A DNA stretch of 64,000 nucleotides from Undaria pinnatifida. Lineage: Eukaryota; Sar; Phaeophyceae; Laminariales; Alariaceae. Below the pieces are notes generated by a model. That model was not told where the DNA came from. It was given only the letters and a program-made list of their open reading frames with translations, and made no database searches. Positions 1 through 64,000 of the stretch are shown piece after piece. The translations under genes were made by a program, and so were the position numbers. Position 1 is the stretch's first letter, and each line of letters starts with the position of its first letter. The stretch is taken from positions 12,340,011 through 12,404,010 of the forward strand of contig JABAKD010000007.1 in the NCBI GenBank assembly GCA_012845835.1. Reading direction: 5' to 3'.

Positions 1-106
1 ACGGTATTGGGAATTGAATGTGTGCCCGGTACTTGGTTGGGTAGGAAGCAAAAGCGACGATAATTCTACATTTTCGAAGGTATTTGGTTGAATGGGAACA
101 ACGGGA

Positions 107-192
107 TATATTATAAAAAATGAAAATACACTCCAGCTGTGAGATCGAAGATTTCGTCGAAACTCATCTTTGCAAGCTGTGTGTGATACTCC
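107..192 (-). repeat. R1 dispersed repeat, copy 1
   Basis: First of five copies of a short dispersed repeat that I call R1. Read on the minus strand, its core is a GAGTTTCGACGAAATCTTC stretch followed by GATCTCACAGCTGGAGTG and an AT-rich tail (TTTTTTATAATATA). The whole 85 bp matches the copy near 53.0 kb closely, including the CAAAGATGAG segment. With the oppositely oriented copy at 629-745 it could form the ends of one roughly 640-bp inverted-repeat element. Because R1 also occurs singly, two independent insertions are equally possible. Confidence 0.75.
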
Positions 193-628
193 CATCTATA
201 TGATGTCCCTGGGTACGATTTAAATGGGAATGAGAATGGGTAATTTCCTTGGGTACGGTTTGGATGGGTGGGGGAATTGCGATTCATCACGGGACCGTTC
301 ATATTTCTCATTCGCGTGGAAATACCGCGGGAAAAGTACCGCGAGGATTTTGCCGAGAGGAGCCCTCAAAATTGTAGAGCTGGCCACTGGCGGACACAGT
401 CAGTATCGTTTTTGCTGCTGTTGAAATCAAGGAGAACACACGGTTGCAGCAGTACTCTGGCCGAGAGTGGCTCAACCAATAGTCCCCGCCGGCTCGTGAG
501 AGAACTCCGCCGGAGGTGCTGCCGGAAGCCCTGGAATTACGTCTTTTATCTCCGATTCACATCTCTGTTGGGGCTCATAACTGTGTTGGCCGGCGGCGGT
601 TGCGGTCGTCTAAAACACACGAAAAAGT

Positions 629-745
629 TTTATCCTTGACGAGGACACACAACCCGTAATACGTGGGATCGGAGAATCACACACCGCTTGCAGAAATGAG
701 TCTCGAAAAAATGTTCGATCTCACAGCTGGGGTATAGTTTATCTA
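629..745 (+). repeat. R1 dispersed repeat, copy 2
   Basis: Second R1 copy, in opposite orientation to copy 1. It shares the upstream block (ATCCTTGACGAGGACACACA, then ACCCGTAATACG) with the 53-kb copy and the central GATCTCACAGCTGG core with all copies. It is more diverged in the TCGACGAAATC part. It defines the longer 5' part of the family, giving R1 a length of about 120 bp. Confidence 0.7.
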
Positions 746-2756
746 TTCTAAAAACAAATACGAAAAGTCAAGAGATATGCATGCAACGTGTGGCGATGAT
801 GTGTGACGTTGTTTATGTGGAGTTGGTGGTGTTCGGGCAATCGCATTAGGAACCATTCTGACGTATAATATGATATTTATTGCTTGAATATTTTGTGTTT
901 CTTCTCCACCATCGCTCATACATACATCCTCGGGGCACAGAATAGTAGGATCTCACCGTCAAACAAAACACAGAAATACGCAAACAAAAACACGATAAAC
1001 AAAAGAAAAAATAAAAATAAAAAACGGAAAAACGTTACTTCTACATATAGACTATTAACAGACTAATGACCGTGGTCAATTTGTCAACGCAGAGAAAGAT
1101 ACAAACATTGATGGAGTGGAAGGAAGGATTGCGTCAGAAATTTGAACAGCCGGGCGGGGGTTGAAATACACTTTCAACACTGAAGTATACTATTTACGGC
1201 GTGAAACGGTGGACATGTGAGAGGTATTAAACGACGACATTTTCCTGGACATAGCGCTGGAAGGACTCACGGAGGAATGCCTGCATATAAGTTACACCGA
1301 CGAAGCAGATGACGACTCAACAGTAGACGGAGCTGTGATAACAATGCGTAACATCGACGCAAGTAGAGCTATGCGAAACTGGCCTTCGCGAAAAGAGAGG
1401 GGACGTGAGTCTGCTTTGGAAGTCACGTCCAAGCTTTCGGCAGTAGTAGTAGTGACCTGGTTCGAAGTGCAAAAAGCCACGGCATGGATTCTGAAATCGC
1501 TCTGAACGAATGAGAAAGATGTCGGTGAACAATCTCTTAGGCATAATTAAGCAGAAATGATCGAACGTGCGTCGCGGTAGTCGATTGTTTTCTCACTTCC
1601 AGGCAGCATGCTCGATGAATAATTTCGGGTATAGCGACCGTGTCGTATCACGGTAGCGCCTGTGAGGGGGTCGTTGTGCGTACACCTGTTCGTACGCGAT
1701 GCCGTTGACTAAAAACTGTCATTTCAACGTGCGGATCGAAAAATGTAGGTTGAATCAGTCGCGAAAGACTTACACTCTGGTTAAGATGTTGGTTGTCAGT
1801 TGTTATGACAAAATTAGTGTATAATAAGATTAGTGAATTTAATCGCCGGAGGGAATTTTCGTCAGGAACCACAACATATGACCCTCGTTTAAGAGACTCT
1901 GTGCACGCTGTAAGGGCAACGACGATCGATACAGCGTACCCCGGACAGTAAACGTGTTGGTCCAGGTCATGGTCTGCTATATATAAGTAGAGGCATTATT
2001 CACTGAAAACCAAGGCGACGGTGGGCAGTTACTTTAAGGGGTCTTTTAAAGGGGTGGCTCGCTGTCAATCGCGTGAGACAACCGCCTGTTCGTTTGCGAC
2101 ATTATGCTGCCGTGCTGTTTGAACTTTCCAACAACACAAATCCTTAAAGTAATGTAAGAAGAAGCTACGTTGCACCAAAAACACACAACAAAGTTTTCCC
2201 CTCTAGGTACAGCTAGTCACTCGTACGATTGGCCATAATAATAACCGGGTACCGGGGGTGGCAAAGAGGGGTACCAGGTATGATATACGTATCCGTGGTC
2301 CGAGATTGTCTGTTGCCCATCGCCTGTGAGTATAACGATCGACCGATATAATTCAATCCGTTCGTTTGATTTTCACTGAGCGAATTTTACCGTCATCCCC
2401 TCCGTCACTGAAATATATGCTATGTACGTATAAACGCGATCGAATATATGGGAGCAGGGGTCTGCGAACGATGACTAGTGTGAGACCTGTTCAGCATCGT
2501 GGAATAACTGCACCCGGCCCCCATACAATGTGGTGCTGCTCTCTTCGCGAACCTGTCATTGAGCACACCTCCAGCTGTCCATAAGTCGAATCATCCTCTG
2601 GGAGCAGTGGTAGGTGTCAAAGATTGTTGGGTTAACCAAAATTATATGCCGACTGTGCTTCTCATGTGAGGAGCCGCCGGTTAGTCGAGTAAATTCACGA
2701 GAACAAAAAAATTGTTTTAGGGCTACACGGCATAGAAGCTTGGTCGGGTTGTGCGC

Positions 2757-2800
2757 GAAACGCACGCCCTTGAAGTCATGTATCGGGTGACGGTGTTGAT
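2757..2800 (+). repeat. R5 short dispersed repeat, copy 1
   Basis: Short match to a family (R5) built around CTTYGAAGTCATGT, a spacer, then ATCGGGTGAGGT and GAGTTCCTCA. This copy keeps the CCTTGAAGTCATGTATCGGG part. Other copies lie near 33.26 kb (reverse), 48.59 kb and 52.28 kb. Nothing shows what the full element was. Confidence 0.5.
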
Positions 2801-2812
2801 GTCGAGCTCCGT

Positions 2813-3148
2813 ATGTCAGGAGCTGAACGTCCTGCGGCATCCCTTCCGTGGAATGGAGGTGAAAATAATAGTCTAAATATTGGTGTCCGAGATATTGGTG
2901 CAGTTCCACTGCAATTTATACTAACAGAGATATTCGAGAGTGCTACGAGCCTGATGAATGCACCGGGGGGACGCGAAGGAAATCCTCATCTGGATACGAA
3001 GGCCATTTTAGTACTAATTGATCTGCTTGTGGTACGCAGGATAACGGGTAGTGATCCTATATCAAAATCCGCATTCGCGAAACAAATCGGGAACAACATA
3101 CGTTCACACTATAATCTGTGCATTTATATTTTAACGGGAGCTAAATGA
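2813..3148 (+). CDS. Weak hypothetical ORF, 111 aa
   Basis: An ATG-initiated frame of 111 codons. I do not recognise the protein. The middle reads as an amphipathic stretch (EIFESATSLMN, then TKAILVLIDLLVV) that could be helical, but there is no signal peptide, metal site or known motif. There is no obvious promoter and no neighbouring gene. It overlaps the R5 fragment region, which argues against a genuine conserved gene. It could equally be a chance frame, an exon fragment or part of an old repeat. Confidence 0.12.
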   Translation: MSGAERPAASLPWNGGENNSLNIGVRDIGAVPLQFILTEIFESATSLMNAPGGREGNPHLDTKAILVLIDLLVVRRITGSDPISKSAFAKQIGNNIRSHYNLCIYILTGAK

Positions 3149-4993
3149 GATCGATGTACCGAGTCGATATTTATTTATTGAAACTGTTCACATTGGGAAA
3201 CGGGCGGTCTTCAAACAACTACACATGAGGTAGAAACTGTACGAAACCATGTAGTACCCAAAAACGTTGGAATCAGGAGGTGTCCTGTCCCCCACAGTTT
3301 CGTCGCCGACGCCTGCGTACTTGCAACCTCGTGAATAATAGCAGAACTAAAGCTACGCCTCCCCTGAACCGTCCATGTTGCTTGGAAAGAGCTCAGCGTC
3401 AGTTTCTGTCATTCCCATGGTCCTGCTCGTTGTAAGAATAACCTGCCTTCCCCCTATGATGGGCTATTATAGTTTATTTAAGTACTATCGCAGATTGGTC
3501 ACGTGGATTATGTGAGTTGAAAATATGATTACCATATTTTGCGTGCTTGATGGCACACGCCTAACGGGCACCAACTCTCAACGCCTTATGATAACGCCAT
3601 ATTTTTCATCATAATTTAACCTCTAAGCGCCGTCGATTTACGATGAACACGAAAAAGCCTGAGACCACCTGAGGGAAAGATAAAAATGACGAAATCAGGT
3701 GACGAAACGGTCGCCACCGGCGTCACGTCCTGGCAAAACAAAAAAGAGGACTGAGGGAAAGCGTCATTTAGGGGACTTACACAAAAACGCTTTTTTTTTT
3801 TTTCAAGCTTTTAGTAGGATGGGGATGATCATCAAAAAAAATAGCCGGGAATGATTGCGATCAGTTCCTATGAGATGTTTAAGTCTGTATCAAATATGGA
3901 TTGTTAGCTCTTGAGCTGTCAGGGTGACACACCTGTTGTAGAGCATGCCTCGAACACTAGGAGATCTGAATTATACCAACATTATAATCAACCACTAAGC
4001 AACAACCGTCTCCAGAATCTAGTATACTACTCATGCCAGACGTGCTTAAGGTGATAAACTTCACCACGCTACATTTTGTGTATTATTCTCGATGTTATTA
4101 TACATACGTGAAAACCTTCCACACTGTATTCTCTCTTCCAATGTATTTCTGTTGCTGACGTATGTATGTTGTGCCTGTCGTACCCAGTACTAGGGCATGA
4201 CATTGCGTTGTCGAATGCATTACGATGCATTATCTCTGTGTCGTAGCTTGTGACCACAGAGCTGATCTTTCTAGGGTGAAGAATGAGTACGGACACTGGG
4301 TGTGCTGGATGTCGACGAATAGAAGAACGGTTTAATGTGAAGAACACACACACACACTCTTACCCAGATTTGAAATATGCCCCTCATCCACTATTGCTGC
4401 CTGCGTCACGTCGGCATTTCTTCATCAACACGCTACTCAGCACAAGCAACGCAAATCACAAATGTTCGTGTTTCATCATTTTTAAAATGAAGGCCGGAAG
4501 TTATACAGCGGAAGTTTTCCCGCTAAACTCACACCACGCTCTCTCCATGGCTTGTTCATTACTTTAAAGTCTGTGCCGTTTGGGACGAATCTACGCACCT
4601 CAGGTCGGTTACACGTGTTGTAGCAAATAAATGCCACGAGAGCCGTCGAATCGCGAATTTTACCGTGGTGCCTGCCATGCTTGCGGTTGTCATTTCTCTG
4701 GCAGTGGTCTTTCGCAAAACTTTCCTGGCAAGGCTTTCCTTGGGTTTACGGTTACCAGACCGACGGAAGCGACAACAGCTCGACAAATCCAAATACGGCT
4801 GCGACCGCAATACCTTCGAAAATAACAAAAAATACAGTAGACGCAGCGCGGTCTGTTCGTACCCGTCGGTGGGACGCGTGCTGCGATATAGGTGTGCCAC
4901 GCTTTTTTCTTGGGTTGGTCGGTCTGGGAGCGCATGACCGCTCCCGAGAATATCTGGAGAAATGTTTGCTGGCCTAGGTGAAGGATGATAATT

Positions 4994-5235
4994 ATTAGTG
5001 AGAATCATCAGCGAGAATTATCAGCGAGAATCATTTTCGAGAACAATTAGCGAGAATCATTAGCGAGAATCATTAGCGAGAATTATCAGCTAGAATCATT
5101 TTCGAGAATAATTAGCGAGAATCAATAGCGAGAATCATTAGCGAGAATTATCAGCTAGAATCATTTTCGAGAATAATTAGCGAGAATCAATAGCGAGAAT
5201 AATTAGCGAGAATCATTAGCGAGAATGATTAGCGA
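4994..5235 (+). repeat. 13-bp minisatellite with 65-bp higher order
   Basis: About 18 imperfect copies of a 13-bp unit close to GCGAGAATCATTA. Variants (TCAGCTAGAATCATTTTCGAG) recur 65 bp apart, that is five monomers, so blocks of five were duplicated as a group. It is AT-rich and noncoding in appearance, and no gene spans it. Confidence 0.9.
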
Positions 5236-5311
5236 CATAAATATAATGGAAAACAAACACTGCTATGTTCGACGATTTCAGTTGCGGAGCCCCGTCATTC
5301 AGGAGAACTAT

Positions 5312-5346
5312 CAGTAAAAAAGTGCTACCTCTATCGTAGCATGCAT
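5312..5346 (+). repeat. R3 dispersed repeat core
   Basis: Matches the R3 family core GTGCTACCTCTATCGTAGCA. GTGCTAC and GTAGCA(T/C) form a short imperfect palindrome. Related cores occur near 24,985, 28,096, 29,540 and 39,452, and longer copies near 27.8, 51.9 and 57.2 kb. Confidence 0.6.
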
Positions 5347-5349
5347 CAT

Positions 5350-5402
5350 TCACTAACACTAACATAAACATTATCACTAACACTAACATTAACACCAACA
5401 CC
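5350..5402 (+). repeat. (CACTAA)n-like simple repeat
   Basis: Imperfect six-base repeat of the type ACTAAC / ATTAAC over about 50 bp. It is a small microsatellite with no coding implication. Confidence 0.7.
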
Positions 5403-6024
5403 TCAACGCGCTTTCATTGCAAAGCCACCTCCGACAATTGAACATTGTGCTCGTCGCGACGCATTGAGTTACCCGGGAAAGTCACCGTTGAAACTCAGAG
5501 CAAACCCGCATGATAAGGTAATCAACCTTGAATCATTGTAAAATGTACCACGGTTGCACGTCAACGAATGAATGTAAGATACTGACTGTTTCACGATTGT
5601 AGACAGGTTTATCATCACCGAATTTCGCAGCAGTTTACAGCTGCGGGGCGAGTCACTGATGTTTGGCTGACGGTTCATGATTCCCATCATTCGAGAGATG
5701 TATTTCGTTGTATCCAGCTTGGTACCGATAGCCAGGTTGTATTGAGTCAGTCGTTCAGGATAGCGCCGACGGCACCACATATAAATGTCGTTTGTCTTGT
5801 TTACTTAGTTATAGCCACGACATTTGGACAATTATCGTAGAAACGTCAATGGAAACACAAAGGTGGTCCGATATGCGCTGAGTACGAACGTTCCTCAAAT
5901 CTAGCGCGCATGAAAGAGACTTTGCTACATCGAGTATTGTTCAGTCTACGAGGCGAGCAGTATCTTTGTTGATTCATGGAGTACAGGGTACTGTCGCTAA
6001 ACGATCAAATCTTCCCGGTGCGGT

Positions 6025-6390
6025 TTGTACTATGGGCTGTCGTCTCCAACAGTGCCGAATTCGGAGACAGGGCCATGGAGGAGGGAAGTGCTTAGAGATA
6101 GCAAGTTAAGGAGATATCTTGTGCAGGCAGCGCGTTACTTCGGTGTTGGGCCCACATTCATTGAATCCACCCTCCAATCTCCAATCTTGTGCCATAGTTC
6201 TACCACGAGGGTAGCACGAAGTAAACCGTCAAAAACACGATTCTTGCGAGTGGGACAGATACTTTCAGCTGATATCCTCGTTAATGGAACTCCCGACATA
6301 TGTATGTGGGTGTGTTTTTTTATAGGGCCTTCCCCAATATGCTTTTTTTTTCCTGATAATAAGCTTTTTATTGCGGGAATAGGCTTTTAA
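6025..6390 (+). CDS. Weak hypothetical ORF, 121 aa
   Basis: An ATG-started frame of 121 codons. The first 80 or so residues have ordinary composition (a segment near residues 27-42 reads LRRYLVQAARYFGVG), but I recognise no family. The last 22 codons lie inside the hAT-like element starting at 6,323, so the real end of any gene here was lost or never existed. It is best taken as a chance frame or a gene fragment cut by the transposon insertion. Confidence 0.12.
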   Translation: MYYGLSSPTVPNSETGPWRREVLRDSKLRRYLVQAARYFGVGPTFIESTLQSPILCHSSTTRVARSKPSKTRFLRVGQILSADILVNGTPDICMWVCFFIGPSPICFFFPDNKLFIAGIGF

Positions 6391-6631
6391 ACTCGAAATA
6401 AGCTCGCGATATATAATATATTTACGTATCATACTACTACCGCTGCTGTGTTTGTGTGTAATTGTGTGTTGTGTCCATATATAGTATTTACAGCACAGTG
6501 CGCACAGCAGTGCCTTGCTGTAATTAGAAAACTTGCTTCAATTCTCTACTCTAAACTCGACAGCAAAACAGAGCTAGCGAGCTAGCCAAACAGAGCGGAC
6601 TACCCAGCACCCCCGCACCCCGCAAGACGCA

Positions 6632-7009
6632 ATGCTACTCTGCCTGCTTTTTGTCATTGTACTTGAGAAGAGCGGATGCCGCAATGCGGTCACTGAAGCT
6701 AGACTCCTGCCTTTCGTCTATACAAGCGCGCAGAAAAGAAAATACGCGTTCCATGACCGCGGAGGATGGCTGAATCAGTGCGATGTCCTTTGCGACATCA
6801 TACCAACGCGGCAGCTAAAGCCTGCTGTCATGCAAGAAATGCCAGAGATTGTCCGAACTTACCGAGCTTCGGTCAAGGCTGTCGTTAGAGGTAGAGCTAG
6901 AGCGCTCGCACTCCTCAGAAGGGACACCCGTGCTCGCCATCGCTGCAAGATCGCAAGATCGGAAGATCGGCTACGCAGCTGCGTCCGTTGCGCTCTCTGC
7001 TTTTTTTGA
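6632..7009 (+). CDS. Hypothetical ORF inside hAT-like element, 125 aa
   Basis: A 125-codon frame wholly inside the transposon. It opens with a hydrophobic run (residues 2-11, LLCLLFVIVL) that could mimic a signal peptide. It ends in an arginine-rich, low-complexity part and a cysteine-bearing tail. I recognise no transposase domain (no BED finger, no hAT dimerisation motif). It is preceded by a tract rich in CAGAGCTAGCGAGCTAGC-type short repeats. It is probably a captured fragment or a chance frame. Confidence 0.2.
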   Translation: MLLCLLFVIVLEKSGCRNAVTEARLLPFVYTSAQKRKYAFHDRGGWLNQCDVLCDIIPTRQLKPAVMQEMPEIVRTYRASVKAVVRGRARALALLRRDTRARHRCKIARSEDRLRSCVRCALCFF

Positions 7010-7027
7010 GGTCGCATGAGCGCGTGG

Positions 7028-7056
7028 GCGCGCGCGCGCGAGTGTGTGCGTGTGTT
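7028..7056 (+). repeat. GC/GT dinucleotide tract
   Basis: Alternating purine-pyrimidine run (GCGCGCGCGC followed by GTGTGTGCGTGTGT) of about 29 bp inside the hAT-like element. The sequence type is compatible with Z-DNA, and no gene is affected. Confidence 0.7.
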
Positions 7057-7609
7057 TTTGTTCCTATGTAGGACCGTCCAATATCGCGATAAACAGAGCC
7101 GGCAATAAATATATGTAATTAGGCCTCGTGAATTTGTATCATTTTTCCCGTGCGGCCACCCGTTTGACGTCCTCACCGTGCTGCCAGACAACCAGACGCA
7201 TATATATTGCACATATACAACCGAAACGGGGGCGGGCACCAATACCTTATGCTCGATTAATGCTCGATTTATCTTGTTATGCTCTCACATAGGCTGTTTG
7301 CCATGTTGGCTATGCTCGGTCGGACAAAAGCTTTTCCATAAGCTCAAAAAGCCAACATAAGCTAAAAGATATGCTAGCTTATTGGGTAAGGCCCTAGTTT
7401 CAGGGGTTTTTGTGTATCGAGTTTTCCACAGAATATTGAAGCTTTCTCCGTGGTACTTGGCTTCTGGGGATCAGAGTTACTCAAAGAAAGAGCCTCATAC
7501 CATATTTTCATGATTTGGCCGTCGCACACGATAGTTCAGACAACCCTTTGGAAAGACTGTCACCTCGCACGATATTTTCATGCACATCCCCAATGCGCCC
7601 AACTTGTTT

Positions 7610-7614
7610 GGGTG
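7610..7614 (+). repeat. Target-site duplication, left (GGGTG)
   Basis: Five bases immediately before the TG of the 5' LTR. They are identical to the five bases after the CA of the 3' LTR. Five bp is the usual staggered-cut size for Ty1/copia integrases. Confidence 0.9.
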
Positions 7615-8126
7615 TGTTGGACGTACTCACTCCATTGTCAGATTGCTAACAAGAATCCGTCGAAAAGATGGATCGGAGAATTTTGGGGGTTTCGTATATG
7701 TGTGGGATGGATCTCCAAAACGGGATTTTGTGTTGTGGGTTTTTGTGTGCCCGAATAATATCACTCTATTTTTCGACTCTATTTTTCGACTTTATTTTTG
7801 CCTCTATCTTGTGTCTTCTCTGTGTCTCTTGTACGGCCACCACGCCAAGAGCTACCACGCCCCATCTGTATTGCAAGGAATATCATGCCTTCACCACTGC
7901 ACAGCGACCACGCCTGTATATTTACATCCCGGCTACCACGCCACAGTTCCGAGCTCCATTTCCGGGTTATCACACCTGGGCTATCACGCTTCACCACACA
8001 CGTAAATCGGGTTATCACACCCGCCTTAGTTAGTAGTTCGTAGTCTACCGATCACCGGCTATCACGCCACCTTTCTCCTCCACCTACACCACCACCGGGG
8101 AGTCACACGTACCAACCTACTCCACA
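7615..8126 (+). repeat. 5' LTR of the copia element (512 bp)
   Basis: Begins TGTTGGACGTAC and ends TACTCCACA. It aligns along its full length with the 3' LTR. The 3' half contains about nine spaced copies of a GGCTAYCACGCC-like motif between 7,848 and 8,072. No standard primer-binding site starting TGG is visible directly after it, so the priming tRNA is not identified. Confidence 0.95.
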
Positions 8127-8180
8127 CGCTAGCGTCAACGATCTTCAACGAACCAGTGAGTTGTGCGTTGCTAAGCGCCA

Positions 8181-9692
8181 ATGAGGAGAACCGACACAAG
8201 ACCTTCGTCGGGGGAAATGTTGAGCGCCCCTCCCGGCGGAGTAGGCAACGGGAGAGAGGGACGCGAGGCCTCCTCCGCCAATGCACAACACCATGGAGGA
8301 GACGAACGCGAGTCCTTCCCCGCCAATGAACAACACAATGAAACAACAACAGCAGCGGCAGCTCCATCAGCAACTTCATCGAACATGATCGCAGACCTAG
8401 CCAACGCCCTTCGCCAAGTACTGCAGATGACCAACGAGAGAGGGCCAACTGCCCCAACAGCAGGCACGTACGAGTCTAGACCCGTCAGAAAAATGAAATG
8501 CTTGCTTGGTCTGGGAAGTTTGAGAGCGGGCAAAGTGTTGGATCAGCTTTCCGTGTTTTCCGAGGATCTGTTCTTTCCTGGGTCTCGGCTGAAGGGTTGA
8601 TGGACGTATTGAGGGGAGAATCGATACCAGTGGGGGTTCCGGATGTAGACCTGTCACGACTCAGGAGTTACTTTGGGAAGGAGAGAGTAGATAAGTCGCT
8701 CAAGATATGGTCACCACTTATCGCAAAAATCACAGCCCAACCAGTCCAAGAAATGATTTTTGCTGCGGGGTCACCCCAAGAAGCGTGGAGGGTGTTTGAG
8801 TCTCACTACGCTTTCAAAAGTGAACATGAGAGGAAGATAGTAGAGGATGAATGGAACGAACTGAGGCAGAAAGAGGGAAAGAACATCATGTCATTTTACG
8901 GTAGGGCAAAGGATATAAGGATGAGGCTATAATCATACGGAGATAAGCGATCAGACGCATCTATGTGCAAACATATTGCCCGTAGAATGCTACCATCTTT
9001 CAAGCTCTGTAGTGATCACGCGCTTCTCCTTCCCGATCTTTCGAGTCGTGCCATGGAAGATTTGCTCAGGCGAGCTGCTCACGAGCTGGAGCGCAATGGG
9101 AGATCAGGAGAAGAGAGAGAGAAGACAAGGCATGCCATGACCGCAGCCAGCGTAGGTCGGGGCGACCGGGGTGGGAGGAATGCTGGTGATCGGGCGTATG
9201 GGGAGCGCGACCGAACGTACACCTACTGCGCGCATCACGGCGCGGGGCAAGGCCACAACACCCCCGAATGCATCGCCATGCGTCGACAGTTCGACAGATA
9301 ATTCGGTGATTTCCACGAATACCTGCAGTCGCGGGGACTCGGGCCGTACGCCGGACGCGGTGGAGGGCGCGGGGCGGAAGGTATATATCGACAGCAACCG
9401 TACTCAAACGACTCGGGTGCGCGTTGGAGTCGGGGCCACCCGCCGGAGCAGCAGAGAACGCCGCCGCCAGGACACGGACCCGGGCCTGGGGGGTATGCGA
9501 ACACCTACCATCAACCGTACCCCAACGACTCGGGTGCGCGTTGGAGTCGGGGCCACCCGCCGGAGCAGCAGAGAACGCCGCCGCCAGGACACGGACCCGG
9601 GCCTGGCGGATATGCTAACACCTTCCCCGGAGGACGTGGTCACGACCGCCATTATCATTCGGGCGAGCGCGGCCGAGGCAGGGGCGAGGGCT
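8181..9692 (+). pseudogene. copia gag region
   Basis: Structural-protein region of the copia element, starting shortly after the 5' LTR. It holds a segment typical of copia Gag (UBN2-like), with PQEAWRVFESHYA and the conserved-looking region around EDEWNELRQKEGKNIMSFY at roughly 8,790-8,915. Downstream is a zinc-knuckle variant of the form C-x2-H-G-x5-H-x4-C near 9,226-9,272. The C-terminal part is Pro/Gly/Arg-rich and contains an internal 117-bp duplication (9,399-9,632). Gag would have coated element RNA in cytoplasmic particles. The reading frame is broken. Confidence 0.85.
9399..9632 (+). repeat. 117-bp tandem duplication in gag
   Basis: Two copies of a 117-bp (39-codon) segment, nearly identical, encoding an ARWSRGHPPEQQRTPPPGHG-type peptide. 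The anchor CGGGTGCGCG occurs at 9,414 and 9,531. The multiple-of-three length keeps the frame. It is a small-scale parallel to the much larger expansion later in the same element. Confidence 0.9.
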
Positions 9693-10189
9693 TCGGACAG
9701 GTGCCACCATATAATTTTCCGTCTAACTCGCCGCCGAATTTTGCGCCTAATCTACCGCCTGGGAAATTCCCCAACGCACCGCGGCACGCGTTTGCGGCCG
9801 AATATCCATACGAAAACGAACACATGGAATACTCGGGGTGGGGGGAGCCAGCGGGGCACTGGTCATCACCACCACCGACAGCGGAGTTGGGGACTCCCGA
9901 GCAGCAGCAACAGCACCAACAACACCATGAACAGCAAGAGGGCACGCCTCCTGCCACGTCTACCTCTGCTACTGCAACTCTCTCTTCTCCGGCTCCCGGC
10001 GCATCTCAAGCCAGCGGAGCTCCTCTGCAGCTTTTCATCGCACGTAGTGTGCAAATAGGCAAGTCTGAGTCTGGTGATTCTGTTGCTGTAGATCGCAATG
10101 GTGTGGTCCGTGGTAGCGTTGTAGGACGTGTTGAGCCAGCAGTGATTACACGTGTTGCTAGCGCCCTTCGGTGTACCCCGGGGCAACCT

Positions 10190-10570
10190 TGGCCGTATGG
10201 TAGCGAGGAATGGGATGCGGACTCGGGAGCTAGTGCGATGATGTCCAACAACAAAGAGGGCATGTACAACATTGGCTACCCTACAGACCAATACATACAG
10301 ATTGACGATTCAAGGTTGATTAGAGTCCAGGCAATCGGGGACGTCAATTTAGTGTTTCACCAGCTCGATGAACACGGAAACCCGGAGGACGTTGTGGCGT
10401 GTGTGCAAGATGTGATATATACTCCATGGCTTGGCTTCAACCTTTTCTCGATTTGGAAGGTGGCTCACAAAAACTCCTGTTCTGTAAACCCCACTGGTAC
10501 GCAAGCGGGAAGGCTCCGCTTCATTCGGGGATCGGCGAACGACTCCCTCTACGCCACCCGACTACCCCCT
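10190..10570 (+). pseudogene. copia protease region
   Basis: Aspartic-protease part of the polyprotein. The active-site-type motif DSGAS is seen at about 10,220, followed by a beta-rich stretch and the hydrophobic YTPWLGFNLFSI segment, which resembles the usual second half of copia proteases (the V-x-Y-x-P-x-L-x-x-N-L-L-S type). It would have processed the Gag-Pol polyprotein within particles. It lies in one long open stretch with the preceding Gag tail. Confidence 0.8.
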
Positions 10571-10775
10571 TCTCCGTTGCCAGTGAATGTAGCGAATAAG
10601 AGTGCCCCCGAGTCTTCTGCTTACAACCCACCGATGCCAGTTGGTGCAGTTGGTTCAGTTGGTGCTTCGCGTGAGAGTGCATTCGTGTCTGCTGCCTGCA
10701 TATCCTCCCCGGTTCCTCTTCGTGAAACCAACCTCGTACAACCTTCGAGCGTTGTGATGGCTTCTCCCATGGGAG

Positions 10776-11960
10776 TTGCAGCTTGAGCTTGAGACTGCTT
10801 TATCCCACCCCACGCCGTGTGATTCACGTACGGCATGGATTTATCGACCCCAGAGCATTTCTGACGATAAGACTGAGGCGTATGCCGTAGAATGGGACAT
10901 TTTCGACCGTATGATGCAGGATAGAGAGAGTGAAGAGTGTGCACTGGCCATTTTGGGCCCCGGGAAAAACCCTTTCCATGTTGGCAACGATCGCAAGCGA
11001 GTAGATATTAACGTGTTCCATGACCGCGCCAGCCACCTGTCCGAACCTTTTTTGACGGAATCTGCTCGGCAGCGAGGGATCACCCTCACCGGACGGATGG
11101 AACCCTGCACTACGTGTATATCGGCGAGGGGGACGAGAGCGGGCGTGCCGAAGCGAAGCGAGGGACGAGCGGGGAAGACGCCTGGCGATCTCTTACATAT
11201 CGACATGTGCGGGCAATACACCACCACCATAGGCGGCAACCACTACATTTATGCTGTCGATGCTGCAACGGGCTACATCGCGAACTACGCCCTGCGTCGC
11301 AAGTCCGACGCCGTGGCCGTCTTCCGGTGGTGTATCGTCGACCTAGCCCACAAAGCGGGGACGAGGATTCGGAGTGTCCGTGGCGACTGCGATTCGCCCT
11401 GGACCAGCAAGGACTTCCGTGACTTCTGATCCACCATGGGAATCGCCGTGCAGTACTTCCCCCCCGGAGCGCAGCAATACAATGGGGTAGTGGAGAATGC
11501 AATCCAGCGTTGCAACAAAGTCGCCATGGCAACTCGCCGCGCCGCGGAGCGACCCTTGGGGCCGGGGGGGTTCTCGTGTGTTCGCGGCCTGGATGCTCGC
11601 GGGGACAAGCTCTGGGCGGAATCGGCGAAGGATGCCGCGCAGAAGCTCAACCGGGCGGCTTCCCCTTCAAATCCCGGTCGCGCGTCGCCGCAGGAGCTGT
11701 TCACCGGCAAGAAGGGTGCTTTCTTGGTGGTGCCGTTTTATCATTACGGTTTCATGTATCGGGAAGGGAGGTCGAAGCTGGACGACAAGGCAGGGCCGTG
11801 CTACTTTCTTAACGCGGGCGACAACCATGCCGACTGCTGTGTGAAGGTACTCAGGGATGACACAGGGCGCGTATGCTACTCTAGCAACGTTACATGGTCG
11901 TCGCTGCAACAGTGGGGGGGGGGGGGGGTTCAGTACTGCCCCTTCCGGGCCATCATCGCC
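10776..11960 (+). pseudogene. copia integrase region
   Basis: Contains the HHCC zinc-binding pre-integrase part (H-x4-H and C-x2-C near 11,020-11,115). It is followed by the DDE core: the LLHIDMCGQY segment with the first Asp near 11,200 and an Asp-bearing VRGDCDSPW segment near 11,390. Then comes the QQYNGVVENAIQ segment that surrounds the catalytic Glu. Integrase preceding RT is the defining gene order of copia. The C-terminal part runs directly into the minisatellite. The frame is interrupted. Confidence 0.88.
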
Positions 11961-11999
11961 CACGCCGCAGGGGGTGTCATTCGAGATTGCCTCGACGCC

Positions 12000-14900
12000 G
12001 CCAGCCACTGCCGGTCCACTGCCCGCGCACTCACCCAGCGCTTACACCTAGCCGCCACCCGGACCGACTGCTATGCCGCCCTCCGCTGCCGGTTCGCCGA
12101 CGGTGGACTCACCCTGCGCTCACCCTGCGCTCACACCTCGCCACCAACCGGACCGAATGCTATGCCGCCCTCCACCGCCGGTCCGCTGCCCGTGCACTCA
12201 CCCAGCGCTCACACCTCGCCGCCACCCGGACCGACTGTTATGCCGCCCCCCGCTGCCGGTCCGCCGCCCGCGCACTCACCCAGCGCCCACACCTCGCCGC
12301 CACCCGGACCGACTGCTATGCCGCCCTCCACCGTCTGTCCGCTGCCCGCGCACTCACCCATCGCTCACACCTCGCCGCCGCCCGGACTGAATGCTATGCC
12401 GCCTGCCGCTGCCGGTCCGCCGCGCGCGCTCTCACCCAGCGCTCACACCTCGCCGCCACCCGGACCGACTGCTATGCCGCCCGTCGCTGCCGGTCCGCTG
12501 CCCGCGCGCACTCACCAAGCGCTCACACCTCGCCGCCGCCCGGACCAACTGCTATGCCGCCATCCGCTGCCGGTGCGCCGCCCGCGCACTCACCCAGCGC
12601 TCACACCTCGTCGCCGCCCGGACTGACTGCTATGCCGCCGGCCGCTGCCGGTCCGCTGCCCGCGCACTCACCCAGCGCTCACACCTCGCCCCCGCCCGAA
12701 CCGACTGCTGTGCCGCCCGCCGCTGCCGGTCCGCCGATGGCGCACTCACCCAGCGCTCACACCTCGCCGCTGCCCGGACCGACTGCTATGCCGCCCTGCA
12801 CCGCCGGTCCACTGCCCGTGCACTCATCCAGCGCTCACACCTTGCCGCCACTCGGACCGACTGCTTTGCCGCCCCCCGCTGCCGGTCCGCCGCCCGCGCA
12901 CTCACCCAGGGCCCACACCTCGCCGCCATCCGGACCGACTGTTATGCCGCCCTCCACTGCCGGTACGCTGCTCGCGCACTCACCCAGCGCTCACACCACA
13001 CCGCCGGCTGGACCGACTGCTATGCCGCCCGCCGCTGCCGGTCTGCCACCCGCGCACTCACCCAGCGCTCACACCTCGCCGCCACCCGGACCGACTGCTA
13101 TGCCGCCCTCCGCTGCCGGTCCGCTGCCCGCGCACTCACCCAGTGCTCACACCTCGCCGCCGCCCGGACCGACTGCTATGCCGCCCTCCGCTGCCGGTGC
13201 GCCGCCCGCGCACTCGCCAGCGCTCACACCTCGCCGCCGCTCGGACTGACTGCTATGCCGCCCGCCGCTGCCGGTCCGCTGCCCGCGCACTCACCCAGCG
13301 CTCACACCTCGCCCCCGCCCGGACCGACTGCTATGCCGCCCTCCGCTGCCGGTCCGCCGACCGCGCTCTCACCTAGCGCTCACCACTCGCCGCTGCCGCC
13401 CGCCGCTGCCGGTCCGCTGCCCGCGCGCTCACCCAGCGCTCACACCACTTTCTCGTACCCGCCTGCTACTGCAGATACACCGCCTTCAGCAGCCACTTGG
13501 CCACCACCACCGCTGCGATCGTCATCACCGCCGTCGGGGCACTCACCCACCGCTCACACCTCGCCGCCGCCCGAATCGACTGCTATGCCGCCCCCCGCTG
13601 CCGGTCCGCCGCCCGCGCACTCACCCAGCGCTCACACCTCGCTGCCGCCCGGGCCGACTGCTATCCCGCCCGCAGCTGCCGGTCTGCCGCCCGCGCACTC
13701 ACCCAGCGCTCACACCTCGCCACCAACCGGACCGACTGCTATGCCGCCCTCCGCTGCCGGTCCGCTGCCCGCGCACTCACCCAGCGTTCACACCTCGCTG
13801 CCGCCCGGACCGACTGCTATGCCGCCCTCCGCTGACGGTGCGCCGCCCGCGCACTCACCCAGCGCTCACACCTCGCCGCCGCCCGGACTGACTGCTAGGC
13901 CACCCCCCGCTGCCGGTCCGCTGCCCGCGCGCTCACCTAGCGCTCACAACACCTGCTTGTACCCGCCTGCTACTGCAGATACACCGCCTGCAGCAGCCAT
14001 TTGGCCACCACCACCGCTGCAATCGTCATCACCGCCGTCGGCGCACTCACCCACCGCTCACACCTCGCGGATGCCCGGATAGACTGCTATGCCGCCCTTC
14101 GCTGCCGGTCCGCCGCCCGCGCACTCACCCAGCGCTCACACTTTGCCGCCGCCCGGACCGACCGCTATGCCGCCCGTCGCTGCCGGTCTGCCGCCCGCGC
14201 ACTCACCCAGCGCCCACACCTCGCCGCCAACCGGACCGACTGCTATGCCGCCCTCCGCTGCCGGTCCGCCAACCGCGCTCTCACCTAAGGCTCACACCTC
14301 GCCGCTGCCGCCCGCCGCTGCCGGTCCGCCGCCCGCGCGCTCACCCAGCGCTCACACCACTTGTTCCTACCCGCCTGCTACTGCAGGTACACCGCCTGAA
14401 GCAGCCACTTGGCCACCACCACCGCTGCGACCATCATCACCGCCGTCGGCGCACTCACCCAGCGCTCACACCTCGCGGCCGCCCGGACCAACTGCTATGC
14501 CGCCCCCCGCTGCCGGTCCGCCGCCCGCGCACTCACCCAGCGCCCACACCTAGCCGCCACCCGGACCGACTGTTATGCCGCCCCCCGCTGCCGGTACGCT
14601 GCCCGCGCACTCACCCAGCGCCCACACCTCGCCGCCGCCCGGACCGACTGCTATGCCGCTCACCGCTGCCGGTCTGCCACCCACGCACTCACCCAGCGCT
14701 CACACCTCGCCGCCACCCGGACCGACTGCTATGCCGCCCGCCGCTGCCGGTCCGCTGCCCGTTCCTCACCCAGCGCTCACAACTCGCCGCCGCCCGGAAT
14801 GACTGCTTTGCCGCCCTCCGCTGCCGGTGCGCCGCCCGCGCACTCACCCAGCGCTCACACCTCGCCGCCGCCCGGACTGACTGTTTTGCCGCCCGCCGCT

Positions 14901-17900
14901 GCCGGTCCGCTGCCCGCGCACTCACCCAGCGCTCACACCTCGCCCCCGCCCGGACCCATTGCTATGCCGCCATCCGCTGCCGGTCCGCCGACCGCGCTCT
15001 CACCTAGCGCTCACCACTCGCCGCTGCCGCCCGGCGCTGCCGGTCCGCTGCCCGCGCGCTCACCCAGCGCTCACACCACTTGCTCGTACCCGCCTGCTAC
15101 TGCAGATACACCGCCTGCAGCAGCCACTTGGCCACCACCACCGCTGCGATCGTCATCACCGCCGTCGGCGCACTCACCCACCGCTCACACCTCGCCGCCG
15201 CCCGGATTGACTGCTATGCCGCCCTTTGCTGCCGGTCCGCCGCCCGCGCACTCACCCAGCGCTCACACCTCGCCGCCGCCCGGACCGACTGCTGTGCCGC
15301 CCGTCACCGCCGGTCTGCCGCCCGCGCACTCACCCAGCGCTCACAACTCGCCGCCAACCGGACCGACTGCTATGCCGCCCTCCGCTGCCGGTCCGCCGAC
15401 CGCGCTCTCACCTAGCGCTCACACCTCGCCGCTGCCGCCCGCCACTGCCGGTCCGCTGCCGCGCGCTCACCCAGCGCTCACACCTCTTGCTCGTACCCGC
15501 CTGCTACTGCAGATACACCGCCTGCAGCAGCCACTTGGCCACCACCACCGCTGCGATCGTCATCACCGCCGTCGGCGCACTCACCCACCGCTCACACCTC
15601 GCCGCCGCCCGGACCGACTGCTATGCCGCCCTTCGCTGCCGGTCCGCCGCCCGCGCACTCACCCAACGCTCACACCTCGCCGCCGCCCGGACCGACTGCT
15701 ATGCCGCCCCCCGCTGCCGGTCCGCCGCCCGCGCACTCACCCAGCGCTCACACCTCACCGCCACCCGGACCGACTGTTATGCCGCCCCCCGCTGCCGGTC
15801 CGCTGCCCGCGCACTCACCCAGCGCTCACACCTCGCCGCCGCCCGGACCGACTGCTATGCCGACCGCCGCTGCCGTCCTGCCACCCGCGCACTCACCCAG
15901 CGCTCACACCTCGCCGCCACCTGGACCGACTGCCATGCCGCCCTCCGCTGCCGGTCCGCTGCCCGCGCACTCACCCAGCGCTCACACCTCGCCGCCGCCC
16001 GGACCGACTGCTATGCCGCCCTCCGCTGCCGGTGCGCCGCCCGCGCACTCACCCAGCGCTCACACCTCGCCGCCGTCCGGACTGACTGCTATGCCGCCCG
16101 CCGCTGCCGGTCCGCTGCCCGCGCACTCACCCAGCGCTCACACCTCGCCCCCGCCCGGACCGACTGCTATGCCGCCCTCCGCTGCCGGTCCGCCGACCGC
16201 GCTCTCGCCTAGCGCTCACCCCTCGCCGCTGCCGCCCGCCGCTGCCGGTCCGCTGCCCGCGCGCTCACCCAGCGCTCACACCATTTGCTCGTACCCGCCT
16301 GCTACTGCAGATACACCGCCTGCAGCAGCCACCTGGCCACCACCACCGCTGCGATCGTCATCACCGCCGTCGGCGCACTCACCCAGCGCTCACACCTCGC
16401 CGCCGCCCGGACCGACTGCTATGCCGCCCTTCGCTGCCGGTCCGCCGCCCGCGGACTCACCCAGCGCTCACACCTCGCCGCCGCCCGGACCGACTGCTAT
16501 GCCGCCCGCCGCTGCCGGTCTGCCGCCCGCGCACTCACCCAGCGCTCACACCTCGCCACCAACCGGACCGACTGCTTTGCCGCCTTCCGCTGCCGGTCCG
16601 CCGACAGCGCTCTCACCTAGCGCTCACACCTCGCCGCTGCCGCCCGCCGCTGCCGATCCGCCGCCCGCGCGCTCACCCAGCGCTCACACCACTTGCTCGT
16701 ACCCGCCTGCTACTGCAGGTTAACCGCCTGCTGCAGCAACTTGGCCACCACCACCGCTACGATCGTCATCACCGCCGTCGGCGCACTCACCCACCGCTCA
16801 CACCTCGCCGCCGCCCGGACCGACTTCTATGCCGCCCTTCTCTGCCGGTCCGCCGCCCGCGCACTCACCCAGCGCTCACACCTCGCCGCCGCCCGGACCG
16901 ACTGCTATGCCGCCCTTCGCTGCCGGTCCGCCGCCCGCGCACTCACCCAGCGCGCACACCTCGCCGCCGCCCGGACCGACTGCTATGCCGCCCGCCGCTG
17001 CCGGTCTGCCGCCCGCGCACTCACCCAGCGCTCACACCTCGCCACCAACCGGACCGACTGCTTTGCCGCCTTCCGCTGCCGGTCCGCCGACAGCGCTCTC
17101 ACCTAGCGCTCACACCTCGTCGCTGCCGCCCGCCGCTGCCGATCCGCCGCCAGCGCGCTCAGCCAGCGCTCACACCACTTGCTCGTACCCGCCTGCTACT
17201 GCAGGTACACCGCCTGCAGCAGCCACTTGGCCACCACCAATGCTGCGATCGTCATCTTCGCCGTCGGCGCACTCACCCAGCGCTCACACCTCGCCGCCGC
17301 CCGGACCGACTGCTATGCCGCCCTTCGCTGCCGGTCCGCCGCCCGCGCACTCACCCAGCGCGCACACCTCGCCTCCGCCCGGGCCGACTGCCATGCCGCC
17401 CGCCGCTGCCGGTCTGCCGCCCGCGCACTCACCCAGCGCTCACACCTCGCCACCAACCGAACCGACTGCTTTGCCGCCTTCCGCTGCCGGTCCGCCGACA
17501 GCGCTCTCACCTAGCGCTCACACCTCGCCGCTGCCGCCCGCCGCTGCCGATCCGCCGCCCGCGCCAGCACCCAGCGCTCACACCACTTGCTCGTACCCGC
17601 CTGATACTGCAGGTACACCGCCTGCAGCAGCCACTTGGCCACCACCACCGCTGCGATCGTCATCACCGCCGTCGGCGCACTCACCCAGCGCTCACACCTC
17701 GCCGCCAACCGGACCGACTGCTTTGCCGCCTTCCGCTGCCGGTCCGCCGACCGCGCTCTCACCTAGCGCTCACACCTCGCCGCTGCCGCCCGCCGCTGCC
17801 TATCCGCCGCCCGCGCGCTCACCCAGCGCTCACACCACTTGCTCGTACCCGCCTGCTACTGCAGGTACACCGCCTGCAGCAGCCATTTGGCCACCACCAC

Positions 17901-19340
17901 CGCTGCGATCGTAATCACCGCCGTCGGCGCACTCACCCAGCGCTCACACCTCGCGGCCGCCCGGACCGACTGCTATGCCGCCCTCCGCTGCCGGTCCGCC
18001 GCCCGCGCACTCACCCAGCGCTCACACCTCGCCGCCGCCCGGACCGACTGCTATGCCGCCCGCCGCTGCCGGTCTGCTGCCCGCGCACTCACCCAGCGCT
18101 CACACCTCGCCCCCGCCCGGACCAACTGCTATGCCGCCTTCCGCTGCCGGTCCGCCGACCGCGCTCCCACCTAGCGCTCACCCCTCGCCGCAGCCGCCCG
18201 CCGCTGCCGGTCCGCTGCCCGCGCGCTCACCCAGCGCTCACACCACTTGCTCGTACCCGCATGCTACTGCAGATACACCGCCTGCAGCAGCCACCTGGCC
18301 GCCACCACCGCTGCGATCGTCATCACCGCCGTTCGCGCACTCACCCACCGCTCACACCTCGCCGCCGCCCGGACCGACTGCTATGCCGCCCGCCGCTGCC
18401 GGTCCGCCGCCCGCGCACTCACCCAGCGCCCACACCTCGCCGCCGCCCGGACCGACTGCTATGCCGCCCTCCACTGATGGTCCGCTGCCCGCGCACTCAT
18501 CCAGCGCTCAAACCTCGCCGCCGCCCGGACCGACTGCTATGCCGCCCTCCGCGGCCGGTGCGTTGCCCGCGCACTCACCCAGCGCTCACACTTCGCCGCC
18601 TCCCGGACTGACTGCTATGCCGCCCGCCGCTGCCGGTCCGCTGCCCGTGCACTCACCCAGCGCTCATACCTCGCCCCCGCCCGGACCGACTGCTATGCCG
18701 CCCTCCGCTGCCGGTCCGCCGACCGCGCTCTCACCAAGCGCTCACACCTCGCCGTTGCCGCCCGCCGCTGCCGGTGCGCCGCCCGCGCGCTCACCCAGCG
18801 CTCACACCACTTGCTCGTACCCGCCTGCTACTTCAGGTACACCGCCTGCAGCAGCCACGTGGCCACCACCACCGCTGCGATCGTCATCACCGCCGTCGGC
18901 GCACTCACCCAGCGCTCACACCTCGCCGCCGCCCGGACCGACTGCTATGCCGCCCGCCGCTGCCGGTCTGCCGCCCGCGCGCTCACCCAGCGGTCACACC
19001 TCGCCGCCAACCGGACCGACTTCTATGCCGCCCTCCGCTGCCGGTCCGCCTCCCGCGCACTCACCCAGCGCTCACACCTCGCCGCTGCCGCCCGCCGCTG
19101 CTGGTCCGCCGCCCGCGCACTCACCTAGCGCTCACACCACTCGCTCGAACCCGCCTGCTACTGCAGGTACACCGCCTGCAGCAGCCACCTGGCCGCCACC
19201 ACCACTGCGATCGTCATCACCGCCGTCCGCGCACTAACCCAGCGCTCACGCCTCGCCGCCGCCCGGACCGGCTGCTATTTCACCCGCTGTTGCCGGTCTG
19301 CCGCCTTCGCACTCGCCCAGCGCTCTCACACCGCCTGCCG
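12000..19340 (+). repeat. Giant 78-bp (26-codon) minisatellite inside copia pol
   Basis: About 7.3 kb of GC-rich tandem repeats with a 78-bp unit. In one frame the unit encodes a 26-residue peptide such as AHSPSAHTSPPPGPTAMPP with flanking AAGPP. Because 78 is a multiple of three, every forward frame is periodic, so long open stretches appear in all three. The other two read LTQRSHLAAARTDCYA-type and THPALTPRRRPDRLLC-type peptides. A second cassette (CTCGTACCCGCCTGCTACTG to CACCGCCGTCGGCGCACTCA) recurs 13 times. The array occupies the position of the normally short, Pro/Ser-rich linker between integrase and RT. Its base composition differs sharply from the rest of the window. Confidence 0.95.
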
Positions 19341-19349
19341 CATGTTCGC

Positions 19350-20835
19350 CGATGCCGGAGTGGTCTCCCTTTTCCATCGAGGACGCCGGCTCGACGACAT
19401 CGTCATCGATATCACCGGCGGCGACACCGGCCCCGCGGACGTACAGAAGGAGGCAGCCGCCGCCGGTCGCCGCAGGATATTTTTCGCCGCTCACCCCACA
19501 TGCAACGAGGATGTTGGGCGAGAGGGGCGACGAGCGCGCGCCGGGGAGAACTAGGTCGGAGGGCCGTCAGCTTTCGGGCGTGCCGGAAGAAGCGGTCTCT
19601 ACGCTGCTGCCGGAGGCGACGTCGTTCGACCACGGGGTAGGACTCCTATCTCATGCGGGGGAGGATGTGCTGCTGTCGCTGCTGGCCAACCGTCGGGCCC
19701 TAAACGCGAAACGGATGCTCCTGCAGGGGCACGGATCTGGTGAGCTGGGGGGCGGAGGAAAGCAGCATGCGGGGTCGGGGGGCGTGGAAGAGAGCAAAGG
19801 TGCGCCACCATACGACACCACGGGCGGGGGGGGGAGCGGGGGTAACTATCGGTTGCTTGGGCCGTCGGGACGGGGAGTGCCGCTCGGCCTTGTGTCGCGA
19901 CTCGCCACGCGGGAGGATGTCGACGAAGCTCTTCGCGAGATGCGCCCCTCTCACCTGCGGCCCGACATGCCCCTCTGCCACGCCAAGGACCTCCGCGTAC
20001 CAAAGACGTTCAGGGAGGCTCGTGACGGTGAGCATGGCGCACAGTTCATGGACCCGGCTAAGCGTGAGGTGTTCGGTTTGCTTGAAGCAGGCACGTATAA
20101 AATTGTTGACGAGTAGCAACGAATAGACAACGTGATCAGTAGCAAGCTTATTTTTGATTGGAAGGTTGATCAATTTGGTTGGCCTACGAAAGCGAAGGCG
20201 AGACTTGTAGCTAGGGGTGACATGCAGAGAGAGTACATTGACTTCGGAGATTGTACGCGCCTACTGTTGCTTCGTCCAGTGTCCGTTTGTTGGCTGTGTT
20301 GGCGTGTGAACATGACCTAGAGTTGTGATGTTTCGATATAGACCAGGCTTTTGTGAGGGCAGATCTTGCCGAGGATGTCTATATGCGATTGCCAGAAGTG
20401 TGTGGTTCATTGACAGGGAGGGTTGTGAAGCTGAGCAAGAGTCTTTATGGTTTGAGACAGGCGTCCAGACAGTGGTATGCATTACTGAAGAAATGTCTTT
20501 TGGATTTGGGGTTTGTGCAATGCTTGGCCGATTCGTGTGTTTTTCGCTTGGTTGAAGGGGGGGAAGTAGTGATGCACCTAGTGGTGCATGTTGATGATAT
20601 TTTTGCCGTGGGAAAGAAGGAAAGGTGTGATCAGTTCGGAAAGGATCTCGGACGTCTTGTTCCAGTTAAGTCAATCGGCGAGCTCAAGTGGTACTCGGGG
20701 TGCTATTACGAGAGAGACAGGGAGGCAGGGAGGTTGACAATTTCGCAACAGACGTACACGGAAGAATTGGGAGAGAAGCATGGTGTGGAGTGGGACAACA
20801 CTATTCTGATTTCTACAACTTGGAGGCTTTGATGA
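19350..20835 (+). pseudogene. copia linker end and reverse-transcriptase region
   Basis: After the minisatellite there is a Gly/Arg-rich linker, then the start of a copia-type RT (RVT_2). The segments PKTFREARDGEHG (about 20,006) and KAKARLVARGDMQREYIDF (about 20,190-20,245) are characteristic. SLYGLRQASRQWY (about 20,437-20,475) and the YVDD-equivalent HVDDIF (about 20,588-20,605) follow. RT would copy element RNA to cDNA in particles. The region is broken in several places. Confidence 0.92.
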
Positions 20836-21059
20836 TTTTGATGTTGACGAGCCAAATGTTCTGTTTCCTTTCCGAGAGTTGATCGGTGCGCTTTTGTGGA
20901 TTGCCTTGTTGACCAGGCCGGATATCGCGAATTCAGTGAGGGCAGTAGCAAGGCATTGCAGTGCCCCAAGCTGATCCACTGGAAAGCGGCACGTAGTATA
21001 CTAGGGTATGCAATGAGGACGAGTTCTTTTGGGATTTCCTTTCAGAAGGGGACGTTGAC

Positions 21060-21535
21060 GGGGATTAGTTTGATTTCGTTCGCAGATGCCGTTTATGCTT
21101 CGCGCAGTACGGACAGGAGAAGGGCGTCCGGGGGGGTAGTGATGTGTGCGGGGGCCTGTTTCGTGGTACTCCAAGACGCAGAAGTGTGTGACTCTCTCGA
21201 CTACTCAGGCGGAGTATGTGGCTATGTCGGACATGGGGAAGGAGATTTTATTTTTGAGTAAGGTTTGGTGTTTTATGTTGCCGAAGGCAAGGATGCCGTG
21301 CATTGCCATGTATGAGGATAACGAGGGTGACATCCAAATCGCAAAGCACCCGATTTCGAACTCGAACTCGAAGCACAATGACGTGAGGCATCAATTTTTG
21401 AGGGAACTGGTAGAAAGGAAGGACGTCGAAATTATCCACGTAGCGTCGCAGTACCAGCATGCTGACTTCCTCACCAAGGCGTTACCTGAGAGGGAGTTTG
21501 AATTTCACCGGGGGATAGTGATGAATTTGACGTGA
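21060..21535 (+). pseudogene. copia RNase H region
   Basis: The C-terminal RNase H domain of copia pol. Diagnostic pieces are the VSWYSKTQKCVTLSTTQAEY segment (about 21,155-21,215), YEDNEGDIQIAKHP (about 21,310-21,350) and HNDVRHQFLRELVE, with the final ASQYQHADFLTKALP (about 21,445-21,490). The last open stretch runs from 21,146 to 21,535. It would have removed the RNA template during cDNA synthesis. Confidence 0.93.
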
Positions 21536-21839
21536 TTTCTCTCTCGGATAGTGTTTGATTTTCTGACTTCCTATTTCTTACATGTTTCTTTGTTTTGTTT
21601 TCTGATGTATATTTATGAGGGTTCAAGGATTTGCATTCAAGTTGATCGATGGAAAATACTGAATAGTGTTTGAGTTTTAATGGTCATGGATGTGATGAGA
21701 ATGGATTTGAGTGTTTTTGCAAATGCAACATTTTTTTGTTTTCTAGACTTGAGTAAAGAAAAACTCTGCAGTATTTTGGTATCTGGGAATGGACGTTTTA
21801 AAAAAGGTAGTCTGGATAAATCATGACAATGTTGCGAGT

Positions 21840-21847
21840 AGGGGAGC
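21840..21847 (+). other. Polypurine tract of the copia element
   Basis: AGGGGAGC lies immediately before the TG of the 3' LTR, in the position and composition expected of the plus-strand primer. The 21,536-21,839 stretch between RNase H and this site is AT-rich, noncoding, and has no other feature. Confidence 0.7.
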
Positions 21848-22356
21848 TGTTGGACGTACTCACTCCATTGTCAGATTGCAAACAAGAATCCGTCGAAAAG
21901 ATGGATTTGAGAATTTTGGGGGTTTCGTATATGTGTGGGATGGATCTCCACAACGGTATTTTGTTGTGTGGATTTTTTTGTTCCCGGATAATATCACTCT
22001 ATTTTTCGACTCTATTTTTGCCTCTACCTTGTGTCTTCTCTGTGTCTGTTCTACGGCTACCACGCCTAAGGCGACCACGCCCCATCTATATTGCAAGGGC
22101 TATCACGCCTTCACCACTGCACGGCTACCACGCATGTATATTTACATCCCGGCTACCACGCCACAGTTCCGAGCTCCATTTCCGGGTTATCGCACCTGGG
22201 CTATCACGCTTCACCACACACGTAAATCGGGTTATCACACCTGACTTAGTTAGTACTTAAAAGTAGTTCGTAGTCTACCGATAACCGGCTATTACGCCAC
22301 CTTTCCCCTCCACCTACACCACCACCGGGGCATCACACGTACCAACCTACTCCGCA
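21848..22356 (+). repeat. 3' LTR of the copia element (509 bp)
   Basis: Begins TGTTGGACGTAC and ends TACTCCGCA. It aligns with the 5' LTR at roughly 92-93% by eye, with two length differences of about 10-13 bp. The GGCTAYCACGCC-like motif cluster is kept. Confidence 0.95.
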
Positions 22357-22361
22357 GGGTG
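22357..22361 (+). repeat. Target-site duplication, right (GGGTG)
   Basis: Identical to 7,610-7,614. It marks the right boundary of the copia insertion and shows that both LTRs belong to one insertion event. Confidence 0.9.
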
Positions 22362-23797
22362 TGGAAAGCTACCAGTTCGGCAGCATAGCGAGTACAGCAT
22401 ACCCCAATGTATACCCGACTGTGATACGCTAGGTTGATGTGTTAAACCTAAACGTGGCTCAGATGCTATCCGCGGGAGGTGTGCTTCAGAGCAACTTCTG
22501 CCACGGCCTTGTCCTATCTGCAACTTGATGTTTAGCCATCGTTGGCATCGTGTTGCTCTCGCGCACTGTCCGTCGGCACGGGTGCACCGAAGACAACCGA
22601 GGCGACCTATCTAGGGTTTGTGACGCGGACGCGTCGTTGGTACCCAGAATAAATGTGCTAATCTACGCAGCAGTATCTTCTACGATATTCAAGACGTTTG
22701 ACTGCGACCACCTCGGCAACGGGTAATCCTTCCTGCCAGCAAACGATAGTCTGGAATGTCACACCGTCAAGCACATGGCTTTCACGGGATACGTCTGCGT
22801 CATGGCTGCTGTATACCCCTTGGACGCTCCTGCGAGTTATTCCTTTGCATTATAGCGAAGTCCCGATTCTCTAGGTGCCGGTCAAGTGCCCGACAACGCT
22901 GACCTCGGAATACAAAGAAGATGGCAGGCGCCATGCCGTCCAAGAGTGTACTATTACGAGATCGTGGAATGCGTTCGTTGCGCAACGCTATCTGATGCAA
23001 ATGTGTACATTTTTCCTAACACGGTGGAAAAGTTGCCGCCAGCGTTCAACTTGCGATAATGTTTGAAGTCGTGTTGTTTGTAGTCCTCGACCCTTATGCC
23101 ATCCGCTGGCACACGTAACTCGCCTGAGGTAGTCACGCAGGCGTAAGTTTGAGCCTGTCTTTGTTACTGTTTCGGATAATCGATGGCGTTCGTGGAGAGG
23201 ATGTAATTTGGCGCCCCCATACAGCAGTGGATGGGCAACACGCGTTGTGTTCCGCGTATACTGGCCTTCCTAATCGTGCAGATTCTGCTGTATCCAACCA
23301 CCGTACATATTTGATATCTCCGTGGCTTTTCGATGTGTTAATGATTCATAATTATTCATGATCAATGACCAGTAATGTTTCGTGATGATAAAAATTGGTT
23401 TATACTGATGAATTATACACCAAAGGGAGCAGAGCCAGGCCTTCCGTCTCCCCAGTGGCTGATTATCCGTTTTTTACCAAACCCGTAGATCAGCAGGCTA
23501 CCGAGAAGTACATGAGCTTGATACGTGTGATAGGGGAGTTTCATTTGGAAAGGTGGGGTGATCTATGAAAGGGGGGGTTGATACCTGAAGGGGGTGTGTT
23601 GAATTTTAAACAGATGGTCGATATTTCGAAGGGGGGTTGATATGTTCATATATTGCCCAGAAGAGACGGTGAATCGACACAATCCATTATGATACACACG
23701 GGTTACTGGCCTGGTGAGGTCTGGGTGTGGGGGGTGATCTAATGCCGATAGCGCCGCACATTCGTTTGAGGGCCCACTACATTAAGCGGTATTCCTG
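22362..23797. other. Stretch without recognisable genes
   Basis: Short frames on both strands (the longest about 70 codons) without known motifs. A G-run-rich part lies at 23,545-23,645 (repeats of GAAGGGGGGTTGAT-type). It resembles in style the G-run repeats at 53.2-53.9 kb and 55.3-55.5 kb. Confidence 0.5.
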
Positions 23798-24526
23798 TGT
23801 TCTAGACCGTTCAAAATGCACAATCGGCGTTAACCAGGCAACGTTCACGCTGTCACGTATGTTTAAAAACTATTCGCCGTTACAGACAAGATTGAAAAGA
23901 CTCAACAGACAAATGAACTTAGTGGGCGGTATATGTTTGTAGTTGTTGATGTCTTACATTTCGCAATCACACATGGCCGCCGGAATTTCGAGAACCACGG
24001 TTAACCGTATATTTTTTGTCTGGCGCCCATTTCTACCCTTGACGTGTGATTGACTTCGGGTACTCCAATCGAGCTCGCCATAATTAAAATAAATCTGACC
24101 ACGTGTCGAAACACGGTGTGCATCAACCAATGTAACCACCTGTCCTGCCAGTGTAGGAGTACATACGTATCAAAAGTCGGGCCCGTCGGACACAGGAATA
24201 TTGTCGACGAAGACACCACGTCCACCCACGTTCCTAATCCGATATATATATATTCGTTAGTTTCCGCTGCCAACCGGACTCCAGCAATAATATCAACGGT
24301 ATTCTTAATAAGTTGATACGTGCGGGTTCTCCTAGGAAAGTAATGATTTAACCGTTCCGAACGTTCTTCACGTATACATCATGCCCCGCAAACCGTTGTG
24401 TACATCACTATACGATACGCTCTTCTGCCGTTGGTCGTTCAGACGCTGATGTCAGAACACGACAAATACGCCCGGCCGGGATATATGCAGGGACTGATGG
24501 TCGGCGTGTTCTCAGTGCTTGGACAC

Positions 24527-24588
24527 ATATTATAAAAAATGAAAATACACTCTCCAGCTGTGAGATCGAAGATTTCGTCGAAACTCAT
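24527..24588 (-). repeat. R1 dispersed repeat, copy 3
   Basis: R1 copy with the AT-rich tail and the GATCGAAGATTTCGTCGAAA core. It is absent from the matching place in the paralogous duplication (near 29,050). That bounds the element and shows that R1 behaves as an inserting unit rather than a conserved host motif. Confidence 0.75.
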
Positions 24589-24984
24589 ATATATCTTACC
24601 ACAACTTGATACACGCCTTTTCACCTATACCACCCAATACAAAAACAGGACTCGAGCGAGAGAACTCCAACGTCTACCCGCAACCTTCATCGCAACGTAG
24701 AAGGCCAAGCAAGCGACCACCCTATCTGCAGCTACCCCAGGTCACACATTTCAGGTATGGGTGTATTCGTCGATGTAACATGGGAGGCAGGCAACGATAT
24801 GGAGCCAGGAACAAACATATGTGAGCGGGTGTACTAGAAGAGCTCATCTACTCACCCCATGACCTTGACTGACTTTGTGCATGAAAAATAAAAACTAGCG
24901 AGCAATCAGTCGGTCTGGGTACAACATAATAATATCTCGGATGCCAAGGAGAGTACAAGCAACCACATCCCATTCGGCCTTCGT

Positions 24985-25020
24985 AGAGCCGCTACCTCCA
25001 TCGTAGCACGCGTCGTACGT
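24985..25020 (+). repeat. R3 dispersed repeat core
   Basis: CTACCTCCATCGTAGCACGC, the same family as 5,312. It lies inside duplication copy A at the position matching the 29,540 core in copy B. Confidence 0.6.
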
Positions 25021-26816
25021 TCTTTGTGCTTGTCCGTAACTTTCCATACAGTCAACAGTTCTCTGAAATGCGAAATATTTCCTAGTGAAATAACTAACCT
25101 ATTCGATTTGATAGATCAAGCGTATGAGTAGCTAGTCCCACCATGTCAGTTTCATCCGGGGGTATTTCCAATACTTGAATATAGAGAACGACCCTAAACG
25201 AACGATGGGGTTACATTAAGGGCACGAGGGAGCGTTCCCGGTTTGCTTCAAGAATACCAGGTATACAATTTCGGGGTTAAGTTTCGTAATGTTTTTTGGG
25301 CGCACTCGGACGTAGATTTATTGCATTGCAGCGGCGGTTTTGGCAGTAGGTGAACATTTAGCTTTTTGGCGGTAACGAATTCGGCAGTAGTAGGCTGAAT
25401 TTTAAAAATATATATGGTGGGAATCCGCGGAATTTCCAGGATTGTCCACCAGGACGGCAATTGCTTGTTCTATCCAATGTAGCCACGGACGAGGGTTCCT
25501 GCTAATAGATACTCAGTAATAACATACGACCTGGCCCGAGCGACATGCGCCACATAGCTACTTTAACTTTGGAATGTTAACATGACCCTGGTATTTAAAT
25601 ACCTGGTAGTAGATTCTGCATTGTAACTCTTGAATATGTTATCAACAAACAACCAGGTGGACTGTCCTTTGTTCAATTTTTTGCTTGCGTGCCGTGCGTT
25701 AAAACCTTGGAGTCATCCAGCAGCCCCCATGTTGCCATTTTGGAGACAAAAAGTGTATGGCCATCGAAGATCAAGCGTAGAACAAACCGGTCAATAGCGA
25801 TATAACACCTATTTACAAATACGCCTGTTGAATGACTGTCAAAGGGGGTATTGTGTGTGCGAACGAATTTCTTCCAAGTCACGAATATGGTGAGCTATGG
25901 ACCTTCTTACGATTGAAGGTCGGAAAGTGTAACTATGGCCATATGACACATATTTTGGGTATATTACGCGAACTATAGACGTAATTTTCTATACTAATAA
26001 CATAATAACTGAAAGTACCAAAATGAAAATTCAAGAACGCGCCTTTTTTTTGGTGGTATTCAAGAGACAACAATCCGTGTCGATGACTTGTTTCTAAACC
26101 CAGACAGACAAAAGCACGAACATGTTTTCGTTGACATCAAATTGTTCGCTGTTTTTTTTTTTTTTTCGAAAATATCGAGGCATTGTTCATGGGTTCTGAC
26201 AGACGACAGGTTCAACGCTAAATAGAGCTGTACCGTATTGCGACAGAAAACCCGGGTGGTACTCGCGAGTACAAACAAACTCGGTTTGTCACTGCTCGCC
26301 AGTTGCACGCAGATTACGTTCTGGAACCAACTCGCGAGTGTTCGGTGCCCCACTGGGGCTCGAGTAGTCGCGACCCCGCGAGTAACGGGTCCCCGAGTAC
26401 CCGCTCTTTTGCGCCTGGAACCCCCGGCAGGAGAAAATATATTTTTTCCGCTGAACCACGTCCCTTGTTGTGCAGATTGTCGTTAAGATTGCGCCGGAAA
26501 TTTGTACATGAGCAGCAAAAATCCCTTGAAGGGCTGTCCACCATACAAAACGTGCAACGGACTGGAAACAGCACGAGGAGCTGTTTGGCGCCAACGTCCG
26601 GCTGGAGTTGCTGGGGGTTCCGTGGCATCGGTCCACTGGCGCGTCTTGCGAACCCCTTCGCGTGGTGGATGGGGCATCGTTAAAGTTTTCTTCATCGCAG
26701 AGAGCTGGCTGGCATCGTGTGTGCTATGTAATCCGGCTTTTTAAGCACCGTTAGAGCGCTCTTTTTCCAAGGCATGGCTAACCTGGAGGAAGAAGCAGAT
26801 GTAGACTAAATCCACC

Positions 26817-26905
26817 GGGGTGGCGCAGCTAGTTAAATTTTGTAGCACGATCGTCCGCTGAGATTCGACGAAATCTTCTATCTCACAGCCGCGGTGTGTA
26901 TGTAT
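26817..26905 (+). repeat. R1 dispersed repeat, copy 4 (tRNA-like head)
   Basis: This copy begins GGGGTGGCGCAGCTAGTTA, which reads like the 5' part of a tRNA with a pol III A box (TGGCGCAGCTAG). About 40 bp later comes GATTCGACGAA, near a B box. A-to-B spacing in tRNAs is in the low forties. The R1 core and tail then follow. This is the main hint that R1 is a tRNA-derived SINE. The other copies do not clearly show the same A box, so the case is suggestive only. Confidence 0.55.
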
Positions 26906-27378
26906 AGTACTGTAGGAATCCGATCGAAACTGGCTGTGCACTCTTTGTCTACTTTATCGAAAACAAAAACATAATCAATCAGCAAACAGTGCGAAGTGCC
27001 CCGTTTCACGCCTGTTCTCTCCGTGTATTTGTGTATTTGTGCCGAGTTTCGAGCCGGTGCAGACGTCACAAGCCTAGTAGACGGAGTATTCAATTGAGTC
27101 CAACCCGTCCTTTTCCATGTCGAATATGAGCAGTTGTGCAAATACATAAAATTTCAATAGTATAAATTGTTTAGTATGTATGGGCAGGAACTATGTCGGA
27201 CTTCTTCGAAACCACCACAACCCGAATCTCGCACACCCCATCCATGTTCTCGAAGGTGCCGAAATAACCGCCACGGCCACCGTCGTGCCACGAATACACG
27301 CAACAATCGCCCCTATCGCTATTTATCACGGCACGACAAAACCCGTCCGCACAAAAACTATTGAGCCACAACTCTTGA

Positions 27379-27693
27379 ATGTACCGAGTCCGAGAACGAA
27401 AAAAACCAGTGAACACAGGTCGTTTGACGAAGAAAACTGTTGAGTGTCAACGACACTCAGCCAGATGGTCTGGAAAGGAAATGGGAAAAAAACAAGAAGC
27501 AAACTATATAGACTACTGCATCGTAGATTGTGCTCCCAAGCGAAAAGCCCTTTCAACTCCAAGAAAGGACTGCAAGAGCAAACACCAATATCCTGTTGAA
27601 AGCGATCCCAAACCCCCCAATGAATACATTCGGCCATGCCATCGACACCGTAACCGAGGTAGTAGTGCGGGGAAGTGGCCGATATTGACATAG
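27379..27693 (+). CDS. Weak hypothetical ORF, 104 aa
   Basis: A 104-codon frame coding a very basic, Lys/Arg-rich peptide with a CHRHRN tail and four scattered cysteines. No family recognised. A 121-codon frame overlaps it on the opposite strand, so at most one can be real. There are no neighbouring genes and no clear promoter. Confidence 0.1.
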   Translation: MYRVRERKKPVNTGRLTKKTVECQRHSARWSGKEMGKKQEANYIDYCIVDCAPKRKALSTPRKDCKSKHQYPVESDPKPPNEYIRPCHRHRNRGSSAGKWPILT

Positions 27694-27727
27694 TATCTTC
27701 AAGATCGCACCCCCAACACCAGCGATG

Positions 27728-27908
27728 ATCGTAAGGGACGTTTAATGGCTGCTCGACACGAGGAAGGATGCTGTTAAAAAAAAAATCACCCTACACGTTC
27801 TTTATTAAAAATGGATATCGAACGATGACGTCGGGGTTGCAAGAGGCACCGTGTTTGAGGAGGTACGCTAGAGCAGGACACGAGCTACGACAGAAGTAGC
27901 ACTTTTCA
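27728..27908 (-). repeat. R3 dispersed repeat, longer copy
   Basis: Read on the minus strand it starts with the R3 core (AAAAGTGCTACTTCTGTCGT). It continues through AAACACGGTGCCTCTTGCAA and CCCGACGTCATCGTTCGATA to the CGTGTCGAGCAGCCATTAAA end. The same order is found at 51,850-52,035 and, reversed, at 57,112-57,312. This copy joins the short R3 cores and the longer segment into one family. Confidence 0.65.
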
Positions 27909-28035
27909 TCTGAAATGCTTCTGGATGACGGGGAGTTTTTAGGGAAACATCGTCGGAAATAAACCATTTGTTTTTCCTTATTCAAGCTGTGTACCTAGGC
28001 CTTGGGATTGTTGATCCGATTAGCGCACTTGAAAT

Positions 28036-28062
28036 TTTTCTCAAATAATTTTTGAGAAAAAT
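28036..28062. other. Short perfect hairpin
   Basis: ATTTTTCTCAAA and TTTTGAGAAAAAT form a stem of about 11 bp around a TAAT-type loop. AT-rich, with no adjacent gene, so a terminator role is not supported. Confidence 0.4.
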
Positions 28063-28095
28063 CAAACGCTCCGAAGTTAAGGAAACCCAGACAAA

Positions 28096-28131
28096 AAATT
28101 GTGCACCTTTATCGTAGCACGCGTCCGAGCT
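28096..28131 (+). repeat. R3 dispersed repeat core
   Basis: TTATCGTAGCACGCGTCC preceded by GTGCACC. Same family as the other R3 cores, and followed like the 57-kb copy by GAGCTGGTTTCG. Confidence 0.55.
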
Positions 28132-28348
28132 GGTTTCGCTACCCCGTAGCCTCGGCCCACCACATGCATACAGCTGTGTAAAGGATTATCCTTCAAGCAT
28201 ATATTTTCAATAGCGTGCACGCGAACGCAGCGACCACGCTGTTGAATTATTGATTTGTGATTCTCTAATCAGACGTCTAGGTATTATCCAACGTGGAGGA
28301 TCCCGCACACTCGATGCTAGGTCATATTTCTGGTGTTGTAGTCACCAT

Positions 28349-29640
28349 GTTCTAGACTATTCAACATGGACAATCGACATTGCATAAACCAACCTTCACG
28401 CCGTTAAGTTAATGTGTGACTATTAATATTACCTATTGCAGGTATGTGTCAGGAGGCTGTACAATAATTCAAACAGTCAACTACTGTACCTTAGACACTA
28501 CCAGTATTCCCTGTTTCGAAATGCGGGGTAATTCCGCATGCTAGCTGGGGTTTTAAAAACCCCAATTCCACGGGATTTTTTCCATCCGGTTCCCGATTCC
28601 ACGGCTAGGTCAATATATACTTCGGATCCTCCCTCGGAACACGCGGGTAGTTAAATATTAAGGATCCAAAACGCGTGAAATTATCCTGTGACCTCTATCA
28701 CGTGCCCCGTTGCTGCGGTAATTAAGCACAAGTTAAAGTGGGGCCCGTCGAACACAGACTATTTGTCGGCAAGTACGCCACGTCCGCCCAGCCATATAGG
28801 AGATAATTTCCGCCACCAACCAGACACCCGCAGTATCAACGGTGTTGTCACGTTTGGTAAAAACGACAAGGTATTTTTATTGGCGTAAATATTCAGTTGT
28901 TGCGTATTATCCGAGCGTATATTGTTCCCCACAAACTGCTGTGTACAATATTTTACGTACGCTGCTTTGCCTTTGATTATTCAGTCACTGATGTCAGAAC
29001 ACGAGGAATACAACGGGCAGGGACATTTTCCAGAACTTACGCTCGGTACTCGTATATAATATATGTACGTTGTTTTTGTTTTGACCCAGGCACACCACAC
29101 ACAACAATTGTTCACCACTAGAGAAACAAAACACCGGCACCAACACAATTGCAAGGCCAGGACGAGCGAAACAGCGCCAACGTTTACCGCTTTTCGTCAT
29201 CGCAGGCGAGGAACCGACCAAGCGACAATGCCATCCAAAGCTACCCGAGATCACAAATTTCAGGTATGCGTGCACACGGCGATGCAATATGGGACGCGAG
29301 CTACGACCGGTAGTCGGTACCACGCACACCCGTAGTCGTTAGCAAATACATCCTGTTCTGCCTCAATCGAGGAGCTTCCTAACCTAAACACACACATACC
29401 TTCACTTCACGTCATGAACAACCAAATTAACAAATTAACGAATAAGCTGGTCAACTATCCGCCGGCCTAGGTACACCACGCAAAGCATTGTCGGACACCA
29501 ACCGGAGTGACGTCAACAACAAACCATTCGGCCTACAGAAAAACCGCAACCTCTACATCGTAGCACTCGTCATGCATGTCCTCTTTCGCGAGTTAGTTGA
29601 CGTTTCACGTGTCTTGAAAGACTACCCCCGAAATGCGTGA
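28349..29640 (+). repeat. Diverged direct duplication, copy B
   Basis: Partner of 23,798-25,073, offset by about 4.55 kb. It holds an ATG followed by 11 codons up to CAG/GTATGC (29,228-29,266), where copy A keeps the CAG/GTATGG but not the ATG. One may imagine a decayed first exon, but no downstream exon is recognisable. The R3 core at 29,540 sits at the matching position to that in copy A. Confidence 0.78.
29540..29575 (+). repeat. R3 dispersed repeat core
   Basis: CTCTACATCGTAGCACTCGT, matching the R3 core at 24,985. It duplicated along with its surroundings. Confidence 0.55.
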
Positions 29641-31040
29641 CATGCCCGGTGCGTTTTTACACAGCCATTACCACGGCGTCAGTATCTTGCAATAGGTACA
29701 CGAAGTAGTCAGAGCATCAACGGTGTTGACGGGCAGTGCTACGAATACAACGAGGGGTAATATAAAAGCGCAGTTCTTGACAGCACGGTTATTGCACTTT
29801 AGACTAATGAATAGACCTAGTATACGTTTGAATGTTAGGTCTATAGATGACGTAGGCCACCAATGCGTCTTAGGCCAATAAGTTGTGAAATGGCTAGCGA
29901 ACATCTCATGCATACTGGCGAGAAACCATTGATTTGGTTTGTATGGGCGCACTAGACGCCACCTTCTTTTAAAAGCAGTCTAAGAATAGTCTTTACCACT
30001 TCTCCGTGAATTGCGGTTACAGTATCTAGCTAGTATCTATGTAGTCGAATGCCTTGTATTAGTGAAAAAAGACACCAAGACGAGCAGCAAAAGTGCACGA
30101 GATGGGCGTTTTATGAATGCACCTCGGTTTTTGATTGATGCGCGATGGAACATACACATCCCATTTCCCGTGGTTATGGAAAGAGGGACTGACAATATAT
30201 TTTTTCAGCGAGGTATGAAGCAGCGGACTCGCATTGAAGTATCCGAGTAGAAGAGGTCCTTGTAGGGCAACCGCCCAAGAATATCTGAAAAGAGATCAGT
30301 GCCAATTCGACATCATACTGAATCTTACCTCCTAACCGCTTTATTTCACGAAAAATTTTATCCGTCACGAGTCAGTGCACGCAATATGCTGTGTGTTGTC
30401 CGTACATAAATCTGGACATCAAATGCGATGAGAGTTCAGAGACACACCTTGAGCGCTTTCAATCTTGTGTTCTCTGCAGGAGATACGTACAGAAGCGTCT
30501 CAAGGAATTTACGCGTGCGATATAGTATGCCCCGGTGAGATCTGTAGCGTAACTGGTCAAGTTCGTACCCGTATCCGACACATCTGTGTGTTTTGCACGT
30601 CGTGAATACCATATTTGTGCCGTACAGGGAGCATTTGTATGATCTGTACAAAACAATACCCATACCTCGGGTGCGGGTATGCATACAATAATATACACCT
30701 GGACAGGCACACTAATCTTTGCTGGGGCCATGGCTTCATCGGGGGGGCTTCTAGACTATCCTGGAATTGGAAGTGTCTCCGAGGCACTTGCTTGCTCTGT
30801 ATGTTGATAATCAACGACTTCGCTATAGTTGTTTGGTGTGACGTGTATAATCCCACCATAAATGTTTCGATAGCCAAAAACAAAACAGCATGACCCCAAA
30901 TCAATTTATACGCCACACCCTGGGAGTGAACTCGACTCCCTTCGAAACAATGTCCCACACAATGACCTATCTACCGCTGTAGACACACAAGCATGGATTA
31001 AGTAGGAATATATCATGACATTAAACATACAGACTCTACG
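29641..31040. other. Stretch without recognisable genes
   Basis: No gene recognised. Frames under 135 codons overlap on both strands around 30.4-30.9 kb, without motifs. Confidence 0.45.
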
Positions 31041-31539
31041 GTATATCATCGTCAGGGCAGACGACAGAAAGAGCGTTATACCGCCGACACCGCCATCATT
31101 TCGCCCCACCGTGCGGTACTGCAGGATACACCTTTTTGACCATGACCCGCAAAGCTGATTGGTCAACTAAGGCCCGTCCGGTTTTCGACAGCAACCCCTT
31201 GCTGTATATCGTACCGCGGCTTCTCAGCTCGGCCGTCACCGTTTACTGACGCGAACCATAACGTTTATGTCGGAAAGTTCACCGTGCGGAATTTCTTTGC
31301 CGCAGGCTCTTCACGGGCCATAGCCTTTCAATTTCCGACCGAATCTCAGCAACATGGGCACAACATCAGGTAGCATCCATAGAACGACGCGGTTTCACAA
31401 TGTAAATTTACAATTATAATATGTCAGACCCCTTCAGAGCAATCATTGCAACAACCCTTTAACACACCACACGAATCACTGCTGAACGAAAGATGGCTCG
31501 CACCACACATACGTAGCGCGCACACCTCACGTACGCTTA

Positions 31540-31737
31540 TTATATTTGTTGTCGCTGTTGCTGTCGTTTTCGCTGTTGCTGTCGTTGTTGCTGTTGTCGT
31601 GTTTGCGGTTTTCGTGTTTGCGGTTTTCGTTGTTGTTGCTGTCGTTGTTGCTGCTGTCGTTGTTGCTGTTGGTGTTGTTAGTGTTGTTAGTTTTGTTGGT
31701 GTTGGTTTTGTTGATGTTGTTGTTGTTGTTGTTCTCA
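31540..31737 (+). repeat. GTT/GTC trinucleotide-type microsatellite
   Basis: About 200 bp of GTTGTTGCTGTC-like imperfect triplets. It is open in several frames as low-complexity Val/Leu-rich or, reversed, Thr-rich peptides, which are artefacts. It directly abuts the R2 fragment at 31,738, as shorter GTT runs do at the other R2 copies. Confidence 0.85.
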
Positions 31738-31796
31738 CATTTACTCGCATGATAACGTCCGTGGTCACAGAACCGGCTCTAGTATTGGGTTAGGTG
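31738..31796 (-). repeat. R2 dispersed repeat, truncated copy
   Basis: About 55 bp matching the edge of the longer R2 copies (CATTTACTCGCATGATAACG, then GTCCGTGGTCACAG), next to a GTT microsatellite. The remainder of R2 is missing. Confidence 0.6.
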
Positions 31797-33254
31797 TGTA
31801 TGGATGGCCGGGGAAAGGCTGGGGAAAAGGGACAAGATAAGTGACGATCCCACCACACGCGAACGATTCTGTAGGCCCACACAAACACCCGATGACGTCC
31901 GCCGCCCGCCTCGCGACTCTGTACGCCGCATTATGATTTAAATCCACGAAAGGAGAAGACGCCTCCACTCACACTTGGTATTCCATTACCTGGGCACACC
32001 TAAGATGCCCGGAAAAAAACTTCCAAGAAGTATAACAAACCACCATTACCCCAAAACCTTTTATCATAAAAAGAGTTTCTTGAGTGGTGACGCAATCTGT
32101 CTGGTTGTACACTGCTGATTATGCACGGAACAACGGCTTTCGACTAATGAAGTGTGGACCTTGGGAATATGGGGGAATATATTACATGCAGGTTTGTAGC
32201 CATGCGGTCAGTCTACCGACACAGACATGATCGAGTAGATTTGTTTTAACCGAAGGCAAAATATGTATATTTGCACGGGATCGGATGCATGCTCCGGCTT
32301 GAAAGCGTTTTGCCACGGCGAGGAAGATCCGCTGTGGAGTGTCAAAATAGTGGGTATAGTCTATGCTTATCTCTGAAGAAAAACAAAGTGTGAAGGAATA
32401 AGGAAGCGCGTCGTTTTGTGGATGCTACATTGTGACGTTTTTCCCATGTTTGAGATTCACTCAACAACTGAAAGGCTATGGGCCGTGGAGAGCCTGTGGC
32501 CAAGTCGGTACGCATGGTGTATTTGCGACAGAAAGCCTTGTGGGTCGCGTCAGAAAACATTGACAGCCGAGCTGAGAAGCCGCGGTACGATATACCGTCA
32601 GGAGTTTGTGTCAAAAACCTGTACGAGGCATAGTTGTCCAATTAGCGTCGCGGATCGGGTTCAAAAACTTGTGTGTATTGTGCTGTACCTCACGGTGGCG
32701 GGGAAAAGCGGCGGCATACCGCTTTCTGCCGTCTGCTTGCTACATTATGTCATCCTGGTCCTTGCGAGAAACAGGCCGCGCTGAGATGCTTGTGAACTTC
32801 TGCAGTTTTTTCGATTTAAGAATATCGAGTGCCAAACATTTCCGTGCACGGTTCTTTATTGAACTCGAACAGAATGCTCCAACGAAAAAGCAAGTGTACA
32901 CCATTTCATTTTGCTTTTTTTGCCTCGTGCGATGCCTTTTATGTTTGGGGGCATCCAGCGATACCTGTTGCATTTTCTGGCGACAAGTTTCTGACCGCCT
33001 GAGCTCTTCAACGAATGTGTACTAATCTGTCGGAACGATTTCTTTTGTAGAGGTAATTTCGTTTCTATGCTATCTACTGTTGACAGCGCATTGAAAAAAT
33101 GATTTTTTTCGCGCAAACGACTGCTTTCGAAGCCATTAGATCGGCAAAATATTGAACTGCTCCTTATTCAAAATATAAAACAGTTTACAATGCTTTATGA
33201 GTCATCCCACGGTAGAGTAGGAGTGCAGCATCAGATCAGACCTTGAGGTCCTCA

Positions 33255-33310
33255 CGTGAGGAACTCAATACCTCACCCGAAAAATGACTTCGAAGGCATT
33301 CGTTCGCAAA
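33255..33310 (-). repeat. R5 short dispersed repeat, copy 2
   Basis: Reverse-oriented R5: GAGGAACTCAATACCTCACC followed by ATGACTTCGAAGGCATTCGT. It matches the reverse complement of 48,590-48,650 almost base for base. Confidence 0.65.
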
Positions 33311-33627
33311 ACCCGACCAAGCTCCTATGCCTTAGTCCAAAATATTATGTACTCGTGAAAATACTTCATTGACCGGCAGTTCCTCACATGATGAACTCAA
33401 TCGCCCAGGGACGTCCTGGCGCAGAAAGTGCAACCCCCACTGTGGAATGACTCCTATATAGCTGCAGCCCTACCATGAGCCAACTCATTTGCTTGGGTTT
33501 TTTTCGCCAGCATTATATTGATGAAAGGCGCGAAATGGGAAAAATTGTAGTGACCGCTGTTGCTGTATGGTGGTACCGAAGAGGGAGACGAACAATGCAG
33601 GGAAATAGTTGCTTTACGCCTTAATCC

Positions 33628-33740
33628 AGCAACGGTGAGGAAAGCAATGGTGAGGCCAGCAATGGTGAGGCTAGCGAAGGTGAAGCCCGAAATGGTGAAG
33701 CTAAAAATGGTGAAGCCAGCAATGGTGAAGCGAGGAAATT
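33628..33740 (+). repeat. 15-bp minisatellite
   Basis: Seven to eight imperfect copies of AATGGTGAGGCCAGC. In one frame it reads as NGEAS pentapeptides, in another as AMVRP/AMVKP. The surrounding frames are short (about 40 and 81 codons), so a coding role is unproven. It lies about 50 bp before a pogo-like element. Confidence 0.85.
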
Positions 33741-33787
33741 TGATAAACGGACCACGGTGTAGCCTAGGAGGGGTCCCATTGCAGTTA

Positions 33788-34525
33788 CAGTCGACCCCGC
33801 TTTAAAGACACACCGCGTTTTTTTTGGGGGGGTGTCTTCAACGCGGAGAAGTGTCTCTAGGATTCCGGGGCCACTAACTCACCGTCCCTGGGGCCAATGG
33901 AGGTGTAACATATGTCAAAATACGCGCATTTGAAGCAGGAATGCGAACACGAAACTGTGTTGCTTAAAAACTACAACACGTGATTTGAAAGTCCGCAACA
34001 CTACTGCTGTAGTACACTCCAATACTTCACACATTTTGGATTTCCCTCCACCATCGAAACGCGGGAAAGAGTGCAGCACGACCTATTGTAATGTGTACGG
34101 CAGTGCGCTGTTGTTGATGCAGGCTCTTGCTGTAATGTGTACGGCAGTGTGCTGGTGTTGTTGCAGGCTTTTCTCATTGTCAAGGCGTTATCTCCACGGC
34201 GAACATCATGCCCGAGATATCGCGAACACACCTGAGACACATCACTTCGTTGGAACTAGCTCTGATACGATACACGCAAGTTATCTAGGTTAGGGTTATG
34301 GTTAATCTCTCCATACCCACACGCGGTAGTGCGGGCTGTAGCAGACCGCTGTCGATGTTATACAGCAGTGAGCTGCTCCAGCAAAAAAAATGGGGGGGTG
34401 GCCGCAAAGTGGAAAAGGTACCCCCCCCTTATTGTTGTCTGCGGGGCACCATGTTCTGGGAAAAAAAGTGTCTTTTTACCGGGGAATTTCCTCAAGAAGA
34501 GTGTCTTTTAAAGCGGGGACGACTG
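33788..34525. mobile_element. pogo/Tc1-like MITE
   Basis: 738 bp bounded by inverted repeats. The left end begins CAGTCGACCCCGCTTTAAAG. The right end read in reverse begins CAGTCGTCCCCGCTTTAAAA, and both continue with GACAC. CAGT(C/T)GACCC ends are typical of pogo/Tigger-type Tc1/mariner elements. A TA precedes the left end; CA follows the right end where TA would be expected, possibly through mutation. Inside each end, GTGTCTT-type motifs recur. No DDE transposase is encoded, so it is non-autonomous. The R-rich and poly-C/G runs inside have no coding meaning. Confidence 0.65.
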
Positions 34526-35044
34526 CATCTTTTACAGCGTGACCCGGGGTCACTAACGCGAGGGACCCACCTGTTCCTTTGCGTTGTGAATGAACCATTC
34601 CCTTCCGTGCTGTTAGAATTTGTGGGTATGAACCTGTAATGGAATTGCATTCTACGCTCCGACATAAAAAATCGGCGTGATTTTAGTTTTTTTCGTGAGG
34701 TACAGAGTCGATGCCGCGAGTGGATAGAACCCGATCGACGAAACACGTGGATAGAATATAGAACAGTAAAATTCCTAATTTTTTCAAGAGTAGACTACTA
34801 CAGAATATGAGATTGCATTACACTTAGTACTAACCTTGGTCCTGTTATTCTTGGGGATGATACGAAATTACTCTCCAGGTTTTTCGAAGAGCTTGATACA
34901 ACCAAGCACAGGTGGCCGGACCGCCCCCCCCCCTTCCCCCTAGGTTCTGAATGGTATTTTTTCGGTTGGTCGCCTCCCGTTTTTTGATGACATGAGTCAC
35001 CCCTTGAGGCTTCGAGCTGCAGCTAGGCGTGCTATCCGCAGCTC

Positions 35045-35365
35045 AGGTATACGCGTGTATGCGGAGCAGTGGTAGATACTACGTGTAATATACACGCGGT
35101 ATTTTTTCTTGGGTGGCACGCGGTATAGTCGGTTTCTCCAGGTGTGAGTAATGAGACGTATGCACCGGTATGAACCTCGTACATCGTAGGCTGACTCCCG
35201 ATTTCACTTATATGTAGTCATGAATTGCGTCAGCTGTGATATGTGTGTACCTGCCATGGGTTGTTTGTTTTCTTCCCTGTGATATTCGTCATCTCCAGAG
35301 TGACTGGAGCCTGTCCTGTAACTACGGACTTGATTATGCGAGTTGATGTGAGAAAGAAAACAACA
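35045..35365 (+). repeat. R2 dispersed repeat, long copy 1
   Basis: About 320 bp matching 49,740-50,055 in reverse orientation at roughly 80% by eye. Shared blocks include ATCACAGCTGACGCAATTCA (reverse), GTGAAATCGGGAGTCAG and GTATATTACACGTAGTATCTA. One edge carries an AACAAC-type microsatellite. The opposite edge starts near GCGGAGCAGTGGTAGATAC, which faintly resembles a tRNA D-arm. That would fit a SINE with a microsatellite tail, but no B box is clear. Confidence 0.78.
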
Positions 35366-38300
35366 GCATCAACAATAACAACGCGCAGTGCACTCAAAGA
35401 TCCTAATGTGGACGCCTCTGTCAAACCCTTTCGCTTTCCGCGTAAAAAGAGCCAACAAAGAACCACACCAGATTATTTTGTCGACCAGGCTCGTGCCAGC
35501 TGCTGATCGGGATGCTCTGGCAGTGGTTGGCTCGAGCTCCAATGCACACGCAAGCGGGAACGTAACGCATGGTTACCTTCCGCGGGTCTTTGCACAGGCG
35601 CCCGCGTGAGCCTGTTACCTGCTTTGGCAGTGCTGCTCGGTCGACGGAGCCGTTCTCCGATGGCGGTTCGGGTTCGCTATTGTAAATCGCGAGGTTCTCA
35701 TGTGAGGTAGACCTTGTTCACCTTCGGGTGTTTGGCCGTGGCAGGTTCGCGCGTCAAACTGCGTGTTTGCTACATACCTACCTACTGGCCACCAGTTCCG
35801 CGCAGTCAGTCGCAACCTCCCGATGTTCTGGTTTATGGTTGGTGTTATTGTTTTTAGGTTAGGGTCAAGTTCTTTGTTCGGCCGCTGATTTCCCATCGAG
35901 ACGTACATGATTTATTTAACGTAAAACTCTGATGTCGACCGCCAATTGAATATTTAAAGTGATCATCGGCCTCCAATGATGGCAAGGCCAGTGACAATTT
36001 TTGGTGTACAACACTAGAGTTGGCGTGTTGTGTTTTGACCTATGTTGTGTAACAAGGTCAATGGTTGCCAACGCTCCCCGTGACTTCACCTTGAGCGGTG
36101 TCGTAGCTTGCGCAACTACTCCACAGCGTATCTCAGTCAATTAGTTTGCCAAAGCCCGTTTCAATGTGGTTTGGGGCACCTTGTGGGATTTCTGACTTTA
36201 TACAACGCGCTCGCATTGTGTCCCCGAAAATTGATTTGCAGCATTTCGATATCAGGATTCGGGGACACGTTGCGGGGCTTCCGAATTTGTTCAATGTTCC
36301 ACAAACGTTTTTTTCCGGGTTACATTGCCCAACGGGGGGGCTCCAACCACCTGTGATGCTGAACTTTGGCGGACGATACATCGAGCACTACTTACTGTAG
36401 AGGAGGTCGACGAATGAATCAGTGTCCGTCGCGTCCTGCCCCCTGGCGGCGCGAAGATGTCTATACCTCGGGCATGGTTGCTGCACTACCGAAACACTGA
36501 GAGCGTAAGTGGTCCTGCGCGAAGCTGTGGTGACCGAGAAAGAGCGACGTTGAACCAAAAAGCACATTCAACACTTTCTAATCGTTTGTTTTACTGCGCC
36601 TAATAAGCAGCGCCACTAACTACTTCCTAACGGTAACCTGTGCTTGAGGAAGTTCATGCCTACTTGCAATATATGTAGAGGCTAAAGTTTTATTGGACGC
36701 AGAAGCATCTATTCTCCATTTAAGCTTTTAAGCCACATATCTGCCATGTCAATATACACTGAACACAGTGTGCATTAATTGGGGACTAAATTTTGCCCTT
36801 ATGGACCTAGCTACCACCGACTGCCTGCTATGGAGTTTATGTTCGTTGACTTGTCGGAGATAACCAACGTTTGAAGAAGCAGTTGGCAGGGGTTACACGA
36901 ACGCCACCGTGAACGGATTCAGCCCCCCGACCGATGAAGATGTGATCCTCAGGCAGCATGGAAGTTAGAATATACGAGAGCTCAACACCGCCTTAGCGTA
37001 GCTGGCAAGAAAAGGAATTTCCATTGCATGGTACCTATCTAAGATAACAGGCAACAAGATTGTAAAGAACAGCCTTGAAATAAGCACGCACGTCTGAGTG
37101 ATACAAACCGCATGGTTGGAGACTCTAGATGTGGCAGTAGGAAGGAGGTAGGCAATTGGGACCAAAAATTAGCCTTCCTAGTGCCTTGATGATGTCAGAT
37201 TTTGTACCGTGTGGTCCCTGTTTGACACGTCAACGTAGTTTATTTTTTGGCGAGAGGTGGCGCCGAGCTTTTATCCTGACTTTTGAAATGGCTCGTAACT
37301 GGATCTTGAGGGAGGAATGATCGCGAAGTTCACGGTAGCCGCAGACGTACCAGCCAAGGAATCACAGAAAGCGCGCCACTGCTAGGAAATCGGGTCAGGT
37401 CTTCTTGTGATTCGGTTCAGTCGCGTCGATGTGATTCGGCGCCTAAGGCAAGATGATATTTGTTTAGTTTCTTCGGAACCAGCGACCAAGGCGACCGTAG
37501 GGAGGGCACCCCGTTTTCACTAGTGTGTTTGAGTCAGTCGCACGAGTGACTCTGTACCTCACGGATGGATATGGTTTAGGCGATTGTTTTGGAGCAGCTT
37601 AGATTATCGTTGCATTGTGGATTTATTTCGTAAATATAAAACATGCAGAAAGCGTAAGATCGCAAAATAACAAAGGAGTTACTCGCGCGAGTGACCCCTA
37701 GGCACTGAAGCTCGAGCCCCCAAAAAGGACCCCCCTACCGTAGCCTGGGTCCAGCAAGTTTTTGTACGAGTAGAAAGTACCTTCTGGAAGACGTCGCCAA
37801 TTTGAGTGCTGCCCGTGCGAAATATGGAAAGCTGAGCACCATGCGCGCGTTGCGGTTCTGACCCAGAGTGAACTTGATGACCGAACGTTTGGCACGTTTG
37901 AAAATACTTTGCATGTAGTTGTGAAGTATAATACTTCTGACCAATTACCCATGGCATTAGTCCACGGTTGGACGTGGTACGTCGGCCTTGGAGCTGAAAA
38001 AGGAGAGAAAAGCATATACGGAACCGAGGAGAAGAAAAATGCGAGTTCGACGATGGGATGGCACCTCGCCTGGCATCCGTTTTCTCATAATTTGCGGCCT
38101 TCGCGAAAACTGTGATTTCAGCAATTGATAAGGAGGGGTTCAAAAGCAAGCCGAGTTGGCCTGACACTCTTTCGCTTGCGAACGTATCTAGCTCTTTTGA
38201 CCCAACAGAAAATTTTGTAGGTGAAACGTCAGGTGTTGTGGCAGCTGTGGTGGCCTACATGTCTTGTTCTAGAATTTTGATATTGAGCAAAACACTGGAT

Positions 38301-39356
38301 AACTACGAACGATAAATTCCGCGTAAAGGTGGATATATTTTTCTTCGTCTTTGAATTTGGATATTGCAGTTCATTGGTGTGGATAATTCGATGCCGTTAT
38401 ATCACGAGAATACCCGTTTTGCTGCCGTTAGTGGCATGAAAAAAAAAAAGGTGAACTCTGCAGAGATATAGCGTTTTTTCTAATTAACGACTGTAGACAA
38501 CAATGAGCAGCAAGCCTTTAGTTAATCATACACGTACATGTCCGGAGTGCAGCAAACGCGCCGAGCTGGCAAAGGCGCAAAGGGAAACAAAATCAACTAC
38601 CTTTGTGGAAGAACTGCGCAAAACAACAAAAATTAATGGCTGATTGATCTTGCGTACCCGGTCGAGTGGGGACCTGCACGATGAGGAGTAGATGCCCTAA
38701 CGGTGCGTAAACAACGCGTCTCTTTGAAAAAAGTTGTTTAACTGATGAATTCAAAGTATTGAATGCACGAAACGACGACAAAAATGACGAGGTAAGCAAA
38801 TAGCTGTTGATGTTCAGCACACACTGTAGGCAACTCTACTTCGGTAAGGAATCCTTTTACAACCTATGGCGCACCTATTAAAAGAGGTGTAGGAAAAGCA
38901 ACGGGAGCCGGCCATCGTCTCTAAAAAAGGGTACGTGTACGTGGTTTTGATCGGTCGTGAATTTTGGGGTTATGTTTCTCGCCTAGCGGGACGCCCGGAT
39001 GCTGGCTGTCTAGCGTACACAAACGAGGGGGAATATGACATTGTTGCTGTAGAGGTGTCCGCTTGAATAGACGATACACCAGGGGGTGTTTTGCACTCGA
39101 GTGTGATTGTTCATTTGCCGTGGAATACGGCGCAGTATTCCGTAGGAGTGCCACGATTGAGACGCACCGGATGTTTTTCTATTTTTGGGAGCTTAAGACC
39201 TCTCGCAGAAACTGATAATTGGAGTATCAACTAAACAACGGCGGTTTGAAAACCTGCCATTTGTCTAGGTACACAGAGAGGAGCATGCCAAAAATACACC
39301 CAAACAGCCAAACACCCAAGCAAATTACGACGATTTTGGGTGAAGCAGCCTTGTCA
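35366..39356. other. Stretch without recognisable genes
   Basis: Several frames of 80-160 codons occur on both strands (notably around 36,130-36,400 and 37,680-38,170). They overlap each other in opposite directions and carry no known domain. No repeats beyond short runs are evident. Confidence 0.45.
37679..38167 (-). CDS. Weak hypothetical ORF, 162 aa
   Basis: The longest frame outside the copia element and the 57-kb frame: 162 codons with mixed composition and no recognisable motif. The forward strand is also open across much of the same region, where a segment reads PMALVHGWTWYVGLGAEKGE. That makes it unclear which strand, if either, codes. There is no promoter or neighbouring gene. It may be a decayed exon or a chance frame. 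Confidence 0.14.
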   Translation of the reverse strand: MSGQLGLLLNPSLSIAEITVFAKAANYEKTDARRGAIPSSNSHFSSPRFRICFSLLFQLQGRRTTSNRGLMPWVIGQKYYTSQLHAKYFQTCQTFGHQVHSGSEPQRAHGAQLSIFRTGSTQIGDVFQKVLSTRTKTCWTQATVGGSFLGARASVPRGHSRE

Positions 39357-39427
39357 TTCAACTCATTCAAGTCATTCAAGTCATTCAAGTCATTCAAGTC
39401 ATTCAACTCATTCAAGTCATTCAATTC
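39357..39427 (+). repeat. 9-bp minisatellite (TCATTCAAG)n
   Basis: Eight copies of TCATTCAAG/TCATTCAAC. It reads as SHS or FKS triplets forward and as DLN/ELN triplets in reverse. It looks like pure slippage. Confidence 0.9.
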
Positions 39428-39451
39428 AGAGGGAGAACCATATTCACAAGA

Positions 39452-39490
39452 AACGTGCCACTTCTATCGTAGCTCGGGTCAGCACTCGTC
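39452..39490 (+). repeat. R3 dispersed repeat core
   Basis: CACTTCTATCGTAGCTCGGG preceded by GTGC. Same family as the other R3 cores; located just after the 9-bp minisatellite. Confidence 0.5.
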
Positions 39491-41327
39491 TTCAAGCGCA
39501 TTTCAAAAAGTCGTGGAGATATTACATGTCCTGTTCAAATTCTAAAAACATGTCAACGTCATCAGCACTAAAGACTAGATTCCGTGAAGTGTCGTCGTGA
39601 AACAACATTGTTGACATTGGTAGGGAGATAAATAAATCGAGTTTGAGATGGTGAACCGGCGCCGTCCTGATCAACGACCGTAGACGGCCTTGAGCAACAA
39701 GCCTTGAGGTACTCATGCACTAGCATAAGGGGAATTTAGAAAACGCGTGAAGTTGGCGAAGGCGTCACCGGATTTTTTTTTTTTTAAAAGTACATAGAAG
39801 TAGATACAGTGCAAAAATTTACGACTAGACGACTGCTCGAACGTTTCACACGAGGCGGAATCGCGGCCCAGACAGTGTACATTTCATTCTGTGTAGCTGT
39901 ATACATACAACGTGCCGCTTGAAACTGCTCCTTCCTCTCGCCGTTCAACATTCTGGAAACACACAGATCTGCGGATTGACGACTGGCATCGAGAAATTGT
40001 TGTCGGTGCAACAAGCACTGACACGAACAACCTAGAGTCGGAGCAAAAACGCGCGAAGGACAATCAGGACGTTCCATGGGTGTTCGCAATGGAGAGAGAG
40101 GAGTCCCGCCAATGTGCGCAAGAAAAATAACTAATTCGACCTGGTATGTCCAAGAGATGCGTGCCGTGGTTAGTGTAGTTTTGATATTGCGGTCGTGGCG
40201 GTTGAAATATCCTTTTACGTCGTGTGATTCACATGTCCGGGACGCTATCGCGTGCACGCCCTTCTGCCTAACTTGTTGACCCTTTCATTCACCCAACCGT
40301 CCATCCAGCAACATCTTTTCACTTCGTCATCACAATTCAACTACACACAATTTTCAAACAGTTCAAAACTGTGGAGTGAAGTTCGTATGGTTCTACGATA
40401 GCCTGTCTCCCAAAGTCAGTGATGTTATTAACAAACCGTTTCTGGGCTTGTCAACACGGGGAAGGATGCTTTCAAAATATGTCTTCGTGCTAAACCCTCA
40501 CCCTAGAACTAAGAGAGAGGATTCCCGCCAACGTCTCCAAATGCGTATCCGTGTATGCATTATGTATGTCCTTCATTCCTTGGGTATCGGCGTCATCGAA
40601 CGGAAAACAGCGATATCGTTTGCCTGGTATTCAGTATCGTTGTGCGTTACACACCTTGAATGCGTCGGAAAAAAACAAAATATCCGCATCATTACGTTCC
40701 GTCGCTCACAAGAGCACACTGAGCAACTGTCTGACGATATTGTCTTCTAGTCAACCAATCAAACCTTGGAGTGTGGCTCACCGACCGATAGTTGGACCAA
40801 ATCTTAATTGAACTTCCTTGCCAACAGAACTACCAGCTTCGCGCGGAGGTCGAGCGTCCCAAGGTTAAACAAGTCCTACTGACCAATGCGTCGGGGCGAG
40901 AAAAAGACGAGTTCAGCAATATCGTACACACGCCTGGACGCGTGCCACTACGGTACAACAGCTTTTGAACCGGGTTGTCCAAAAAAAAGAGCGTGCCGTG
41001 ATAAATGATGTTGTGATATTGCGTTCGTGGTGATTGTACTGTCCTTCTGCATCATATTACTCACATGCCCAGGTCGATATCGCGTGCACGCCTTCCCGCC
41101 GTACTTGTTGCCTCATTCATCAACCCAACCGTCCAGCCAGCAACCTCATTTTACTTCGCCATCACAATATCATTACACACAATTTTCTTACAGTTAAATA
41201 ATGTGGAGTGAAATTTAATTGGGTCTACGATAGCCTGTCTCCCAAGAATAGCGATGTTCATGAAGACCGTTTCCAGGCTTGTCAACAAGGGGAAGGATGC
41301 CTTCAAAATATGTGTCTTCGTGCCAAA

Positions 41328-41346
41328 CCCTAACCCTAACCCAGAG
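41328..41346 (+). repeat. Telomere-like CCCTAA patch in array unit
   Basis: AACCCTAACCCTAACCC, two and a half CCCTAA repeats. It is repeated at 42,162-42,180 in the next unit and in decayed form (AACGTTAACCATAACCC) near 42,980, 43,809 and 44,625. It is part of the array unit, so it spread by unit duplication, not by chromosome-end fusion at each place. Confidence 0.75.
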
Positions 41347-41575
41347 AAAGGATTCCCGCCAACGTCTTCAAATGAGTGTACGTCTATGCATGGTATATGC
41401 CCTATATTCTCTGGGTATTATGGTCATTGAGCGGAAAACGGCAACATCGTTTGCTTTGTATGCAGTAGCGTCGTGCGTTTCACACCTTGCATCCGCCGGA
41501 AAAAAAGCAACACAGGCATTGATACCTTCCGTTGATCAAGAGAGCACCCCAAGCAACTCCAACATTTTCTTCTAG

Positions 41576-41813
41576 TCAACCGTCCAACCTTGAATGTGGC
41601 CGAATGACCGATCGATCGATCGACCGAACCTTACTTGAAACGCCTCACCAACAGAACTACCAGCTTCGCGCGAAGGTCAAGAGTGCTAAGGTGGAACACC
41701 ACCGACTGACCCAGGAGTTGGAGCGAGAACGAAGATGTGTTCAGGAATATCGTACACACTCCGAGACGTGTGCCACTGAATTCGAAGAGGCTTATCACTC
41801 GCTTGATCAAGAG
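41576..41813 (+). CDS. Exon-like coiled-coil block, unit 2
   Basis: 238-nt block between a CTTCTAG and a GAG/GTGCGTG signal, one codon longer than the 235-nt blocks in units 3-6. It encodes a Gln/Glu/Arg-rich peptide with QELERERRCVQEYRTH and SLDQEVRAV, and hydrophobic residues roughly every three to four positions, as in a coiled coil. Function unknown. The splice signals are inferred from sequence only. Confidence 0.35.
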
Positions 41814-42404
41814 GTGCGTGCCGTGATAAATGATGTTTTGGTATTGCGTTCGTGGTGCTTGTATTGTCCTTCTGCATAATATTACTCACATGTCCAGGTC
41901 AATATCTCGTGCACGCCTTTCCGCCGTACTTGTTGCCCCATTCATCAACCCAACCGTCCAGCCAGCAACCTCATTTCACTTCGCCATCACAATATCATTA
42001 CACACAATTTTCTTACAGTTAAATGAAAAGTGCAGTGAAATTTAATTGGGTCTACGATAGCCTGTCCCCCAAGAACAGCGATGTTTATGACAGACCGTTT
42101 TCAGTCTTGTCAACAAGGGGAAGGATGCCTTCAAAATATGTGTCTTCGTGCCAAACCCTAACCCTAACCCAGAGAAAGGATTCCCGGTAACGTCTTCAAA
42201 TGAGTGTACGTCTATGCATGGCATATGCCCTATATTCTCTGGGTATTAGCGTCATTCAACGGAAACCGGCAACATCGTTGGCCTTGTATGCAGTAGCGTT
42301 GTGCGTTTCACACCTTGCATCCGCCGGGAAAAAAAAAAAACAGCCATCGATACCTTCCGTTGATCAAGAGAGCACGCCAACCAACCCGCGACATTTTCTT
42401 CTCG

Positions 42405-42639
42405 TCAACCCATCCAACCTCGAATGTGGCCGACCGACCGATTGGTCGACCGAACCTTACTGGAAACGCCTCACCAACAGAACAACGAGCTTATCGCGGA
42501 GGTCAACAGTGCTAAGGCGGAACACCTCCGACTGACCCAGGAGTTGGAGCGAGAACGAAGCCGTGTTCAGGAATATCGTACACACGCCAAGACGCGTGCC
42601 ACTATGGTCGAAGAAGCTTCTAACCGGCTTGTTCAAAAG
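42405..42639 (+). CDS. Exon-like coiled-coil block, unit 3
   Basis: 235 nt. Upstream is TTTTCTTCTCG, where other units have CTTCTAG, so the putative acceptor AG is altered here. An ATG (42,424) opens a frame running MWPTDRLVDRTLLETPHQQN, then ELIAEVNSAKAEHLRLTQ, a heptad-like coiled coil, to LVQK just before GTGCGTG. About 207 bp later CTCGCAG/TTGAAAAC is acceptor-like. Near-identical to unit 5. Confidence 0.35.
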
Positions 42640-43231
42640 GTGCGTGCCGTGATAAATGATGTTTTGATATTGCGTTCGTGGTGCTTGTATTGTCCTCCTG
42701 CGTCATATGACTCACATGTCCAGGACGATATCGCGTGCACGATAATCCGCTGTACTCGTTGCTCCATTCATCTACTCAACCGTCCATCCGTCAACCTCAT
42801 ATAACTTCGCCGTCACAATTAAACACTACACACATTTCTCTCGCAGTTGAAAACTGTGAAGTCAAATTCTCTTGGTTCTACGATGGTCCGTCTCCCCAAA
42901 ACAGCGATTTAAAAAAAAAATAAACATTTTTCGGCTTTTTAACACGGGGAAGGATGCCTTCCAAAATTGTCTTCGTGCTAAACGTTAACCATAACCCAGA
43001 GAACGGATTCCCGCCAACGTTTCTAAATGCGTGTATCTGTGTGCATTTGATATGTCCTTTATTCCCTGGGTATTGAGTTTCGAACAGAAAACGACGATGT
43101 CGTTTGCCTTGTATTCAGTATCGTTGTGCGTTGCACAGCTTTCATCCGCCGGGAAAAAAAAAAAACAGCCATCGATACCTTCCGTTGCTCACATGAGAGC
43201 ACACTAAGCAACTCACGATATTTCCTTCTAG

Positions 43232-43466
43232 TCACCCCATCAAACCTTGAAAGTGGCCGACTGACCGATTGGTCGATCGAACCTTACCTGAAACGCCTCA
43301 CCAACAAAACCACCAGCTACGCGCGGAGGTCAAGAGTGCTAAGGCGGAACACCTCCGACTGACCCAGGAGTTGGAGCGAGAACGAAGCCGTGTTCAGGAA
43401 TATCGTACACACGCCCAGACGCGTGCCACTGTGGTCGAAGAAGCTTCTAACCGGCTTGTTCAAAAG
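43232..43466 (+). CDS. Exon-like coiled-coil block, unit 4
   Basis: 235 nt between TTCCTTCTAG and GTGCGTG. The coiled-coil frame is fully open, but the ATG of units 3 and 5 is AAG here. It encodes TPHQQNHQLRAEVKSAKAEH and the common QELERERSRVQEYRTHAQTR part. Its flanks match unit 6 rather than units 3 and 5, showing that pairs of units were duplicated together. Confidence 0.35.
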
Positions 43467-44054
43467 GTGCGTGCCGTGATAAATGATGTTTTGATATTGC
43501 GTTCGTGGTGCTTGTATTGTCCTCCTGCGTCATATGACTCACATGTCCAGGACGACATCGCGTGCACGATATTCCGCTGTACTCGTTGCTCCATTCATCT
43601 ACTCAACCGTCCATCCGTCAACCCCATATGACTTCGCCATCACAATTGAACACTACACACATTTCGCTCGCAGTTGAAAACTGTGAAGTCAAATTCTCTT
43701 GGTTCTACGATGGTCCGTCTCCCCAAAACGGCGATGTTCTAAAAAATATGGTTTTTTGGCTTTTCAACACGGGGAAGGATGCCTTCCAAAATTGTCTTCG
43801 TGCTAAACGTTAACCATAACCCAGAGAACGGATTCCCGCCAACGTTTCTAAATGCGTGTATCTGTGTGCATTTGATATGTCCTTTATTCCCTGGGTATTG
43901 AGTTTCGAACAGAAAACGACGATGTCGTTTGCCTTGTATTAAGTATCGTTGTGCGTTGCACAGCTTTCATCCGCCGGGAAAAAAAAAAAACAGCCATCGA
44001 TACCTTCCGTTGATCAAGAGAGCACGCCAACCAACCCGCGACATTTTCTTCTCG

Positions 44055-44289
44055 TCAACCCATCCAACCTCGAATGTGGCCGACCGACCGATTGGTCGAC
44101 CGAACCATACTTGAAATGCCTCACCAACAGAACAACGAGCTTATCGCGGAGGTCAACAGTGCTAAGGCGGAACACCTCCGACTGACCCAGGAGTTGGAGC
44201 GAGAACGAAGCCGTGTTCAGGAATATCGTACACACGCCCAGACGCGTGCCACTATGGTCGAAGAAGCTTCTAACCGGCTTGTTCAAAAG
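44055..44289 (+). CDS. Exon-like coiled-coil block, unit 5
   Basis: 235 nt, almost the same as unit 3, including the CTCG where an acceptor CTAG would be expected and an ATG at 44,074. The donor-like AAAAG/GTGCGTG and the 207-bp distance to CTCGCAG are conserved. The low divergence from unit 3 implies a recent duplication. Confidence 0.35.
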
Positions 44290-44879
44290 GTGCGTGCCGT
44301 GATAAATGATGTTTTGATATTGCGTTCGTGGTGCTTGTATTGTCCTCCTGCGTCATATGACCCACATGTCCAGGACGATATCGCGTGCACGATAATCCGC
44401 TGTACTCGTTGCTCCATTCATCTACTCAACCGTCCATCCGTCAACCCCATATAACTTCGCCATCACAATTGAACACTACACACATTTCGCTCGCAGTTGA
44501 AAACTGTGAAGTCAAATTCTCTTGGTTCTACGATGGTCCGTCTCCCCAAAACAGCGATGTTCTAAAAAAAAACGTTTTTTGGCTTTTCAACACGGGGAAG
44601 GATGCCTTCCAAAATTGTCTTCGTGCTTAACCTTAACCATAACCCAGAGAACGGATTCCCGCCAACGTTTCAAAAATCGTGTATCTTTGTGCATTTGATA
44701 TGTCCTTTATTTTCTGGGTATTGAGTATCGAACAGAAAACGACGATGTCGTTTGCCTTGTATTCAGTATCGTTGTGCGTTGCACAGCTTTCATCCGCCGG
44801 GAAAAAAAAAAACCAGCCATCGATACCTTCCGTTGCTCACATGAGAGCACACTAAGCAACTCACGATATTTCCTTCTAG

Positions 44880-45114
44880 TCACCCCATCAAACCTTGAAA
44901 GTGGCCGACTGACCGATTGGTCGATCGAACCTTACCTAAAACGCCTCACCAACAGAACGACGAGCTTATCGCGGAGGTCAAGAGTGCTAAGGTAGAACAC
45001 CTCCGACTGACCCAGGAGTTGGAACAAGAACAAAGCCGTGTGCAGGCCTATCGTGCAAAAGCAAGGACGTGTGCTACTATGGTCGAAGAGGCTTCTAACC
45101 GGCTTGTCCAAAAG
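44880..45114 (+). CDS. Exon-like coiled-coil block, unit 6 (last)
   Basis: 235 nt between TTCCTTCTAG and AAAAG/GTGCGTG. The frame is open. The coil diverges in its second half (QELEQEQSRVQAYRAKARTC). The downstream acceptor-like TTCACAG is at 45,317. The array ends near 45,450 with a GCGAGTAAGG that looks like a donor, absent in the other units (GGGGAAGG), so this terminal unit may preserve an older state. Confidence 0.35.
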
Positions 45115-45450
45115 GTGCGTGCCGTAATAAATGCAGCTTTGAGATTGCGCTCGTGGTGCTGTAATATCCGTCTACGTCATATGATTCACATATCCGGGAC
45201 GCAATCGCGTGCACGTCATTCCGCCGGACTTGTTGCCCCCTTCATCCACCCAACCGTCTCCCCAGCACCAATTTTTTTCTTCACGACCACAATATAACTA
45301 CACACAATTTTTCACAGTTGAAAACTGTCGAGTAAAATTGGCTTCGTTCTGTAATAGCCTGTCTCCGTTAAACCGCGATGTTCTTAACCAATCGTTTCTC
45401 GGCTTCTCAAAGCGAGTAAGGATGCCTTTTTAATATGTCTTCGTGTGTTT

Positions 45451-48240
45451 TCATTTTTTGAAATGATCTGTCTCACTATCACGTCTGGATGGACAGGTAC
45501 ACCGTACTGAATAAGATATAGTCTGCAGCGGGTTTCATAAACGGTGATTTAGTTTAGGAGAAGTTGAGGGGCTATCACGAAACGACTTTTTTTTTGTCTC
45601 ATCCGGCGTTGATGTCAGAAACAATAAACATGACATGATTATCCATTGACATAATTTTCCTAAGGGTTCGTTCATGAAGTAAAAAACTTTTTATGCGTTT
45701 CGAATCATCATATTGACATTCCCTGGTCGTCGCCTTCCATTCCCGGAACAGGATATTGCACTACATGAACTCCTCCAAGCGGCAACTCTGTAGCAAGATC
45801 CGGCCGTGTCGTACATTGGCATCGCTCAAAGGAGGACAACAGCGTGACTCGGATAGCGTCAAAATTTACTTTTTGGCGTTAGATATATTGCTTGGGCGTG
45901 GACGGGTATTCCATCATAAGTACCGCACTCAATGTTTTTTTGTTTTGTGAACGATCGCGCTCCGCAACCCAAAAACGCATCATTGCAAAAAAAACGGTTT
46001 CGTGTTCGGCCTTCCGCTTTCGACAGCTATTTCCTCGGGTTGAACATTTAGTTTAGTCAAATAAGTCTTGGGAAGCGACAAACGGTCTCTACGTTTCTGC
46101 CCCAGTGTATGTCACCCAAGGAACGTTCATTGTTCCTAACGACATTAGTGTCATGGGTCGTACATGTCGATTTCTGCCGTTGACGTCTTGGTCCTGTGTG
46201 CAGTAGCAGCAGTAATACCGCAAATCTCGGCAAGGTATACTATCGATTAACAGACCAACACAACACGCAAACATTATGGCTTTCCCTGGGTCGTTTTGGT
46301 GCGCACACGTTTAACGGGCGCACGTTCGAAACGACGTGACTCAGGATTGTTTGAGTCGACACCTACGAAAAGGGCTGAAGTCCACCGATAATGTACAAAC
46401 GTGGAGTATGGATTATACTGTCTTCGGTGGGTGTGAACGGGCTTACCACGTGGCAAGCCCGACACCATCTAGAGGATTCTGAACGATTAAAACAATTGAA
46501 AGTGTTGAATAAGATAATCGAACTATATTTGTGGCTTGATTCGATGATATCAATTTCGCTGCTTGATACCAGGGGGAGAGAAATAATGTACTGCGCGAAA
46601 GGGGCAACGTTGCCGTATAACGTGTAACATTGCATCATTTATGACTTGCTCTGACATTTGTAACGTCTTGTCAACTACTGCGGCAAAACAGTAAAATACG
46701 AAGTGGTTTATCTGTCCCCCGTTCGACCAATCAAACAATTTGCTGAAAATTCGTGCACAAGATAGAGATTCTTCGTAACGAGGTGTAGACTAATTGCCTC
46801 GCTGTTTTTGGCGATTGAGTTATTTATTGCGGTATATGATTCTCGCCTTCTGCCGCACGCTCAAGGCTGGTTGACTGAACTCTGAACAACAGAAGGCGAC
46901 ACTGACACCCAAGGGAGGAGTTACTGCAAAGGAACCAATTACACGAGCAAGGCAGGGCGAACCAATGGCAAGAGCGCAGATAGAGTGGGCGCATAAAGAG
47001 TCGTCGCTTAGTTTGGTACGGGTTTGCAGTTATTTAGAGACCTAACGTGACTTCAAACAAAATTACAAATAGTGGAACACATTGCCATGCTTTCAATTGC
47101 TCCGCTGTGGGGACTTGAGCGGCACAAGTATAGCATAGGTTCATATACGCGGGATCGTTTCGTACCTCCAATATTTTATCAATGGGTTTTGAACATATGA
47201 TGCTGTAGTGCTATAATAGTGTTAGCGTCAGCATCGTTCGCGTAATACCATAGGGATCTCCCCACGTGGAGGTCACGAGATTGAGCTCCTTTGCGAGCGC
47301 GGTCTTTCACCACCACTAGCGATTAGAAGTTGTGGTCGAATTGCGCGAACTGAAACCTTCGACAAACAACGTTCGGGTTAGGTAAAGAGCTCTCCATTCT
47401 CGGAAATCAGAAAGATCGGCTGCACCCTTAGTCGGGAAGGACTCCATGACACTACACAACCAGAGAAGTCATTGAACAGGCCGGTGTTTTGGGAGTTTGA
47501 GCGGGGTCCGAGAACCTTTTACTGGTACAGATGGAGAGCTCGCTAAAGACGAAAGACGTTTCATAGTTTGGAATACTAAAAATTATATGCGTCCAATAGT
47601 GTTGAATTGCGTAGAACAAACATCAACCCACGCACATAGTCCTTTTATGTCATGTTTTTGCAGGGGGAGTTTTTAAAATGATATTATTATTGTTGTTAAC
47701 GTCTGAAGCCGTCAACACAATTTACAGTCCTTAAACGTCGTACGCCATCGTCGTCGAACGTAATTGAAACAAATATGCTCGCGGGAATGGCGCTCAGTTG
47801 ACAGTAGCCACCAGGTATCGCAACGGAGTATTTACCAGGAACAAGGTGTGCTTGTCACCATTCGATATCAAACGGTATTTTGACCGTAGGCTGTTAAACT
47901 AAAAGGCACCGTAACAGTGGCATTCGTTTGCCGAAAAGTAGCTTACATTGCTTTCATCATCGTTGCACTATCGACGAAACAGATGCAGTGATGCAGTGTT
48001 TTAGCCCTCGTGTGTATACTGTACGGATGACCACAGGAGGGTTTTTTGTGTATCGTGTCATCCCACCGTAGTGTAAAGGGTTGGACTTCTTCAATTAAAC
48101 ATTTGTAACTGTTTGGGCTGCTCGAGTGCATTGTATGGCGATTGCTGAGAAGAGTACAAATTATCTAGGACTATAATACAGCACAAAAATAAATGTTGTT
48201 CGAGTTACGTCAGCGAAAGTCTATCTTCGAAGTCATGTTT
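45451..48240. other. Stretch without recognisable genes
   Basis: No recognisable protein, RNA gene or repeat. The longest frames are about 90 codons. One (46,391-46,627) has a helical-looking KVLNKIIELYLWLD segment but no support beyond that. Confidence 0.45.
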
Positions 48241-48253
48241 CGTGTGAGATGTT

Positions 48254-48298
48254 CGTTCACATGTTTATTTGCATGTTTATTCACATGTTTATTCAGAT
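48254..48298 (+). repeat. 12-bp minisatellite (CATGTTTATTCA)n
   Basis: Three to four imperfect copies of CATGTTTATTCA/TTTGCATGTTTA. Short and AT-rich. Confidence 0.75.
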
Positions 48299-48589
48299 GA
48301 TCACTGAAATATTGACCTCCTCACCAGTCAGCAACTATAAAATTTATTATATTCCCCAAGCGTGGGATGACTTCATGCCCTTTAGAGAACCCCTTTGGTT
48401 TGCGCAATCCTTGGTCTACCACCTTGTTCTTGCAAGGGTGTAGTAACCGTAGAGGTTACAGGCTTCGGGGTTTCACTCACGTTGTTCCTGGCCGAGTGAG
48501 CTCAAAGAATATCTTCCGGTTAGTGACGTGATTGCACGAACCACGTGTTGTATACGACTAAGGCTTAAAAACTCGATCGGAATGTGCCA

Positions 48590-48650
48590 ACGAATGCCTT
48601 CGAAGTCATGTAGTATCGGGTGAGGTAAATTGAGTTCCTCATGTTAGCAG
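48590..48650 (+). repeat. R5 short dispersed repeat, copy 3
   Basis: AACGAATGCCTTCGAAGTCATG followed by ATCGGGTGAGGT and GAGTTCCTCATG, shown here in shortened pieces. It is the best-preserved copy and matches 33,255-33,310 in reverse. Confidence 0.65.
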
Positions 48651-49739
48651 CTGCGGCAGTCTCAAACGTGGATTCGCTCTTAATATAAATTGTCACTTAA
48701 TCATTTGTTGACTGCCGCCGCCCTTGTGTGTTGCCGCGTGTCCAACGTGTTACTTCCCAGTCCATTGCCAAACGCCGCACCTGTTGAGTTCAACCGTGGT
48801 ACGTATTCTACACTGACAGAGTAACGATGGACATCGCACTACATTGGAAACTACTTTTTACGTGGTTGCAGTTAGGTCCATGGTCTCGTCGTAGACCAAT
48901 CGAATCGAGATATCCTGTTCCACCTGTACTTGTCTGTCTCGCCCCAACGCTAGTACTCGCATTATGGCGCTTCGGCCAGGCTATTGCCGGCTCTCATTTT
49001 CTACTGCAAAAACAGTAGCAGCAGTATTTGCTCTACAAACTGTCTGACCTCATCATTTGGATGAAGTGTGTAGTTTTTGAAAGGTAAACGCTAGTTTCGG
49101 TGAGACACGACCGAGCCTGAATCTGTACACCCATCTTGTTGGATTGTCATCCGGGCTGCAGCACCCGGCCGGTCTCCAGTGAGCGTCTGGCCGGCATACC
49201 ACCAACATCTTGATGAAACACATATTTCATCTGAGAATCGCTATAATAAACAGTTCGAGATATTCTCAACCCATACCATAAATAATGGCATGCTCAGAAA
49301 TACCTGGATGCTGATTTGCCATTAGTTGTGTGATGTATATCATGGAAGGGGACGTTCGAATAGGGACACTAATGACCCCGCCGGGAGAACATATCTTTTC
49401 TTGTATTGAGCTAGGATCCGCCACAATTATTGTCGGCCGTTGGCTGCCAAAGACGTGCCTAAATCGTCAGTCTTCGGCTCCCGCTTCAGACTATGTTGAT
49501 CATTTGATTATTTCATGATCTTGTCTTTACTTGATAACGTGGGCACGCAGTGCGAAGTACGTCGTGTCGCCTTTGACCTCGCAGATGTTTTACGTTTATA
49601 TGCCGAGTATTGTGTCTGTAAGAACGGCGGTAACGGAATAAGGCAGAGCATTCCATGAAGTGCCATTCGTCATTTGCCATCAAGAACATTAACAGTAATG
49701 TAATACATAATCTACTACCCTCATCAACAGATATCTATT

Positions 49740-50055
49740 GTAGTTGTTGTTGTTCTCACATTAACTCGCATAATCAAGTCCGTGGTCACAGGACAGGCTC
49801 CAGTCACTCTGGAGCTGAGGAATACCCCAGGAAAAAACACACACAACCCAAGGTGGTACACGCATATATCACAGCTGACGCAATTCATGCCTTCACCAGA
49901 AATATATAAAAGTGAAATCGGGAGTCAGTCTACGATGTGCCAGGTCCAGGCCGGTGCATACGTCTCACTACTCACGCCTGGAGAAACCAAATATTCCTAT
50001 TGCCACCCAAGGAAGACTACCACGTATATATTACACGTAGTATCTATCGCTACGC
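49740..50055 (-). repeat. R2 dispersed repeat, long copy 2
   Basis: Reverse-orientation partner of 35,045-35,365. The GTTGTTGTTGTT run at 49,745-49,757 directly abuts it, as at the other copies. Shared landmarks are CCGTGGTCACAGGACAGGCT, CAGCTGACGCAATTCATG and TTACACGTAGTATCTA. Short frames across it have no known domain. Confidence 0.78.
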
Positions 50056-50079
50056 ATACGCACGACAGGCATAAGTCAA

Positions 50080-50265
50080 TTGGAGAAAAAGAAAGAATAT
50101 AAAGGAAAGGAAAGAAAAGAGAAGAAAAAACGAAACAAGACGAAAAAGGCAAGCAAAGAGAAGAAAAAGACAAGAAAAGCAAAAGAAGACAAGACAGGAA
50201 AGCAAGGAAAGTGGAGGAGAAAAAAAGAAAAAAGAAATAGAAAAACAAATGAAAAAAAAATGTCA
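50080..50265 (+). repeat. Polypurine tract
   Basis: About 185 bp almost entirely A and G (GAAAGAAAAGAGAAGAAAA-type). The Lys/Glu-rich frame here is a composition artefact. It begins right at the outer edge of the R2 copy. Confidence 0.85.
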
Positions 50266-50380
50266 TACTAGCAGACCCTAGGAACTGGCTAAGGATGGCA
50301 TTGGGCTAACAGAGGGTATCACGCCCATCATCAATGGCACCTGGGAGAGAACGCAACATGGCGAAGAAGTCAGGGCGGTC

Positions 50381-50707
50381 TTATGCTATCTTGTGATGGC
50401 CATTAGAAAGCCCACAACTTTCAATACGATGATGGCCAAACCCAGACTTCAGTCTCTTGGGCATGACGCTCCCCCTTCCTCCCTTTCCCCCTCCCCCCCT
50501 CCCCCCTCCCCCAGTCCCCTCCCCGCACCCCCCCCTTCCCCCTCCCCCCGGCCGCTTAGAGATGCCAACGGTGGATGACGCTGCCGCAGCCTTTGCGCGT
50601 CGCTCTGCAGCTTTGCGTCTCTCCGTTTCATGCCGCATGAACAACTCGGCTCCCTCCAGTAGTATGCTGGTATGGCAATTGTTGGGCAAGGTCCGGGATT
50701 CGGGCAA
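50381..50707 (-). CDS. Weak hypothetical ORF, 108 aa
   Basis: The first half has a plausible helical part (ELFMRHETERRKAAERRAKA, residues 21-40). The second half is Gly/Arg low complexity forced by the C-rich tract at 50,466-50,553. A 115-codon frame overlaps it on the same strand. I recognise no family. It could be the remnant of a real exon or a chance frame. Confidence 0.13.
   Translation of the reverse strand: MPESRTLPNNCHTSILLEGAELFMRHETERRKAAERRAKAAAASSTVGISKRPGGGGRGGCGEGTGGGGRGGGGKGGRGSVMPKRLKSGFGHHRIESCGLSNGHHKIA
50466..50553 (+). repeat. C-rich polypyrimidine tract
   Basis: Runs of five to seven C separated by T (CCCCCTCCCCCCCTCCCCCC-type). The opposite strand is G-rich and could form quadruplex structures. 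Confidence 0.8.
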
Positions 50708-51320
50708 CGTGTCAATTGCAATTCGTTAGGCATGTCATTCGGAGACAGAGTCGGAATCGAAACATCACGAAGTGTTGTAGTTGACGTTTCTCTCACATTG
50801 CATGAAAGAACTTGCCGGGCGTGTTCGTGTTAGCCTTGAACAAAAGTACGAAAACCTGGCAAGATGGTCATTGCTAATAAGTGTCATTAGAATGAACGTA
50901 GGGTCAACGTCGACCATTATCACAATAGTTACGCCACCTCCGGAAACAAAAGCTGATATTCACGCAGATGACTGCAATATAACTATTTACAGATAACACG
51001 TTCCTAAGGAAGCCATGATCGAATTCAACAGTACGAGATGCCTGCGTATCATTTGTGAGACGAAACGTTCGGTAAATATTTAGTCTCGGGCAAAATGCCT
51101 GTGATCTGCAAACAGCAAGCAGAGGGCGGGGCGGTCAGCGCCAATACCGTTCTTGTTGCTCAGTTAAAACGCGCACGACCCTACGCTTCTAGTAGAAATA
51201 AGGAAGAAGATTTGTCGCCCACTGCAAACAAACGGTTTATGACGGCACCAGCAACGTCTCTGATGATCGTTGCTCTCACGCCACGTGAACGTGGGTATCT
51301 TCCGCCATTTTTGACCTGAG

Positions 51321-51710
51321 ATGAAAAGCGAACCCAATACCGTCATCATGGTAGAGGCAACATGGCTAACGTCCGCAGAAGGCATTGTTCTACTCCCTAG
51401 TCTACACTCAAGTATATTTCAACGAGGGAACCAACATGACTCGATACTGCAAAGAACATGTTGCGTCAAGAGAACGTCAACATCCGTATCGTTTCTTGTT
51501 CCCAAACCGTGTGCGCGAGGCAACCTTACCTTCAACGTTGATTATACCAAGGCAGGCTACATAATTCCATCGTGCCGAGATTTTGCAAGAATACTTCAAA
51601 GTATTGGTGACACGACCTCGTCAACACTCGGCCAAAATACGCTGTCGACTGATGCCATCTTCGATTATTTATTCGTGGTTATCCCTGCTATCACGCTTTT
51701 ATGCGAGTGA
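51321..51710 (+). CDS. Weak hypothetical ORF, 129 aa
   Basis: A 129-codon frame of balanced composition, preceded by a 74-codon frame (51,095-51,319) that ends two bases before it. Segments such as SCRDFARILQSIGDTTSSTL look protein-like, but I recognise no domain. The region borders an R3 copy at 51,850. Intron structure cannot be judged, so this is a candidate only. Confidence 0.15.
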   Translation: MKSEPNTVIMVEATWLTSAEGIVLLPSLHSSIFQRGNQHDSILQRTCCVKRTSTSVSFLVPKPCARGNLTFNVDYTKAGYIIPSCRDFARILQSIGDTTSSTLGQNTLSTDAIFDYLFVVIPAITLLCE

Positions 51711-51849
51711 AACTCATAGGACGAAGCCAATTTCAAACGACGACGGCAGCAAAAGGGCATCTAGAAAGCGAAATGCCCAAAGGGCAGGGTCAACATCGTG
51801 CGAAAAATGGTCGATTATATGTCTTCAGGCACATTTCGACGTTCAAAAC

Positions 51850-52035
51850 CAGCTCCTGGTAATATTTGCTGAAACACGGTGTCCCTCGATACCCCGACGT
51901 CATCGATTCACAGACCTTTGCACACAAGAAAATATGTGGATTTTTTTTTTCAATCGTTTCCTTCCTTGTGTCGTGCAGCCATGAAACGTTCGTTAAAGAA
52001 TATCGCTGGTTTTGGGGAGGGCTATCGTGGAATCA
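51850..52035 (+). repeat. R3 dispersed repeat, longer copy
   Basis: Contains AACACGGTGTCCCTCGATA, CCCCGACGTCATCG, AGAAAATATGTGGAT and ATGAAACGTTCGTTAAAGAA in the same order as the reverse complement of 57,112-57,312 and, partly, 27,728-27,908. Confidence 0.7.
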
Positions 52036-52282
52036 GCCGTGGGGAAGCCTGTCGACGATATGCTACCGACAGCATGCTGAAGATGACCCGCCACACAAAA
52101 ATGAGCGGCGAATAATGATATCGCGGTAATGGTTGAATTTGTTGGATTGTCAAACAATGCACCTGACCCACTGAGCTCCTCAACCGTTAAACAACCCCAG
52201 GCGAATAAGATAATTTTAAAGGTGCACTTGTGTTTACTATAAACTATCACTCTGAAATATCCGTTGGGTTGGGCGAACCCTA

Positions 52283-52340
52283 TCGTTGTTGAAGTCGTGT
52301 TTCTGGGTAGATGTTGAGCTCCTCACGACAGGAGTTTTGT
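52283..52340 (+). repeat. R5 short dispersed repeat, copy 4
   Basis: GTTGAAGTCGTGTTTCTGGG followed by TTGAGCTCCTCACGA, a diverged R5 copy in the same orientation as 48,590. Confidence 0.5.
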
Positions 52341-52960
52341 ACCTGAGAGCTCTGCTGCACCCCTGCAGCGGGAGGAGGACTCGATACATGGCTCCCACGC
52401 CTCGTGCCCAATTTTAGGCGATTTGGTGTGCTGAGCGACGTATTTTCCGTTGTTATGCCCAAGCTATGAGCAAAACTCTCTGGATATGTCTTCGTGCTCA
52501 CACGGTTACGCAGCGAAATCAATGCTAAACACGTCCGGGTGTCGATGAATGCTCAAGTACAGGGGTACTCAGCCAGATTGTCAGACACCAAAGACACTCT
52601 TTCGAAGAAGGCAACTTTCTGCAAGGCGCAAAGTGCCGATAAAGACCGCACATTGTTGATAAATGTCCAGACGCTCCTTCGCTGTCGAATCTCGCTATTT
52701 AGATCGCATTAGAGCGTTTTACTTTTACCTGCTGTCAGTCGACCACGTCGATGAGTGCCATGTTGTCGATTTAACGGCCAAAAACAGGGGGATCACAATA
52801 TTTCAGTGTTATATTGTGAGTTATCGTGAATATTCTCCCACTTTTGCGTTCTTATGCGAACGTGCATCAGGCAAGACAGCGTGGAGAGTTCCTGCTTGTT
52901 GACCTGGATGACCTTTGTCCCAACCGTCTTTGACATTCGTTTTCAACAAGTGTATATATG

Positions 52961-53086
52961 TATATTATAAAATAATGCACTCCAGCTGTTAGATCGAATA
53001 TTTTGTCGAAACTCATCTTTGCAAGCTGTGTGTGATACTCCGATCGCGCGCATTACGGGTCGTGTGTGTCCTCATTAAGGATATAG
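52961..53086 (-). repeat. R1 dispersed repeat, copy 5
   Basis: The most complete R1 copy, about 125 bp. On the minus strand it runs from ATATCCTTAATGAGGACACA, through ACCCGTAATGCG and GATGAGTTTCGACAAAAT, to the AT-rich tail. It links the 5' part seen in copy 2 with the 3' part seen in copy 1. Confidence 0.8.
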
Positions 53087-53149
53087 GTCGGCGACTCCCC
53101 TGGCAACTACAGCGTAGCTATCATGGTCAACAGGGTGATGTTAGTCAGT

Positions 53150-53900
53150 CTTTGCGCGGGAACTATATAACCCTTTTTGGGGGGGGTAATAATCTGACAG
53201 TTGCGGAAGAAAATGCATCAGTTTATCAAGTGAATCCTGTAAGTCGAATAACCGTTGAGAGGGGGGCGGAGTTTATAAGGACGTAGGTGCCTGGGTTTGA
53301 TCAAGGGGGGGGGGGGGGGGGGGGAGGGGGGGCGGGCGGGGCAGCTCAATCCGTGAGTGGAAACTATAAATCATTGAAGGGGGTAAATCGGACGATTGTG
53401 GAAAGAATACATCATTTTATCATGTATAATGAACTTTACTAGATGTGCTAGGCCTAGGCGATGGTGCGGGTGGTGGGGAAGGAGGGGGCGTTGGGGGGGG
53501 GAGTGGGTGAATGAAAGCTACGCCATGGGTGGCTCGAAAGATGATGACGTGATATCAATTGCGTAGAATATTTATTATTGTGGTCGATTTTAATTTTAGG
53601 TGGGGCGTTTAAACCAAATGGTGGGGGCGGGGGGGGCGGAAGGGGGCGCGGAAAATAATTGGATCTACGGCAAGGATGGTTTAAAAGGTAATGAGGTGAT
53701 ATTAGCTGGCTGGTAGTGTTTACTACTCAGGCAGATTTTGATTTGAGTTGGGACGTTTGAACAAGAGGGATCGGAGGGAGCGGGGGAGGGCGGGGCGCTT
53801 TAAAATGTGCGCAGAAACTATATACCCTTGAAGGGGACAAATCTGACGGTTGCAGCAAGAAGACACCCAATTGTATCACCTGCTTGGTATGGGGGATTGT
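53150..53900 (+). repeat. Degenerate G-run repeat region
   Basis: Three to four loosely repeated segments of roughly 150-250 bp. Each has AACTATA(T)A(C/T)CC, then GGGG-rich, AATCTGACGGTTGCGGAAG, and A(C/T)CA(G/A)TTTATCA-type parts, separated by long G runs (the longest at 53,307-53,335). It is noncoding in appearance. Similar G-run phrases occur at 23,545-23,645 and 55,340-55,470. Confidence 0.65.
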
Positions 53901-56900
53901 TCTAATAGAATTGATGCATATATATATATTGCAGTCGTACGTGTGATCCTGAGTTTTCGCCATCAGAGCAACAGTACAGGCTCTGACCAAAGCATCTTAT
54001 CATCGTGCTACTATTGCAGCTTTCTGGTCAAGAGGTCATCGTTCGCCAACACATCACCCTTCTCTGCGTTTGCCACTCTTCTGGCTCGTTGGACATCGAA
54101 ACACCGGCTAGCCTTGTCTGTATGGAGGCCCTAGGGCCGGATGCGCGAGATCCGTCGACCCCGGCAACGTTTGCTTGACGAGACGACCCGACGGTGGACA
54201 TTCTTGGAAATTCTTCCACCCCGCACAACGTCATATTGCTTCTGTCCCGGCCTTCGTCAGCTTTGTGGAATTCAATGAACGTTTTACGTTCCGTTTTGAG
54301 TTATGTCACGCCTGAGATGTAGCACACAGTTTGCATTTTTCAACACTAAGACCTCAACACCTGGCCGAAAACATGAGTTTGTTGGATTTATTTACGCTTG
54401 CCAAATTGGTAGGCGGTTGTCATCAAGTGTTGTTATATTCATATTTGTGAAAAACACGCGTTCTCCGAATCTCGATAAGATAAGCGTTTGCATGCGCTGG
54501 TTATGCGCTTTCACAACAACAGACCTGTCGGCACAAGTCGAGAGGGGGTTAACGGTGTCAAACGACACACCCGAAATACACTACCCCTACGGTGGGATGA
54601 CATATGTATATTTAGGGAGCTGCTTAGACTTGCTTCAGTAATAAACAGCACCACATATGTTTGTATCAGGCCGGGGACAAGAAAATAAATGTTGGCTTTG
54701 TTAGTATTTTATGTCTGTCTTAAAGTAAGTGCAGGAGTGTGCCCACCCCCAAAAACGGTACCAAATACACCGATACACGGTACCTACCTGCTCGTTCTAT
54801 TTTTGTACAAACGAACCCGTACCTTGAACGTACTCAAGTTGAGAACTGTTCAACACAGCACACATTTGCATGAAAACATAGCCATGGAGATGAAAGACAA
54901 ATACCCAACCCCCTCGAGTCACGGATTTCAAGTCCCGCCAATGCCATTTTCGATGGAGATGCACGAAAAAACTAGTCTTCTAGACGAAGGCCTATATGGA
55001 AACGAAAACTAGTATTACGATAAATACGCACCATCAACGTTTATAATCCGCCCTGAATACATCTCGCCCAATATCTAGTTAATGGAGACGTCAAAGGGCA
55101 ACCAAACAAACGAGCATGTGACCTACATGTACACAATTGTGTGTGGCCAAACACGAATACCACTGCCCAATTGTAGGGGTTTAGGAGGCCAGTTGTTCAC
55201 AACACCGATGGTGATATATACTAAAATATTAATGCCACACGTCCGAAGCCACGTCTGAAGCGTGTCAAACCAGGTAACGCTTATTGACTATCTATCAGCG
55301 GAAGTGATCACAGGTGAATACATGTTCCTGGGAGGCAATATATTTCGGGTGAGGATCAAATATTTTAAGAGGGATGATATATTGAAGCGGAGGGGATGAT
55401 ATATTGAAGCAGGGTTCGGATATTGCAGAAGGTATCCCATTTATCGGGGGCCCCGATAGATCGCAACACTGGGTATATTCGTCTTTAAATATTGTTGACA
55501 AAACTATTGGTGCATGGATCTAGACCTGATGAATCTGATCACGCCGGAAACAGCTCTTGCAACAAGCGTCTTCGGTATGGTTGTACCCGACCAAAGCTAA
55601 ATTATGGGGGAAGCTGGGGATGAACAGTATTTATTGTGGCGCACCGTTCAATATTTTACAATTTCGTGTTTGAACCATTTCTTTCTACTTCTTTTCTTCG
55701 CGTGTTCCTGGCTCCATAGCAAGACGGTTGGAGGTGTGGGAGTGGGTTTTGAGGAGCCGCATCTTCGACTCATCGTCTAGTTGGTAGAACCGGATTTTCT
55801 CAAATTTCCCATATTTCTGCATATGCAACTCATCAGGGTGGGCTAGTATTAAGATACGGCCTCGAAAGGCCTGTAATTATATAAATTTGAGATCATTTGG
55901 ATGGGTTTCGTATGATAAGGTGGGCGGTTTATATTCGGGAAAGTAAGGGATTAGATCGGAGGCACGTGCCTCCGATCTCAGAAGCTATCCCGGGCTTTGG
56001 TGGAAACGAAATACGCCACATCTCTACGAAGGAACGAAATTGAGTACTCTCCGAGGACACGCTCAATTGGCAGACCTGCAGGGAGGGGGCATTCTGTGTC
56101 CCCCATCATTAGTTTAACATATACCTATGAATAGTATAGACTATGTCATGACGACAGAACAACACTCGTCGAGTCATCGTCCAATGTTAACGATATCAGT
56201 GTGTAGCGAGTATTATAGTATTAAGGGGCTCTTTTTGACGGAGTCCCTAGTCAAAACCTCGCCCATTTCCTATGTATTTCCCGCTACCCCCTTCTCCATC
56301 GTTTCCTCGTTGCCGTGTGATCCACTATGGCAGTCTCGGACCAAATCTCGGAAATGTACAGATGGCGATTCAACCCACCCGCAAGCCGCTAGGCACGAAG
56401 ATCGTCGGAAAAAAAAAAAAATTGTCTTGCGAAGTAATCGTTGCTCGTGGGTGGCGTTGCTCATAGCCCGTCAAAATCCCTCCTCCACGGAGGCGGTAGC
56501 GGTTTGTAGTCGCCCGGAGGCATTATCTTTGTCAAATAGATGTCAACGAAGTGAGCTCTTTAGTCCGAGCAAATGCATGTAGGGGTTGCGGTGAACTGTA
56601 AACCTATACCTGGTACACAAAGGTCAAGGGTGTGCCCGGCGTGCGTGTGCCGAGGATAACTTTGCATCGTCACCTATACCACAGCTCGTAGATCATTACA
56701 TTGATAGCCTAACCAGCCGCACTGACGTATTTTTTTGGTTCATCGCACACTTCTCCGAGTTCCGCACGCTATCAATATGTTGACATGAGCGTAACCCATG
56801 AGCATCGCGCGAGTTTGCAGCCAGCGGTGATCTAGGGCCGTCCAGCCCGACGGCGAAGCCCCTTTTGTACTCGTCTCCACGAAGAAATTGTCTTATATGG

Positions 56901-57111
56901 TAAGCATCGTTGCTTGCTGTTGCCTGACGGCAATTATTGCGTTCATGAATGCATCTTGTGCTCGTTAGGTCTTCAGATAGCCTCGACAAGTGATGCGCGC
57001 CAGGGCGGGAACCTTTGATATAAAAGGATTAGAGTTCACGTGGGGCAACCAACTGAGGGTACGAAGGCGATCCCAGTTTCCACAGAAAAGTACACAGGGT
57101 ACCGCGTTAGA
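53901..57111. other. Stretch without recognisable genes
   Basis: Frames up to 151 codons (56,127-56,582) exist, but no domain is recognised and opposite-strand frames overlap. A small G-run repeat lies at 55,340-55,470 (GGGATGATATATTGAAGC repeated). The ATG region near 54,880 faintly resembles the exon-like part of the 24.7/29.2-kb duplication but is too weak to call. Confidence 0.4.
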
Positions 57112-57312
57112 CTGATTCTACGATAGCCCCCCCAAAAAACCAGCGAGTTTCTTAAACGAACGTTTCATGGCTACTCGACACGGGGAAGGATGATATGAAA
57201 AGTACAATCGCCACATATTTTCTTGTAGGCAAAGGACTATCGAAGGATGACGTCGGGGGAGCAAGGGGCATCGTATTTCAGGAGATAGGGCCGGGCGAGC
57301 TGGTTTCGAAAC
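57112..57312 (-). repeat. R3 dispersed repeat, longer copy
   Basis: Reverse complement of the 51,850-52,035 block: the CATGAAACGTTCGTTTAAGA end, GAAAATATGTGGCGATT, and CGATAGTCCTTTGCC / GACGTCATCC parts match in order. Confidence 0.7.
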
Positions 57313-57435
57313 CGGCGATTTTGTTCTAGAAATGTTGGGGGGGGTACCGTAGAACAACTCGTTAATCCAATAGTGATATGTGCTACATTTCAATGGCGCT
57401 TGGATAAGTGCCACACATCACTCTATTTGTAAAAT

Positions 57436-58194
57436 TTGTGTGTCGGCCGCATTAGCTTTAAGTTTGTTCCTTCACCGACAGTAGTTCACATTAGCACCCA
57501 AAACATGTCAGTCGAAAGAACTCGGAGGCGTACTATTATAACGTTGCTGTTTCTCAACAGCGACCACTGTGCAGGGAAGCACTCACCTAGGACAGAAACA
57601 CCAATTGATATAGACGGCGATGCCACAACCATATACGGACAGCAGCTTGTCCGGTCCGACTGGAGTGAGCTCGCCGAATTTCGATGTACCGGGCCAGCGT
57701 TTTATAATTTAATTCGAGCACTGGCCGAAATCGGGCACACCAGATGGACCGATAGCCGTTATCGGGTACCCCTTGAACACACAGTCCCACAACCACTCAG
57801 GACGATATCTCATTGGTCGAAACCACACCGCATGCGAACGCAGCCGCATGTCCATCGGGTGCACCCGATTATGGCTGAACAAGTCCTCGAAAATGTACCC
57901 GACTCGCATACAAGCCACCCGATTATGGCCGGACTTATCGACCACACGCACACACGTACGCGCAGCAGGCGCGAACTCGCGCCACGTCACGAGGCGGGAC
58001 ATTGTTTGTTCTTTCGTCTCCTAGCTCTTTTTTCGTGGCTTGTGAGACCCCGCTCCGCTCACACCGGCGCGCCCAACCGCAGCCACATCAGTAGTGATGT
58101 GCGACAACGGCCATCAGCGACAGCCGAGTGCTACACAAAATTGGCAACACAACGCAACATGTGCACGAATATACATGAGACTCCACACACGTAA
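57436..58194 (+). CDS. Hypothetical ORF, 252 aa, overlapping an inverted-repeat element
   Basis: The longest frame outside the copia element. Residues 1-95 (before 57,723) have ordinary composition with a segment CTGPAFYNLIRALAE. From about residue 96 on, the frame runs through the left arm of the inverted-repeat element at 57,723-58,932, where it encodes His/Arg-rich sequence. So the C-terminal two thirds derive from the mobile element, and any original gene would be truncated by the insertion. I recognise no domain in the first part. Confidence 0.2.
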   Translation: MCVGRISFKFVPSPTVVHISTQNMSVERTRRRTIITLLFLNSDHCAGKHSPRTETPIDIDGDATTIYGQQLVRSDWSELAEFRCTGPAFYNLIRALAEIGHTRWTDSRYRVPLEHTVPQPLRTISHWSKPHRMRTQPHVHRVHPIMAEQVLENVPDSHTSHPIMAGLIDHTHTRTRSRRELAPRHEAGHCLFFRLLALFSWLVRPRSAHTGAPNRSHISSDVRQRPSATAECYTKLATQRNMCTNIHETPHT

Positions 58195-58932
58195 CATGAA
58201 GCACAGATGTGTCCAGGACTGCTGGATGTTGGCCATTGCAAAACTAATTCCCATGTAAGAGAGGTACAATCACGACCCACAGAGCTTTTCCTTGAAACGG
58301 CGTCCCTGCAGGGCACGTTTTAGCGAGACCTAGGAAATCATTGGACATGTGGACTCATATCATTTGATCAAATCATTTCTCGGGATGTGATGTCACAGGT
58401 GGAGGCAATAAATTTCTAGGGCCTGCCACACCAGGAACATGTAGACCTCCCTGTGCCATTTGGAAAGGAGCATCCGAATACTTAGCCCTTCTCGAGCCCA
58501 GACCGTGCCCAGGTAGTCTGTGATCTATGATATGTCTACACCGTCTGCATGGATGGGCTTCTGTGCCTTGTGTGTAGGGGTGCTGCCGGTAACTGCGACT
58601 TCATGGTCCGCAAAAACGATCTCCGGAAAAAGAGCTACGAGACGAAAGAACAAACAATGCCGCGCCTCGTGACGTGGCGCGACTTCGCGCCTGCTGCTCG
58701 TGCCGGTGTGCGTGTGGGCTGGTGGTCGAGTAGTCCGGCCATTATCGGGTGGCTCGTACGCGAGTCGGGTTTATTTCGAGGACTTGTTCAGCCATAATCG
58801 GGTGCGGCTGCATTCGGATGCGATGTGGTTTCGACCAATGAGATGTCGTCCTGAGTCATTGTGGGACTGTGTGTTCAAGGGATACCCGATAAAGGCTATC
58901 TATCGGTCGATCGGGTGTACCCGATTTCGGCC
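57723..58932. mobile_element. Inverted-repeat element with arms of about 310 bp
   Basis: Left arm 57,723-58,035 and right arm 58,628-58,932 are reverse complements. The outer ends are GGCCGAAATCGGGCACACC and the complement of GGTGTACCCGATTTCGGCC. Inner matches include AACACACAGTCCCACAA, TCATTGGTCGAAACCAC and CGCCACGTCACGAGGC. ATCGGGT/ACCCGAT words recur several times inside each arm. A spacer of about 590 bp encodes no transposase. This is a fold-back or MITE-like DNA element. No clear target duplication is seen, so the superfamily is unassigned. Confidence 0.75.
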
Positions 58933-59397
58933 ATTGCCCATGGCCCGCGGATTTTTGTGGAAACCCCTATCGTGTGTAAAGGGAAGGAATACAGATATTT
59001 GGGTGCGATGCCGTAAGGGATTACAGCCGCTCTGTGCAGCAATATCCTTTATTTTATTGTGTCGACTACGAGTATGGAACGGGTGTTCACTAGCTCCCCT
59101 GTCCACCAAAATACCAAGCACGGCCGTGGTAGTCGTCTATGCAACGAGTGCAATGCTGCTGTATAGTTTAGTGCTATATTCTGGGATTTCTTGACCGTTT
59201 TGTAGGATACGCGGAAAATGTGGCACCTCGGGACTCGAGACGTACAGCATGCGGAAGGTTCACGAATAAACACAGCAGCATGCGGAATTCCGGACGGTAC
59301 CATATAACTTGGTATGTAGCAGGTGCAGAATAGTATCGATAGTAATTATCTTCAGTTGCAATCCGTACGTGTGCATGCGGCCTTTCGTGCGCTACAC

Positions 59398-59947
59398 TGT
59401 AGTGCGTTATGGGACCGCCGCGTGAGAGAACCGTCAGAGAGTTTTTGGGCAGCGGGACCGCCGAGCGAGAGGACCGCCAACGGGTTTTGAGCAGCGGAAC
59501 CACGAGAGAGGGAACCGCTAGGACGTTTTGGGTAGCCGGACCGCCGAGTGAGGGGACCTCCAAAGACTTTAAGGCAGCGAGACAGCTGATTTGACTTTAT
59601 ACTAAAACGTACAGATTTACTATTTTGCTATACCGTATATAAGCTTAATACGCGTTTGGAAAACGAGGTGTCCGGACCATATACTTAAACGTACAGATTT
59701 TCCCAATTAAATTTCTCTAAATAGGAAATCTGTACCTTGTAGTATAAAGTCAAATCGGCTGTCCCGCTGCCTTAAAGTATTTTGCGGTCCCCTCACTCGG
59801 CGGTCCCGCTACCCGAAACCTCTCGGCGGTCCCCTCTCTCGGTGGTCCCTCTGCTCAAAACCCGTTGGCGGTCCCCTCGCTCGGCGGTCCCGCTGCTCAA
59901 AAACGCTCTGGCGGTTCCCTCACGCGGTGGTCCCCTAACGCACTACA
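59398..59947. mobile_element. 550-bp palindromic element with tandem-repeat arms
   Basis: Left arm 59,398-59,619 and right arm 59,726-59,947 (222 bp each) are inverted copies. The outer ends are TGTAGTGCGTTA and its complement; the inner ends are AAAGTCAAATC-type and GTACAGATTT. Each arm holds four imperfect 43-bp direct repeats of the type GGGACCGCCGAGCGAGAGGA followed by GTTTTGAGCAGC. The spacer of about 106 bp is AT-rich. It resembles Foldback-type elements, whose long inverted repeats are themselves internally repetitive. No transposase is present. Confidence 0.8.
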
Positions 59948-62900
59948 ACAACACTGAGACGAGACATGGGCCCATACAACGCACGTACGAATACGCATGT
60001 ATGTGCGAGGCTTGCACTGGCTCATATCGCAGCCTGGATTAGCTGCCTGTGTACGCTCCTCATGACATACTAAACAGACTTCGCCTTTCTACCTTCGGCA
60101 TTGCCCCCGGTAGGTATCGTTTGCTTTGCGCGCATGCAGAGACAGCGACGACGCGGCCTCGACGTGTCAAAGTTTGACTGGAATCATAATCGTAAATTTT
60201 TGAAAATTATTCCTGCTCAGACCTCGTGGCCATCAGCCGTAGGTCCACCCTAGCCAAACCTGGGCGCTACTGGTTGGCACGTGCTACACGAATATCAAAC
60301 CGCGGCCTCCCACTTGAGTGTTCTATCTTATTTTTGGCGGTACTCCGCCCACAACTCCACCTCTCACGTCAGTGTTGCCAACGTCACCGTCTTCTCTAGT
60401 CCCTCGGTCGTCACATCACCCACTCCCCTCCCTAACACCAACACTCCATAACAAAAGGTAGATTGCCCCCTCCACCTCTACTCCGTTTACAGCACAAGCG
60501 AAGCCAGACGGTTCTGGCCATGCTTAAGCTGTTTGCGACGCAGGGACCCTCGGAAGTTTGGTGTTCTTGCTGGTGTTGTGGCTATATTACCCGCTTCGCT
60601 TCAACGTCTTTCTTGAATTCCTGCGAAAGAGTTTCACTCGCAGCCTTCCACCTCTAGTGGGTCGGCCAGCACCTCGTTCTGGAATTGCTACAGCTTCATT
60701 CCGGCTCGTCGCAAAGGCAGTGAAGTCCAGCACCTGCCGGGTTCTCCCTTTCGAGATACTAAGGTGGCGAAAGGGTTGACGATAGTGTCTTGGCAGACAT
60801 CCTGATAACTGTGCGAACAGATCAAACGGCAAGGAGGACACAGGAGATGGCGACACGAGGGGTTATTTGTCACTGCAACCTCAACGCCATCATAATGCCG
60901 CAATTCGAAGTGGCAACGGAATAAACGCAGGCAGTATACGTTGAGTCCAAAAAACGATGCACGGATGCAGCTCCCTACAGAGCAGCTGGTGGTTAACCGT
61001 CCATGATTCTCTGGTTTCAGCGGCGCGGCCTACCGGTGCCATCTGTTGCGTCAACGTGGTCGTCTCTGCCACCGCACCCTCCAGATGTACCGAAAAAAAT
61101 GCCAACCCCACAATGGTCTCGCTAACAATCCGCGCGGCCACTAGCCCGGAAAATTTCCACGGCATATGGCATCTTCTTCAATCCCACCATTGGAAAGTGG
61201 GGTCAACTACCGCCAGGCTGTATCTCCAGAAAATTGTCTATCAGCACTGAGCGTAAACGCCTAGCAAACGCTAGCAAGTCCGGATCCGTGCACCTGTGCT
61301 GTCGTTGGAATTATTAAGGAAGTTAGCGTCGACAACGATCCATCAGAAAGGTGGCCAGAACTAGAGTTCACCGCGGCTGCTTTGGACACAGAGCGAGTGG
61401 CTGTAATTGAATTGCGAGCGAAAGCGACCCATGAATAGTGCTGCTTACGTGGTACATTGCAACTCTCCGGTGTGGTTAGCACGCCCCCCTCCCGCATATG
61501 CGTACTGTGCTATTTCGCTAAATATGAAGACAATAGCTTTCGACGATGTTGACTGCGCCCAGGTGAGTTGAGTAATTGATTTACGATTCCCAAATATCCC
61601 AACCATACCCAAGTCGTGCTTTTATTGCCGTCGTAACAGTAAGCCAATTGTATAGTCAATGCGGTCAAACTTCGTGTGGCGCCGTACAACGGTATAGCCC
61701 CAATGATCTACGAAGCAATCGAGCCGCCCTGTCCATTATATCTCTTTGTGCTGTATATCCATTGCTATGCAGCCCCCACCCCCCCCGGCGCAAGTACGTC
61801 TAAGCTCACCTTGATGAGATAAAATCGAGGACCAGATCCTATAGGCCAAGATCTTCCGCACCCGGCTTAATTTTGTCCGGTGCTCCAACTGAGACTCGCC
61901 GTCTGGGGCGCTGGAAATTGGGATGATAGGAAGAAAAATATTGGGGGACGGGCGATAAGCAGCAAGGTGATATTTCCGCCATCCGGTCATGGCATACGAG
62001 GCAAGCAATCTTTTGCAATCCCAGGTACACGCTCGAAACAAGGAAAAAAAGGCGCCTGAGACACGACCCCATTGTACTCGCTCACATGGTTCGCACTCCA
62101 AGCGCAATCTTTGTCTTTGCCACCTGCGATTCTACATGTGTTTTTTGAGTAAATTGGTACTCAACCCCGACACTATATATCACACGACGGAGGGTTTGAA
62201 ACTAACCAGCACAACCTAACGTATCACTGTGCTCGCTAGGACAGAACGACTCCGCGAAGTATAGTTTTTATCCGACCCAACGTGCGTCTTCTGCTTGACT
62301 CGCTGCCTTGTCATATCAAAACAGTGGCTGCCGGACGGATTCAACCACAAAGAAAGTAGGAAAGATCAAGGGGTCAACGGCGGTATGCTCATCAATGCGC
62401 ATTTTACACTGACGGGGCAGCTTTGGATTCAAGCACAAAAACTGAAACGTAGATGTTTATTACATGGGCAGAGCACATGAACATTTACAACTGACACTCA
62501 CCGCATCGCCCTCCCCGGGAATGCTATGCATCGTTTTGCGCCGATGTCGTCCGTCACGGCTCTGAGCCCCACTCCACGAACAGGCGCATGATTGGTGGGC
62601 GTGGTGGACTTCACGCCCACCGCGCAACGTCCTAAAATAGTGGTAGGGGACAGCATCACCAGGTCACACGTCAGCAGGCATAAACAGTCTGGACGCCATT
62701 ACGTCAATACTGTACATCTAAGGAGGGGAAGAACGTGAAAGGATGTGAGGTATGGGATGGAGACAAGTTCAAGAGATGAACGTCCAAGGGGTAACGTGAC
62801 GCACATCACACGCGTTGCGATGCACGTTGCTCAAGCCTGAACGAGACATTAACGAATCGTCCCTCCGCGCCATCTACTCGACAACCAGCCAACCTCACCT

Positions 62901-63448
62901 TAACGTGGCGGAATCCTTTCCTCTTGTCCGCGTTCCTCACTCCTGCCAAAAGCCGTATTGTCCTCCCGATGGATGCTTCGACGTTGAGGACGCCATTGAT
63001 CTATGAGAACCTTATTTTTCAACAAGCAAGGGCGAAGAGAAAAATGGTGTTTAACAGATGCTGCTGACTCCTATCTCGGATGACTTGAGGTTCCTACCTA
63101 CCCGAGAACAGAGCCTGTGCACTTAACAACCTGTGTACTTGAACAATTTGTGTAAGTGTACATCACTATATGGCGACAGTTGCTCGGCGATACGAACAGC
63201 AGGACATCGTAAACAACAGCAACAACATCCTCAACAGCTAGCGGAACCGACACAGCTACTACTGATACTGTAGTCTACAGCATAAACCCCAGCTTTTACT
63301 GCGGCTACTGCTGCTTCATGTGACAGTTGCTGTTGCCATGCCTATCACTGCTGCTGTTATTCCACACCTGGTAAAACAGTATACCGACTACGTGCGCGGT
63401 GTGCATGTCGTCCGGCAATACAGTACGTGCGTTGGGGAGCCGCGGGCA
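59948..63448. other. Stretch without recognisable genes
   Basis: Short frames only (under 125 codons) on both strands, overlapping, with no known motifs. A C-rich stretch lies at 60,415-60,480. No repeat of note. Confidence 0.45.
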
Positions 63449-63531
63449 GCAGCAGCAGTAGCAGAGGAAGGACAGCAGCAGAAGTAGCAGTAGCAGCCAG
63501 CAGTAGCAGCAGCAGCAGCAGCAGCAGCAGA
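63449..63531 (+). repeat. CAG/CAGTAG trinucleotide tract
   Basis: AGCAGCAGTAGCAG-type imperfect triplets ending in about nine pure GCA units (63,505-63,531). Looser CAG/CTG-rich DNA extends from about 63,190 to 63,760. The 144-codon reverse frame over it is a Cys/Leu homopolymer artefact. Confidence 0.85.
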
Positions 63532-64000
63532 GGTCTAGAAAAGTAATTGACACAACTTCTATCACTCTATACAGTAGCAACCCAGTTGCCGCTGCTGCCG
63601 CTGTCACGCGTCGCTGTTGATGGCGAACCTTTTCCCGCCAATGTCCTTCACATGTGACAACGCGATGACTGTGCTCAACGCGTGCAATGGGATGCCGCAG
63701 ACAGCAGCCGCTCAAAGCAATGTGCGTTACCTCAACCACTGCACAGTAGCAACCCCAGCAGTCTGTTACCTTCTACGGTATACCTGGTACTGTCACCACC
63801 GCTGTCCCGGGCCTATTGTTGTTGCAACACAGCAGTTGGTTGGTAACTGCTGTTTCGTGCACTGGTTGTATCCGTGCGCTACAAGTATGTATTGGTGCAA
63901 TGCATCGTACGAAGGCACCGCGTACAAACGTGACCAGAATCTAGTCAAACGAAGCCTACGAGGAAACGATACCCAACCAGTCAAGCACTCAAAAGCACCA

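Follow-up and report, generated by a model that had tools for sequence, protein, structure and literature searches.

A tandem array occupies positions ~40,147–45,445 of the window (the whole 64,000-nt stretch of DNA analyzed), with a repeat period of 823–832 bp (Table 1). Successive donor sites are spaced 832, 825, 826, 827, 823 and 825 bp apart, and BLAST aligned unit 4 with the six other units at 75.9–96.8% identity across 508–849 alignment columns. The central copies are 94–97% identical and the edge copies have diverged. A preliminary description of this DNA had started an array of ~827-bp units at 39,960; the tandem structure and its period are real, but the start is not at that position. 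Alignment places the left limit of array homology at ~40,147, ~10 nt 5’ of the lost U1 donor, and the BLAST match at the left edge begins at 40,135. Because this boundary coincides with the end of an exon, the context that preceded the duplication is missing.

Table 1. Features of the tandem array and its borders (positions in the window).
Feature	Position	Strand	Remarks
Tandem array	40147–45445	+	Six exon copies of 53 codons (one decayed); six full introns and one partial
Left edge (first unit of the preliminary description)	39960–40146	+	Exon homology undetectable; open frame, unrelated or very decayed, ends here
Intron copy 1, 671 nt	40157–40827	+	Donor GT reads AT
Exon copy U2, decayed, 161 nt	40828–40988	+	Frameshift, in-frame stop; AG kept at the acceptor, GA in place of GT at the donor
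Intron copy 2, 666 nt	40989–41654	+	
Exon copy U3, 53 codons	41655–41813	+	AG and GT intact; most diverged intact copy, 64% amino acid identity to U4
Intron copy 3, 667 nt	41814–42480	+	
Exon copy U4, 53 codons	42481–42639	+	AG and GT intact
Intron copy 4, 668 nt	42640–43307	+	Terminal AA instead of AG
Exon copy U5, 53 codons	43308–43466	+	Donor intact; AA in place of the acceptor AG
Intron copy 5, 664 nt	43467–44130	+	
Exon copy U6, 53 codons	44131–44289	+	AG and GT intact; 158/159 nt identical to U4
Intron copy 6, 666 nt	44290–44955	+	
Exon copy U7, 53 codons	44956–45114	+	AG and GT intact; 81% amino acid identity to U4
Partial intron copy, right array edge	45115–45445	+	
Longer copy of dispersed MITE-like repeat	45347–45571	+	

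Each unit had been described as carrying an open block of 78 codons. An open block is found in five of the seven, U2 being frameshifted with a stop and the stretch at 39,960–40,134 having no significant similarity to the exon; the frame does continue past the donor, but splice-like borders make 53 codons the better limit of the block. The exon block is 159 nt long, exactly 53 codons, with phase 0-0 in five of six copies, and the copies are equal in length and arranged head to tail. The acceptor AG is intact in five of six copies, as is the donor GTGCGTGCC, where the exon is directly followed by GTGCGTG. Both splice sites (AG and GT) are intact in four of six copies, which also have an intact frame; U5 lacks the acceptor AG, and the leftmost copy, U2, is a frameshifted pseudo-exon. 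In U5, a CAG lying 9 nt inside the exon is a possible in-frame acceptor (exon from 43317) that would give 50 codons. The introns between the exons measure 664–671 nt. When the entire window was scanned for phase-0 segments between YAG and GTRNG that also satisfied helix criteria, 11 matches were obtained on the plus strand, all 11 inside U3–U7; on the minus strand the same scan returned six, all within a GC-rich minisatellite at 14.8–17.5 kb.

Two stretches to the left were rejected as exons. The first unit of the preliminary description, taken as a seventh exon, has its intron, and its similarity to the exon lies within the shuffled range for both DNA and protein. At the DNA level, 141, 282 and 169 of 500 dinucleotide shuffles reached the score of 39,960–40,134 against U3, U4 and U7, respectively; at the protein level, 51, 233 and 80 of 1000 shuffles did so, and neither comparison is significant. 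A candidate upstream exon at 38,497–38,640 resembles the array exon no more, or hardly more, than shuffled sequence does (185, 504 and 39 of 1000 shuffles); it also matches 39,667–39,764, most strongly in other frames.

All five frame-intact copies are free of proline and glycine (P/G), contain 42–45% EKRDQ, share an identical best heptad register and have heptad scores of at least 0.8. None of 10,401 stop-free 53-codon background windows, taken outside the array and outside 7.3–22.4 kb, combined the absence of P/G with a score of at least 0.8, compared to five of five array copies, which, being homologous, amount to a single observation. AlphaFold2, given the five-copy alignment, predicted a single helix spanning residues 2–52 with a mean pLDDT of 97.2. 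The QELERERSRVQEYR core, previously attributed to every unit, is exact in three of the six exon copies (U4, U5 and U6), and only variant forms are present in U3 and U7. The P/G-free frame continues beyond the donor for 18 residues in U3–U6 and 27 in U7; the donor border is therefore not fixed by helix character.

The dN/dS comparison suggested in the preliminary description came out on both sides of 1: U7 gave 0.40–0.46 against U4–U6 (0.41 for the U4-U7 pair, Fisher p 0.04, uncorrected), whereas U3 gave 1.7–4.2 against the same copies, values that within the array rest on few pairs and 39 variable exon sites. The U3-U4 pair had the highest ratio, 4.2, with 2 synonymous and 22 nonsynonymous changes (Fisher p 0.11). 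Compared with U4 and U6, the exon of U3 shows lower conservation than either of its 100-nt flanks. Exon identity between U7 and U4–U6 is 0.85–0.88, as compared to 0.76–0.80 for the introns. The exons contain no indels, versus 0–4 events per ~340 nt in the introns (five pairs counted).

From the consensus, U3 has accumulated 23 changes and U7 18, and both have kept the frame, the splice sites and the helix. In neutral simulations started from the consensus rather than a reconstructed ancestor and run using the substitution spectrum of the introns, U3, U5 and U7 were jointly free of stop, P and G with P 0.0013, and U3 retained its frame without P/G and with a heptad score at least as high as observed with P 0.00065. 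A five-copy simulation with an assumed 60% transitions gave P 0.0006 for the absence of stop, P and G, and P 0.135 for the absence of stops alone. Taken copy by copy, the test for absence of stop, P and G is weak (P 0.053 for U3, 0.092 for U7 and 0.38 for U5). Substitutions have retained the helix, with a joint P of about 0.001, while dN/dS is mixed by pair (0.4–4.2). U5 is a mosaic: the 100 nt 5’ of its exon are 98% like U7 and the 100 nt 3’ are 99% like U4. The array is tandem and homogenized like satellite DNA, yet it carries a coding-type block.

Searches for relatives and for a host gene were performed. No flanking host-gene exon was recognized by Pfam at 24–64 kb or by the whole-window helix scan, which short or non-helical exons would escape; Pfam at 24–64 kb gave only weak matches (best E 0.0022 and 0.0032), and no gene was recognized. 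A three-exon join matched RII_binding_1 in Pfam (E 4.4e-07), with several helix-type matches and no stretch passing alone. These matches were put down to the bias of repetition and composition, since nothing below 0.019 was obtained with the three exons scanned singly; a CortBP2 match (E 0.01, 3 of 100 frames) was rejected likewise. Rfam gave no match in the window at the gathering threshold, nor in 39.5–45.9 kb at E up to 1, and the tRNA scan found none. No exon relatives were confirmed in IMG/VR, including by the exact 38-bp DNA core, or in GTDB genomes. The PDB sequence search returned seven weak matches (best E 0.13), and the PDB fold search returned nothing, an expected outcome for a lone helix. 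A Copia frame at 9302–10783 had no match among plasmids. The array was not found in the literature searched, where sequence is not searchable as text.

Taken with the 159-nt, phase 0-0 blocks, the mostly conserved AG and GTGCGTG borders and the single predicted helix, the earlier suggestion that the units are exons repeated within a larger protein of coiled-coil type gains support. The array probably arose by tandem duplication of one internal exon with its intron, the copies being once or still spliced into a coiled-coil gene. The starting point would be an internal exon, symmetric with phase 0-0, that belonged to an intron-rich gene and encoded a 53-residue alpha-helical coiled-coil stretch. 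This exon would have been duplicated in tandem with its ~667-nt intron, a piece of a dispersed repeat already inside. Unequal crossing over or gene conversion could then have altered copy number and homogenized the central copies, as edge copies drifted or died. Because the intact exons all have a length divisible by three and phase 0 at either end, exon-to-exon splicing would add 53 residues of rod per copy with the frame unbroken. Since 53 residues correspond to six heptads and a hendecad of 11 residues, the hydrophobic stripe could continue from copy to copy through a stutter. Splicing of the exons to one another, now or in the past, a coiled-coil rod as the product and its continued synthesis are all inferred. 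It is possible, if doubtful, that this is a live gene whose rod length is set by the number of 53-residue exons and which is still expanding by unequal crossing over, with protein-level diversification in some copies (U3) outpacing change in their introns while the heptad stripe is kept. If expressed, the array would be a clear natural example of fibrous-protein growth by whole exons, in which intermediate and dead copies can still be seen next to each other, and variation between individuals in copy number, hence rod length, would be directly testable. If dead, it would show an exon fragment passing into satellite-like evolution.

A pseudogenic origin, in which tandem copies of an exon from a coiled-coil gene are a dead fragment acting as a short satellite, intact at the center because young, is rather unlikely. 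The near identity of the central copies indicates youth, and the lost U1 donor, the frameshift in U2, the lost U5 acceptor, the dN/dS above 1 of U3 against U4–U6 and the lack of a flanking exon or Pfam-recognized gene at 24–64 kb are all consistent with such decay. However, in the older intact copies U3 and U7 the frame, the splice sites and the helix survive despite many changes (joint P about 0.001 with U5), and the low dN/dS of U7 against U4–U6 argues in the same direction.

An ordinary satellite or non-coding tandem duplication, with an accidental helix block or a product on the minus strand, would show the same edge divergence and mosaic homogenization. The antisense frame is indeed open through the block in U3, U4, U6 and U7 (4/5), and of the 24 changes between U3 and U4, 12 are synonymous in that frame. 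In U5, however, it is interrupted by a stop near one end, none of the five antisense frames scanned matched Pfam up to E 0.1, and there was no Rfam match. Together with the absence of the helix signature from background windows and the confinement of plus-strand exon-like matches to the array, this makes the satellite or minus-strand reading very unlikely. The other earlier suggestion, a tandemly duplicated family of small genes, one per unit, would account for five units with an open block running past the donor and for an in-frame ATG 17–19 codons upstream of the block in three of five copies. That ATG is missing in the other two, however, and the stop is not conserved in position (21, 54, 54, 54 and 60 codons past the donor in U3–U7). 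A proline lies four residues ahead of the acceptor in all five copies, so the helix starts at the exon border, and a small-gene family is highly improbable.

Tandem duplication of an internal exon would make this a coding array of what appears to be a generally known type. Arthropod Dscam reportedly contains tandem duplicate exons within one gene, spliced one at a time and coding for parts of Ig domains. The array may resemble Dscam in having tandem exon duplicates in a single gene; unlike in Dscam, the intact copies follow one another in frame and all could be joined. The closest known systems are equal-length, same-phase tandem exon arrays, such as the leucine-rich repeat (LRR) exons found in ROCO genes of brown algae and in genes of Tetrahymena. 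Brown algal ROCO genes carry 72-bp, phase 2 LRR exons with a ROC-COR domain, and exon shuffling and diversifying selection are reported (PMC11378527). These genes and the present array share tandem exons of one fixed length, a single intron phase and one repeat per exon, but the present array has 159-bp, phase 0 exons, a predicted helix and no partner domain found. Tetrahymena has thousands of LRR genes with 90-bp, phase 2 exons, expansion by unequal crossing over is proposed, and a mobile element lies near the arrays (PMC6564038). Equal-length tandem exons, one intron phase and an associated mobile element are shared, whereas here one array was seen, with a predicted helix and, within each intron, a MITE-like fragment. 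No Pfam LRR match was obtained for the three exons scanned singly, and the 159-bp, phase 0, predicted all-helical exon differs from LRR arrays in motif, length (72 or 90 bp) and phase (2).

An 82–97 bp piece of the dispersed MITE-like repeat is present in all six full intron copies. Because it is common to all six, the intron probably contained it already when amplification began. The 20-bp inverted ends seen belong to a separate MITE-like copy at 57,116–57,354.

The units of the array are numbered U1–U7 in order. A 159-nt block followed directly by the donor GTGCGTGCC is present in each of U3–U7, the five frame-intact exon copies, and in four of the five it is preceded by the acceptor CTCACCAACAG. 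These blocks all comprise 53 codons in phase 0-0, and full intron copies measure 664–671 nt. In the case of U5, AA replaces the acceptor AG, and a CAG lies in frame nine bases further on. The U1 donor reads AT, and the decayed U2 copy carries several lesions (161 nt, a frameshift, a stop and a GA donor). Frame and both splice sites are intact in four of the six exon copies.

Because the blocks are phase-0 symmetric, any number of intact copies could be joined without a break in frame. Every joined copy would add 53 residues, equal to six heptads plus eleven residues, and the register would step by a stutter at each junction; coiled coils tolerate such stutters. A family of small stand-alone genes, one per unit, had been offered in the preliminary description, but this is unlikely, as two of the five copies have no upstream in-frame ATG and stop positions differ between copies. 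For the favored reading, tandem duplication of one internal exon with its intron, neither Pfam nor the helix scan turned up a flanking exon. The Pfam scan of 24–64 kb covered 100 plus-strand frames and 96 of 99 minus-strand frames, mostly of at least 66 aa, and yielded nothing convincing (best E-values 0.0022 and 0.0032). Just upstream of the array lies a 98-bp ungapped duplicate (38480–38577 versus 39667–39764, 71% identity), the first copy having the ATG frame MSSKPLVNHTRTCPECSKRAELAKAQ, which is interrupted by stops in the second.

The five frame-intact copies contain no proline or glycine, are 42–45% E/K/R/D/Q, and share one heptad register with scores of 0.86–1.18. Among 10,401 background stop-free 53-codon windows, taken outside the array and outside 7.3–22.4 kb, 91 lack proline and glycine, and all 91 have heptad scores below 0.8; being homologous, the five copies count as one observation against this background. 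A scan for phase-0 YAG...GTRNG segments fulfilling helix criteria gave 11 plus-strand matches, all nested within U3–U7, and six minus-strand matches, all at 14.8–17.5 kb, within the GC-rich minisatellite. AlphaFold2 predicted a single helix (residues 2–52, pLDDT 97.2) for the five copies, and Foldseek found no match to it in the PDB, a lone helix carrying little fold information. A proline lies four residues ahead of the acceptor in all five frames, so the left exon border agrees with the helix. The proline- and glycine-free frame continues past the donor for 18 residues (U3–U6) or 27 (U7); the evidence for the right border is therefore the GT together with the phase.

Across U3–U7, 39 of 159 exon sites are variable (15, 11 and 13 by codon position), with no exon indels in the pairs counted. 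The comparison of dN/dS between units suggested in the preliminary description gave a divided answer (pairwise NG86). Ratios were below 1 for U7 against U4, U5 and U6 (0.41, 0.46 and 0.40) and above 1 for U3 against the same units (4.24, 1.74 and 4.24); U3–U7 gave 1.04. Values for U4–U5 (2.23) and U5–U6 (1.90) rest on 7–8 changes, and U4 and U6 are one change apart. Uncorrected Fisher tests gave 0.04 (U4–U7) and 0.11 (U3–U4). The antisense frame is open across the block in U3, U4, U6 and U7, with a stop in U5, and 12 of 24 U3–U4 changes are synonymous in it, which speaks against a simple reading. As a more specific test, helix retention was simulated with random changes drawn from the intron substitution spectrum, starting from the consensus as an approximation. 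The chance of acquiring no stop, proline or glycine was 0.053 (U3), 0.092 (U7) and 0.38 (U5), jointly 0.0013; requiring in addition a heptad score no lower than the observed one brought it to 0.00065, 0.0147 and 0.056, respectively. Stop absence alone was weak (P 0.135). We read this as past constraint on the helix, the present function of the exon copies being putative.

Identity to unit 4 (42,470–43,310) is 96.8% for U6, 93.9% for U5, 82.1% for U3, 79.0% for U2, 78.3% for U7 (508 columns) and 75.9% for U1 (704 columns). The U1 intron is homologous to those of the remaining units (74–76%). The block at 39,960–40,134, previously taken as the first coding block, is not retained as an exon copy: its similarity to U3, U4 and U7 was within the shuffled range for both DNA (141, 282 and 169 of 500 shuffles reached the score) and protein (51, 233 and 80 of 1000).

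Coordinates of the array and of repeats in the window
Feature	Position	Strand	Details
Tandem array	40,147-45,445	+	donor-to-donor spacings 832, 825, 826, 827, 823, 825 bp
Copia-type LTR retrotransposon	7615-22353		two ~510-bp LTRs, 89% identical
Dispersed ~240-bp repeat, diverged family	57,116-57,354	+	20-bp terminal inverted ends, 90%
Dispersed ~240-bp repeat copy	51,842-52,036	-	same diverged family as 57-kb copy
Dispersed ~240-bp repeat copy	27,703-27,865	+	same diverged family as 57-kb copy
Dispersed ~240-bp repeat, longer copy	45,347-45,571		across right edge of array

Identity is mosaic along the units. The 100 nt before the U5 exon are 98% like U7 and the 100 nt after it 99% like U4; U2 matches U3 at 91% after the exon and 73% within and before it. 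Unequal crossing over or gene conversion would be expected to give such a pattern, and either may have acted on the array and left the edge copies diverging. All six full intron copies contain an 82–97 bp piece of the dispersed repeat, called MITE-like for the inverted ends of its 57-kb copy; the piece was probably already inside the intron when amplification began. Short telomere-like CCCTAACCCTAA runs occur at 41328 (intron after U2) and 42156 (intron after U3), the only ones in the window.

The array is assigned to tandem exon duplication as a general kind, its unit being helical. Equal-length, same-phase tandem arrays of like anatomy are described for LRR exons in the ROCO genes of brown algae (72 bp, PMC11378527) and in Tetrahymena (90 bp, PMC6564038); for Tetrahymena, unequal crossing over was proposed, with a mobile element nearby. 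Unlike both, the present array has no LRR motif and is in phase 0-0 rather than phase 2. The array was absent from the literature searched by text, where sequences cannot be queried. No exon relatives were confirmed in viral contigs or prokaryote genomes, as expected for a nuclear gene.

The Copia-type element, with matches to Retrotran_gag_2, Pol_BBD, rve and RVT_2 (the last at E 1.4e-21), together with the intron-like structure, suggests that the window is nuclear eukaryotic DNA. Inside the element are ~7 kb of GC-rich (72–74%) 78-bp tandem repeats (12.1–19.3 kb), which by reading of frames sit between integrase and RT. Elsewhere, a 13-bp minisatellite, AATCATTAGCGAG, occupies 4990–5235 (about 19 copies; higher-order period 65 bp), and 42-bp minisatellites at 59411–59583 and 59784–59934, about 200 bp apart, look by eye like one unit in opposite orientations.
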